DNA from: Sipunculus nudus
Lineage: Eukaryota; Annelida; Sipuncula; Golfingiida; Sipunculidae
Direction: 5' to 3'
DNA: 64,000 nt
Assembly: GCA_026874595.1 (NCBI GenBank)
Contig: CM049312.1
Location: 24,421,956-24,485,955 of the forward strand
Each line of letters begins with the position of its first letter. Positions within the stretch are counted from its first letter, which is position 1. The translations under genes and the position numbers were made by a program. Below the pieces are notes generated by a model. It was not told the DNA's origin. It was given only the letters and a program-made list of their open reading frames with translations, and searched no databases. Positions 1 through 64,000 of this stretch are shown here, one piece after another.

Positions 1-2576
1 GAATTTGATTGAACGATTTTGCCCTTTATTTTGATATTCATGTTCTTAACCGGGACTGTTGTGTTGCCAGGGAACCCCTCTGCGTCCCTACGTGTGATAT
101 GTGTGTGTATTTAAGGAAAATGTTTCATTTCTGTGGTGGTTTCGACATAAGTAAAGAATAAGCAAAGCATAAGCAAAGTGTAAGCAAAGGGTTCCCTCTT
201 CATAAATGCTTTCTTGAACCATTTTCTGAAGAAATAATGTATTATTTGACTTTGCGGGAGTCTAATCATGTCGAAAATACAAAGCAATGTAGTAAAATTG
301 AGGTAAAATTGGAAAATGAGTCCCTAAAATCCATATACAACTTTTAGAAAGTAGCAGAATTATATATTTGTGAATCTGATTGAACGGTTTTGACCTGTAT
401 TTTGATATTCATGTTCAGAAACGGGCACTGTTGTGTAGCCAGGGAATCCTTTCGGGTCCCTACGGGTCATATATGTTTAATTTTAGGAAAATGTTTCATT
501 TCTGTGGTGATTTCGACGTAAGGAAAGAATAAGCAAAGCATAGGCTAAGTGTAAGCAAAGGGATTTTCTCTTCATCAAAACTTTTTTGGACCCTTTTTCT
601 AAAGATATAATGTGTTATTGGCCTTTGCGGGATTGTAATTGTGTCGAAAATATCTAAACATTGTAGTTAAATTGTGGACAAATTGAAAAATGGGTCCCCA
701 AAAGCAATATATAACTTTTACAAAGCAGCAGAATTATATTTGTGATTTTGATTGAACGGGTTTGTCCTTTATTTTGATATTCATGTTCACTAACAGGCTC
801 TGTTGTGTAGCCAGGGAGCCCTTTTGCGTCCCTACGGGTGATATGTGTGTATTTAGGGAAAATGGTTCATTTCTGTGGTAATTTCGACGTAAGCAAAGAA
901 TAAGCAAAGCATAAGCAAAGTGTAACCAAAGGGTTTCCCTCTTCATAAATGCTTCTTGACACCATTTTCTGAAGTAATAATGTATCATTTCACTTTGCTG
1001 GAGTCTAATTAGGGGGAAAATATTAAAAAACTGAAGTTAAATTGTGGTAAAATTGGAAAATGGGTCCCCAAAATCCATATATAACTTTTAGAAAGTAGCA
1101 GAATTATATATTTGTTAATTTGATTAAACGGTTTTGACCTGTATTTTGATATTCATGTTCACAAACCGGCACTGTTGTGTACACAGGGAACAATTCTGCG
1201 TCCCTGCTGGTCATGTCTGTATGTATTTGAGGAAATTGTTTCATTCCTGTGATGATTTCTACGTAAGCAAAGAATAAGCAAAGCATAAGCAAAGTGAAAG
1301 AAACTTGATTCTCTCTTCATCAAAACATTTTGGGACCATTTTCTGAAGAAATAATGCGTCATTGGACTTTCTGTGAGTATAATTCTGTCAGGAATGGTTA
1401 AACAATAAATCTATATTGTGTCAAAATGAGAAAATGGGTCGAAAAAAATCAATAAATTACTTTAAAAAGTAGCAGTATTATACATTTGTAAATATCATTG
1501 AACGAACTTTCCCTTTATTTTTTCTTTATTCCTGTTCATTCTCCGGCACTCTTGTGTAGTCAGGGAAACCTTCTTCCACCCTACGGGTCATATAAGTGTG
1601 TATTCTAGGAAAATGTTTCATTTCTGTGGTGATTTCGACGTAAGCAAATAATAAGCAAAACATAAGCAAAGTGTAAGCAAAGGGTTTCCCTCTTCATAAA
1701 TGCTTTTTGCACAATTTTCTAAAGAAATAATGTATATTTGACTTTGCTGGAGTCCTTTTTATGTGGAAAATATTAAATAACTGTAGTTAAATTGTGGTAA
1801 AACTGGAAAATGGGTCCCCAAATTCCATATATAACTTTTAGCAAGCAGTAGAATTATAGATTTGTGATTTTGATTGAACGATTTAGCCCTTTATTTTGAT
1901 ATTCATGTTCATAACCGGCACTGCTGTGTAGCCAGGGAACCCTACGTAGCATATCTGGGTTACACATGTGTGTATTTTAGAAAAAAAAAATTCGTTTTTG
2001 TGGTGATTTCGACTTAAGCAAAGAATAAGCAAAGCATAAGCAAAGTGTAAGCAAAGGGTTTCCCTCTTCATAAATGCCTATTTGGGACCATTTTCTAAAG
2101 TAACAATGCATCATTGGACTTTCTGTGAGTCGAATTCTGTCAGGAATGGTTAAACAATGAAGCGATATTGTGTTAAAATTTAGAAAATGGGTCGAAAAAT
2201 TCAATAAAATACTTTAAAAAATAGCAGTATTATACATTTGTGGGTATCATTGAACGAGAACTTTCCCCTCTTTTTCTGTTCATTCTCCGGTACTGTTGTG
2301 TAACCAGGGAACACTTCTGCGTCCCTACGGGTCATATAAGTGTGTATTTTAGGAAAATGTTTCATTTCTGTGGTGATTTCGACGTAAGCAAAGAATAAGC
2401 AAAGCATAAGCAAAGTGTAAGCAAAGGGTTTCCCTCTTCATAAATGCTTTATGGTACAATTTTCTGAATAAATAATGTATTATTTGACTTTGCGGGAGTC
2501 TCATTCTGTGGAAAATATTAAATCACTTTAGTTAAATTGTGGTAAAACTGGAAAATGTGTCCCCAATTTCCATATA
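1..2576. repeat. ~373 bp satellite array, left block
   Basis: About seven head-to-tail units. The landmark 'ttgattgaacg' or its variant 'atcattgaacg' recurs near 1, 371, 745, 1118, 1490, 1867 and 2243, giving periods of 370-377 bp. Each unit contains four adjacent 11-bp repeats of the form (g/a)taagcaaag(n), followed by 'tttccctcttcataaatgc'. At least two subtypes alternate: one with 'tgaacggttttgacc' and 'ccccaaaatcc', the other with 'atcattgaacgaac' and 'gtcaggaatggttaaac'. Open frames here are by-products of the 11-bp repeats. No coding function is seen. Confidence 0.93.
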
Positions 2577-4450
2577 CAGTGGAGCGCCATTCATCCGAAC
2601 ACCGTTTATCCGTAAAATCGTTTATCCGTAATTAAAACTGGAGAACCAAAATTATGACCGTTTATCCGTAATTTTGAAAATCTGGAAATATAAAAATAAT
2701 ATTTATTCAATAAGAAGAACTGATAATGGCTCGTGTATTTACACTCGGTCGGTCGCGACTAATTATGAATGCATCACCCGTTCGTTTCTGCAGGTGTGAC
2801 AACGCCTAATTACAAGTTCATTCACAATTTAGCAAATCTTCACCACGACAACACAGCACTCAAGTTTCATGTCAGATGGAGTCAGGGTCTCGCAAGCGTA
2901 AACGCCATGTCCTGTCACTTGAAGACAAGCTTAGCATTCTGTAGAGACTTGATCGAGGCACCAAGGCAGCTGAGCTGGCCAGAGAGTTCAATGTTGGCAG
3001 ATCTACTATTAGCGACATCAAGAACAGTGGTCAGAAGCTATAGGATTTCAAGGGCCAGATGCCAGACACGCATGCTTCCAAGAGACGAAAGACGATGCGC
3101 ACGGCGTCTGATGACAAGCTGGATGCGGCCGTATACACATGGTTTCTGCAGGAACGGTCCAAAGGCAGCCCGGTCAAATCCCGATGGAAAAGGCAGCGAT
3201 GTACAACAAGTCGATGCATGGCTCTGACAGTACATTTTTGCGTCAAGTGGGTGGCTCAAGCGGTTCAAGGAACGTCACGGCATCCGGCAGCTTGAGATTC
3301 AGGGCGAGGCCTTGTCAGCGGACACCAGCCACATCGGCGAATTCCGATCCCACGTGCGTGAATTGCAAGAACGGGAAGGTTTGAGAGACTGTCAAGTGTA
3401 CAACGCCGACGAGACAGGTCTCTACTGGAAGGTTTTGCCTGACAAAACCCTAGCTGATGCGCCCGAGAAATGTGCTGCTGGACATAAGGTGTCAAAAAAG
3501 CGGATTACTGCTCTGTTGTTCACCAACGCAACCGGTGAACACAAAGTGCGCCCCCTGGTCATCGGGAAGTCAAGTAAACCAAGGTGTTTCAAGCACGTGA
3601 ACATGGACTCCCTGCCTGTGGCGTATCGGGCTCAGAAAAACGCGTGGATGAGCCGTGAGCTCTTCACGGATTGGTTTCACAAGGAATTCGTCCCGTCCGT
3701 CCGTCAGTATGCCAGGGAGAGTCTAAGGCAGACGCCAGCACGCGCATTACTTCTTGTGGACAACTGCCCCGCCCATCCCATTGAAGATGAACTGCGGACT
3801 AGTGCAGGAACATATGGTGTATCTTCCTGCCGAAGAACTGCACCAGTTAGGTGATGCCTGGAATGACCTGAGACAGTCTACAATCCACAAGTGCTGGAAG
3901 AATTCCCTTTTTCTGGAGCTTAAATCTCCTGCTGGTGCTCAGCCCCCAGCTGATGCGGATGAGGTGGAATCACCGACAGACATTCAGGTCAGCTCAGTTG
4001 CCAAGGCGGTGGACTCGGACTACAGTGAACTGATAGTTGCTGACTGGCTCCACTATGATGGTGATCTACCAACTGCTGCAATGCTGACAGACGAGGAGAT
4101 TGTGCAGTCAGTCACTCAAGAAGCTGCTCCCGAGACATCTGATAATGAGGAAGACACATCAGCCCCCGTGACGCCCCCACCCACAGCTTCAGAGGCATTT
4201 GTTCATGTCGAAGGTGTTCTATCGTGGTAAGAGAGCCTACCGAAGGCCGACCCGCTTCACTCGAGTGTGCTACGCTACATCAGAAATCAGGCAGGCAGTT
4301 ATCGTTCCAGGCAGTCTGATATCCACAGTTTTTTTAACTGATTTTATTATGTGACTTTCTCGATGCATGTGATCCGCCGAACCCCATGTTCATCAGTTTT
4401 CATGTGATATTTGTGTGATATTTCCGCACAATTGTTGTAAATAAACTGTG
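2577..4450 (+). mobile_element. Tigger/pogo-like DNA transposon, decayed, right end missing
   Basis: The left end starts 'cagtggagcgccattc' directly after a TA dinucleotide and is followed by repeats of 'cgtttatccgta', as in Tigger-like elements of the Tc1/mariner superfamily. The body carries a broken transposase. I find no matching inverted repeat on the right: sequence passes from 'aataaactgtg' straight into satellite at 4451. The element therefore inserted into the satellite array and later lost its right end along with a few satellite bases. Confidence 0.85.
2876..4230 (+). pseudogene. Tigger-like (DDE_1, CENP-B/jerky family) transposase pseudogene
   Basis: Translation from ATG 2876 gives a basic start and a Psq/CENP-B-type helix-turn-helix (LEDKLSIL, then RGTKAAELAREFNVGRSTIS), interrupted by TAG at 2942 and 3041. 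The frame then shifts near 3175 and 3235, so the second DNA-binding half (YNKSMHGSDSTF, GWLKRFKERHGI) lies in three frames. The catalytic core at 3312-3800 retains the first acid (YNADETGLYW) and the second (LLLVDNCPAHP). The segment that should carry the third acid is deleted near 3815, where the reading jumps from the beta-strand (MVYLP) to the C-terminal AEELHQLGDAWNDLRQSTI. An acidic C-terminus ends at 4230. Inactive. Family members catalyse cut-and-paste transposition at TA sites. Confidence 0.88.
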
Positions 4451-5691
4451 CAGAATTATATATTTGTGATTTTGATTGAACGATTTTGCCCTTTATTTTG
4501 ATATTCATGTTCATAACCGGCACTGTTGTGTAGCCAGGGAATCCTACGGGTCATATGTGTGTATTTCGGAAAATGTTTCATTTCTGTGGTGATTTCCCCG
4601 TAGCAAAGAATAAGCAAAGCACAGACAAAGTGTAAGCAAAGGGATATGTCTTCATAAATGCTTCTTGTCGCCATTTTCTGAAGAAATAATGTATTTTTGG
4701 ACTTTGTCTTGAGTATAATTATGTCGGAATATTTTTACGATGTAGATAAATTATGGTAAAATTGGAAAATTGGTCACCATAATCTATAGATAACCCTTTG
4801 AACGTAACAGAATTATATATTTGTGAATTTGATTGAACGGTTTTGACCTGTATTATGATATTCATGTTCGCAAACCGGCACTGTTGTGTAGCCAGGGAAC
4901 ACTTTTGCGTCCCTATGGGTCATATATGTGTGTATTTTAGGAAAATATTTCATTTCTGTGGTGACTTTGACGTAAGCAAAGAATAAGCAAAGCATAAGCA
5001 AAGTGTAAGCAAAGGGTTTCCCTCTTCATAAATGCTTCCTTGAGACAATTTTCAAAAGAAATAATGCATCATTAGATTTTCTGTGAGTCTAATTCTGTCA
5101 GGAATGGTTAAACAATGAAGCTTTATTGTGTCAAAATTAGAAAATGGGTAGAAAAAAATCAATAAATTACATAAAAATAGCAGTATTATACATTTGTGAA
5201 TATCATTGAACGAACATTCCCTTTATTTTTTTTATTCCTGTTCACTCTTCGGCATTGTTGTGTAGCCAGGGAACACTTCTGCGTCCCTATGGGTCATATA
5301 TGTGTCTATTTTAGGAAAATTTTTCATTTCTGTGGTGACTTCGACGTAAGCAAAGAATAAGCAAAGCATAAGCAAAGTGTAAGCAAAGGGTTTCCCTCTT
5401 CATAAATGCTTCCTTGAGACAATTTTCAAAAGAAATAATGCATCATTAGATTTTCTGTGAGTCTAACTCTGTCAGGAATGGTTAAACAATGAAGCTATAT
5501 ATTGTGTCAAAATTAGAAAATGGGTAGAAAAAATCAATAAATTACTTTAAAAGTAGCAGTATTATATATTTGTGATTTTGGTTGAACGGTTTTGACCTGT
5601 ATTTCGATATTCCTGTTCACAAACCGGAACTGTTGTGTAGCCAGGTACCCTTTCGAGTCCCAAGTGTAAGCAAAGGAATTCTCTCTTCATC
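4451..5691. repeat. ~373 bp satellite array, right block
   Basis: Continuation of the left block. The landmark recurs near 4467, 4826, 5200 and 5573, and the 11-bp 'taagcaaag' repeats near 4605, 4970 and 5345. The last unit is cut short at about 5691 ('ctcttcatcaag'). Confidence 0.92.
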
Positions 5692-6550
5692 AAGTCACCT
5701 GCTTAAACAAATATGCTATGGACCACCATAAAATACTAGAACTCATTTCGGACTTATTTTTTGCATGGATCGCCTCCAAAATTTTATCAATTGGTCCTAG
5801 CGTCGAGGTGTGGATCCGGGGGCGGATCTCAACTACCAACCATTTTTAAAACCAAATTTAAACCAAGACAGGTAAATTGCTTGGAATAATCATCAATGAT
5901 AGCCGTTGACCCCCCCCCCCCCCCTTGCAAAATATCCTGGATCCGCCGCTAATATCATTGCCAAAAGAGTTTGGGGAGGGGGGGGGGGCACGTGCATCCC
6001 CTCCCCCTCACATTTTCCCACCAAGATGCCTTTTTTATTAAAAATGTTCAGTTAACTCTTAAAATGATCTTTCTCTATTTTCATCAACCACATACAAAGA
6101 TTCAGCAGGTAGTCAGTGCCAGGCTTCCATATCTTACCCTTTTTCCTCTCATAAAATCATTACATGGTCTTTTCTCTTCAAATCCTGAATCATGGTAGCC
6201 TATTATATAATTCCTTTTGTGATAGGGGAAATATGAAATTTGTTCATTTATTTTTTTATATGTTGTATAACATAATAATTATTGCAGAATGCCCTTGTCA
6301 CGGTACATTTCCATTCTCTGGTGCCCATTATAAATTTGGGTGTACTGATTTCCTGACATAACTTACAACACATATCTGTTCGCCTTAATTCAGGCCTACA
6401 TTATGTCACTGAATGCCCGAACTGTAAAATGGGACATAAATTTCATATCATAGTATCGGGACGTATATGCAAGTGTAACAGACAATTTCCGATGGGACAA
6501 CTGTGGGGGTGGGGGGGGAGTGTAAGGGGGTGTTTTGGTTAATTGTAGTG
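5692..6550. other. Intergenic, dispersed-repeat fragments
   Basis: The stretch 5693-5780 ('taaacaaatatgctatgg', then 'gcatggatcgcctcc') resembles 51000-51090, so it belongs to a dispersed repeat. Homopolymer C and G runs lie near 5911 and 5977 beside 'ctggatccgccgct'. No supportable gene. The short open frames here have no recognisable domain. Confidence 0.6.

Positions 6551-6623
<73 letters not shown>
6551..6623. repeat. (TA)n microsatellite
   Basis: Nearly pure alternating TA for about 70 bp. Open frames reading Tyr-Ile repeats on either strand are artefacts of it. Confidence 0.97.
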
Positions 6624-6636
<13 letters not shown>

Positions 6637-6826
6637 CAAAGAATTATTTAATATGTTATATTTTACTTCTTATTTATGATGTGAACTTAAATCATATTTT
6701 TATATATATGTCTATTTATATGTCTTACTTTAAACGCTTTAATATGGGGACTGCCCATGATTAGGGGGACCATATGTCTTCCTAATAAATTTAACAATTT
6801 TTTTAGTGGTAAAACATTAAAAATTG

Positions 6827-6829
<3 letters not shown>

Positions 6830-6868
<39 letters not shown>
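6830..6868. repeat. (TA)n microsatellite
   Basis: Alternating TA tract about 90 bp upstream of the left end of the Penelope-like element. Confidence 0.96.
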
Positions 6869-6871
<3 letters not shown>

Positions 6872-6985
6872 TTGTATATAGTCATAACTTGTTGCAAAAA
6901 CTGATGACAGAGTGCTCCATGGGTGACCAGAGCATTTCTTTGTTGTACAGAAAGAACTAAACGAGTTTTTCTGTAGGCATTTCAT

Positions 6986-7033
6986 GACTAATTAGTTTCG
7001 GACCACACGCTCAGAGCGTGTGGCACTCTTCAG
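6986..7033 (-). ncRNA. Hammerhead-ribozyme-like motif, left end
   Basis: On the minus strand: CTGAAGA (fits the core CUGANGA), a 12-bp helix around GCCACACGCT/AGCGTGTGGT with one mismatch and a wobble, then GAAA, the short self-complementary CTAATTAG and the cleavage-type triplet GTC ending at 6986. Core order and the very short stem III match the type I hammerheads known from Penelope-like elements. Stem I looks weak, so activity is uncertain. Confidence 0.68.
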
Positions 7034-7128
7034 ACAAGCAACACCCCCATATCAAGAAGCACTCTAAAAAATCGGATACAAGTACCAATTGTGATTTACA
7101 CCAAAAACAGACAGTAACAGCAGTCAAA

Positions 7129-7812
7129 AGAAAAAAAAACGAAAGCGAAACATCATATGGTTTTATCCACCATACAGTTAAAATGTCGCCACCAACATCG
7201 GCCGAAATTTCTATAAAATGCTCGATGAAGAGTTTTTCCCAAACCATGTACTACACAAGCTGTTCAACCGCAACTAAATCAAAATCAGCTACAGCTGCAT
7301 GACCAACCTAAAACAGAACATTGATGGGCACAATAGAACTATCATCTCCAAAAACAGCGAAACACCACTAGCCATAAAATGCAACTGTAGAAATCCCACA
7401 GACTGCCCTATACCCGAACAATGCTTTACAGAGTCAGTTATATATCTGGCAACTGTTACCACTGAAGACAACAGTCATAAAGCATATCAGACATACGTCG
7501 GCTCAACACAGAACCCCTTTTGAAACCAGACTTAATAACCACAAAACCTCGTTCAAGAATGCAGCTAGCAAACAAAGCACAGAGCTTAGTAAATACATCT
7601 GGGAACTAAAAGATAACAACGTGCGCCAAAACATAACATGGAAAATTCTCAAACGTGCAAAACCCTACTCTGCGGCAACAAACAGATGTAATTTGTGCCT
7701 TTGGGAGAAATACTTCATTATATGTAAACCTTAACTCGCAACTCTAAACAAAAGAAATGAACTTGTGAAGGCATGTAAACACGCACATAAATTCCTGCTG
7801 CGGAATATATAA
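7129..7812 (+). pseudogene. Penelope-like polyprotein C-terminus with GIY-YIG endonuclease, broken
   Basis: Reading from about 7129 gives KRNIIWFYPPYS, a stop, NVATNIGRNFYKMLDEEF, LHKLFNRN, a stop, then ISYSCMTNLKQNIDGHNRTI. A zinc-ribbon-like block follows (CNCRNPTDCPI, QCFTESVIYLATV) and the GIY-YIG-type strand TYVGSTQNPF. A single-base shift near 7520 continues as FETRLNNHKTSFKN, TELSKYIWELKDNN and CNLCLWEKYFI, with another stop before the terminal KHAHKFLLRNI and TAA at 7812. This is the conserved C-terminal region of GIY-YIG Penelope-like elements, which nicks target DNA during retrotransposition. At least three stops and one frameshift make it inactive. Confidence 0.85.
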
Positions 7813-8013
7813 CAACAACCCCAAACAAGCGACAACGAATAGACCAGCACAATATTAATCTCGGGTTTTCTTATACGCAGCCCCCAGCATTCGGACCAGT
7901 GAAAAATACCAGATGCCGGCCCTCAACAAAGATGGATGTCACCTCACAGCTCATCATGACTCCAGTGACTTTACCCCGCAACTAATATTCACAGCACTGT
8001 TAGGCTAAATCAT

Positions 8014-8061
8014 CTGTAGAGTCCCACACGCTCTAAGCGTGTGGTACGAAACTAATTAGTC
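8014..8061 (+). ncRNA. Hammerhead-ribozyme-like motif, right end, mutated core
   Basis: CTGTAGAG where CTGANGAG is expected, a helix GTCCCACACGCT/AGCGTGTGGTAC with one mismatch, then GAAA, CTAATTAG and GTC. The helix and the 3' core are intact, but the conserved A of CUGA is replaced (UA for AU), so this copy is probably dead. It is the inverted partner of the motif at 6986-7033. Confidence 0.6.
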
Positions 8062-8087
8062 AGAAAAACTAGTTTAGTTTTTTCTGT

Positions 8088-8089
8088 AG

Positions 8090-8151
<62 letters not shown>
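8088..8151. repeat. (AT)n(GT)n compound microsatellite
   Basis: Alternating AT followed by about 20 GT units, directly after the right end of the Penelope-like element. Confidence 0.97.
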
Positions 8152-8152
<1 letters not shown>

Positions 8153-9208
8153 TTTGTGATATTATATGTGATTTTTAACTAGTATTACTGGAGATTGATT
8201 TTATTTCTTGTGACTGTGTTTGTAACACAACATGTAACTTGGCTTATCTAGCCAGGCATACAAGATGCTGCCTAAACGTTTGTGTCCTAAGTGTTATTTA
8301 TTAACACATTTGCACCCTTAACTTATGGTCAGACATTTGTGGTGAAGACAAATTAACTTGCTATTTTGTCTATCCGGCCTTTCATGTAACTTTGTTGGTA
8401 TATGGCACAATTTTAGCTCAGTGCGTCATCTGAGATACATCTGATCTGTGATTACTGTCCGACCAGACGTCCGTGATTATGGCACACAAAACAATTTACG
8501 CTCTAAATACCTTACATGTAATTAGCGGGAAAACTACCCAACCCTGAAAACAGGGCATTGTGTTCCATATTCTTTGCGATATCTAGAAAATAGCCCCTTT
8601 TCATAATGATCCTTTCTTTATGTGGGCACTTGAAATAAGGTCAGCATTTAGTTAGATATGAAATTATTAGCTATAATGTCACAGCAGCAACCATATCTAT
8701 AGTAAAGTTATATTTTATCTTGTGAAGCACGTGTTCGTGAAAGTCTTTGATTTAATTAATATTTTAGATATTGTCCACACACAATACAAGAAACTCCTTC
8801 ATGTGCATGTTTTGAGGATGTAATATACTTTCTTCGTTTTTCTGGTTGGTTAATTCATTATATTTCCTTGATACAACAAGAGTCAGAAGCAATAAATATG
8901 AAAATCAGAAAATATTTTATTCTTCATGAATTTTGTTTCATAGAGATTAATATTTTTTTTCTAATTTCGAAAAGAAATCATTGGGGAAATACATGGGTGA
9001 ATATTCATGCTTTAAAAAAATCAGAAAAGATATATCGTTCACTGTCATTGATCACAATAATAGTAAATTGCTCCGGTCATTTAATCATAAAATATCACAA
9101 AAATATTAATTGCTAATTCAAACATGCTGCTGGTTTCTTTTATTTAGTCAATTTAAAGATTATTGAAATTTAAATTCGTTTAAAATATATATAAAGACTT
9201 TTCCTAAA
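8152..9208. other. Intergenic, no recognisable feature
   Basis: AT-rich, with open frames under 85 codons and no motif or splice-consistent homology to other parts of the window. Confidence 0.5.
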
Positions 9209-9457
9209 CAGGGCCATAGCCTCGGGGATGGTGGGCAGGTGACAGGGCTGCCCCCCCCCCCCCCGGAATTAAGGTGCAAAAAAAAAATGCAAAGTATATA
9301 TTCTGTATGAAAATGCATCCTCTGCCAGCAACAAAATGCACCAGAATGCAGTAGTATACATACTTACACCCCCTCCTACACCCTCCATCCCCGGGGGCTT
9401 TGCCGTTTTTCGCTTCCGCTTACTGCCCTCTGTTATATTGTTAAGGCTACTGCCCTG
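9209..9457. mobile_element. Short non-autonomous inverted-repeat element (MITE-like)
   Basis: The left end reads CAGGGCCATAGCC. The right end, on the opposite strand, reads CAGGGCAGTAGCC, giving 11 of 13 matching bases as terminal inverted repeats 249 bp apart. A C-run and 'aaaatgca' repeats lie inside. No coding capacity. I cannot make out a clean target duplication, so the superfamily is unassigned. Confidence 0.6.
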
Positions 9458-9809
9458 CTGAATAAACCGTTTATTTTTATGTGAATCTTAATATATTCCA
9501 TGATTTGTCTTTTAAACTAAACTGTATGCTTATAAACTCATTTTCTTGTACATCTTTAACCGAATTTTTATTTTAAATTCTTCCTTAGTTTACAAATATT
9601 GCATCCCCTGTTTATTTTTGTCTTGGGTAGCCTGATTGTTCCAAGATTGTAACCGAGACCCCCCCCCCCCCAACACACATATTCATCCTCGCCCTAAAAC
9701 TACACCCTCTTACTAAGGAAACAGTGCTAGTTTCGCACCCACCTTACAATATATCTTCCCAACATCTTCATGCCAGATTTGTTTGTATAAATCCACTGTC
9801 ATTCCAGAA
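9458..9809. other. Intergenic, no recognisable feature
   Basis: AT-rich with a C homopolymer near 9660. Nothing supportable. Confidence 0.45.
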
Positions 9810-11055
9810 TATTGACAGACAATTTTTTTGGCAGACCTGAGGTCCATATAAAGGAGTTGTCACATTCAGCGGTCACGGTTCAAGTTTCATCAAAATCACC
9901 ATGCTATGTGTCCAGACCCACAGATCCCAGCCAGTTAGCTATATATAGTGCATCTCAACACAGTTCCCGTAAAGGAGGTCTCTCTGCCTTCGAAGGGCAC
10001 ACAATAGCCTTCACCTACCCCTGGCAGCTTTCAAGAGAGCGATGTATTTTGTCAAGCTGCCTATTGTGCGCAAAACAAACCTTACCATCCAGCAGCAGAG
10101 GAAGTGAAGAAGACGTCAGTTGTCCAAAACTACTGGCACTGGAAAAGTTGTATAGACGAGACGGTGTCTGATGTCATTAATTCAAACACATCGATGGGCA
10201 TCCTACTGTACAGCAAAGGGAAGCCTGCCCTGTTTTTACTGCAGATTTGGTGAAGCCCATTGACTTATCATCTTCAGTCACTGTGGGGAAAGTGCCTTCT
10301 CTGCTGGTCTCTTCACGGATTGGAAAAACAGTTTAGAAAAGTTAAGGAAAAAACGAGAATTCAAAGTTTCATAAAGAGGCGGTTACGAGAGTCACATGTT
10401 ACCTAGATAAGAATATCAATGTTGCGACAACATTGAGCCAGCACCTCAGCAACCTTCAAGATACCTTCTGAAGCAGCTGACCAGCATCATGTATATGGGA
10501 CGTCAAGCTATAGGCCTCGGGAAAGCTGATGAACTGGACAGTAACCTTATGCTGTTACTAAAGCTGACATCAGAGGATGTGCCAGCCCTTTACCAGTGGA
10601 TAGAGAATGATAACTACCTCAGCCATGATATCATCAATGAGATGTTAGAATAAACGGCTACTTCTGTTAAATAACAACTCTTGGTGACATTCACACATCA
10701 CAATTATTCTGATTGATGGCGGATGAATCAAGAGACATTAGCAACATAGAACAAATGTGTGATACGATGGGTTTCAAACAACCTGGAAATTAATGAAGAT
10801 TGCATTGGAATGTATGCATTCAACATAATGGATGCTGAACGTATTACCAGTGCACTTAAGGACATCTTATTGAGGTGTAACATCAGACTTTCTGATTGTC
10901 GATGGCAGGCGTATGATGGGACAGCAACAATGTCTGGGCCACTGACTGGATTAGCTGCACGTCTACAGACAGAATGCCCTGCAGCACTTTATCTCAACTG
11001 CGCGCATTATAATCTTGACTTAGCCCATCAGAGTTGCTCCAGGGAAAGCTTTTAA
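9810..11055 (+). pseudogene. hAT-like transposase (ZMYM1/TTF-zinc-finger, DUF4371 type), broken
   Basis: The clearest part is 10500-11055. In scattered frames it reads GLGKADELDSNLMLLLKLTS, EDVPALYQWIEND, YLSHDIINEMLE and DESRDISN, then one open frame gives RWVSNNLEINEDCIGMYAF, LRCNIRLSDCRWQAYDG, TATMSGPLTGLAARLQ and CPAALYLNCAH. This order is characteristic of the ZMYM1/DUF4371 group of hAT-derived transposases; QAYDGA.NMSG is their best-known signature, here WQAYDGTATMSG. Upstream, 9810-10390 shows weaker TTF-type zinc-finger similarity (TDWKNSLEKLRKKREF). Many stops and frameshifts, and the C-terminal dimerisation region is absent. No function is expected. Confidence 0.82.
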
Positions 11056-14000
11056 TATCTGTAAGCGGGACACATTAGTAGCAATTTGGCAATTGGGAGG
11101 ATGCAAGTCTAACGACAACTCAACTGGTGAACAACTGGCAAATTAAAAAAAAAATACGTAGCAATACCACGTCAAAAGTAAAAAGGAACACAGACCATTA
11201 TTCATTACTCTGTCCTAAGGCCTTCCAAGGTTTTAAGACACACTTTCATGAATTCCCCTAAAAATAAAGTACGAATTATAAAGCAACATTATAACTGTAT
11301 GAAGAGTTAAACAATAAATGCTTTCAAAGTTGGTAATGTGGTAATGTTGTATATCATTTGTCATTTTCATTCTTTTTAACATCTCTGATCTTATCGTCCC
11401 TGATTGTTCTGCACTATCGTATCTACCCAATCAAATTACAATTTGCCAGTTAAGTAAAAATGCCACGAATCGGATGTCGTTACCAAAAGAAAACCTTTGT
11501 CATCCTTCAAACGGGACTACAAATAATCAACAATTAAAATAATGTATGTTTAGGACCCAGATTACTTTAACTTCTGTTTACACGGACTGTAATACGGTTT
11601 AAAAGGGACATAATCAGGATGTTTGTAAACACAGTTCAAGTGTTTATGTTTGTCGTAACAAGGCCGCGTGTCCCATTGTGACCCGCAACACGAGATATTT
11701 TAGCAAGAGGGAACATGAGTTGCATTTTTTTTTATAGATTCTTTGACAGATCAGTCAGAGAATCTCTTGATTTACACGTTGTGGACTGGAAGATGCACGC
11801 GCTGTGTTTATGTTGAGACTTGTGGTGAAGCCCGGTTCATTTCTTTTAACATTCGTTTACAGAATTGAGCAACTGGATTCAGGGCAATATTTTGGCAGGT
11901 ACAAATTTATTTTAAAGGGAAGAAGATATGTTTCGTGTCAATTCAATATGCTATATAGGTGATTGGGTCCCTTTAAAAATTACCGACTCAAGGATGATAG
12001 GTTTTAGCCGACTTGTCACACTTGGCTGCAAGTCGCTTGGTTAGCTTGACGTGCAGTCAGAATATCAATCCAACAGAAACTAACATAACAGTATTACAAA
12101 CACAATTGTATGTTTTAACGGACAGTTAATTATTGATAAATGTGTCAAAATTACAGGCCAAATAAAATCTGTAGAGCATAACTTCCTCAATTTGTTCAGA
12201 ACGCATCAAGTGAAAAAAAAATACTTTTTTATTACTTACTTCATGTTCCATATAGTCTGTGATCTCTTAATATGTAGATAATTATATCTTGTTAAATTGA
12301 ATTTCTTTATGCCAAAAGTTTGTGGGTAAAAGAAACTTTAAATCGTCCTTTAAATAAATGTATTAAAGGAACGGCTGCGGTATCGGTTTGGAGAAGAGTT
12401 TTTCGTTGTTTCCATTTATTTTGAAGCAGTATGTCCTTCTTGCGAATTCATCTCAGCAATGGTAAGGGCAATAGGTTTTCACAGAACCATATCCTGTTAA
12501 TGCCTGTTAGCCGATAAAAAGGGAAAGAACTGCTTAATGCGAAATCACAGATAAGTTCAACAGATGTGCTTAGTTATACACCGACAGGACAGGGCGGAAG
12601 CTGGCAGGTACCAAGCAACAAGACGAATCAACAGAAATGTGCACTAATATAAAACAATCAGGATATATCAAATGTGATGCAATCGGTACAACTTTCTGCT
12701 AAATTAAAGATATACATCTGCTGAAGATACACAGGTCCTAAGGTTTATAAAATCTCAGCCGCACGTTTAACTAAAAATACATTGGTATTGCCAAAACCTT
12801 TACAATCACGATTTTGGGTTAAAAATAAAAAAAAATGTAATTATCATTTTACGAAATTTTAATCGAACTTAGATAAAGATGTCCGTGTACTCCTGCCAAA
12901 TGAACTTTCAGTTAAGATACGGCATCATTTTTGAAAGGGGGTCATTTAATTTGGGCAGCGTTCTTTGTGGACTAATGGCTGTGGGCTGTCCATTACAGGT
13001 AGAAGATTTACAGCTAGGTAAAAAAAACACATGATATGTGTTCAGCTAGGAATAAGTTGATGACATAAAATCTGGTTATAGATATCCTTTGTGGTATCCA
13101 GGTTTGAATAAGAATTGCATTCTGTGTGGGGTTTACAACTAGGTATCATTTCGCTATTTCGCACTTGGACTGATCAATACGGCAATACAAGATTGTTCTT
13201 AACGGAACTGGACTCTTCGGTATTATTTTGAGCCCACCCTGGAATTAGTATACCCAATTGATATCAGGATTTGGGCGTGGTACGAAAAAGAGTTATCCCA
13301 CTCCCACTGCTCTTTACAATTCACATCCCCTTTCCAACAAACCCCCGCCGTATTTGTCATGTGTCTACCACTTTGCATACACCATAAAACCTGGACGCCA
13401 TAGGTCTCAATTGTATAAAGCTAGTAGGATTAACCGTTTTACAAATCGTGAAAGGATTAGGTACTTTGGAACAAGGCATATGTGTAAATTAACCCTCTTA
13501 CCCTTTGTTAATGCAGTTTTGTATTGACCTAAACATAGAACGAAAGCACAAGAGAGCTATTCGCTGGGGAATATATATTTCTGTTAGTTTCCTGTTTCAT
13601 TTAGTATTTAATTTGTTTTGATAGTGTAGTTATTGGAACTGCATATCATCTTCATTGGGTTTGTGCACATTTCGTTGCAAATGCAGGTATTACAGAAAAC
13701 CATCTGTAAAGTGGCACCTTTGTCCTGTTGCAATTATAGAAACACAGAGTAATAAATTATGGTTTTGCAATAGCTTGTCCAAAACAAGGACACAGGAAAA
13801 TATCAAAGAAGGTTCCTCATTCTTTCCGGACAACAATTCAATCATATCTGTTATCGGTCCTACAGTGAATCCATTTCCATTTTCCCAAAAAAATTATGCA
13901 ATTAATGTATGATTTACAAGGCTGCACTTTATTGATGTCGGGAGGCTATGACCCAACCTAACCCAGTCAGATATAACAATACAGTATACTCAATCTAGGT

Positions 14001-14893
14001 TTGTTACAGATAAACGATTTCTTCTACATATAAATGGTGAAGTGTTTTAACTAAACTGACACAACGAAGTTGTCAAACGACAATATGACAATGATCCAGT
14101 CACCATATATCAGTCAGATCAAATAGGATTTAATCGTGATTACATCAAATTGTTAGACCTATAGTTTGAAATAATCGTTCATACATAACCTTGCTGGGTA
14201 AAACCAGGAATTTAGGATAGAGAAACAAAGTATCTTTATTAATCAGATATAAATGTTTTAGTATATTTCAAGACGATATTTACTTTATGATCATTAATAT
14301 TATAACGGGATTTCCGAAACTATATCGACTATATAGATTACGACTATATTTAATTAATATGGCACCGTTGAAACACGTTTACATAGCTATATACGTGAAA
14401 TGAGAAATTTGGGAAAACAATATCCATGCATCATTTGTGCCATTGACTCTGTGGAGAACGTTTGAATTATACATGACATACGACGGACATTGGTGCCACT
14501 GATAGTTAATATTGACTTAATTAAATCGATAGATTTTAATTGGTAAATACTCTGTGTTAACGGTGACGAATTGATCGGGGAACACTGTATCTTTGGCGAC
14601 TGTTGGCCAATGAGGTCAACCTTAACTCATTTCCGCGGTCGTATAGCCTGGAGCTGAAAAGAAAATTTAGAAATCCTGATATAATCTGGCACACTTAATT
14701 TATTTTTGGTAGCCGATTTCATATGCGTGTTATATTTAACTTTTCTTTAAATGTAAACCATCAACGAATAATGTTCTCTATATACATATGTATATAGCTT
14801 AATCATTCTGATATTTGGAAAACAGGTGAAAATTTAAATCGGGTCACTTTTATATAATATTTTCCAATAAGTACAAACACTTTAATGACTTAC
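11056..14893. other. Intergenic, no recognisable gene
   Basis: AT-rich sequence downstream of receptor copy 1, which is on the minus strand. A cytoplasmic-tail exon for that copy would be expected here, but I could not identify one. Open frames at 13258-13527 and 13655-13912 show no domain, codon bias or homology to the other copies. Confidence 0.45.
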
Positions 14894-15068
14894 CGCTTTC
14901 GCCAGTACGCCCATTGTATAATAAGGACGACGCATTCAATTACACATAGGAAGAAGCCAGAAAAGAGCACTCCGAGGTCCCAGGCAGACAAAGGGCATTC
15001 GTATACAAGATCACCCGCCAAACTTCCCCGAGAGGCTGAACAGTTCTTTTCTTTACATGACATCAGGA
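14894..15068 (-). CDS. Copy 1 transmembrane exon
   Basis: Between CTTCAG and GTAAGT, 175 nt, phase 1 in and phase 2 out, as in copy 3. It encodes a short Cys-containing ectodomain (SCKEKNCSAS, YECPLSAWD), a hydrophobic span (LGVLFSGFFLCVIECVVLII) and the stop-transfer WAYWRKR. The copy 3 equivalent also ends in a W.YWRKR motif. Intact as an exon; it lies within an otherwise damaged locus. Confidence 0.75.
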
Positions 15069-16090
15069 CTGAAGTAATAAAAAAAATAAAAGAAAGAGGG
15101 CAACGAGTATGGTCAACCTGAATGTCTATTCAGTGTGTCACTTAAGGGCCCTGATCATTATAATATGTATGCCAAAGATGAATGTGTATAAGGTAAGACA
15201 CGTTCGGGCCATGATCCTTTAAAATAGGTAACAGACATGTACGTTTATTTAAATTTGAATACGCAAGTTCAACCGTCATTGACGAACGTTTTCTAACGCA
15301 CATCAGAAACGAACCATAGCGTGTGGTAAAATATTATGACTTGACCTAGATGCTTTTGGCAAGAGAATTCGATAATGCCCAATTGTCAGATGTCGTGTGT
15401 GTAGTATTTAATTTTTGCCTTAATTGCCTTAACATTATACCTGGTGTTAAAGGTGTCTGAATCAAAATGTGACTCTTGATCACATTATATAACAATTATA
15501 AAGCTTCATTAATTCTGTTTAAATCGCAGCAGGGAAAATTTTGAAAATATAAGGTACAACAGGTATAAGATAATATTACAAACTGTTTAAATGTTGCAAA
15601 TTCCCTATCATTGGTCCTTTTAATAGAAATTATCAGAAAACTTATCAGAATTATTAGATCGAGAAATTAGGCTGCTTGTGCTAACTATCCTTTTCTTGTT
15701 TTAGCACATTCCTCATTTTTCTCGATTTTTTTTTTTTTTTTTTGTAAGGTTTAATCTTGGAATCAGATATTAAGTTCTGAACCAAGAATCTTAAATCTTA
15801 GATTAGAAAAATGTACTTTTTAACGGAGGCACAGGTCTTGGATCTTCAGGGATATGGTCATATTTACACATTTAATATCCTCGATTACCCTGCAAGGGCT
15901 TTCGTATTTTTGTTTGGAAACAAATATGCGTAAAAACCTTGTTCCATATACTGATAGGCGTAATTCAATGCCACCTCTTATCACTAGATAAAAAAGTCCC
16001 TCAGATTTTATATTCAGCAGGATGACTTTCCACGAGGTGGCAGTTACTGTTCTAAGAGATGCGACACAGCGAGAGCCATTTTGATGGCTC
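15069..16090. other. Copy 1 intron, no recognisable feature
   Basis: The third EGF-like exon would be expected between here and 17486 by comparison with copy 3, but no matching sequence was seen. A T-run lies near 15730. Confidence 0.45.
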
Positions 16091-16096
16091 TGTCAG

Positions 16097-16305
16097 CAGA
16101 TGCGGATCCAGAGGTAGGGTCAAGAGTACGGACCCCCCCCCCCCCTCACATTTTTTTAGCGGCCGTAACCTTTTATTAATGGTTTCAGACCATTTTTTTT
16201 ACCTGGACGCCCCTCCCCCTTTTTCCGGAGCTGAGGACCCTTTTCATCATTACCCTTACTGGGTTGGACCGCTACTTTAACTTAATCCTGGATGATCCGC
16301 CCCTG
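16097..16305. mobile_element. Short inverted-repeat element (MITE-like)
   Basis: The left end CAGATGCGGATCCAGAGG and the right end, read on the other strand as CAGGGGCGGATCATCCAGGA, form imperfect terminal inverted repeats around 209 bp with C and T homopolymers. 'GGCGGATCCAG' termini are common in invertebrate non-autonomous DNA transposons. A related GGATCC/GGATCCGCC pair occurs near 5815 and 5940. No coding capacity. Confidence 0.5.
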
Positions 16306-16966
16306 AGTTTTAACCTCTGGATTGACTAGACCAGCCTAGACATTCGGTTGTTTACAAGTAAACACATTTGTGTTTGTGATAAGTGCACGAATTAGATAAT
16401 ATACAGTGGCATATAATTTTGCTTCTTTGATTGGTCAATATATAATATAATTAAAGTTTCATCATTGTTTGGTCGGCTAATTTGAGTAAAATCAAATATT
16501 CAAAAGAAGAAGATTTCATAATTTTTGTCCGCTAAATGGTCACATAAAGCTCTCTGGCATAAGTGAGAGTCCTGCTACACAGATCATGGCTACACAGAAC
16601 CTTAGGCGAGTGACCTGTTAACTACCTCGTCTACTGACCACCTTGGTTTAGTGATCGCCTGAAAAAAAGACCACTTTATCGAAGTGTCAAGGAGGACGTA
16701 GTTTCAAGGTTTTCGTTTGTAGCCTATCCTGTGGAATTTATCAACCGACACTGGTTCATTGCTTACTGATGGGAGAATATGATGCATTTTCATCTATCAT
16801 GTAACTTGAAAATTTGGTTAACGGTAGATTATTTTGTTACACGCATTCTAGGTTATAAAACCTTCACTCATTCATTCATATGGTCGCTATTCTGTGTTTA
16901 TGGAGCACAAAGATGTTCGGTGAATATAGCTGCTTATATTTTGATGTTTAATAGGTGTTAATATGT

Positions 16967-16967
<1 letters not shown>

Positions 16968-17021
<54 letters not shown>
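16968..17021. repeat. (TA)n microsatellite
   Basis: Pure alternating TA for about 54 bp inside a copy 1 intron. Confidence 0.97.
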
Positions 17022-17026
<5 letters not shown>

Positions 17027-17165
17027 AATGAATACATATAAATGTCCGTTCACTGCCAATAGGAACCAAACCAATGAATTTCCGATTGCCGATTGTCTGC
17101 TCTAATCGACTTTTCTGTGTATTCATGTTCCATTTCTTTATACAATGTACCAGCATGGCTTTTCA

Positions 17166-17170
<5 letters not shown>

Positions 17171-17244
<74 letters not shown>
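17171..17244. repeat. (TC)n(TA)n compound microsatellite
   Basis: About 14 TC units followed by about 22 TA units. Confidence 0.97.
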
Positions 17245-17247
<3 letters not shown>

Positions 17248-17485
17248 ATAATAAAAATAATAATAATAAACTCAATTAATATGCCTCCATATTTTTTTTT
17301 TTATTTTTGGAAGAGTAGGAAGGATTATATCGTTTTCAAAACCATATTTAACATAAGGTAACGATAGAAGCAATTCATCTGATGACATGTTTATTTAATA
17401 AAGCTTTCATAGTTTTTCATACTATGACATGATTAAAAACAGTGGGAGTCACGTTTAGCACTATAATCATTTCATAGCACCTCAC

Positions 17486-17620
17486 TTTTACAGTTAATCC
17501 CTGTGTATCCTGGAAGGCAGACACCTGACGGACAAGATCCGTCCTCCCTCACACATGGATTACCAAGACATGACCCACAGGTATTTAGACAGTTAGGCCC
17601 CTATGTACCTGGTTTACAAT
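17486..17620 (-). pseudogene. Copy 1 EGF-like exon 2 with in-frame TAG
   Basis: 135 nt, the same length and phases (1-1) as copy 3. It reads DCKPGT, TAG, GPNCLNTCGSCLGNPC, VREDGSCPSGVCLPGY, TGINCK. The stop replaces the Trp of the copy 3 motif PGKWGPNC. All other cysteines of the EGF-like fold are kept. Copy 2 has TAG at the same codon. Confidence 0.78.
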
Positions 17621-18239
17621 CTGTTGGAATTTCAATATAGAATTAAGATAATCATTCACGAAACCAAACTAAACACACAAGGAAACCACACCAATACAAA
17701 ATGTGAGACCGAATGTTAACTGCCCCTTCGGCTTCACGTTCTTGTGTGTTACACATTTTCTGGCAGACCCATTAAATGATCGATTAAGGTCTATGATTTC
17801 ATTGACTTCCGGGTTAAGGATATGAAAATATAGATTTACAGGTTTATAATGACATATAATAAAAGCATGCAAAACTGAATGCTGGTGTTCGTTATAAATG
17901 AGGAAAAGATTCGACAAATTATTTGGCAAACCGAGGGTTCGAGTGTTTGTTGGAAACACATCCTGGAATGTTTAAACCTTTGATGGAAAGTAGCAGAAAT
18001 GGGATATTCAAAGCTTACAATTTGTTATGGCTAGTTGTCGAGTCCTCACTTGGCATTGCAACGCTTTGGTTTTGGCCTGTGAATGACTGCATATACAATA
18101 AAAACCCGGCTGAAACCAAGGCTTGCGTACCTCTCCAGCACGGAGATATGGCAGTTTCTTTTAAACCGCAACATTGAGTGATCCAATACAAGTTTTATAA
18201 GTTATTCACCTGAACAGATGTTCTCTTTTACATTTTTAC

Positions 18240-18378
18240 CTGTATCACACTTTCTCCCCCGTGAAGCCTGCCTTACAAAGTCCTTCTGGGCAGTCTCCTG
18301 TGGTGTGGTTGCAGGGTCCCATCAGGCATGTAGCACAATTTTTCCTGCAATGCCTTCCCCAATATCCCGAAGGACACT
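18240..18378 (-). pseudogene. Copy 1 EGF-like exon 1, frameshifted near its end
   Basis: Between AACAG and GTAAAA. It reads ECPSGYWGRHCRKNCATC, LMGPCNHTTGDCPEGLCK, AGFTGEK and then loses frame before the last Cys-Asp. At 139 nt it is one base off a phase 1-1 exon. Family: EGF-like repeat of the multiple-EGF/scavenger-receptor type. Confidence 0.75.
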
Positions 18379-19256
18379 CTGTTTAAGTTATGATAACATA
18401 TAACCATAAACCTTTGTTCATTTAGTGTTGAAATAACGTTCATAAAAAGCCGAATAAAAACGGTAAATTGGAAACTGAATGAAAAGGAATAACTCCTTAT
18501 GGATTGGTGGTTTTATTATGCTGTTAGCATTGTCACTTCTTCATAGGGGTCAATACATGTTTATGATTCTGGTGAGTTACGTTCCTTCAAAGCGTTCGTA
18601 AAGTCTAACCTATATCGCCCCGGTCTCCTGTGTAGCAACATCATGAAAATATGAACCGTTAAAAATACTACTGCTACAAGAACCAAACAAATACATGCTG
18701 GTATTTGTACGATCGTATCCCGCTATACGACAGAGACACTCTAAAACATGGAAGAATAGATGATGGAGAGCGAGAAACACAATGGTGCTCTTTGGTTGGG
18801 AATACCCCCCCCCCCCCCCAGTTTACAATTTTAAATTATACGCCTAATTTTGTCTTTTTCCATATGAAATAGGATCACATTTATTATCTTATATATGTGA
18901 TAGTGTTGGAAACGTTCACAAATATCAATAAACTGGAGTCTTTCAGAATGACTGAAATACTATGGTACTGGTATCGAGACATGATTCGCCGTTCCAAAAC
19001 ATTTTGCACCCAGCTATTACGCGCACAAACTAAGAAGCGGTCTGTTATGTTCCTAGTAACTGGCCCATAAGGCTTACCTAATAATAAATTCCTATGCATT
19101 CGATTCTGATTACGGGAAGCAGACTGAGGCTATTCAATCGTTATTTTATTTTTTTTTTAGCAGAACACAACGATAATAACTGAAAGGAGATAAATGTGTA
19201 TATAGACCCATAGAATATAGATCCACAGGATGTCTTCCTGTAAGATAATATTTCAC

Positions 19257-19389
19257 CTTGGTTACCTACGCTATCTTCTTTATTTGGTTTATCGTCAGGC
19301 CTGTCCCCTTTAAGGCAGGCGTTGCCCTTGCACATCGTAGATCCGTCGCTGCATGTCTTATCTACGTGGCCGATGGAGCAGGATTTTGA
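19257..19389 (-). CDS. Copy 1 linker exon
   Basis: 133 nt, phase 0 in, phase 1 out. It encodes SKSCSIGHVDKTCSDGS, MCKGNACLKGDRPDDKPN, KEDSVGNQ. It aligns by position, by phase and by a few residues (KS.S..H, CK...C) with the copy 3 linker. It contains more cysteines than copy 3. No domain is recognised. The frame is intact. Confidence 0.65.
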
Positions 19390-19568
19390 CTTTATTAAAT
19401 GAAATCAGTTTAAAATGTTTTCCTTCCATGAGATAGTTAATTAGACGAAAAGGTGTATATGGTGTAGATTCGAAAATACTCTTTCGCCCGGGCATTTATT
19501 GAAAAAATAATTTAGTCCATTCGAATCCAATACTATGTTTAGGCCTATTATTTTTTTTCCATACTCAC

Positions 19569-19675
19569 CAAGGAACAAATAAGCTTTCGACCTTCGCAGC
19601 GAAATTCATTATCACCTTGACGAGAACAGTGTGCTCCGGGAAATGGACATCCTAACACCGGCAAACTTACATTTA
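19569..19675 (-). pseudogene. Copy 1 SRCR-like exon c, acceptor doubtful
   Basis: It reads NVSLPVLGCPFPGAHC, SRQGDNEFRCEGRKLICS, homologous to copy 3 VSLAELRCPSESLTQC and RDRKLYCST. The donor GTGAGT is good. At the expected acceptor the sequence is TTCAAAATAAATG rather than a CAG, so the splice site appears lost. The upstream boundary is approximate. Confidence 0.6.
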
Positions 19676-20384
19676 TTTTGAAGGGAACGGACAAGTTTGA
19701 CGAAAGAAAGAGAAATATATCAAATATTACCAATCGCATTTAAGATTTGTGAAATACAAATTGTCTTCGTGAACACAGCATCAATATTTCATAAAGGATG
19801 ATTTCGTACTGTCAGCATATGTCACTCATGACGATTTGCAATCATTAATCACTGACTTTGTAATCATTTGTGTTTGCTTGCATGACATTCTTAGTTTGTT
19901 AAACCTGATTTGTTGTTTTTACATTATGGCCCTTTTTGGAATCATAAATTTTCCCCTAACAGCTTTGCACCGTCGATTGTAAATATTCTAATCTCATGTG
20001 AGACAAAGAAGGCCGTGCTGATTCGGAATGTAACAAAACATTCGAGCCTCGACAAAAATACTAGAATAAAAGCGCCTATTATAAATCACATCAGCTGGTA
20101 AAAAGGGTTGCAGACTATACAGTAGGACCTGGATATTATGACCGCTCCAAAGTAGAGTCGGGACCTGTTTACAGGTAAAAAGGTTGAGCAGTCAGCCTGA
20201 ATGCGAAAAGTCCCAAGCCGTGTTACCAAACGCATGCAACTCCACTTTTAGCTTCTAATTTTAGTTTCTTTATATTTGTGAAGCTTTAAAACGTGTACCT
20301 TTGTACATGCACTTTAAGAACAGCTGTATCAATCAAGATAATAGTCATTGGGGAATGAAATGACAGAAAAAATACATATGTCAC

Positions 20385-20565
20385 CAGTCTTGACATCGCT
20401 AAGGATAAGGAGAGTACGTCTAATTCCACTCAGTTGACGACACGCAACCTCGGTATCCAGTGAACTAAATGTTACATCGCAAACGTCCCACCATTTGTTG
20501 AACAGCAAAACTTGCAGGAGACCTTTATACTGCGTCGTACCATGGAAAATCCCACCATTTATAAG
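20385..20565 (-). CDS. Copy 1 SRCR-like exon b
   Basis: 181 nt, phase 0 to 1, identical in length to copy 3. It encodes GGIFHGTTQYKGLLQVLL, NKWWDVCDVTFSSLDT, EVACRQLSGIRRTLLIL. The pattern W.VCD...EVACRQL is the N-terminal half of a scavenger-receptor cysteine-rich domain. The frame is open. Confidence 0.78.
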
Positions 20566-20605
20566 CTTAAGCTAAATTTCCGTATACTGGAGACATTGTC
20601 TGATT

Positions 20606-20608
<3 letters not shown>

Positions 20609-20643
<35 letters not shown>
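20609..20643. repeat. (TA)n microsatellite
   Basis: Alternating TA between two SRCR-like exons of copy 1, ending in ACACACA. Confidence 0.96.
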
Positions 20644-20652
<9 letters not shown>

Positions 20653-20723
20653 ATTGTTTTATTAATTAAAAATGATACCACAAAGCGACACAGATTAATG
20701 AGTATTTGAATTCGTAAACAGAC

Positions 20724-20851
20724 CATTGACGCCTTGTAAGAACAGGTGATCCTGACCGCATGATTTTCAGGACATAAACCTGTTCTTGCTGGACAGTGTG
20801 TCAGCCGAGCCTCGTATCCTTTACACTTTGTGCCATCGTAACCGTATTTGA
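20724..20851 (-). CDS. Copy 1 SRCR-like exon a
   Basis: 128 nt between TTTCCAG and GTCTGT, phase 1 to 0. It encodes VKYGYDGTKCKGYEARLTHC, PARTGLCPENHAVRITCS. C.G.EARL..C followed by H.V.ITC is the C-terminal SRCR signature. Same length as copy 3. Confidence 0.8.
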
Positions 20852-23800
20852 CTGGAAAGTTAAAATAAAATAACGGTCGTCGGACATTTTGTTCACATAA
20901 GCATATAATGAACATACGGTAGGCAGAATATGTATGTTCTCAAGCGCTGAGAACATTACCATCAAATATTTCAGGTTGCACATCTTATTTTAACTAGGCA
21001 TTAATGAGTATTTGTATAGGGGATAAAATATTTCCCATTCTATTACTGCTGAGTGTAAACACATTTATCCACTTTTTTTTCTCGCCTATCATCGCTGAAA
21101 GGGGCAAATGATTCAATTGCTGAAACTATGTCAAGTGTCATTTATAACATCTGTTAAATGCCATCTTTTGAACATGTTAACTAAAGCTAATCATTTTCAT
21201 TTTTATGCAAAAATATTGAGACAGAGAGTTCTAGATCTGAAGCTATTTTTCTAACTTTCTAACTTTCTAAGCATGGATGAGTACATTATACATGGATTAA
21301 TGTATAATATGCTACACATGTAACAGTCGATCTTTGATATCTTTATAAATCATACCAGACAGGTTAAAGCTTTGCAATATCTTTTATGCAGTTTTTTTAA
21401 GAGTCTTGAAGAAATTCCATTTTTGTTCAAAAATGAAATATAGCAGTACTAGTGGTCAAAATATATTCCTCGTTTTATAAAAATATTCAGGCGAACTTTC
21501 ATCATAAGCTTTTAGTTTATGGGCGATATCTAAGCTCGGGAAAGCTATCAATAAATTTAACATTTGATCATAAAAAGTCAACATTTGTATATAGCCTAGA
21601 TACTTAAACGTATGTGTTAACGTACACTATTTCATCAACAATTCTGATCTCTGATCTACTAACAATTTTTTGTAAATATTTTCAGAATTTCTTTTCAATG
21701 ATAAGGTGTCAGAAAGTCTCTGTTTCACTTAGTTACAGCATGTAACGCTTGAGCATATTTAGCATGCTTTGCACTACAATGTACTCCGGTTAGAGTTCGA
21801 AATATCGGCCTGAAGAATTGACATGGAATTCTTGCGCCTTTCGTGGGATAGAGTAATTCTTTGTATAAGGACAATTAACTTCACAATCTGCATCAGTATT
21901 TCCCGTGAATGAATGAGGGTTGTGAAATTGAGTACTATTTTTGTTTTTATAACCAGTAGTTAACAGGAACCCAGTGGAAAAGAATAATATTTCATTTTTT
22001 AACAATGAGGGCGCATTGGGACATAAAAATCAGTCAGCAGCATTGTTGTTTCTAATGAAGTGTACACAACTGTATTAATGATAAAATACCAGGCATTTTT
22101 TAGCTGTGAACACACGACTCGGTAGGCATATATATGGGCGTGGGAAGCCTAACTTGAGTCGAGGTACAAGTCATATGAAAGAAAGAATTGCAGTTGTTTT
22201 TCATCATGTTTCGTTCATATCGTTATTAACAGCAAATAATCCCAACATTAGGCTACAAATATTACTTGCTTGTTTTCATGCGGTAAGAAATTCAAGATAC
22301 ATGCAGAGAGATTTACCAATATGCTAAAGTAAAAAACGAGCCTTTCTCACTCTTGGTAGGTTGGCTAGGAGGCATACTAAAACAGCTGGCGACTAGTCTA
22401 GTTTATGTCAATATGTCAAATGACAAGGTACTTGTAGACCACGGTGAGTTGGCAAAAAAAAATATAAAAAAAATGACCAAAATATTTGCATCCTCATAGA
22501 GCCTTACAGTCCTTTCCTCGTCCCTTCATGTTTCACAAGAGATATTGAGCAAACATGTATTTGTACAGACCTGCCCAATGATTAAACTGTCACCGGAGTA
22601 TGCTGCAGTAGTCTCTTTGTCAACAATGTCAACCATGATTAAGCCGTTAATACTGTGACTACCTTACACACATTCGGACATAGGGGTCCAAGATTTACTA
22701 TGTCAGAATATGGCAATGTATATTTCTAGAGAACAGAAAATGGTATATTTTGGTTTACGACAACTTTCAATGGGTATATACAGGGAGGTTAGCGTTAATT
22801 AAAAAAATCTATTAAAATATATTCAGTCATTGTTCATAATGTCTCAAAAATGGGTATCCCTTAAAATGATTGGGTTGATATGCCGCCTCCCCACGAACGT
22901 AGTTATAATGCCTTGGTTGTTTTTTCCCCAAACTCGGTATCAAGTAGGAATTGATACATTATTTGGACCCGGAAGCAACGGTACTTGTCTTATGTCGGAA
23001 GGAATCTGGAGAGCTTTACGTCTGTTTTGATCCAAGCGGTCAGTCTAAAATAAGTGTATCAAACTCATATACCGTAGGGCACCAACTGCAGAGGAAGTAA
23101 TACGCAAAATGTATGGTGCCACCATCCTCAGCAAATTGGATTTTAATACGACTACTGGAGTATCCTTCTCGACAAGAAATCCAGGAAACCGACATCAGTC
23201 AGTGTACGTAACAGACTGTACCGATTTAAGAAACTGCTATTTGGCTTGTGTTTCTCACAAGATATCTTCCAAGAGAAGATGGATTAGAGGTGCCGACCTG
23301 TTCGCTTCGACCTGTCCGGTCCGCAATTTTCGGCTACACCGGACCACTAACACAAAATACCAGATCGCTTATCCCTGTCTGCTCTTCCTATAGTTTAATG
23401 GTCAAAGCTAAACTGACTTAAAGGATTCAGTTTCAACCTGCAAATCATCTTTAAGTAAGGGAAATTAACCTCTTAAAAAGATTAAAAGGTTATTAAGCAA
23501 TGACACTTGTTAAATTTTACTTAAATACTTGTATTATTTAAAATATTTTTTTTTTCTCTAAGAAAATGAAAGAGTCATTTGTTTAATTAACTTATGATTG
23601 AAGTGACATGTTCAGCGTTAGACCATAGTCCCGTGCTGCACAATGCTGATACATTTCCTCTATCGCCGTGTATCACAGTATAATAAGACCAATTTATATA
23701 CGTTGAATATATTAAATATACTCTATATACTTACTCAATAATATTAAATTAATTCGTTTTCCATATTAAATCGCACTCAAACTGCTACTCAAGTAATGAA

Positions 23801-24230
23801 CTAATTGCAGCCCCATCCATTCCCGCCCAGCGATTTCTTGGAATGAGCTCGCCCCTTCCTGCATGTGGTTTATATCTTAATCAGCATGGCCCACACAAAA
23901 ATAAAAAAAATATTTGCTTAGATTATGATTTTTAATTTCCTTAAACAATCAAACGCAGATCTTGCCATTCAAGTATAGATGAAAAATTACTTTTTTTGCA
24001 CGTTGTGCTGTGTATGTGATATTTGCATTCGTTGAATATTTGAACTTTTGTTGAATATTCGAAAAAAATATATATATATATATTGAAAAAAAATATGAAG
24101 AATAAAGCCAGAATAAAGAAAGCTCACAATTTAGTCAAAAATTTTAAATATATTTAAATAAATAGACCGGGCAACTAGACCGGACACCCTGGTGGTTTGG
24201 TGCAGCCCGCACCTCAAAGATAGATATCAT
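20852..24230. other. Copy 1 intron region; lectin exon 3 not found
   Basis: The third lectin exon is expected between 20852 and 27649. I see no EPN/WND-type sequence here. 21790-22005 (minus) holds an open frame with DADCEVNCPYTKN that I cannot assign. The rest is AT-rich with no feature. Confidence 0.4.
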
Positions 24231-24234
24231 TTTG

Positions 24235-26085
24235 GCAGGTTGTTAGGGCAATCATTGCAGATGATATTGCTGTGATTGGCTGCAGCGTTAGGGTGCACGA
24301 CAAGAACCTACATACATTGATATTACCCGCCCGAGGATGTGGTCTGGTTTTTACTCCGCCAAATGTGCTAAAAAAGCATCTGAAATTGAATTCATTGGAA
24401 TGAGATATAAAAGTGAAGGTGTTGCCAGGACCCAAGAAAATCCAAAAAAAGTTGCTGACTTTCCAAACCCTACTTGTGTCAATCAATTTCTATATTTTCT
24501 TGGGATGGTACAATATATTGCACCCTTCATACCTAGACTGTCTGAGAAAAAGTCGATCCTTCGTGATCTTTTCAAGAAAACGTGTCTTGGGTATGGACAA
24601 AGACACACTAGAATACATACGAATCAAAAAAGAAAGAGATCGGTAACGCAGTTATACATGAACAACCAAGATTCACAAAAAAAATCCATATTCAAGTGGA
24701 CGCTTGGCAGAAAGGCTTGGGCGCAGCGTAACTGCAAATAGATAAGCATGGTCAGGAAAGAATAATGGCTTTGGCATCAGAAACAATGGCTCGAATTGAA
24801 TAGAGCTAAGCAAATGTTGACGCAAGATGCTCGAGGTAGTTTTCGGCGTAGCCCTGCCTAGGCTTCGCATTTACTTTTTTTACTAAAATGCTCAATGAAA
24901 ACGTGATTCCATGTACCGATAAGGTAACTCAGTACCAGCTCTTAGCACTAAAGCCCTTGAAAAGTACGTATGGTGAATCCCTGATATTTGTATGTCAGGG
25001 CGTCAAAAGGCTCCCGGCGATTCCCTTGTAATACGCGTATCATGGCGTAACGCTTCATGTGGTTAGCATCGTTGCTATGACAACAGCGGTCCCACGGACA
25101 ATAGATAGTTTGACGAGCTTGGTATCACAGGCACTGAAATCCTGGGTTCAGGTAGTCGATGCATTGACCTTCGTGCCCTGCGATATATTGCTGCTGTTCC
25201 AGCATTACTGTCCATGGACCTAATGAAGGTGCAGTGAAGACACTAAGGCAACGATTTTTTTAATGTGTATATGTTCCCCCAGCCGCTACAAAGCTACCAG
25301 CACGCAGATAGCCGTGATCGTTTGAGCCAGTGGGTACATGTATCACAGTTTGCGTTCGTCGCGTTACACCTGTATATCTCACAGTGATTGGCTGACCTAG
25401 AGATACATTGTTAACAGGCACGCATAGAAGAGCGTTTGCCTGATAAACGGTGACACAATGAGGGTGAGGGTTATATTGTTGAATGTATTGGCATATTAAA
25501 ATGCGCGAGGACCTAAAGAAATTAAGACTGATTAACTGGGGATATCAATAGCCATCTGGAAGCCCGCAATGGGCGGTGACTGAATGAAGCATGTTGGTTT
25601 TGAAAAAAAAATATTCTGGGCAGACCACCAATTACTCCTCACGTCACTCGAAGAGCCCTAAGTTCAGGGAGGTGGTGATATTTGGCGCTGACCGTTCCAC
25701 AATGGATGGAGTTAACCAGACGATGAATCAGTTTGCAGCAGAGTTTTTTTTTAATTCAGAATTTACAGCGATGTGACAGGGCCTGTTCTAAGCTATGCGA
25801 CTAAGCGGGTTAATTTGTTGCCTTTGCCAGAGGGAGGAATCAGGTTCTACAATTGCATCGACAGGGCCGGTCTATCGTCGAGGCAGAACGTTTACACACT
25901 TATGTATATGGATCACAGCTCGCTGTTAAGGATATAACTATATGGTATGTTTATTAGATACAGGCCAGGTAGAGAACACCATCTTGCAGATTTACTGTCT
26001 CGGTTAAAACCGCAGCAAGCTCCAACAATCAGACGAATGAAGACCATTCACACAGTCATATGGTCAGATGACAAGTTCGTGGGAA
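24235..26085 (+). pseudogene. Ty3/gypsy-like pol fragment: RT end and RNase H, broken
   Basis: At 24253 the reading gives IIADDIAVIG (the reverse transcriptase ADD box), then VHDKNLHTLILPARGCGL after small shifts. The frame 24337-24600 gives KASEIEFIGMRYKSEGV, NPKKVADFPNP and FLGMVQYIAPFIPRLSEK, the typical gypsy thumb/connection. Near 24690, IQVDAWQKGLGAA, DKHGQERIMALASETMARIE is the RNase H start. After about 1 kb of unrecognised sequence, 25945-26030 reads RYRPGREHHLADLLSRLKPQ, the conserved RNase H end (YRPGKE..LADTLSR). Stops and shifts throughout. The element interrupts the interval where copy 1 should have a lectin exon. Confidence 0.8.
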
Positions 26086-27648
26086 CTTAAACGGCAAACC
26101 AGTTAGGGTCATGAATTCGTGCCGTCATTTGACGTATGGTCAAACGGTTTGCCTAAAAGTGCTCAACATTGGCCAAAGGACCTAAGGCCATGGTGGTCCA
26201 CTAAAGAATTTAGATCCGTAGAGGACCAGTGACATATGCAAGATCATCTTCTTATTATACCTTTAACAATGAGACGGTATGTTTTAAAGAAACTACATTA
26301 TAGTTACGCTCCCGAGGCAGCGGGAATCTTGCGCTTCGAAAGATGCAACTGATTTTCATGCTGCCAGCTTTGACCGTTTATGATATATTTAGACACCAGA
26401 TGGCGGTTTGTTGTCCACTGAAATAAACGTGCGTACGATGTGACAAGCAGCCAATCAGATGCCAATAAACAAACACTCGACAGGCATCTGGCTTCGCCCA
26501 TTGCCGCGCTTCAAGCGCCTCTTGATCAGTTTCCGGTCGAATTTAAACTGCTCCCTCTGCATTCTCGCATCATCGACCGATTCGATTATGACATTATAAC
26601 TGTGTTAGCGTAGCCATGTATCTGTTGTCTGCAGAACTGAAACCAGCCAGCGAGGTGTGCACGCAGCCTTTGTTGTTACGTTTCGTTTGAATTACAGCTC
26701 ACCGGCCAAGAATCCTATGTGCCCAGGGCCCTAAGCAAACCACGTTAGGGGCAATTCTCTCTGAGCCTGTGGCCTGTTCAGACGGTTACGCTGGCGGATG
26801 AGCTGTCACTCAAAAAGAAATTAATATGATTGGCTCCGTGTATCCTCGCTTGGCTTTGTCTTCCAGCACAAGGTCTCATCTGATTGGACAAAAATACAGT
26901 GTTCCCCTCTGGTGTTGCAATTCAGGATACGAGGTAATAACAAACAGCGCCTTACGATATAGGAAGTAGCCCTATAGGTAAAGCGCTGTGTAAAGAGCGT
27001 ACATTATAGTCATCAAGGTTTAAAAAAAAGAAACTGGGAGCGGAACATGTGTATACTGGAGAACATTGATAGAAACATCGAAACACAAGTTAAAGGTTGT
27101 AATATGGGTCGTAAATTTTCTCGGAAGTAAAAAAAAAACAGAGTTTGATTTCATATTGAGGCATAATTAAACATTGACACACACCCTTTGAACGACCCAG
27201 TGTAATTTGTTGTGCCGATGCTCCAAGTTACATTTAAAATATTTACACTCCTGCGACTGTGAGTGTTTACCGATTGATATTGTAAAATAGTAATTTTTTT
27301 ATCCAGTGAACGCAAAATTATTTTCTTTACCTGCAGAATCTTAATCCAAATGATGAATATTTATTCCACGATCAGATTTACACATGCTATGATTCATCAT
27401 TTCACGGCAGTTTGTTTTATACAAATGATTTTATAATCTTTTTAAACCCTTAAACACAAAGTATGCCAATATGATTCTATTTTAATGGTTCTATTTCAAT
27501 ATTATGTTAATCATGTTGGTTTGTAGAGAAAAGTTTCAGAAAACAGAAATGTATAAATCGTTTAAAATGTACTACTACAGACAATCGGTACGACACTAAC
27601 ACTCCATTCAAAATATTATCGGTTCAACCGAAAATGACATCAACAAAC
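26086..27648. other. Intron/retroelement flank, no recognisable gene
   Basis: 26280-26900 is richer in CpG than its surroundings and contains 'agccaatcag', which could be LTR or promoter sequence of the gypsy fragment. I cannot define ends. The rest is AT-rich. Confidence 0.35.
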
Positions 27649-27739
27649 CCATTCTCCACTGAAATATTCAAAGCTCCCTTCTCGTCTTCGATCCTTCAGC
27701 AGAATCCAAAAGTAACTTCTAGCCAATCTCCTTACAAAG
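27649..27739 (-). CDS. Copy 1 C-type lectin exon 2
   Basis: 91 nt, phase 2 to 0, the same length as copy 3. It encodes FVRRLARSYFWILLKDRRRE, GSFEYFSGEW. FWILL stands for the WIGL motif of C-type lectin domains. Acceptor CATACAG and donor GTTTGT. Open frame. Confidence 0.78.
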
Positions 27740-27992
27740 CTGTATGGGGACATATCATGTTAAAATATGAACTTTAATATCTTGGCAAATGGCAGAATAC
27801 ACTTGCTTTAGGCGCTTATGATACGGACAAAAAAAAGGACAAAAGTATTGAATCACGGGTTGTAAATATTACTAGGAAACCCAATCGATAGAAAACTGAA
27901 TCGCGCCTCTATATATGGGAAAGGTTCTTCAGAATAACGCTTAAGAAAAATCACATTGACGTAAAGTGTTATAATTAGATATCAACATTCAC

Positions 27993-28134
27993 GTGTTATG
28001 TGCGTAGTTTGGGATCCTGGCTAGGTCTGCCCCCTTCGATCGACAAACTCTGCGCGCCGATTCCCAGTTCCACGATCCATGTATATAAAGATAACAATAT
28101 CCCCTGAAGAAGCGCCAGCTTGTATTGGGACAAT
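27993..28134 (-). CDS. Copy 1 C-type lectin exon 1
   Basis: 142 nt after TTTCAG, phase 1 to 2. It encodes DCPNTSWRFFRGYCYLY, GSWNWESARRVCRSKGADLA. The order CP..W..F.G.CY...W..A...C...GADLA is the N-terminal half of a long-form C-type lectin domain. Open frame, and one codon longer than copy 3. Confidence 0.82.
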
Positions 28135-28288
28135 CTGAAAAACAAAACAAATTTCAACTAAATTGCACAGATTCTGCTTTTTTATTTGCTGTTCATTCAA
28201 TGTTAATATTTACTTACAAATACTGAATATTTGATAATTCAATATACATTTATATCAAGTTAAAAAACACTTATTAATGATACTAGAA

Positions 28289-28308
28289 TAATAATAATAA
28301 TAATAATT

Positions 28309-28363
<55 letters not shown>

Positions 28364-28370
28364 TAACAAT
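28289..28370. repeat. (AAT)n/(ATT)n microsatellite
   Basis: A run of AAT units passes into ATT units, forming a self-complementary trinucleotide tract next to the donor of a copy 1 exon. Confidence 0.95.
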
Positions 28371-28380
28371 TATTTCCTAC

Positions 28381-28573
28381 TCATGTGTTTGAATCCACGT
28401 TCCGCCTTCAGTCCAGATCGATCAATTAGTGCAGCCCCTGGGCATTCTGAGATTGTAGGCTGCGTCAACGTTTGCATGTCAGAGTTACACGCATACGTCA
28501 ACGTACTGGAAGACGTACGAATGGTTCCTCGGATAAGCTCCTGTACTTTTACGAGCCGCAGGTCATCATGTCT
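28381..28573 (-). CDS. Copy 1 two-cysteine exon (unknown domain)
   Basis: 193 nt, phase 0 to 1, acceptor TTTACAG, donor GTAGGA. It encodes RHDDLRLVKVQELIRGTI, SSSTLTYACNSDMQTL, TISECPGAA. It shares DLRL, STLTY.C.SD and a second Cys with the copy 3 exon. The pattern faintly recalls half a sushi/CCP module, but I do not recognise it. Open frame. Confidence 0.65.
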
Positions 28574-29660
28574 CTGTAAATAGCATCATGCCTTTTGTTT
28601 GACTGTGGTTTGCTGTTCAATTGTTATTCTTTATAGATTGCTTCTTGTTACCTGTCATTCATATATTGCCAATCATATACTAGGGTTAACATCATATAGG
28701 CGAGATTATATTTTCGAGATTTCCATATTCTATTGTTTCTCTGCTTTATTTTCGCACTCTCGCACAACAATAAATTAGTGTCTGCATTATTCCGTGAGTT
28801 AATTATTTCAAGTAGATTGCAAATTTTACATATAACCAATTAAACATGGAAACTATTGTTTATCATTAGCACTTATTTTGAAAGATTCGATACCATTTAT
28901 AATACCAAATTTGTACTTACGGGTACATACAAGATCAATCATTAGAATTTAAAAGTGTACAAAAATGCAACCACGTGAACAACGTGATGACGGTAAATCA
29001 TTGGTTCAGATGACATAGTATTATTGAGGCAAATTAAATCATCTACATAGCAGTTTCCGTAAAAGAGGTTCTGGTCATTAAACTAAACAACGAAGTGCCT
29101 GTCTACTTTATAAAAATCCTTCAACCTGTGATATGTGTGCTAAAATGAATATTTTTTTTTATATTAGCCAGTATCCAAGGTTAATTAATGAAGTGAAACG
29201 TGGTGGACAGGGAACGAACAATTGAAAGCACATTAAACTGCATCTTGAATTGGATATGACTAACTCATTGGCCATTAAAAATGTAACTGTCCACTTGATA
29301 AACTTGCTGCATGGACCTGCAGGAGATTATTTCTGTCCGCGTGTCAGCCGCTTTACCTTACAAAATACCTAATGTTGGTTCGACAATAAGATATACACAT
29401 ATATGTAAAGGACACAAGTATTATTAGACCGAAGTGAACGTGTAATTGTATTTTGTTTGTTGGTAGCATGGTACATTGTTTCATTTCCCCTCGATGTCAC
29501 GTTTGTCATTCAGTGATTTGTTCACTGAACAATACCATACTCGGAAGAATGAGTGTTCTGAAGGCATGTTATAATCCACTAGTGGATAAAGATTATTTTA
29601 GTTACAGCAGCCTACAGATATTAAAACTAGAGACCCATGGTTCACGACACTCTAGCTGAA
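28574..29660. other. Intergenic between copies 1 and 2
   Basis: No signal-peptide exon for copy 1 was recognised. 29440-29520 ('catggtacattgtttcatttc') resembles 34332-34400 and 41310-41360, a dispersed repeat relic. Confidence 0.4.
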
Positions 29661-30240
29661 TGTGTCCATAAGGGTCAATTTATGAGGTTTTTTTTCAAAT
29701 TTGGATCCTGTGATCACGTTTGAAGCCAGTCTGTCCACCCATACTGGAGTTGTCGTCTATAAACTAATTTTTTGAATGGATGGGCCCTGTGACCTTGACC
29801 TTTGACCTTGTGATTCCAAAATCCAAAAGAGTCTTCCCCTATTGGCAGGTCATATTTATGTGGAAGATTTGGAATGATGAGTTTGGCCTAAAATGCATCC
29901 ACAATATTTTCTAAAGAAGTGGATCCTGTGAACTTGACCTTTGACCTCAGAAACCCAAATTGCAAACGGTTCTTACGTTGTCAGTAGGTCATATACTGGT
30001 CCAGTTTGAAACTAATATGTCAATTCAATTTTTAATTATCATTCAGAAACAAATATGTGGAGAGAAGACCCCTGTGACCTTGACGTTTGGCCTTATACCT
30101 TCATGCATAATCACTTAAAAGTTTTAAGGCCAGCGTTTGAGATTTGTGCCTTGCTAACGAACGGACAGACGCCCGGACGGATGACGGACAAAGCGTCATT
30201 CCTATAACTTTCAGTCAACAAGCTGAAAACGGAGTTAACG
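29660..30240. repeat. TGACCT-rich dispersed repeat, three ~140 bp units
   Basis: The block 'cctgtgaccttgacctttg' recurs at 29786, 29925 and 30071, about 140 bp apart with decay. It ends in 'ggacagacgcccggacgg', a GGACGGAC tail like that near 46675. Each unit contains adjacent TGACCT hexamers. Confidence 0.65.
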
Positions 30241-30330
30241 TCTTGGTCTATTACTATTTTGGTTTATGTTATCGAAAGAATTTGTTTGTTTTTCCCTGCG
30301 CACATTGAGGCACAGCTCCAATCTCTCCTA

Positions 30331-30510
30331 TTGAGACCCGGGTTGCCATGAGAGTGAGTTGCTGGGGCCCGTCCAAGGTCGATAGATTTCGCCGCGTCTT
30401 CCGGTTTCCTCCAAATCTACAGACTACCGAACGCAGCCACCCAGTTCATTATTTATTTAATCTCACTTTTTCTGTCCTGTCAGGGATGACAGCAGAAAAG
30501 TTAGTTTAAT
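30331..30510 (+). mobile_element. SINE fragment, 5' truncated
   Basis: 'gacccgggttgccatgagag', 'ggcccgtcc' and 'ttccggtttcctcc' align in order with the body of the SINE at 55258-55580. The tRNA-like head is missing. Confidence 0.6.
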
Positions 30511-30970
30511 GTTATTTATTGATTATTATAAAGTAGGTTTAATCGACATTACATATATATAGAAAAGAATAAACAGCAAAAGTCGTATGAGGGGATACGA
30601 CTTTTTTGTGTACTCATGTTCTATATATATCTCTATGAAATGGATCAGCATGGCCTTTCCGACGTCTTTCTATAATATATTTACAGAAAGACATATTCTG
30701 GTAGGCGTAACAATTTAAGGTGAGTTCCCCATGAGCCTATAGGACATAACTTGAAGTGCAATGAACTGTGTCATTTGTAAGAAAATTTGGAATGATTTAT
30801 AAACATACATAGTAAGTTTGAAACTCGGGTCATTCCGTAATGCAGCATCAAGCAGGTGTTCCCCAATTTTACAATCTACCCTTTGTTTACTTTTGATAAT
30901 CTAACGTTACAAAGACGAACTAGATTTTAACCTTTGTGTAGTATATGTTAACATTTGTGTCCCGTTAATA

Positions 30971-31251
30971 GGTAAAGTGTGCTGGGTTTAAACATCCGAG
31001 CCTAATGGCTCACCAGGCCTGAGCTTATACCGGTTTCGGTAGCGTGAAGCGATTTATAGGATCCTACTGGATGGGACGCTAATCCATCGCAGGTTACCTT
31101 TCAAAGTATTTACTGGTACCCATTTCTACTGCTGAGTGAACAGAGGCACACTTGCTGTTGGGACCTTGCCTATAAGGGTCTTGGCACGGTGAGGGTTTTA
31201 CCGGTCATGAGCTCGGTACCTTAACCATTACCACACCGCCCCCGCCCCACC
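30971..31251 (-). mobile_element. tRNA-derived SINE in unit A
   Basis: Flanked by the 14-bp direct repeat gtgtcccgttaata (30957-30970 and 31252-31265). Body matches the copy at 39515-39789 ('agcttataccg', 'cggtagcgtgaagc', 'tgttgggaccttgcctata'). The tRNA-like head is damaged: most of the B box is deleted near 31200. Confidence 0.8.
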
Positions 31252-31387
31252 GTGTCCCGTTAATACTTAGCCGAATATATTAGGTGACTAAATGTCACAA
31301 GGTCTGGAAAGTTAACTTAAAATAAGATTTAATGTTATGCCACTGTCTGCCTTTGCCGTGGAATAGACATTAAATGTCTACACCAGC

Positions 31388-31806
31388 ATGTTATTAAATA
31401 CCACACAACAGATCAGCATGTTATTAAATGGAAAACAACACACCAGCATGTTATTAAATGGGAAACAACACACCAGCATGTTATTAAATAGCAAACAACA
31501 CACCAGCATGTTATTAAATCAGAAACAACATACCAGCATGTTATTAAATGGGAAACAATACACCAGCATGTTATTAAATGGGAAACAACACACCAACATG
31601 TTATTAAATGGCAAACAATACACCAGCATGTTATTAAATAGCAAACAACACATCAGCATGTTATTAAATGGCAAACAATACACCAGCATGTTATTAAATA
31701 GCAAAAAACACATCAGCATATTATTAAATGGAAAAAAAACACACCAGTATGTTATTAAATGGGAAACAACACACTAGTATGTTATTAAATGGGAAACATC
31801 ACAGAA
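31388..31806. repeat. 30-bp minisatellite, about 14 copies
   Basis: The unit is close to 'caccagcatgttattaaatg' plus 'ggaaacaaca'. Because 30 is a multiple of 3, it yields open frames on both strands reading MLLNGKQHTS repeats. These are not genes. Confidence 0.95.
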
Positions 31807-33770
31807 ATAACTTTCCCTCCGCAAGGGTTTATTCCTGACCTGAGTCTATCGTTTTGGCTTGTTTCATTAAACAAAAAATTGCAAATTTTCGCACTGTTAG
31901 AACTGGCCTAACTATGAACTATACGTGAGCTTAATAGTATATTCAATAAATGAATAATTATATGTAGATCAGTTGAGACCAACCAATCAGGTTACCGGTT
32001 GTAATGCAAACAGTGAATCTCCTGACAATCACAAGAGTGACAAATAATTTTGGCGACTTTCCCCAAATCAACAACCTCTACTAATACCCGTGCCTGCATG
32101 TTTATATATTCAGGTATACTTCTTATACAAAGGACACAGTATAAAACGTTCCCTGAAAAAAAGATAAATAATGAGATAAATTGCCCCCCCCCCCCCCGTT
32201 CCGTTAAAGTACTGGGATTTGCAGAAAAACAGTGACAATCTATGCTTTCATTAATAGCTCTTTAAAATTGCAAGCTCGACATTTCCAATTTTTGTTAGCT
32301 TACTGTGGTTGTCTTCTTATTTGCGGTTGATTCAAATTCGCGATATTCGCGGTCGCTCTCTGACCACGAAATTGAAACCACGCAGGTTTGAATGTATATA
32401 TATATACCAGGCCATGATCGTTAATATCAGAAGCTGCTATTATAATTATAGTTGGCGACAGTTGAGATTAATCTTCAGCTACGTGGTGATGTCCAACGAG
32501 CCTCGTGCATATAATTTAAGTGATTCAGGGAGAATTAAAAACAGGGCCCATTTAAAATAATATCGGTTTGCTTAGATGGAAAACCCGTGACCCTTTGCAG
32601 GGATGTGCTGCCCCAGTGGGCGCGCCTGGCAGTGTTTTCTGCCGCCCGGCACAGGGCTGAAGTCTGGAAAGTGTCAATGCCCGCCCGGCAGTAATATTTT
32701 AAAATTACGTGTATGTGCGCCAGGCCAGGTGACATTCACTGCCGCTTAAAATGAATATTGAGAAGAAGGTACTCTTTCATACTGTGCCGTATTTAGTAAT
32801 TGTTAATAAATCAAATTTGCCCTCAAAGGAGTGAACGAAGCCGCTAGGGTAGCGCCACCTTGTAATTGTATAATGGACTAATTCTGTCACTACCGAAATC
32901 ATGACGCGCCAAACGATGTTTAATTGGATCCCGCACGTGTCGGCTCAGCCGTCCGTGACCGTTCGAACATGCGATATCCGGAAAGAGAAATAATAGACCT
33001 GGATAACCATGAAATCAGTGGTTTATGAAATAATTTTGTCATTACAGTTCATAGTTTCATATTTGATAATAAAATATATTACTAGACTAATGCTAGAGCG
33101 CAAAAAAGGAACCCCGTGAAACTTTTAAAAATACAAAAACCGCGAAAATTCAGCCCCGCCAATATAATGGCAACCACTGTATACAAATTAGAATGTGCAA
33201 TTTTTAACAAGCACAGGTATATTTCATGAAATATTAATAATATTAACAGAATGGGAACACCTCAAAAGTTGCTATCCTCCCTGCTAGAATATACCTTATT
33301 TTTTATTACACTAGATTGTTCCAAACATCTTCCAAACACTATCTTCTTCTGTCTTCCTATTTAAATAAATCATCCGGCGTTTGGTCCTTTCTTAATGCAG
33401 TCAGAAAACCAGTCAGTTTACAAGACGCCAACCCCCCCCCCCGGTTTCTGTAAGCCCTTATATGACATGCAATGACAGGGATATTTTAATTTTTTCCAGA
33501 CTTAATAAATTCTCTTAATATTTGTAATATTTTAAACAGAGAGTTATCACATCATAAAATTTAGATTGGGTGAACAAAGTATAAATTATTGCACATACTT
33601 TAATCTAATAATCCTTAATATGAATACATGACTTATTATCTCCAGAGACTAAGTTACCACATGGAAAAATCAAGAATAATGTATCAGCGATAGGTTTACT
33701 TCTATCTCTAACTTAATGCGAATGAGAGGATATATTTATGTTAAACTTATGTTTTGAAAATAGCTTCAAA

Positions 33771-36330
33771 TTTTTATTTATATTTCTTGTCTGAAATTCG
33801 AGAAGACTAAATCACCGACTTTATGCAATGCTGAGGAGCGTAGCCCCCTAGTTCGATCGTAGTTTCTGTTATATTCTATCCAGTGTAGATGAATATTTCA
33901 GTTATTTCAGGTGCGTCTTTTATCACAGCATTTTCGAAGTATGTATTTCATTTAACTCGTTGTTGCCAACATTTTTTTTTTAAATAATAAACGTTTTGAG
34001 CATTGGTTGTACAAGAATATTGTCGTAAACGTATGACGCAGATACGAGTAGGTTAAATCATTGTTATTTTGAGTAAATCGTTTATATAATTAAAGTACCA
34101 GGGCTCTCTGCCAGTGCACTGTTACCATAGGAACTACATACTTGCTTGGCCATGACCACCAAACATAATGCAGGTACCATCCATTGGGCCAACATGATCT
34201 ATGGACCACTGAAGAATTCTCTATGCCTCAAAGTACCAACTGGTTGATATAAAATGTCTAGACTGTTGTTCCTGGAATGCGCGCTGCATAGTTGGACCAA
34301 AGACTCAGACCAGACATAATTATAGTTTGTAGACGTATAATTGTGTTCTGTTTGTTTTTTCATGGTACATTATTTCATTTTTATCCGGTGTTGTCATGGA
34401 TATCAATCAATTTATATTTAAACAGGTTGTCATTACTCTGTCGTGTGCATGTCTTTTGGCATAATTTAAATTGTATGTTTCATTACTTTATGTGTTTATT
34501 TCTCGTTATAGAAATTATTAGATATGTGCTCTGTTTATACTTGACATATATTGACGAATCTTTAGTATTTTTTTTTAAGTTCTTCCTATATTCGATTGCA
34601 ATACACATTTCGGTAAATGAAAAAGACTCAACAGCATTTATTGGTTAAATTACACTAGTGTGTAAACATATTTTAAAAGTGGGACGTGAGTTATTTTCTT
34701 CTTACTGTTTGTCTTGTTATTGTTTAATACATAATCTGATTTATTGTTTGTATTTAAGGGAGACCTGTCTATGTTTTATCATTTTTTTTTTCAGGAGAGA
34801 GCATTTCCCATTCACAATATCGCACGCATCACAATCTTCTTATTTTTTTTTGCAATTTGGCATGCATTGGCCCCCGCCGGGATTCCTTTATCCATTTCAC
34901 CTGGTTTCTATACAGATAATTAACCTTCTGCAAAAAGCTCCAGCGATGAGCTTTATTACATGGAAAGGTCCACAGGAATACAGTTTTAAACTTGTTTAAC
35001 ACCACAGCCTTTTTTAACGATTTATCAAAATGTCTGATCTTATACAAAAGTGACAGTTAAATAACGAGGCTTTCTTTGTTTGCTGTGCAAAAAGGGCTTG
35101 AAATTAAACAAGTTCAGGCGTCCTTTTTAGGATACACAGCTGTTTAGAGCAAAACTTCATTATGGCCATTAAGGCCATATAGCGTTTGTTTCCCAATTTC
35201 TATCCACTCTAGAATTCAGGGGGAAAGATATCTTGCTTTGTGTGCAATACAAACCTCTTCGATTTTCAAATGTAGATCTTTATCACGCATATATTTTTTA
35301 AACAGCGATTATATAATACAATATATTTTCTAACAATATAGCCATTATTTAAAGCATCTTTAAAACATTGTGTCCATGGCATTTCGCCCGCTCATAATCA
35401 GCATCAACGGCGGTTTTTATGTGTATTATACTGATACCTCCGAATAAAAAGGTTAAGGATAACTCAAGAACTTACATCAGAAAATCGTATTAAACCAATA
35501 CTTCGTTTTCGACGGAGAAACCTAAGTAATTCGAATGATCGGCAAAGTAACTAAATATTATGTTTTATGAATGGAATCAGAACTTGCTCAGAAAAATGCA
35601 ACTCCGATGATTGTGACTGGCTCCTATTCAGTAAAAATGATTTGTGTGGACTTTGCTCAGACAGCCTGACCGCCGGCGGGTGTTACAACGTTACAAGTTT
35701 TGCCAAGGAACTAATGGCTTGAGGTGGCCGGGGTAGAACATAGGGCATATATTGTATGCCTCTTATTAGCAGTGATAAATGCTTATTAAACGACGTGTAA
35801 AGCAAAAAAAAACCACTTCCATAGAGTATTTTACATATGCTGCCAATAAATAACATGTTTTCTACCGATGATGAATATACACTTTTTAGTGCAGATACCA
35901 CGATGTACGTTGAGAGTCTAGTTTTCTCAAAGGATCTTCCGGGCTCTCACACAACATATAATTTACCATGATTTACCAGACAACTCCTGGTAAGCTATGA
36001 ATTCCTTAATTTAGAAATTGGCGTGCAAGTATTTGCATGGCGGTCTGGCTGAACGTATTTGTACGTGTAGTTAGATCAAATGAAATGCACGCCGCATGTA
36101 GCACACTATCCATATATAAATAAGCCATATTTACTAGCTTGAGGTCAACTGCCGGGAATTGTCAACCTTCAATTTAAATGTCTCTGACGACCCTTGTCCC
36201 TATGGCGTAAACTGATTTCAATATCTAATACTTTTGGACAGTAAATATCACTTTTTGCCTATGAGGGATGATTGGTTTCAGTTTGTGTATTTCTACCCTT
36301 TAGAAAACCGTAGCGGAATTTAGAGGAAAG
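33771..36330. other. Right part of unit A and flank
   Basis: Up to about 35660 this is duplicated at 40755-42340. A fragment of the same kind, further diverged, lies near 44080-44300 and 29440-29520. No copy 2 transmembrane exon was found between here and 36449. Confidence 0.45.
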
Positions 36331-36333
36331 CGC

Positions 36334-36448
<115 letters not shown>

Positions 36449-36559
36449 CCTTGGTGACACAGATGCCAAGGCAACCACCGTTATTTCGATTAAATGACAG
36501 TTCTTCACAACTCCCGTAATGTAATAAACAGTCTTTACCCCAAAATACCGTTACGCAGT
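36449..36559 (-). pseudogene. Copy 2 EGF-like exon 3
   Basis: Reads DCVTVFWGKDCLLHYGSC, EELSFNRNNGGCLGICV, homologous to copy 3 DCASGFWGNDCSNRCGRC. 27 nt shorter, still in frame. The acceptor AG is GG (bases 36560-36561), so splicing is unlikely. Confidence 0.72.
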
Positions 36560-37023
36560 CCATTCAAAGAAACTGGATTTGGCAAAATAATACCGTGTAT
36601 CTAGATTGTTCATGCAAAAATGTCATAACACAGGGCGATCGGAACTCGGATAATTTCTTTATAATTTATATTAGCCCGGCTTTCTCAATTTTAAATAAAT
36701 ATTTTTATGACACGTTCGTTAGTGCTTCAACAACGTTTATTACACAGAATATAATCAACTTAATTTTTTTTGTAAAAGTGTTTGTTAGTTTTCAATTTCC
36801 CTATTTCGCGTCTAACCATCATATTGAGAGTTTCTTAGTTGTATATTAGCCCAGTTTAGTAAAACCCCTATAGTAAAATGTTTTTTATTTCACTTTTGCG
36901 TTTGACAAACCTTTATTTCACTCCATATAAGCAACTGAAATTTCTGTGATTATTTGTTTATTAGTTTTCATCCCCACTTGATTATAATCTAAATGATAAA
37001 TATACGATTAATATATTTTTCAC

Positions 37024-37157
37024 CTTCAAATGTTAGACCTGTGTACGGCGGGTAATAAACACCATATGAACATGTACCATTCCTTATGTCACAAGAATTG
37101 CCAAGGCATGACCCGCAGGTATCAGTCAATTAGTTCCCTATGCACCGGGTCTGCATT
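37024..37157 (-). pseudogene. Copy 2 EGF-like exon 2
   Basis: Reads ECRPGA, TAG, GTN, then a one-base deletion, then TDTCGSCLGNSCDIRNGTCS. 134 nt against 135 in copies 1 and 3. The TAG replaces the same Trp as in copy 1. Confidence 0.75.
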
Positions 37158-37797
37158 CTGTTCAAAATGATGTATTTAATGATTATAGGCGTATGATGAT
37201 ACCTGTTTTGTATTTGCTTGATGGTTATCTTTGTCATTCGTGCCTGGTATTATTTACAGAAATATGATGCCTTATATAACACGCTTTTTATTTCATTATA
37301 TAAACTGTTGTATCGGTAACGTTTATAAGTGTTTTAACTAACAAGCAGCAACCTATTTACCATTCAGAATCACATAAATTAATTTTGAAAAAGCCATTGA
37401 ATGATTTCATGTCTACCGAGAAGTAAACCATATTAATGATCCCTGATAAACATTGTTATTCATGGTGTGCATGACACAACAATTTGTTAGTGTTTTGTCG
37501 GAAAACTTGTTCGTACAAAAATTTTAAAGAACCATTATTTGCGGATGACATTTTCAAATTTTTGTGCCGAGTTAAAGAATCTTGACTTTCATGTTTTCCT
37601 ATACATGAAACATGTGATGTTTGTTTTGTATCACCAGTTTTTGTTTCTTCGAGTTATCAAGAATTGAAATATTAATACATGTTAACCATAACATGAAGTC
37701 CTAGATAAACCGAGACAGCCCATGTTGTCAAGAACGTTACCAGCATTACTTCTAATTCAATAGTTCATGAAGGCATTCTACAACGTCATTACCTTAC

Positions 37798-37924
37798 CGC
37801 ACCTCTTCCCTATGATGCCCGCCTCACACAGTCTAACTGAACCCCGTTGAGCTGGTTACAAGGCATCGTGGCACAGATGCCGTAAGATATCATACAAGTT
37901 ATCCCCGTTGTGCCGATGAACAAA
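37798..37924 (-). pseudogene. Copy 2 EGF-like exon 1
   Basis: Fragments such as CATMPCNQLNGV match copy 3 CATVPCNHLTGE. Stops occur in every frame. The donor GTAAGG survives. Confidence 0.65.
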
Positions 37925-38516
37925 CTTCTTTGGTTATGATAGATTGATAGCCGTAAAATTGTATTGTCAAGTATCAAAAGCCCGATGAAAACCTACCTGT
38001 GCTTTTTATCTCTCATTTAATATTTCATTGAATTTATGCAAAAAGAGAAAACTCTGATGCTTATAATCAAGAATAGTATTCACTGAGTAATATAAATCAG
38101 GTATTTCACGGAATTATATGTATTATCAGTTTTCTTTTAATTCCTCTTTATTTCAACATTTAAGGTAATTGCCAGACAACGAACAAACTATTTCCTATCG
38201 GGCAGATATATCACCCGTAAGTTAAATTGAATTATATTCTTACCATTTCTGTCTTCGTTTTTGAGTAAACTTAAGAAACCCTGTCGGTCTCAGGACAATC
38301 ATTTTAGTTTACATCAAGAACGTATGTCACTCCAGGTCCCACTTAAGTTATCCACTGAACAAGACTGTGTCTTTGTGTCAGGACATCAAACGCTTTATTT
38401 CTTCTTTTATGGCTAAACCAGGTTTAATGCAAAGGAGGTGATTTTATAAAAAAAAGTAATAATATGAAAAGGAAGAAACATGGCAGCATGCTTACCAAAT
38501 TTGTAATTATACCCAC

Positions 38517-38632
38517 CATGGAACAGTAAAATCTACGATCTATGCAGCGGAATTTACTTTCTCATGTCGAGAACTTTTTTGTTCCTGACTGACTCGACGA
38601 CCGACATCCTAACTCCGCCAAACTGAAGTTTT
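38517..38632 (-). pseudogene. Copy 2 SRCR-like exon c, with stop
   Basis: Reads NFSLAELGCRSSSQSGTKKF, ST, TGA, ESKFRCIDRRFYCSM. The donor GTGGGT is kept. The acceptor end lies in a perfect inverted repeat with 38654-38685. Confidence 0.75.
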
Positions 38633-38685
38633 CTACGAAGGAACAAATATTATTTCGTAGAAAACTTCAGTTTGGCGGAGTTAGG
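38608..38685. repeat. Perfect 32-bp inverted repeat
   Basis: Arms 38608-38639 and 38654-38685 are exact reverse complements around a 14-bp spacer. The left arm contains the beginning of SRCR exon c of copy 2, so the right arm is an inverted copy of the exon edge. Confidence 0.95.
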
Positions 38686-38973
38686 AACAAATACTACTTA
38701 AACTATATCCATACTATATGTGCATGTCCATATATAAGAACATGTACGTTGTTGTCAATAAGAAGTAATAAACAGGACTTGCACATAGCCATATCGGTCT
38801 CTCTTTGAAAAGTCCATATACAATTTCACAAAAGAAAAAAATATAAATATTGTTTCTATATTACGTGTGAATTTTATTTGGCAGGTAATTGGTTTGGTTA
38901 TCATATGTTTACCTTACCATTGAACAAGAAATCAAGTAATGCCAAACCTGCTCATAGTATAGTGAATCTGTCT

Positions 38974-39150
38974 CTGGTTGGTTATTTCTTGCATATGCAT
39001 TATGTGGCTGGTTTATGCTTGTCAGCTTACCATATCGTACCCGAGTTAACTCTGAACCAAACTCAATGTAACACACATAGCGCCATTTGTCGTCATCCCA
39101 CATTTGCAAAAGCCCCTTGTACTGCGTCGTACGGTTAAATAAAGCTGACC
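38974..39150 (-). pseudogene. Copy 2 SRCR-like exon b
   Basis: Open frame reading ALFNRTTQYKGLLQMWDDD, KWRYVCYIEFGSELTRVRYG, KLTSINQP. It matches copy 3 GTTQYQGLLQVWDEGKWRFV, but the Cys of VACSQL is Tyr-Gly. The donor GT appears as AG. Boundaries are estimated by alignment with the other copies. Confidence 0.7.
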
Positions 39151-39229
39151 CTTCATTGTATATATGATTCATTTGATAAAATATGTAGATATACACATAT
39201 TTATTATACATATATATATATGTTGAACT

Positions 39230-39490
39230 AACCCGAGACCACTTATAGATAAAACCAATCCTGATGGTGTAGTTTCAGATATATGGGCATTTTTTTCTCT
39301 TCCCATAGCAGCAAGTCACGTTCAAGTGTACTTTTGATTTATATTTTCAAGTTATTTTTAACCAAAATGTTCTATTGAAAGCTGTAACCTTTATTATCCA
39401 ATTGGTAAATTATCATTAGCGTTAGTTCAAGCAATTCATTAAAAGGTTTGCATATCATTAACTCAATGAATGGTGACATTTATAATGCCT
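39230..39490. repeat. Local duplicate of 42350-42740
   Basis: 'gagaccac', 'aatcctgatgg', 'cttcccatagcagcaag', 'ttctattgaaagctgtaacc' and 'aattatcattagcgttagtt' occur in the same order at 42354-42680. It includes the end of SRCR exon a, so unit B is bracketed by direct repeats of host sequence. Confidence 0.8.
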
Positions 39491-39514
39491 TCTCAATAAT
39501 GTGTCCCGTTAATA

Positions 39515-39789
39515 GGTAAAGTCTGCTTGGCTTTTACCCCCAGCCTAATGGCTCATCAGGCCGGAGCTTATACCGCATTCGGTAGCGTGAAGCAACTTAG
39601 GAGTTAAACTCCCTTGGATGGGACGCTTATCCATCAGACGTTACCTTTCAAAGTACAGAGGCACACTTGCTGTTGGGACCTTGCCTATAAGGGTCTTGGC
39701 ACGGTGGGGGTTTTAACGGGATTCGAACTCACGACCTCTCGATCATGAGCCCGCCACCTTAACTATTACACCACCGCCCCCGCCCCACC
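39515..39789 (-). mobile_element. tRNA-derived SINE in unit B
   Basis: The minus strand begins with GGTGGTGTAATAGTTAAGG (A-box-like) followed by GAGTTCGAATCCCG (B box), an RNA polymerase III promoter of tRNA type. The body contains TTGGCACGG-type sequence on the plus strand, 'tgttgggaccttgcc' and 'cggtagcgtgaagc'. Flanked by the 14-bp target duplication gtgtcccgttaata at 39501-39514 and 39790-39803. About 275 bp. Confidence 0.88.
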
Positions 39790-39914
39790 GTGTCCCGTTA
39801 ATACTTGGCCGAATAAATTAGGTGACTAAATGTCACAAGCTCTGGAATGTTAACTTAAATAAGATTTAATGTTATGCCACTGGCTGCCTTTGCCGTGAAA
39901 TATACATCTTCCAG

Positions 39915-40210
39915 GTGTCATTGAATCGGAAACAACACATCAGCATGTTATTAAATGGGGAACAATACACCAGCATGTTATTAAATAGCTATCAACACAT
40001 CTACATGTTATTAAACGGGAACAAACACACCAGTATGTTATTAAATGGGAAACAACACATCAGCATGTTATCAAATAGCAAACAACACACCAGCATGTTA
40101 TTAAATAGCTAACAACACAGCTGCATGTTATTAAATGGGGAAAAAACACACCAGTATGTTATTAAATGGGAAACAACACACCAGCATGTTTTTAAATGGG
40201 AAACATCACA
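39915..40210. repeat. 30-bp minisatellite, about 10 copies
   Basis: Same unit as 31388-31806, with fewer copies and more variation. Shared by both duplication units. Confidence 0.94.
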
Positions 40211-42352
40211 GCAATAACTTTACCTCCGCAAGGGTTTATTCCTGACCTGAATCGTTTTGGCTTGTTTCATAAAAAAATTGCACATTTTGACACTGTGTGA
40301 ACTGACCTTACCATGAACTATACGTGAGCTTAATAGTATATTCAATGAATGAATAATTATATGTAGATCAGTTGAGACCAACCAATCAGGTTACTGGTTG
40401 TAATTAAAACAGTCAAACTCCTGACAATCACAAGAGTGACATATAATTTTGGCGACTTTCCCAAAATCAACAACCTCTACTAACATCTGCAGGCTGTACC
40501 AATACCCGTGCCCGCATGTTTATTTAATCAGGCATACTTCTTATACAAAGGACACAGTATAAAACGTTCCCTGAAAGAGAATAATAATGAGATAAATTGG
40601 CCCTGTGTATAGGACAAAACGGCCAACCCGTTCAGTGAAAGTACTAGGATTTGCAGAAAATTAAACAGTGACAATCTATGCTTTCATTAATAGCTCTTCT
40701 AAAATTGCAAGCTCGACATTTCCAATTTTTGTTAGCTTATACAAATTAGTTTTTATTTATATTTTTTGTCTGAAATTCGAGAAGACTAAATCACCGACTT
40801 TATGCAATGTTGAGGAGCGTAGCCCCCTAGTTCGATCGTAGTTTCTGTTATATTGTATCCAGTGTAGATGAATATTTCAGTTTTTTCAGGTGCGTCGTTT
40901 ATCACAGGATTTTCGAAGTATGTATTTCTTTTAACTCGTTGCCAACATTTTTTTTAAAATAATCAACGTTTTGAGCATTGGTTGTATAAGAATATTTTCG
41001 TAAACGTATGACGCAGATACGAGTATGTTAAATCATTTGTTATTTTGAGTAAATTTGTTTATATTATAAAATTACCAGCTAGGGCTCTCTGCTAGTACAC
41101 TGTTACCATAGAAACTATCTACTTGCTTGGCCGTGACCACCAAACATAATGCAGGTACCATCCATTGGGCAAACATGATCTATCGACCACTGAAGAATTA
41201 TCTGTGCCTCAAAGTGCCAGCTGGTTGATAGACTGTTGTTCCTGGAATGCACGCTGCATAATTGGACCAAGGACTCAGACCAGGCATGATTATAGTTTGT
41301 AGACGTATAATTGTGTTCTGTTTGTTTTTTTTCATGGTACATTATTTCATTTTTATCCGGTGTTATCATGGACGTCAATCTATTCATATTTAAACAGGTT
41401 GTCATTACTCTGCCGTGTGCACGTCTCTTGGCAGAACTAAAATTGTATGTTTAATTACTTTGTGTTTATTTCTCTGTATTAAAATTATTAGATTTGTGCT
41501 CCGTTCATGCTTGACATTTATTGACGAATCTTTTGTATATTTTTACGTTCTTCCTATATTCGAATGGAATACACATTTCGGGAAATGAAAAAGACTCAAC
41601 AGCATGTATTGGTTGAATTACACCAACGTGCGAACCTTTTTAAAAGTTGGACGTGAGATTTATTCTTCTTACTGATTGACGTGTTATTGTGTAAAAGGAA
41701 AGCTGGTATTTTGATTGTATTTTAGTGAGACCTGTCTCTGTTTCTTCAAATGTTTCCAGGAGAGATAATATCCCATTTACAAAATCGCACGCATCACAGT
41801 CTTCTTAAGTTTCTGCAATTTGGCATGCATTGGCCCCCGCCAGGATTCCTTTATCCAACTCACCTGTTTTTATGTAGATCATTAACATTCAGCAAGAAGC
41901 TTCAGTTGTGAGCGTTATTCAATGAAAAGGGCCATAGGAATACAGTTCCAAACATTGTTAAACACAAAGCCTATTTAATGATTGAACAAAATGTCTGATC
42001 TTATACAAATGTGACACTTAAACAACAAGGTTTCCTTGTTTGCTGTGCAAGATAAAGGGCTGGAAATTAAAATAAAATAAGGCGTCCATTTTATGCTTTA
42101 TCTCGCAAGGGTGCGAAGCTATTTAGAACAAAACATAATTTCTTGCCATTAAAGCAATATACTGTTTGCGGGAAAACCTATGTAATTCTGGCCTAAAATA
42201 GCAATATATTCGAATGACCAGGCAATATAACTAAATATTATGTTTATGAATGGAGAAAGAACTTGCATTAAAAAAGAACTCCGATGATTGTGACCGCCTC
42301 CTAATCAGTAACAATGATTTGGGTGGCCTTTGCTAAGAGATCTTGGACAAAC

Positions 42353-42457
42353 CTGAGACCACAACTAATCCTGATGGCGTAGACATCTAGACACAGGCCT
42401 GTTCGGACAGTCGAACCACGTTTTCATTACAGCTAGTCGCATCAGGAGCATACCTGT
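42353..42457 (-). pseudogene. Copy 2 SRCR-like exon a, shortened
   Basis: Starts DRYAPDATSCNENVVRLS and shifts to DCPNRPVSRCLRHQD. 105 nt against 128 in copies 1 and 3. Acceptor TTTACAG and donor GTTTGT remain. Confidence 0.68.
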
Positions 42458-42819
42458 CTGTAAAGTATCATATAAGTATTTGTTATTTAGCCTATACCAT
42501 GCAACAAATTCACTATTGTTTTCGAAATCATTGGTACTTTTTTTCTTTTCCCATAGCAACAAGCTACATTCAATTGTATTTTTGGTTTATATTTTCAATT
42601 TATTGTAAAATCTAGTTTTCTATTGAAAGCTGTAACCTTCATTATCCATTTGGTAAATTATCATTAGCGTTAGTTCTCCCCCTTCCTCAAAAGCTTTGTT
42701 AATCATTAATTCAACGAATGGTCACATTAATTATGCCATCTTAAGGAACTGATCATATAGTATAAAGATGAGACATAAAAAAATGCTAGCATCCACTAAT
42801 CAAATCTACATTGCTTATC

Positions 42820-42954
42820 AAACACAAGGTGGATAATTTTGTGCGAGAACATGTTATTGTTCCATACACCCGTTTCATGGTCGACATCAACACATTCTTC
42901 GTCAAGGAAAATTCCATAGCTTTGCTCCAAATATTTTCATTTAGTATAATAAGG
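42820..42954 (-). pseudogene. Copy 2 C-type lectin exon 3
   Basis: After GGTAG: PYYTK, TGA (Trp in copy 3), KYLEQSYGIFLDEECVDVD, HETGVWNNNMF. The calcium-binding EPN and WND motifs are altered, and the last cysteines are lost. The downstream end is approximate. Confidence 0.78.
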
Positions 42955-42959
42955 CTACC

Positions 42960-44740
42960 AGCAGACTTACATCAAATGATCAATGCAGGTGCCACGCAAG
43001 TGTATATAAACGTCATTGTCCAATTATGTGTATGTTAACTTATGATGGTAAGCACTTGTTAAAATGTGCAGAAATAACCATTAAGGTTTCTTAAACCGTG
43101 CTCACAATACTTTTCTGTAAGTGTTGATTAGTACAATATTCTCCACAAACATGTTTTCTCGATAAATTTCACTATGACTTGAAACTTAACTAAGATATAT
43201 CTGCTTTCTAATTACAAAATCAGTTTCTTGGAAACCATGTCATCATGTCTTACATATTTTACAAATAACGGTCTTTCTCTCTTGAAATCACCATGATTTA
43301 TATGTTTTACATATATTAAACAAAGATAATACACTAAATCGATATATTGACATAGACCAGGAAGTGTCAATGTCACAGTGAAGCTATTTTCATTTTCGTT
43401 TATATCCTCATTCTGGTAGCATGTGATGGGGCCGCTTAAACGCACCCAGAAATAAAATTTGACATATGACCAAAAAAACTGCATTGTGTGGCTTCACTTG
43501 CCCTCAACAGCAACTATAGTCACCGATTAGCGTCTCCGCATCCCCATCACTTCCAGTCATATGAATTTAACTTGCCAATATTAACTCGAGTATCGTGTTT
43601 GCAGTCAAACAAGATGTACCCTGAGTAATTCAGCGTCTCATACATTGTACAATTAAACCAGGTGAACTATTAAACTATTTTAGACAATAATGCTTAAGGC
43701 AAAATAAAATTTGCTCGAACCATTCTTCTCTTGCGTGCTTATCTGGGACTAGATTGACAGTTAAAACATCAGGAATGAACATCATTCTTCAGTCATTTCG
43801 GAAAATCCAGACGTTTCAAACATTTAATCACTTGATTACATTTGTGTGACGAGTTGCGAGCAAATTCATGGCAAAATCATTCTACCAAGCTTATTTAATT
43901 ATAATCATTACGATTGACAGGGTAGTAGTGAGTTAAAGGGAAATCGCCACCAGTCTCAAATGTTAAGAAAAAGAATAATTCGATTTTGCTCCATTTGTTA
44001 AATTTGCACTTCTACGAATCAAAATACGGTCCACCTTAGACAGCGCGGATTATGTTCTATTTATATAAAAATAATACCTAGCTCCTCTGCCATTATAACC
44101 AAAAGTAACTCGGCCAAAACCCATCCGACAAACATGATGTATGAACCTGGTGAAGCATTCGTTTGTTCAGTGTAACTTTTTCCGATAACACAAGAGTGGA
44201 TAAATTTTTCTGGTATGCGAATTACACATTAAGCATAAATCTGACAGGTGACATTGGCTCAGACTGAACTATATTTTAAACTAATGAATTAATTATAATC
44301 ATGGTACATTAATTCTCTGGTCACTTACTCTTATGGCTGTCATGCAGTCAACTGTAAAATGGGATGTCTGTATTATAGGAACCTCATACATTATATTCAT
44401 ATGCAACATAAAAATATAAAATACACTTCATTAACTGAACCATTCCTGCGTGTAAATGACACAATAAAATTAAGACACGGACTGCACACTTCCCGATGCA
44501 TGAAGTGTTGCCATAAAATCGATTTGAACGCAAGGAGGCAAAGTAAATATGTGCTTTGCAATTTCTAGTAGACGCATTTTATCTCATCTATTTCAAATTA
44601 AGTTTCGATGTATCGTTATTTGTTTTCGGAAGAGAAAGTCAAATGTAATAATAAAATCATATTTTGTACTGAATTATAAATCATATAAATAGACAATGGA
44701 AAATCAGCCTTTATAGGCTACGGACTAACAACATATTCAC
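42960..44740. other. Intergenic upstream of copy 2
   Basis: Lectin exons 1 and 2 and a signal peptide were looked for and not found. 44080-44300 is a diverged relative of 34100-34380 in duplication unit A. Confidence 0.4.
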
Positions 44741-44741
44741 T

Positions 44742-44792
<51 letters not shown>
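44742..44792. repeat. (TA)n microsatellite
   Basis: Alternating TA for about 50 bp. Confidence 0.97.
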
Positions 44793-44795
<3 letters not shown>

Positions 44796-44799
44796 GCTT

Positions 44800-46050
44800 A
44801 TAATATGCTCATCATAAGTAAATAGTCTGTTTCATCTTGTCACCCCACCCCCCCCCCCCCCCATTCCCGATCAAGCGGTCATAGGCAGCTATCATAAGTT
44901 CTTATATTAGTGTCATCCGATGTTTGGTGTGTTAAGTCTGTTTTGGAATAGGGACGCAGATTTCTGTGTAAACTGCGAACGGTCAGGTGTGCGTCATATA
45001 TTATGACATATTTTAAAGGAGTTTTCCTGCTCTATTACAGTGTATTTTGACTGATATCATAAGACGTAATAGCGTCAAGAGCAATTACTCAATATACGAA
45101 GCTCCCTTACACAACCCAACTGTAAAATCCCGGTGTGGCCAATATGATACAAACTGCGAGGACACGCACCGCCCTCCCTATATCGTGGAAGTTTACAACA
45201 TCCTGAGATTTGTGTGAATAGTTTTCTGCCACCAACATATGTGAATATGAAACCTTGTGATCCGTTATTTGGATCACATATAAACTAGTTCCCTGTTTAT
45301 CCTGGACGAAAGGCATCTGATGGGTCTGTTCTAAATCACAAAACATAGAGACATGAAGCAGTTAGAATCAAAGTACCTGATGTATAATACGTTTAATTGA
45401 AAAAGAACCGAATTAATGCTGTTTTGAACAAATAAGGTCACTGTAGGAGGCCGAGTTGAAAACCAGTCGGCACTCACCTTTGGGCCCCCTACATCCTCTA
45501 CTAATCCTTTTAAAAAGGAAAACACATGTCCTACGTTCTAGATAATATGTGACAAATAAATTTCTAACGTTTCAAAACAAACACCAAACTGTTGAACTCC
45601 GAGGTCACTGTGATATAAGTTCAGTTTAATTATTAAACACAACAAACTCAATGCCAGTCTTCATTATTTTCCTCATTAGAAAGAGTGTCAGGATTATTGT
45701 TAAAAATATTGAAAGAGCCATTGTTCCACGGGATAAGAGATTTCTTATTTATACAAAATCGTCTTTACGTTTGAGGCCCATCTATAAAGGTTGTGAAATT
45801 TGTCTTGTTGTTTCTTACAATGAATCGAAAGCAAAGTTTGTTGTGTTCAACTCTCATATTTATCTCGACTTTTATTTTCAAGTACATTTGAATTAATTTG
45901 TACCTGTTTTACCTACTGTTCTGATTTACATGCTCATGCCTCTCCATGAAGCTTGTCTGATAACATGTCACAGGAAGTATCATTACAGAGCCATGTGATC
46001 CACTTAACACAATGTTCCATGCAGTCCCGCCGACAAAAAAATCATAAAAA
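44800..46050. other. Intergenic, no recognisable feature
   Basis: A C homopolymer lies near 44850. Open frames at 45107-45525 and 45651-45896 have no recognised domain. Confidence 0.4.
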
Positions 46051-46054
46051 AATG

Positions 46055-48105
46055 GAAAAAAAATACAGGTGGCACCACCAGTCTGCAGGAGGTGATAGAA
46101 CACCCCATGATCAATGTTCATGCACATAATCATGGCGATCAATGCAGTAGTTATTCAGAAAATGTTGATCATTCTCCGGGGGGGGGGGGGGAGTACTTCA
46201 CAGCCCCATAGCTCAAAGAATATTGGTAAAAGAGAACTTATTTCTAGTTTCCAAGTAGATTATTCATGGACCTTCCTAGATTTGAAGTGGAAAGTATCTA
46301 GGTCCAGCGGTTTAGATTTGTGCCCTTTTAAGAGATGACAGTTTCATTGCGGGTCTGAAAATAAGAGAAACAAAATCGTAAAAATTGGGAAAAAAAATAC
46401 AGGCGGCGCCACCAGTCTGCAGGATGAAATGGAACATCCCATGATCAATTTTTATTCAAAGAATCATGGTGATCAATGCAGTAGTTATCCAGATACTTGA
46501 GCTTTTATATCAAATTTTTCATTTTTCTGGGGGGTACTTCGGAGTACCATAGCTCAAAATATATGGGTAACAGAGACATAATTTCAGATTTCTACGGAGA
46601 TTTTTCATGGACCTCTATTGATGTCAAGTACGAAGATTCCAGGTACATTGGTTACGATTTGTATCCTGTTAATGGACAGACGGACGGCCGGAGGGCCAGA
46701 TGGCCGGACGGACGACGGACAAAGAGTAATCACTATAGCTCAGATGACTTACTTTCAGCTAATCTAAAAAATAGAGAAAAAATGCATAACAATTCGAAAA
46801 AAAAAATCCAGGTTGCACCACCAGTCTGCAGGAACTGATGAAATAGTCCTTTCCTTTATGAATATGCATGCAAAAATTCATGGTGATCAATGCAAATGTT
46901 GTACAGATACTGGAGCTTTTGTAAAAAAAAAAATATTTTATTTACTCTCGGGGGGGGGGGGGGGTACTTCGGGGCCCAATATCTCAGAGGTTATGGGAAA
47001 TAGAGACCTAATTTCAGGTTTCCAATGAGGCTTTTCATGGGCCACCCTGCATGTCAAAAGAGAATATTCTATGTCACGCGTTACGATTTGTGTCCTGTTA
47101 ACAAATGAGAGCATCTTAAGAGGTGTCAATAATAGAGAAAAAATCATAGAAAATCGAAAAATACAGGTGGCCCACCCAGGCTGCAAAAAACGCATGAAAT
47201 ATTCCATGATCAATATCTATTCAAAGAATCATGGCGATCAATGCAATAGTTGTTCAGATACCTGAGCTTTGGTATCAAATTTTCCATTATTCTGGGGGAT
47301 ACTTCGGAGCCCTATTCCTCAGAGGTTATGGGAAACAGAGACCTAATTTCAGGTTTCCAAGGAGACTTTTCATAGGCTTCCCTGCATGTCAAGAGAGACG
47401 ATTCTAGGTCCAGTCGTTACGATTTGTGCCCTGTTAAGAGACGAGTGCATCTCAGGAGGTCTCAATAATAGAGGAAAAAATCGTAAAAAAATGAAAAAAT
47501 GAAAAATAAAGGTGGCGCCTCCAGGCTGCAGAAACTGATGAAATATTCCATGATCAATATCTATTCAAAGAATCATGGTGATCAATGCAATAGTTGTTCA
47601 GATACCTGAGATTTTGTATCAAATTTTCCAGTATTCGAGGGGTAATTCGGAGCCCCATACCTCAGAGGTTATGGGTAACAGAGATCTAAATTCAGGTTTC
47701 GGAGAAGACTTTTCATGGGTATCCCTTCATGTTAAGAAAGGAGATTCTAGGTCCAGTCGTTACGATTTGTGCCCTGTTAAGAGACGAGTGCATCTCAGGA
47801 GGTCTCAATAATAGAGGAAAAAATCGTAAAAAAAGAGAAAATATACAAGTGGCGCCACCAGTCTACAGAAACTTATGAAACATCCCATGATCAATATCCA
47901 TGCAAAAAATCATGATGATCAATGCATTAGTTCTTCAGATACTTGAGCTTTTGTATCAAATTTTCCATTATTCTGGGGGGTACTTCGGAGCCCCATAGAT
48001 AAAAAAATGTTGGTAACAGAGACCTTATTTCAGGTTTCCAAGGAGATTATTTATGGACCTCCCAGGATATCAAGTTAGATGATTCTAGGTCTAAACGTTG
48101 ATCAT
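46055..48105. repeat. ~340 bp satellite array, six units
   Basis: 'ggtggc(g/a)ccaccagtctgcag' recurs at about 46070, 46401, 46812, 47166, 47510 and 47850 (spacing 331-411 bp). Each unit also has 'catgatcaat', 'catggtgatcaatgca', a G-run, 'tacttcgg', 'tcaggtttccaa' and 'ggtccagtcgttacgatttg'. The open frames here are repeat by-products. The unit near 46675 has an extra GGACGGAC stretch. Confidence 0.92.
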
Positions 48106-48109
48106 CTAA

Positions 48110-50000
48110 TCGTTAAACGGTATTTCAGTTGGAGCAGAGCATCTCTTCGAATAAGATCAATTATAGCGAGTAAACCATCGAGTATGTTTTGATGCCACCT
48201 TTCGCCTTTATCCCCATTGGACCTATTACAATGGACAGTGTCAATCTCGAGTTTGTGGACTACTCTGCCGATTCTACATCCCACTTATCACAGGTAAACT
48301 GGCAATATAATCAAGAGGTATCCGGTATACCGACTATATTAAAATCTTTGGTTGGCATTATTGCTAACTTTTTTGTTCGTTAGCTTTTCTGCTGAATGAC
48401 CTATTGTTACTTTCCTTTTGGAAGCCATAAAACGTGAATTGTTATATATTCTGTCAAGGTATTTTAAAGTTAACCCTCTTCGACACTGTGCTGCTAGAGT
48501 GTGGTGGATATGGCATAGCGTAGTGGTATATTTAAAAAAAGTCGTGGTCAATTATCGGAAATCGTACCAATGCTCATGCACGCAAAGCTATTCAGCTATA
48601 CATGTTTGTAAAGTATTGAGACCACATGTTATACTGATATTATATTACAAGGGAAGCTCGTCAGGAGATCACTTGTCAATCAAGAGTCTCTATCTGTGAT
48701 GGCCGTGTTAAAATGAAAGAAAATCGACAATTCTTTAAAGAAAATTACCAACCCTTTCTGCGGTGGCAACCATAAATCATGCCACCATCCATTCGGCAAT
48801 TCTCTCTATTTGTTGTCTTGGGGTTAAGACGTGTACATCCATGATATAACCTAAGGTGGTCGCACTGGGTATTTTGTCAAGAAACACCTCTGTTTCGATG
48901 CCAAGGATACGCATGTTTTTTTGGTCTTGAACCTTCCGGAACGATGTAGAGTGAGCACTAAGGATTTTTCGTTTTCGACGGGGAGGATGGCATATTTCTT
49001 TTTACAAAAGGTTTTAGCAGTTAAGATCTAATGTTTCTTTTGTTGATAACCTACTAATCAGTCGCGGGAAAATATTCATTTTATCATAATGCCCTTCACC
49101 TCAGTGAGCGGTGTTTTAAATTTTGTATATGTATTTTTTATCTATAAGGTTAATGAGATTTAAGAAATATTTGATTTTATTAAATCGAATTGGTGCCAGA
49201 TAATCGAGCCCCTTTTGCCAGCAGATGTGTGCGAATAATAATGTTCACATTAGGCTAAAGCACTATAGGTTTAGGAATTCGTACTTCTGTCATTTTTATT
49301 TTCCTGTTTATTACATCGGTTACATATTAGGTTGTCATGGTTATATACCCGATGTGTGACTAGAAATGTGATCAGGGCGCAGACCTCCGCTAAGGCAGCT
49401 CATTAGGTCTACCCAAAAATGGCATTGTCAGAAATTCGACATTAATAAAAAACATTTGTTGATTCGTTGATTTGGTATTAAATTGCTGTTTGTTTATTTA
49501 CTGACACCTCGCCCTTCCGCCAGAGGTCGTTTCTACTCAAAACGAATCTCTTCTGTTTGGGCACTGTGGGAAGGACCGAACTACTTGACAAGTGTAGCCT
49601 GGTACAAAATTATCTTAAGTTGTTTAACAGGAAATTAACGGACGGACTGACGATTAACCATAACTATACCACATATACCGGGTTACTTATCAGCTTTTAG
49701 TCAGACGTCAGCTGAGATAAAATTGTGGATTCCCTTAACTTGCTGAAGTTCAGCCCTGTATATATTATGCACTTATAGTACGTCCCAGTACCCGTGTCAG
49801 CATGTTTTCTGGGATAATTTTCATACGTGTAAAGCAGTGTAACCCTTTCTTGTCCAAAGGCAGGAGCTATTCCGCCGACTACCTGCGTAAAAAGTAATGC
49901 CTTACCTTGTTTTGATTTTGTATGAGACAATCTAAAATATGACAAAATAAGTTACAGCGTTTACGAATTATTCCTTGTCTGAGAACTGATAATATAATAG
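48110..50000. other. Intergenic, no recognisable feature
   Basis: 48750-48830 resembles part of the 34100-34230 repeat. The minus-strand frame 49697-49945 has no identifiable domain. Confidence 0.4.
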
Positions 50001-50013
50001 CCAGTCAAACATA

Positions 50014-50477
50014 TGACGTCAGTCAATTGAAGGTGACGCGCGACCGATCACTGTGACATCTTTGTGACGTCACCGATGTCTAACGAACACAAAACGCAGC
50101 CATAGACACGAAAAGTGTATCATGTAGGAATGTACTGTCCAGCAGTGCCGATAAGACGCCATCCACAGTATTTTAGCACAAATAAGGCAAAAGAGTCGCA
50201 AAGTAAATTCGTTTTACATGAAATATAACTACTTTACACAAAATCCAAGCCATTTTAACGGACTACATTGGCTCCTTTTCACCACTTGTGTATTTCCGCT
50301 GTCAGTGTACATGTTGATGCCGCGCGGTTCATTGTTGGAGTCAGATTTTGACTCCAATAAACCCCTGACAGCAGTGTCTTCCTCTTGAGAGTCCGAGTCT
50401 GCGCAGTGTCCTGACACCTGTCAGGAAATCGGCACGTTCACGTGGAGTGACGTCATTGAATATCCTCTTTGACGTCA
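50014..50477. promoter_or_regulatory. Cluster of four perfect CRE palindromes
   Basis: TGACGTCA occurs at 50014-50021, 50065-50072, 50448-50455 and 50470-50477, with CACGTG (E-box) at about 50439 and 'aaagatggcc' (YY1-like) at about 50491. TGACGTCA is the consensus for CREB/ATF factors. Such clustering suggests a promoter or enhancer; the target is unknown. Confidence 0.55.
50229..50417 (-). CDS. Possible terminal cytoplasmic-tail exon of copy 3
   Basis: The minus strand opens after CCTGACAG and reads SGHCADSDSQEEDTAVRGLL, ESKSDSNNEPRGINMY, TDSGNTQVVK, WLGFCVK and then TAG. It is hydrophilic, rich in Ser, Asp and Glu, and lies in the right place and strand for an intracellular tail of the copy 3 receptor. 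However, the acceptor gives phase 0 while the transmembrane exon ends in phase 2, so another exon must lie between, or this belongs to something else. Two CRE sites sit just upstream of it, which would also fit a separate short transcription unit. Confidence 0.25.
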   Translation of the reverse strand: MSGHCADSDSQEEDTAVRGLLESKSDSNNEPRGINMYTDSGNTQVVKRSQCSPLKWLGFCVK

Positions 50478-50514
50478 CGACCCTCACTTCAAAGATGGCC
50501 ATATATCGTCACCT

Positions 50515-51004
50515 GCTGGTTAGAGGGACGTATTTCCAAGCCCTATACATTAATATATAAGGTGCACATGTTGGGTGCACTAGAAAAGTTCTTTTCTATT
50601 GAGTGTTTGGCATCATGTTATACATCAAACTCAAGATCAAAACCTGAAATTTTATTTTAATCCAGAAAAACAGGGTGTTCCGTATCTCATTTTCCCGCTA
50701 GAGACGAGCTTCTGAAGTTTACTATAGTGCACCACAGCTGTCGCCACCTGCCGAGCCATGCCCACACCACCAGCACTGACACATTCAATCTCCTCAAACA
50801 GCACAAAAAAATTATGACTACCTCTGAGAAAAAAAATTATTAAAAGTCTTCTGTCTCCCCCCATCTGGAACCAATATATTTTCCCTCATACATTTAATGC
50901 CTAACATTCTCTGCTGCCCCACAATATTTAATGCCTGCTCACTCTTAACGCCACAAAATGGGCCGACCTTGACCGGACCTGGAAATAGGTCCCTCTAACC
51001 TGCT
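50515..51004. mobile_element. Inverted-repeat element (MITE-like), about 490 bp
   Basis: Left 50515-50540 (gctggttagagggacg, tatttccaag) and right 50979-51004 are reverse complements with only a few mismatches. Nothing coding inside. Confidence 0.6.
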
Positions 51005-51349
51005 ACATACCCGCGTAAACAAATGTGCTATGAAACCCCATAAAGCATTAGAGCTCGTTCCTGGGTTATTTACGCATGGATCGCACCAACATCTCCGTTG
51101 AGAAATGTTTCAGTAATCTCGCTAACACACTAAAAGACAAACCAACGTTGCCAAAAACAATACCCCCTCCGCTCGGCTTAGCGCAGGTAAAAACAATGGA
51201 CAACACGCAGGTGATATGACTGTTCTGTTTCACATAATCTGATGACACAAATATACAAACTTTCCACATCAAATCAAGTATTTCCATAATATCTCTCCTC
51301 AGTTACTTGGTACCTCATTGAAATATCCTGAATATATGTCAATAATGCA

Positions 51350-51352
<3 letters not shown>
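51005..51352. repeat. Dispersed repeat fragment and AT-rich flank
   Basis: 51010-51090 ('taaacaaatgtgctatg', 'gcatggatcgcacc') matches 5695-5780. No gene. Confidence 0.6.

Positions 51353-51396
<44 letters not shown>
51353..51396. repeat. (TA)n microsatellite
   Basis: Alternating TA, about 44 bp. Confidence 0.96.
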
Positions 51397-51398
<2 letters not shown>

Positions 51399-52355
51399 TT
51401 TAAAGTTACTATAAACATTCAACCAATAAAGATAAATAACATACTTTGGACAAATAAATTACCCTAGAGGTGTGAACCACCCCACACGTATAAATTATTA
51501 GCTGTGATTATACATATACATGTGAGTGGTGAATTTTTTCTGTAATACTTAAACCACAAGATTTCAGCTCAGACAAAGGGGTACTTCAACATATTTCCAT
51601 ATCTGTTAATAGTTACTTCTATCGGGATTACACAGAACTTGTAAAAAACTGTTAGACAAGAAGGCTTTTCCGGAAACCTTTATCAAGCTTACAAAAATGA
51701 ATAAAACAGATTTATACACGTCTTTTCACGAGTCAGAAATATACAACGCAATTGTTTCAATCTTTCATATTTTATATTTTAGCTGGCGTGCATAGATGTA
51801 TTCCACAACCATGTTTAATCCATGTAAAATGTCTATACACCTATATTTAAGAATTTTACATAAAATAGTAAACCTTGAAAAAAATAATGATGCCTCATGT
51901 TGTATCCCCTGCTTAAAAAAGTGGTACCTGTGCTATTTAATTTTGACTATATTCAACTTTTCTATGTGCGGCTTTCAACATCCTGTTGGCTAAAAGTCCC
52001 AATTTTTTCGAGGCATACTGGACATTGGGTGAATTGTGGCAGATGACATCATCCTCAGATCAGCTCCATAATTATAAAGCCTGAAGTTTAAAAATATCCG
52101 GATGTGTTATGGTATACTTCAATTGGTTACTTTCTGACGGCTTATATAAGTAAGATCAATTATATTAGTGAAAAGAAATATTTTATGAGGTTAAATGTGA
52201 AACTTCTTTTACATAAGTATATACAATATAGTGATTGCTGACAGAAATATCAGTCTTTATGTTTAAATGCCCCACGTTTTATCGTAGTCATGAGAGATAT
52301 GAATAAACACCTTTAATTCCGACTGTTAAACAAGAAATGTAGGTAAAGTTCTAAC

Positions 52356-52545
52356 CGCTTTCTCCAATACAGCCACTGTGCAACAAAGATGATGCAGCCA
52401 AACTCAAAGATGAAGAGGCAGGAGATGAGCATCGCGAGGTCCGATCCAGTCATAGGACAGTCAAGCATCAGCTGCGGAGCTAGTCCTCTACGAGGGGCGG
52501 TGCAAGAACAAGGCGGACAGTCCCGTTGTTTACACAGCGTAGTTA
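52356..52545 (-). CDS. Copy 3 exon 13: membrane span
   Basis: 190 nt, CCTTCAG acceptor, phase 1 to 2. Cys-rich juxtamembrane part (LCKQRDCPPCSCTAPRRG, LDCPMTGSD), hydrophobic span (LAMLISCLFIFEFGCIIFVA) and a basic stop-transfer (QWLYWRKR). The donor is GTTAGA, where copy 1 has the stronger GTAAGT. Confidence 0.8.
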
Positions 52546-55500
52546 CTGAAGGAATAAAAAAGCGATGACACTCGGTGTAGAAAACATGATTTGTCTGTTA
52601 CCCAAAAAAAAACCCTGATAGCTTACATTTTCATAGAAAAATGTAGCGCGGCACAAAGAAACCGACACATTTATAGTGCAGTTCATTCTGTTGTTACACT
52701 ACAAGCACGATCGCTGTGGGTTTTACCTTTGTCACACATCGGCCCTGTATAGCCATGGTAACACATATTGTCAGGACAACTGCCATCATCACGGTCACAT
52801 GAAATATTCTCACATCGCCCACACCGATTTGAACAGTCATTTCCCCAGAATCCCGAAGCACAGTCTATTGACAAAAAGCACATTTAAAAAAATGTCTATT
52901 AACTTATTGTATCCAGATAATTGATTATTAAATAAGCCTAAATATATGAGGTATGGAGCTCATTTTTCTTTTATAATCGATTTTAAATTTCAAAATGGTG
53001 TATATATATGCTCGAAATCAGTTCATTTTTAGTATATTCAAAGGTTGGATAGAATGGCAATTCATCTATTCGTCTTCAGTCAAGTGGTATGTGTGCAAGA
53101 AAATCAAAGTAAAAAAAAAAAAAAAAAAAAAAACAGAACACAAAATTGTACGATACGCATATGACACGGTATTGATTCTTACTGGAAGCCATCGGTCTGT
53201 TAATGAAGCATTGTTAACTTTTACTGATTTCAAAGAAATTTCTGGTCTCAAGTTAATCTTGAGAAATCAATTATAATACCAATAACAGAGGATACAAAAC
53301 AACATGAAAGGATAAAAAACTCAGGTTTACAATGGTGAACAGAATCAATTAAACTTTTAGGAATTAATATATATCCTAATTGGGGAAAAGTAACAGAAAT
53401 TAATTACAAAGAGATCCTTAGTAAAATGAAAGTGATTGTTAATATATGGACTGGAAGAACATCAACCCTGTCTGGTAGAATAACAATAATAAACCTTTTT
53501 CACATATGCAAAATTAATCAAAGAAAAGAGATTACTTTTAAACTATATAGAATATTTAAGTATAATAGACTCTAATCCTGCAACATGGAAGTGGATTATT
53601 AAAAGGACAAATGAAGAATTATGCGTAGTAGAAAATAAGGAAGAAAAGCTTGTAAAGATGAAAAAGATCTCACTAGAAATTTGTGGCGAATTGATTCGAA
53701 AAGTATTCAAAGAACCTTAAAAATATAATCCAGATATGGAGATAGGACAGAATTTGATTGTCATAATATACATTTATAGCATTTGGACACATAGAAAAAA
53801 ATCAAAATTTCAGAGAAACTGAGAGATTTTGAGTTCAAACTAATATATAGAATTTTGCCTTTAAATCCATTCTTATATAAACTAAATAAAAAGTATTACT
53901 GAAAAATGTCCATTATGTTCCAAAACCAAAGAAACGTATGGTCAATTATATTTTGAATGCAAAATAACTAAAACATTACTGAAGGAATTTAAAGAATGGT
54001 TAGAACTAGAAAAAGTCAATATAGACAATTTTAATCTTACCATGTCAACAGTGCTGTCTAACGTTAACGGAATGCCACTCACAGATATGATAATACTATT
54101 GTTAAAAATATATATGGATGTGTAGTTGTAAAAATATTTTGCCTATATTTCATTCTTTTAAATAATATGTTAAGCAAATATACCTTATTGAAGAAGATAT
54201 TCAGTCACAAGAGGAATAGGATTATTTGTAACTAGACTGAACTGGATAAAATACATATGTGTATATGTGTGTACATGTGTATGTGTGTGTGCACACATAT
54301 GTGTATATGTTTAAACGTTTGGGAATTCTATATACTTCAGTTTGGGTACCATTCACATATATTTCTTGCCTCATGTATGTACATAATGTTTGTGGACAAG
54401 TGTTGTTTTGTTATGTGTGGTATTATGAATTTTCTGTTGAATCGATAAAAAAAAAACTGATATGTGTGCATCTGAGTATAAGTGTCCAGGTTATTTGCAT
54501 TTCTAGACAACGTTATTCCGTGGGTTCTTCACCTTTACAAGTTGTTCCTGCGTATCCCGGACGACAATCCCCTGAAAGACATGTTCCATTCTTTCTGTCA
54601 CACGCACTGCCAAGACATGACTCGCAGGTATTCAAGCAATTAGGTCCCCATTTACCAGGTTGGCACTCTATTCAAATGGAAGAATTGAATTTGAACAGAA
54701 GCATGGTCATTTTCCTTTATAGTTAGAGGATTATGACTATTTTCGTTCCCTTTGAATTACCCAAACATCACCCCCTAACTGTTGAACGGGATTACACCGT
54801 TTGTAATGAATCATCAGGAATAATATAAAACATAGCCTGGAACCTCACTTAATTAAAATTGTACCAGCGTATGCAGTAGGACCTAAAAACCATGCACACC
54901 ATTATTATTCTAAGGTGTATAGGGTATTCTCCAGTATTATTACCTGCATCACACCTTTCTCCCATTAAGCCCGTCTCACAAAGTCCATTCACCGGTGAGA
55001 TGGTTGCAAGGCACCGTGGCACAGATTGCCTGAGATTCCGTGCAGGCCTTCCCCCATCTCCCCGGTGAACATGCTGGTTTTATTGTAGGAGGAATATGGT
55101 CATCAAATAAAAAATATTAAAATGTTATAATTAAAAAAAAACAATACAGACAAACCCATTTCCTCCATTGAAAATTCTTGCTTAAGTATATTGATACATA
55201 CACAGTATAGGCCTCTTTAGACTTTTGCTTCCCAGTAGATATCGTCTGTATATTAAGGCCTGGGCGGCTGAGCGGTAAAACGCACGGTCTTCTCCGCTGG
55301 CGACCCGGATTCGATCCAAGGTGCTGCCATGAGAATGAGTTGTAGTGGCCCGTCCACGGTAAGTGGTTTTCGCCGGGTTCTCCGGCTTCATCCACCTCTC
55401 TCACTACGATCTTCAACTCTATCAGTGTCTTCTACTTTCGCCTTTAATATCTAACTGTAAAACCGACTCAATCTGTCAAACTTTGTCGTTGCTGAGGGAG

Positions 55501-58500
55501 GCAGTGCGGCCGGATTTTCCTGGAGACCTGTAACTAGCTCGAGCGCAGACTTCACTTTCAGTCAGTCAGTCATTGTTTCTATATTGATATATTATTTAAG
55601 AATTGTATTTATGTGGAGCACTTGGTGATCAACAAAATCCCAAATTATTACACTTCAAGGCGAAACTCTCAAATTAAAATATTTTGTCCAAAAAAGAATC
55701 GGGAGATTATTGACATTCGTCAAGTTCACAAAATAAATTTTTAAAAATGAAGACATATCTTTGCTATTTTCTTAAACATTTCTCACCTTGTTCGTGCGAT
55801 GCACCATCGGAAAAGACCTTAGAGACCTGAGAAGGCGTGTCAACTTTAGGACAAATATGGTCCTTGCACGATGTGTATAGGTCTCTGCTTATGTCACCAG
55901 AGTGATCCATCGAGCGTGATTTTGTCTGGGTATGAAGAAAGGAAACGTTGAGGATTCCTTTACGATTCCAATATATGATTTTTAATGTGAAGCCAACCAA
56001 TGCGTTCAAATGCCGAAATACAAAGTAAAATTGTCGGCAGTTTTACGGATACCCACCGTAGAGCAGTATAATTTACGATCTCTGCAGAGTATTTCACTCT
56101 CACCATGACGAAAACATTGTGTCAATGACTCACTCGGACAGCGTAACTCCGCCAGACTGACCCATCCTGTGAAAGAGTAAGTAATGCTACAGACAAATTG
56201 CCATTTCCGTAGCCTTATTTGAATAAAACTAGTATTGAAGGTAAACGCCTTAAAAGCGGGAAAAAAATTAAAATTTTTGGCATTTTAGTTAATCCACACA
56301 AGACATCTTAAAGAGAAAATCAAATGTTATTTCTTCTGATATTGATCTTCAAATGACGCTTCTGCCACCTTAATGTATTTTATATTGAAAAAAGGTTCGC
56401 ATTTTGTTATATTTCAAATGCCAAGTTTAAACATTTTGCTTCATTTTAACGGTCAGGTACCTGCTTGAACCTCTGGCTTGTATTAAATTTATTTGACAAA
56501 ACACGCAATACTGGTTGACAATACCCAAATAGAGCGAGCAGACAACTATCAATCGGAGTGCGCATGCTCGTGGAATAGCTATACACTTATATTATACCGA
56601 CGTCAACTGGTTTGGTTTATCTTATCTTCATCCTTTCATTGTATACGATATCATGTAACTCAAAAACTGTTCAAAGTGAAAATAATTTATCTCACCAGTT
56701 CGCATATCATTATATATGAGAAGTGGTTGGGTGATGCCATTCAGCTGACTACATGCTACTTGTGTTTCTTTCAAGCCGAAATGCATGTCACACACAAAGC
56801 GCCATTTACCCTCATCCCATACTTGCAAGAGCCCTTGATACTGCGTCGTTCCGTGAAATGACTGCCCATCCAGTGTCTACAAAGAATACATACAATTTGT
56901 TGTATAAGACTTGCATAAATCTTGTCTACAGTAACAGTTGATGAAATGATCGACGACCTAAACAATTGAGTACTAAGTATTACTTTCACGAACCTGAGAC
57001 CACGAATAGGCGCAGGTGATCTGTACCACGTGGTCATGTGGACAGAGGCCTGATCTTGAGGAGCAGTCAGAGAGCCGAGCCTCGTTTCCAGTACATCTGG
57101 TCTCATTGTAACCATATCTGTCTGTACAGTTGTACAGTTTCACACAAATGGTCGTTGGTTATTCAACAAATATTATGCAATAGTTAACACAAGTAAAACC
57201 TGATTAGTGAACAAATAGCTGCTTATATAAATAAAATAGTTCAACTTTACGTTCAACTTTATTTTTGGCATAAGTGTTTTTTTCCATTAATGTTATTAGT
57301 TAATAAATGAAAGGGATGTCCAGTGTAAGCTGTAATTTTGTTTATTCAATAGGTGATAAATTTTAGGCTTTAGTTATGTCTGCGCATTGCAGGGTTCTTT
57401 ACAATCTATTCATATTATATAGACATAAAGCTATCAAATTCTACAATACTGTTTACTGACTCACCGCTTCTCATGGAACACATTGAGGTCTGTGTTCTAG
57501 AACACATGTCATCGTTCCATTCACCTGTTTCATAGTCGACTTCAACACAGTCTTCGTTTAGGATGACGCCATTGTTCGGCTCAAATAATTTCCATTTGGT
57601 AAATTTAGGCTACAAGCAATTTTTCAAACCAGTAAGAAAATGTCTTTAATAATATATTCAGATGGTATGCCCGTGTTAAACACCTTTGTTGGCCTAAAAA
57701 TGAACCCCATCGTGTAAATCACCAGAAAAATTCGTATAAATAACCCATTTAACGTTGTTAACGTAACTTTAGTCTTCTCATGGAACATTTTATTTAGATT
57801 TTGGTAGAAGATGTTACGGTTTTAGTATGGACCATTTATAATGGATGCACAGCGAACTATAAGGACTGCATACATTGTTCATAACTTCAATCATTTATGG
57901 TTGTCTCATAAATTATTTATTTTGCATTTGGGTTATGGAGGCTGTTATAATATTAAATATGAACAGTAAAGATATTTGATATTATCAAATACATTACTTA
58001 GTAGCATTTGACTTATTAGTAAATGGACTGATATAAACATTAGAATACTAATATTGATGTAACTCGACTGCTCGTTTGATAAACTCTATATTTTGAATTA
58101 AGAGTTATGGATGCTTATATGATATGAATATGAAAAAGACATTTAATGTAACGACACAGTAATAAAATATATAGATCTGAATTGATGCAAACTCATTCTA
58201 GTTATTTAAACAATTTTGCGTAGAACATAATTGCCTGAATATTTCTATAATATTCCAATTAAAATATAATAATTGAACCAAACAATAGTAACATCACGTG
58301 ATCTCACTCTTTCGCCAAAGGCATATTCAAATGTTCCTTCTTTTCTTTGGTCGTTTAACAAGATCCAAAAGTCATAGCTTGCCAATCCATAAACGAATCT
58401 GGAATTAATAAATAATACATGTACCCACTCGGAACAGATGTCTCAGACGTTTTAATTAGAATAATCTTTATAAGCATCCCATTTCAGTAAATCATCAAAA

Positions 58501-60567
58501 TTAAAAGGAAAATTGCATTTTTTTTATTTTACAGTTTGAGTCTGTAGTACATATAACTTTCGTAAAAATAATGTACATGAAAATAAAAGTTTTATCCAAT
58601 AATAAATACCAAATAAATCTATCATTTTAGGTGCCGTCGGTGAGATCAAAGTTTGAAATCTTTTTATAATGTACTCTCAAATGTTTGAAAACAAAAATAG
58701 TCTGAGGAGGAATACACATCCAGTACCGCACTCATTGACGAATCATCATCACCCAGTATAATAAATATGGAGTATAGAATTAACAAAGTGCAAACGATAT
58801 GGTGCAGGCATTCACGTCTCTTAAATATAATACTAGTTCATATTCAAATAGGCTATATGTATTCATACATGTGTATGTATATTCGTTTTTTTATACCTAT
58901 TATGGGCATTGTCTGGAATGCGTGCCAGATCCCCTCCAAGATATTTACAAAGAGTGCGGGAATCTTTCCAGTTCCTCTTAGAAGCAATATAGTGATAACA
59001 ATACCCCTTGAAGAAGTGCCAACCAAGGGGACAATCTGAAATGATGTAATATTAACTATCATGAGGAGGTATTTAAAAAAGTTCGCTCTGCGCTTTGGCT
59101 TAGATAAAAGAAGAATATAGATTTTACCGTCATGTATATGTTCATGTAGTGTTTTACTGTTAAATATGATATTAGATTTGCAAATCAAACACGACTAATA
59201 AAGTGTGTCGCAACAGGACGCTTACATTTATTTGGGACTCATGTGCAGGCGTACACTACGTTTCTCTACATCAAATTTAAATACTTGTACTTTGGACAGA
59301 AAAAATGCAGATGGGCCGTTCGCCAACACATCTGTTGGAATATTCCTTTCTCGAGAAAACATCAGATAAATCGTTAAAGGTCGCTGATTAGTAATCTCAC
59401 TTTAATCTAGGTCCAAAGCACAGTCCCATTAGAGTATGTCAAACAATGTTTGTCACAAAATCAATTAACTTTAAGACAAAGCAATTTGATGTCATTTTTG
59501 TCACAAAATTTAAACAACTTACAAAATTCAGGAAATTTAATGCAGGTAAGCATGGTGGTGTTCGCTATCCTATTGCGTCGTATTTTCAGAAGCACCATAA
59601 GTAGTTTAATTTTAATTTAAATTAAATCGAAAATATTACTCGAATGTTTAAAGCTTCCTTCGAACTTGGTTGCTTTGAGATCCCTCAGACCAGTCGGTTC
59701 ACATCCTGACGGTACAATTGATTCTACATCCGAGTCACAGATATAGGTCAAGGTCGAGTTTGTAGAAACTCTCGACCCCCAGGTAACCTCATGCGCATTT
59801 GTAAGTCGTAGATCACCAGCCCTCTCCTAAGTAATTCAACAATAGGCAAGACCTTACACGAGTTCCTTCTTGAAGAAAAACTAAACATTTATTCATTTTA
59901 TCGTACCCGGTAATTTGCTTTTTTATGAGACAGTGAAAGTAATTCTAAGGTCGCATTTAACTATGTTAATGCCCTTTCATTCTCAGATTGAAGCGTACGA
60001 TACTGTGCCTATCGTTCAGTACCCAGCGGAGCTCGTGTCTGCATATCGAATGAGGGGAGATTAGCCACATGACCCTGGTAAGCAAGTTACTAGACATAAC
60101 GAATGAATATGGTGTCATCGTAGAGAATTTACCAATTTTTTTAAATGTCTATACTCCTATGTTCATACTTTATAATGGCTATTCAGTGTGAGTCAAGCAA
60201 CGTGAAATCTCTTTATATTCGGTCATGGATATGACCTTAATAGATGGTGATTGGATTTAGCTGAAATCTTAAAGGGTTCTATGTAATAGATTGGGCAACA
60301 GATACTCATAAATGTTTAAAAGCAAGGGAAGAGAAAGGACTTAATAATTTTTATCAAAAGCAGCTTATGTTTTATGATAAAACTCAGACAAATATAAAGT
60401 ATTAAGTACGCTGCATAATTCTCGTCTGGTAATAATATTTGGTTTGAAATTAATTTTAATAATATGACGCTGAACACTTTCTAGTTTTATATTCTTATCG
60501 TACAAAACACTCTTACCGCTTCAGCCCGCACCGTAAGCAACGAAAGTATCGTCCACATGGGAATCAT
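52356..60567 (-). CDS. Receptor copy 3: signal peptide, C-type lectin, SRCR-like, EGF-like x3, TM
   Basis: Multi-exon minus-strand gene assembled from 13 exons: 60517-60567, 59640-59826, 58897-59035, 58308-58398, 57465-57609, 56994-57121, 56696-56876, 56057-56166, 55787-55925, 54944-55073, 54533-54667, 52727-52864 and 52356-52545. Every boundary has GT/AG and every phase agrees except across the tenth, which is shifted. That exon is phase 1-1 and can be skipped, giving about 544 residues to the end of the membrane span. Predicted type I membrane protein. The lectin domain has EPN and WND motifs, which in the family indicate calcium-dependent binding of mannose-type sugars; SRCR and EGF-like modules are typical of scavenger and adhesion receptors. 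A pattern-recognition role is inference. The 3' end is unresolved. A live gene with one alternative exon, or a young pseudogene, are both possible. Confidence 0.78.
52727..52864 (-). CDS. Copy 3 exon 12: EGF-like 3
   Basis: 138 nt, phase 1-1. DCASGFWGNDCSNRCGRC, ENISCDRDDGSCPDNMCY, HGYTGPMCDKG. Eight cysteines in the multiple-EGF (laminin/MEGF-like) spacing. Acceptor CAATAG, donor GTAAAA. Confidence 0.85.
53146..54125 (+). pseudogene. LINE fragment (Tx1/L1-like reverse transcriptase, 3' half)
   Basis: Begins at the catalytic strand RYAYDTVLILTGSHRSV (YADD altered to YAYD), continues LLTFTDFKEISGLKL, then in shifting frames IKLLGINIYPNWGK, INYKEILSKMKVIVN and TLSGRITIINL. After further sequence it ends with a Cys-rich knuckle, CPLCSKTKETYGQLYFECK. 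This order fits the C-terminal half of Tx1/L1-type LINE ORF2. A long A-run (53111-53132) lies immediately upstream. Inserted in the intron between EGF-like exons 2 and 3 of copy 3. Inactive. Confidence 0.78.
54533..54667 (-). CDS. Copy 3 exon 11: EGF-like 2
   Basis: 135 nt, phase 1-1. ECQPGKWGPNCLNTCESC, LGSACDRKNGTCLSGDCRPG, YAGTTCKG. Intact; Trp is encoded by TGG where copies 1 and 2 have TAG. Confidence 0.86.
54944..55073 (-). pseudogene. Copy 3 exon 10: EGF-like 1, frameshifted
   Basis: 130 nt, starting in phase 1: ACSPGRWGKACTESQAIC, ATVPCNHLTGEWTL and then TGA. The downstream part, CETGLMGERCDAG, is in another frame, consistent with a deletion of several bases near TGE when set against copy 1 (TTGDCPEGLCK). 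Two cysteines are also missing. Skipping would keep the frame. Confidence 0.75.
55258..55580 (+). mobile_element. tRNA-derived SINE, full head
   Basis: Head GGCTGAGCGGTAAAACGC (A box) and CCCGGATTCGATCCA (B box) from 55262, body with 'ggcccgtccacgg' and 'ttctccggcttcatcc', end near 'cagtcagtcattgtttc'. A different family from the SINE at 39515. A truncated relative lies at 30331. Confidence 0.75.
55787..55925 (-). CDS. Copy 3 exon 9: linker
   Basis: 139 nt, phase 0 to 1. TKSRSMDHSGDISRDLYTSC, KDHICPKVDTPSQVSKVF, SDGASHEQ. Two cysteines. A hydrophilic spacer between the SRCR-like and EGF-like parts. Acceptor ACCCAG, donor GTGAGA. Confidence 0.75.
56057..56166 (-). CDS. Copy 3 exon 8: SRCR-like c
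   Basis: 110 nt, phase 1 to 0. GWVSLAELRCPSESLTQCFR, HGESEILCRDRKLYCST. Position and cysteine pattern fit the second half of an SRCR-like domain begun by exon 7. Acceptor TTTCACAG, donor GTGGGT. Confidence 0.78.
56696..56876 (-). CDS. Copy 3 exon 7: SRCR-like b
   Basis: 181 nt, phase 0 to 1. TLDGQSFHGTTQYQGLLQVW, DEGKWRFVCDMHFGLKET, QVACSQLNGITQPLLIY. G.LQVW..G.WRFVCD...(E)TQVACSQL matches the first half of SRCR domains. Confidence 0.84.
56994..57121 (-). CDS. Copy 3 exon 6: SRCR-like a
   Basis: 128 nt, phase 1 to 0. DRYGYNETRCTGNEARLSDC, SSRSGLCPHDHVVQITCA. CTGNEARLSDC is the classic second-half SRCR signature. It directly follows the lectin domain and precedes a first-half SRCR exon, so it stands without its own first half. 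Confidence 0.84.
57465..57609 (-). CDS. Copy 3 exon 5: C-type lectin, sugar-binding end
   Basis: 145 nt, phase 0 to 1. PKFTKWKLFEPNNGVILNED, CVEVDYETGEWNDDMCSR, TSMCSMRSG. EPN and WND are the calcium and sugar ligands of mannose-type lectins, and the three cysteines fit. Acceptor CTTGTAG, donor GTGAGT. Confidence 0.9.
58308..58398 (-). CDS. Copy 3 exon 4: C-type lectin, middle
   Basis: 91 nt, phase 2 to 0. FVYGLASYDFWILLNDQRKE, GTFEYAFGER. FWILLND replaces the WIGL.D motif. Acceptor TTCCAG, donor GTGAGA. Confidence 0.85.
58897..59035 (-). CDS. Copy 3 exon 3: C-type lectin, start
   Basis: 139 nt, phase 1 to 2. CPLGWHFFKGYCYHYIASKR, NWKDSRTLCKYLGGDLARIP. A textbook long-form start: CP.GW..F...CY, W..SR..C...GGDLA.I. 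Acceptor TTTCAG, donor GTATAA. Confidence 0.88.
59036..59639. other. Copy 3 intron
   Basis: Nothing recognised beyond splice signals at its ends. Confidence 0.5.
59640..59826 (-). CDS. Copy 3 exon 2: two-cysteine module of unknown family
   Basis: 187 nt, phase 0 to 1, acceptor TACTTAG, donor GTAATA. ERAGDLRLTNAHEVTWGSRV, STNSTLTYICDSDVESIV, PSGCEPTGLRDLKATKFEGS. Conserved with copy 1 (DLRL, STLTY.C.SD, Cys). Perhaps a degenerate half sushi module; I do not recognise it with confidence. It joins the signal-peptide exon and the lectin exon in matching phase. Confidence 0.7.
60517..60567 (-). CDS. Copy 3 exon 1: signal peptide
   Basis: 51 nt from ATG 60567 to donor GTAAGA: MIPMWTILSLLTVRAEA, a short hydrophobic leader ending in an AEA-type cleavage context. 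Phase 0 out, which fits exon 2. The only ATG in this frame position upstream of the hydrophobic core. Confidence 0.72.
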
Positions 60568-61857
60568 GATGTTTAGAAAATATCGTGGGAGTCTTCGTAG
60601 GGGGACCCTTTGTTTGGGACGGAGGCCATCATTTATTTGTATTTCCCATAGAGTTCCTCATGTATATCAATAAGTTATTCGCCCCATTGTTTGTTTTTTT
60701 TTTTCATCTCTTCCAGCCAGGTTAGCTGAGGTAAAGTTTACCAGATCACCGTGGATGAGCTGTATATCAGAGTTATTTTACAACCTCGTAAAACTATCTG
60801 ACACTATCCTTAAATAAAGAAAGACGTTATATTTGATTTCCTTTGATAATTACGGACATACAAGATACTTAATGAATTAAAATGACACAAAACGTTGAGA
60901 AGACCAGAGGTGTGAACTGTGGCTTAGGACTTTTTATATTTAATCTTTTTAACCTCGAAGTTTGAGGAAAGCTTTGTCAGATGTAATTAATAACCAGAAA
61001 TTAAAAAAACTAAACTTGATATTATGTACCTACTTTTAGTTAACAAATTATTTCCTTTTTTAACCATTGTACTATTGTCAGTAAATGTATTCCGAATCAT
61101 TAATTGTTATTAAGAGTTTAATAAATAGAATAACACTTTACTATGGATATGTCAGCAAATAAGACAGCTATCTTACATCCACGGATTGTTAAATTTATTC
61201 ATATTTAGTCTTATCTGAATTACTGAATTTTTACATGTTAAAGCATATATTGATGTCGTTTTACAGATAATTTACTTTATAAATTAATCAGTAGATATAA
61301 TATTTATATGATCTGAATATCTGAAAACAGAATCCAAATGCCCATGCAAGAAACAATTAATTCATCTAAAATGATACGCGCACTGCCATTCCGGAACGTC
61401 GTTTTTTTGTTCAGTATATGATTGAAACCGAAGAATAATAAATGCCTCGTGCGTACTAATCTCTGAATATAAATGCGGTGAATGTAGGACACTAGGAAAC
61501 AACTACACAAACTCAAGCTGGTGCTCTCATGTGATTCCTCGCACGAATGGCTCCAGAACTATTTGACCGAAAAGAATTAATGAACCGAAGTACTTTCCTT
61601 TCTTCTCATATCTAGTCTAACTTTAATGAACCTTGCTTAATAGATCACCCGTGAATCTGATACCGAAAATCAGTTTATATAAAAAACCTAGAGAATGGTC
61701 CTTGTGCTGTGAATACGCTATAGAGCAAAAGATCAAATTTTGAAGGAGCTGAACTTATTAAATTTTATTTGACATTAAGAATGGTTTCTTGAATCACCGA
61801 TCATGCATCCAATTCGGTTTGTGTGAACGCGGATTCATGTCCTTCCCACCAGGTCAC
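60568..61857. other. Upstream of copy 3, no gene recognised
   Basis: Should contain the promoter and 5' UTR of copy 3. I see no convincing TATA box or other regulatory motif. A poly-T run lies near 60690. Confidence 0.4.
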
Positions 61858-61942
61858 TTGTCTTCTCTGCAGAGAGAAGTGTCCGTGCAGCCGCTTTCAC
61901 ATACTTGGCACATAATTAAATAGGCGTTTCCTCGACATAAGT
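61858..61942 (-). CDS. Cys-rich exon-like segment, copy a
   Basis: 85 nt between TATACCAG and GTGACC, phase 1 to 2. DLCRGNAYLIMCQVCESGCT, DTSLCREDK. Six cysteines. Not recognised. It may be an exon of a further receptor copy whose other exons lie outside or have been lost. Confidence 0.4.
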
Positions 61943-62208
61943 CTGGTATAAAAAGAGCCCTGAAAATGAGCATACAGACAAAAAAGAGGGAAATAATAAT
62001 ACTGTTATATAGATAGGCATATTAACGGACATGTAAATTTATACTTTATATAGGATACTTGTTTTATTTAATACTAATAATTGCATTATGTTTCCCCAAA
62101 GGTAACGTTCACGGGTTGGGAATCAATACCTTATATTGGTATTTGGACTAAAATAATCACTAATTCGGTTTGTGTGAACGCGGCTTCATGTCCTTTCCAC
62201 CGGGTTAC

Positions 62209-62293
62209 TTATCTTTTCTGCAGAGAGAAGTGTCCGTTCTGCCGCTATCACATGCTTGGCACTTAATTAAATAGACGTTTCCTCGACATAAGT
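62209..62293 (-). CDS. Cys-rich exon-like segment, copy b
   Basis: 85 nt, same phases. DLCRGNVYLIKCQACDSGRT, DTSLCRKDK. Tandem duplicate of copy a, 351 bp away; flanks are also similar (about 61810-61980 and 62160-62330). The splice-like ends are kept in both copies. Confidence 0.4.
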
Positions 62294-62330
62294 CTGGTAT
62301 AAAAAGAACCATGAAAATGTAAAAATAATA

Positions 62331-64000
62331 GCATAATATTTGCTAATCAGTCTTATTTTGTCGCAAACAATTGCACAACTCTGAACATATGATCAACTTT
62401 ACTGTCACATGTTAATTATGTTAACAAAAATATAGGTTCATGGGATTTTCATAGTATGTATTAGCATATTTGTTATCTCTGTCTTAATCTGTCTACAATG
62501 ACAGAGAAAATGTATTTTCTATTAATTTTGCTAAAAGTACGATGCATATCAAGGTCCAACACTTACCAAATATTGACTACCCTTTGATGGTGGATAATTC
62601 GTAGTGCCTCGTGTGACTGGGGCCGGATTCCGGTGTAGCATTTTGAAAGTGCACGCTAGAGTTCCGGTGCAGCATACTTAAAAGGATCGGAACACTTTAA
62701 AGGTCCACGCGTTACTTACCATAATAACGTTTTATTGCATTTACCCACCTTGAGTAACTGTGTTTGATACATCTCCATACGCTCTAAGATCGTCACATAA
62801 AATGTGTCATGACACTCCCTAATGTTTGTGAATATAATTCCTTATGCTACTTACTTAGAGTCTCAATGCTTGTTTCATGTATCTGTATGGCATGCGCTAG
62901 GCATTCTGATTCGTGTTAAGCGCAAACCCTGTGCGCTGCTATGGGAACCGCACTTGCTGAACTCTGGCTTGAAGAGACACAGTACTCGTTGTAGTCTTGA
63001 AATTTCGGGTCGGTTCATGCGCTATGGGAATGATCTTTGGAATGATCGTGAATATAGAAGGCTCTGGGCTTCAGGTAAAAAAAGCTATAAATAGGGGATG
63101 TGTTTAGAGCCGGGAAGGAGGAAAATACCAGCGGACACGGAAGAGTGTAACTCTCTCGTCAGTTTTTTTTGTGGCCTTTTATGATAATTGCAGAACTTAC
63201 AGATAGTCTACGGACTTTGTAACAGATTTTATACGGATTGTCTACAGTCTGCAATTGTAATTATTTCCTGGACTTCACTTTTGGATTACAACAGATTGTG
63301 TTCGAGATTAAATCGGACTATTCTCTGAGAAGATTTAATTCTGAGAAGAACTGTTTACGTGGATAACTTGTGTTAAAGGACTCTAGTTGAGCTGTGAAAG
63401 TTGTTATATCCAGAAATCAAAGCCTAGGATCCGGACTTTGGTGATGTACATTTTTTTATTATTTTTATGTCTTAAATACTGTGTAATTGTATTGATTTCG
63501 TGTATTGTAATGTTAGGATTGTGTAAGAATAAATTATAATTATTTGTTAACAAAAAACACTGACTTCTTTATTCATTCCCCTGGACATTTCACTCTGCCT
63601 ACTCTTGCGGAATTTGATATGTTTTATCTCCGTAACAAAATTTATGCTGATCTCGATTACGTGATATGTTGTTATTAGCTTGAGTGGCCTTTCTGTTGAA
63701 GCAGACTTCTACGCTGGAAAAAAAGTAATTTAAACAATCCTAACAAAGTACACGTCGGAACTTGCATTTTTGTCCTGCGTTACCATACCAACGATTGAAA
63801 ACATGGGAAAACATGAAAACATATGAATACAAATTTTAATGTTTTTTTAATCTAGCAACAATTTGTACAAATCCACGGGTCTACCCTGAAAAATATGAAA
63901 AACTGGGGCTTGTTTAGAGGGGGCGTAACAGGCGTTTACCGACGTGTATTTCCTTTCTTCTCACTGTACGGTCAAATCAACTTGCATTACAGCTAAATAA
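62331..64000. other. Intergenic, possible LTR-like stretch
   Basis: 63101-63637 begins TGTTTAGAGCCGGG, contains AATAAA near 63530 and ends CCGTAACA, as an LTR might, but I see no 5-bp target duplication and no matching second LTR. The plus-strand frame 62822-63094 has no recognised domain. Confidence 0.3.

What the first reader, a model, noticed from the sequence alone, without database searches (positions are those of the whole stretch)
52356..60567. Receptor with an unusual order: lectin, SRCR-like, EGF-like, transmembrane
Seen: 13 minus-strand exons with agreeing phases encode a signal peptide, an unknown two-cysteine module, a C-type lectin with EPN and WND, three SRCR-like exons, EGF-like repeats and a membrane span. 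Known: each domain occurs in scavenger or pattern-recognition receptors, and EPN lectins bind mannose-type sugars. Inference: I do not recall this combination as a named receptor, so it may be a lineage-specific immune or adhesion receptor.
Basis: partly seen in the sequence, partly recalled or inferred. Interest (0 to 1): 0.88.

Follow-up and report, generated by a model that had tools for sequence, protein, structure and literature searches.

The report
Lectin set inside a scavenger-receptor domain
The gene is real and belongs to a large family of likely cell-surface receptors in this animal, in which a sugar-binding lectin domain appears to sit inside a scavenger-receptor domain, ahead of a second such domain, EGF repeats and a membrane anchor; they may sense foreign sugars.

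Summary
Confirmed and extended. The gene is not solitary: the window holds two decayed tandem copies, and an open 645-residue relative on another contig has the same order and phases. Of 81 SRCR-exon matches in the genome, 60 have a lectin match upstream on the same strand within 15 kb, none on the other strand. Of 64 matches to the 'unknown two-cysteine' exon, 59 have a lectin downstream. Main reinterpretation: that exon and the first 'SRCR-like' exon are the two halves of one SRCR domain, with the lectin lying in the phase-1 intron between them. Phases, cut position, cysteine spacing and joined-exon profile matches support this; the sequence signal of that exon alone is weak and one control is unfavourable. 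Gene A is worn: one EGF has lost most cysteines, one is missing, one keeps frame only through an internal donor. Seven paper searches showed no such architecture. Function (glycan-sensing or scavenger receptor) is inferred.

The parts
60517..60567 (-). exon 1: start codon and signal peptide (phase 0 out)
   Evidence: present in two upstream cassettes
59640..59826 (-). exon 2 (phase 0->1): two-cysteine module, read as the N-terminal half of SRCR 1
58897..59035 (-). exon 3 (1->2): first part of C-type lectin domain
   Evidence: Pfam Lectin_C
58308..58398 (-). exon 4 (2->0): lectin domain
   Evidence: fused to exon 3 in the C6a genes (contiguous matches)
57465..57609 (-). exon 5 (0->1): lectin domain with EPN, NEDC and WND
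56994..57121 (-). exon 6 (1->0): C-terminal half of SRCR 1 (4 Cys)
   Evidence: Pfam SRCR 22.3 bits alone, 25.4 joined to exon 2
56696..56876 (-). exon 7 (0->1): N-terminal half of SRCR 2
   Evidence: Pfam SRCR, exons 7+8 40.9 bits; CD163 best in PDB
56057..56166 (-). exon 8 (1->0): C-terminal half of SRCR 2
55787..55925 (-). exon 9 (0->1): degenerate EGF 1 (2 of 8 Cys left), frame still open
   Evidence: position and phase match EGF 1 of the C1a relative
54993..55073 (-). exon 10 (1->1): half EGF; keeps frame only with the internal donor at 54993
54533..54667 (-). exon 11 (1->1): EGF
52727..52864 (-). exon 12 (1->1): EGF
52356..52545 (-). exon 13 (1->2): Cys-rich stalk and membrane span
   Evidence: relatives at C17 and C1 loci; hydropathy
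   Evidence: match in copy C, E 0.007
36468..42948 (-). tandem copy B, decayed pseudogene (stops in the exon 5, 8 and 11 homologues, exon 10 homologue out of frame)
14575..28576 (-). tandem copy C: exons 2-4, 6-11, 13, 14 found; exons 1, 5 and 12 not found; stop in exon 11; probably a pseudogene
57579..63995 (-). unit of 6.4 kb (exons 1-4 and the first ~27-31 bases of exon 5) repeated twice more, mostly beyond the window's end

Best explanation
Gene A encodes a type I membrane receptor of a large multigene family. A signal peptide is followed by an SRCR domain that is interrupted by a C-type lectin domain, then a second SRCR, EGF repeats, a Cys-rich stalk, one membrane span and a short tail. 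The family founder most likely arose when lectin exons (phase 1-1) entered the phase-1 intron between the two exons of an SRCR domain, and then multiplied. Likely working: the lectin binds sugars (mannose type in gene A) with Ca2+, the SRCRs bind further ligands, the EGFs are a stalk, and the short tail, without a signalling motif that I could see, implies endocytosis, adhesion or a signalling partner. Shown by sequence: exons, phases, order, family, motifs, purifying selection in two pairs of relatives. Inferred: splicing, the nested fold, sugar binding, immune role.
For: Order and linkage: gene A, copies B and C, and an open relative (C1a) with 14 modelled exons (13 GT-AG junctions; its signal-peptide exon was not located), same phases plus one more EGF exon, 645 aa. 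Genome: 60 of 81 exon-7 matches have an upstream same-strand lectin match within 15 kb, 0 of 81 an opposite-strand one. Exon-2 matches (E up to 1): 64 of 64 have a lectin or exon-7 match downstream, 59 a lectin within 12 kb, 50 the order exon 2 - lectin - exon 7. Nesting: exon 2 has the phase (0->1), near-equal length (187 v. 181 bases) and Cys positions (30, 42 v. 29, 42) of exon 7. In exons 6 and 8 the first Cys is the ninth whole codon after the split codon, in gene A and in C1a, so the SRCR is cut at the same place in both. Exons 2 and 6 supply 2 + 4 Cys. From Arg of 'RL' the invariant Gly lies at +10, Cys at +23 and Cys at +35 to +38 in 11 of 11 related exons, v. +10, +24, +37 in CD163 domain 1. 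Exon-2 sequences average 2.2 bits on the exon-7 profile, above 1000 of 1000 shuffled sets; exons 3, 5, 6 and EGFs average -0.6 to 0. The joined exon 2+6 profile reaches back to positions 4-30 in 6 of 26 PDB rows, such as CD5L (5-103) and Mac-2 binding protein (4-105), and in CD163 domain 1 (6-103). One paralogue (L046) has exon 2 then exon 6 with no detectable lectin between. Lectin: of 11 members whose motif I read, EPN 6, QPD 2, EPS 2, EPT 1. Selection: dN/dS 0.18 (C1a v. C1b) and 0.21 (C6a pair).
Against: Exon 2 alone: no SRCR match in any of 10 members in Pfam (two stray matches, E 0.028 and 0.044); in PDB only TGF-beta receptor at E 0.54 or worse. On a CD163-only profile 26 of 1000 shuffled sets reach the observed mean, 1 of 11 exons is individually below 0.05, and the unrelated lectin exons 3 and 5 of the same genes score higher on average than exon 2. 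In one search three of 10 are not above shuffles, and the profile comes from the same genes. In one search the joined pair passes Pfam's cut-off in 3 of 10, two of these essentially on exon 6, and in four of 10 the match stays in or close to exon 6. In one search, 8 of 9 CD163 domains align only from position 44 on. Exon 2 v. exon 7 by hhalign: probability 6.7 %, E 0.0054 (controls 0.065, 0.6). In L046 exon 2 adds only 1.8 bits, and the lectin may have been lost there. Two of three lectin-less-looking loci that I opened have lectin exons. No RNA, structure or ligand data.
Confidence: 0.67

Rival explanations
1. No nesting: exon 2 is an unrelated N-terminal module and exon 6 a leftover half SRCR, so the protein is a simple string module-lectin-half SRCR-SRCR-EGF-membrane span.
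For: Exon 2 alone matches no SRCR; the CD163-only test is marginal, 26 of 1000, and lectin exons score higher there; hhalign probability 6.7 %.
Against: Phase, length, cut position and cysteine spacing all fit an SRCR N-half; 0 of 1000 shuffled sets; near end-to-end SRCR matches of the joined profile in some PDB SRCRs.
Confidence: 0.3
2. Gene A is a dying copy: the architecture is that of the family, but this locus no longer makes a working receptor.
For: Exon 10 is out of frame at its homologous end; EGF 1 has 2 of 8 Cys and one EGF exon is missing relative to the C1a gene; neighbours B and C are broken; the 5' end is freshly triplicated, the outer copies cut inside exon 5.
Against: 601 codons stay open over 14 exons although dS to copy B is 0.87 and to C 1.64, with dN/dS 0.34 and 0.24; a donor inside exon 10 keeps frame.
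Confidence: 0.45
3. The receptor is used for adhesion, junctions, gamete or food recognition rather than immunity.
For: Drosophila Bark, which also carries SRCR and lectin domains, is a septate-junction protein according to passages of the SpBark paper (PMC6716108); CTLD-EGF proteins such as selectins are adhesive (recalled).
Against: Size of the family and variation of the sugar motif (EPN, QPD, EPS, EPT) fit a recognition repertoire better than one structural role; not decisive.
Confidence: 0.3
4. Two neighbouring genes, a lectin and an SRCR/EGF receptor, were wrongly joined.
For: No transcript was seen; 9 of 81 exon-7 matches also have a lectin match downstream on the same strand within 15 kb, as expected of neighbouring copies in clusters.
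Against: Phases fit across the join in gene A and C1a; 60 of 81 exon-7 matches have the lectin upstream within 15 kb, and within 5 kb 36 have it upstream and 0 downstream; the open frame around exon 6 holds no Met.
Confidence: 0.03

Closest known systems
SpBark / Drosophila Bark (PMC6716108, passages including part of the abstract)
   Same: Type I membrane protein with SRCR and C-type lectin domains; SpBark's lectin domain binds microbes and LPS and the paper links the protein to haemocyte phagocytosis.
   Different: Three SRCRs come first and the lectin last (residues 2512-2608); no EGF run is described in the passages; no nesting.
Group XIV lectins (CD93, thrombomodulin, endosialin; recalled)
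   Same: N-terminal lectin, EGF repeats, one span, short tail.
   Different: No SRCR domain.
Selectins, and 'P-selectin' families of clams (PMC9484242, passages)
   Same: Lectin and EGF domains in some members; expanded in Sinonovacula and Mercenaria.
   Different: Built mainly from CCP domains, which Pfam did not find in gene A or C1a; SRCR does not occur in the paper's main text.
CD163 and other class I SRCR receptors
   Same: Best PDB matches of the SRCR exons.
   Different: Only SRCRs outside the cell; no lectin or EGF (recalled).
Mannose receptor family (Endo180/MRC2)
   Same: Best PDB match of the lectin, same Ca2+/sugar residues aligned.
   Different: Several lectin domains in a row with CysR and FNII domains (recalled).
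Stabilin, SREC/MEGF10-type EGF receptors
   Same: EGF type (EGF_STAB1-2 over cut-off in gene A, 0.6 bits under it in C1a).
   Different: No lectin-SRCR head of this kind (recalled).
SRCR+CTLD protein of Mnemiopsis (PMC11797021, passages)
   Same: One protein with both domains is mentioned.
   Different: A single case; order, EGF and nesting not stated in the passages.

Membership tests
C-type lectin-like domain superfamily (PF00059) | Lectin_C match over cut-off | tested here: met
   64.4 bits v. 22.6 in gene A; 52.5 in C1a
C-type lectin-like domain superfamily (PF00059) | Ca2+-dependent sugar site residues (EPN or QPD, Glu, WND) | tested here: met
   Residues present in gene A by alignment to MRC2 and family; motif meaning recalled; binding itself not tested
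SRCR superfamily (PF00530) | At least one SRCR over cut-off | tested here: met
   Exons 7+8: 40.9 bits v. 26.1
SRCR superfamily (PF00530) | Second SRCR formed by exon 2 + exon 6 | tested here: inconclusive
   25.4 bits v. 26.1 in gene A; 3 of 10 joined pairs reach 26.1, two of these essentially on exon 6; one search supports, one search is weak
Scavenger receptor class I (CD163 type) | Only SRCRs outside the cell | tested here: not met
   Lectin and EGF domains present
Bark / SpBark | Three SRCRs before one lectin before the span | tested here: not met
   Lectin precedes the complete SRCR; comparison from passages of PMC6716108
Selectins | Lectin, EGF, then CCP repeats | tested here: not met
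   No CCP match at E 0.1; SRCR instead; definition recalled
Group XIV lectins | Lectin then EGFs, no SRCR | tested here: not met
   SRCR between lectin and EGFs; family definition recalled
Mannose receptor family | Several lectin domains | tested here: not met
   One lectin stretch; definition recalled
Scavenger receptor (functional definition) | Binding of modified LDL or polyanions | not testable with these tools
   needs protein

The most novel reading that the evidence does not exclude
A lectin domain was inserted, through a phase-1 intron, into the middle of an SRCR domain, giving a nested two-domain head. This chimera then founded a receptor repertoire of at least 50-60 genes and pseudogenes on 13 contigs, with diversified sugar motifs (EPN, QPD, EPS, EPT), some of it still gaining and losing copies by tandem duplication, here of a 5' lectin cassette.
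Probability: 0.55. Interest if true: 0.72.

Novelty: new variant of a known kind. Interest (0 to 1): 0.6.

Why it matters
Animals without antibodies rely on large families of germline receptors. A family whose head is one binding domain set inside another would be an unusually clear case of domain insertion by exon shuffling. With dozens of copies and variable sugar motifs it would make testable how an invertebrate spreads glycan recognition over a gene family. It also points to a likely annotation trap: each half-SRCR exon alone looks like a fragment or an 'unknown module'.

Tried and rejected
Protein database search with an early spliced model (554 aa): none of 2016 candidates reached E 0.001, so relatives in other animals could not be found. 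Haemocyanin search to place the host gave nothing, and no control genome rang, so I do not name the host. Two-genes-misjoined was rejected on phases and recurrence. Diversifying selection: not seen in the one recent pair tested (dN/dS 0.15-0.28 by domain in the C6a pair). ITIM/ITAM in the tail: none seen by eye in gene A, C1a or C1b. A search of the fetched loci with gene A's tail gave no match at E below 0.27 outside the window. Structure prediction was not used: its stated rule admits window sequence letter for letter, and a spliced protein is not that. The first exon-2 donor (59691) was replaced after comparison with relatives. The first shuffle test gave unreported shuffles a score of -30; redid it with the lowest reported score for them (2950 and 2807 of 10,000 were unreported).

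The reasons are a miscount (3 of 10, not 4, pass the cut-off) and the control in which lectin exons outscore exon 2, which my first text left out.
Full report
What was checked. The window is bases 24,421,956-24,485,955 of contig 7 in a 1.43-Gb assembly of 153 contigs. I rebuilt the minus-strand exons by hand and by script. The final model of gene A has 14 exons from 60567 to 51990, every intron GT-AG, start phases 0,0,1,2,0,1,0,1,0,1,1,1,1,2, 601 residues and no internal stop. Pfam on the whole product gives Lectin_C, SRCR (two stretches) and EGF_STAB1-2 over their cut-offs.

The surroundings. The window holds two further copies on the same strand in the same order. Copy B (42948-36468) has stops in the exon-5, exon-8 and exon-11 homologues and a broken exon-10 homologue. 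Copy C (28576-14575) keeps exons 2-4, 6-11, 13 and 14; no exon 1, 5 or 12 was found, and exon 11 has a stop. On the 5' side a 6.4-kb unit holding exons 1-4 and the start of exon 5 is present three times: the first two copies are identical over the 6380 bases compared, the third is 98.6 % identical. In the two outer copies exon 5 ends after 27 bases and would reach a stop after 14 codons. That identity may be a very recent duplication or an assembly error.

The family. With exon 7 of gene A as query the genome gave 81 matches at E 0.001; with the lectin, 142 matches, only 150 of 630 candidates having been scored. Sixty of the 81, on 13 contigs, have a lectin match upstream on the same strand within 15 kb; none has one on the opposite strand within 15 kb; nine have one downstream on the same strand, as neighbouring copies would; about 0.08 pairs were expected by uniform chance at 20 kb. 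At 20 kb eight opposite-strand cases appear (7 upstream, 1 downstream), which I attribute to dense clusters. Sixty is a lower bound: of three 'unpaired' loci that I opened, two have lectin exons after all (L047, and L048 with a fragmentary first exon) and one has none (L046). With exon 2 of a relative as query there were 64 matches at E up to 1 (they include gene A and its two outer cassettes), of which 59 have a lectin downstream within 12 kb (median 1.19 kb), 50 the order exon 2 - lectin - exon 7, and none has neither partner. Of 12 genes at the loci other than the cassettes, nine show exon 2, lectin, exon 6, exon 7 and EGFs in that order, exon 2 of one of them and single lectin exons unmatched in some; C6d shows no EGF in the stretch fetched, and C8a and C8b only parts. 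Four of the nine (two on C17, two on C1) also have the matched membrane-span exon in place. One of these, on C1 near 55.1 Mb, splices into an open frame of 645 residues without its signal-peptide exon, which I did not locate; it has five EGFs and an 18-residue tail and the same phases.

The reinterpretation. Exon 2 is probably not an isolated module. Its phase, length and two cysteines match exon 7, the N-terminal half of SRCR 2; exon 6 matches exon 8, the C-terminal half, the first cysteine being the ninth whole codon after the split codon in both. The lectin is a phase 1-1 block between them. Removing the lectin and joining exon 2 to exon 6 gives a profile that aligns almost end to end with CD163 domain 1, CD5L and Mac-2 binding protein, while in 8 of 9 CD163 domains only positions from 44 on align. 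Exon-2 sequences beat 1000 of 1000 shuffled sets on the exon-7 profile, 7 of 10 individually at 0.04 or better, though at only 2.2 bits on average and with a profile from the same genes. On a CD163-only profile they beat 974 of 1000 sets, but only 1 of 11 individually below 0.05, and lectin exons 3 and 5 score higher on average there. Pfam and PDB searches with exon 2 alone find no SRCR. I therefore hold nesting to be likely, not shown.

State of gene A. Relative to C1a, gene A has lost one EGF exon, six of eight cysteines of EGF 1 and part of EGF 3. Its codons stay open although synonymous divergence from B and C is large, so it was constrained for long; whether it still works is open.

How it may work. 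The lectin has the residues of a Ca2+-dependent mannose-type site (meaning of EPN and QPD recalled), best matched in PDB by the second lectin domain of mannose receptor 2. Of 11 members whose motif I could read, six have EPN, two QPD, two EPS and one EPT, which suggests different sugars. The tails of A, C1a and C1b are 15-30 residues without a signalling motif I could recognise, so the receptor would act by capture, adhesion, uptake or a partner. Two pairs of relatives are under purifying selection (0.18; 0.21), as expected of used genes; dS values above 1 are near saturation.

Literature. Seven searches of the held library and passages of ten papers, PMC7663992, PMC4346834, PMC9334734, PMC10855680, PMC12297450, PMC6716108, PMC11797021, PMC5119243, PMC9484242 and PMC7430831, showed SRCR and lectin combinations in several animals, but not this order or nesting. 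No paper was read whole; figures, supplements and subscription papers were not seen, so the architecture may be listed somewhere unseen.

Verdict. A real, well-supported receptor architecture, far more widespread in this genome than the finding suggested, with a probable nested-domain origin; a new variant of a known kind.

Noticed in passing
G000:C8:42336800-42339800 (L046): A paralogue with exon 2 and exon 6 about 0.8 kb apart and no lectin exon detected between them: an uninterrupted ancestor-like gene or a secondary loss.
   Followed up: partly
window 57579-64000 and on to contig position about 24,498,800: Three head-to-tail copies of the 5' lectin cassette, two of them identical over 6380 bases; the outer copies would end in a short truncated lectin.
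   Followed up: partly
G000:C6:28680000-28699999 (L036, L037): Tandem pair of QPD-type relatives (galactose-type motif, recalled), dN/dS 0.21 over the nine exon segments compared.
   Followed up: yes
G000:C7:41.5-43.1 Mb: Many SRCR matches spanning most of the Pfam profile in one open frame, apparently a different SRCR family.
   Followed up: no
window 2769-4230 +: Open frames that look like a Tigger/pogo-type transposase (by eye, not tested).
   Followed up: no
window 24292-24741 +: Open frame that looks like part of a retroelement polymerase (by eye, not tested).
   Followed up: no
window 1-2576 and 4450-5645: Arrays of a 374-base satellite unit.
   Followed up: no
window 31380-31803 and 39916-40210: Two related 30-base tandem arrays, lying in longer repeats about 86 % alike.
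   Followed up: no
window 53300-54130 +: Fragments in the intron between exons 11 and 12 that look like a non-LTR retroelement (by eye, not tested).
   Followed up: no
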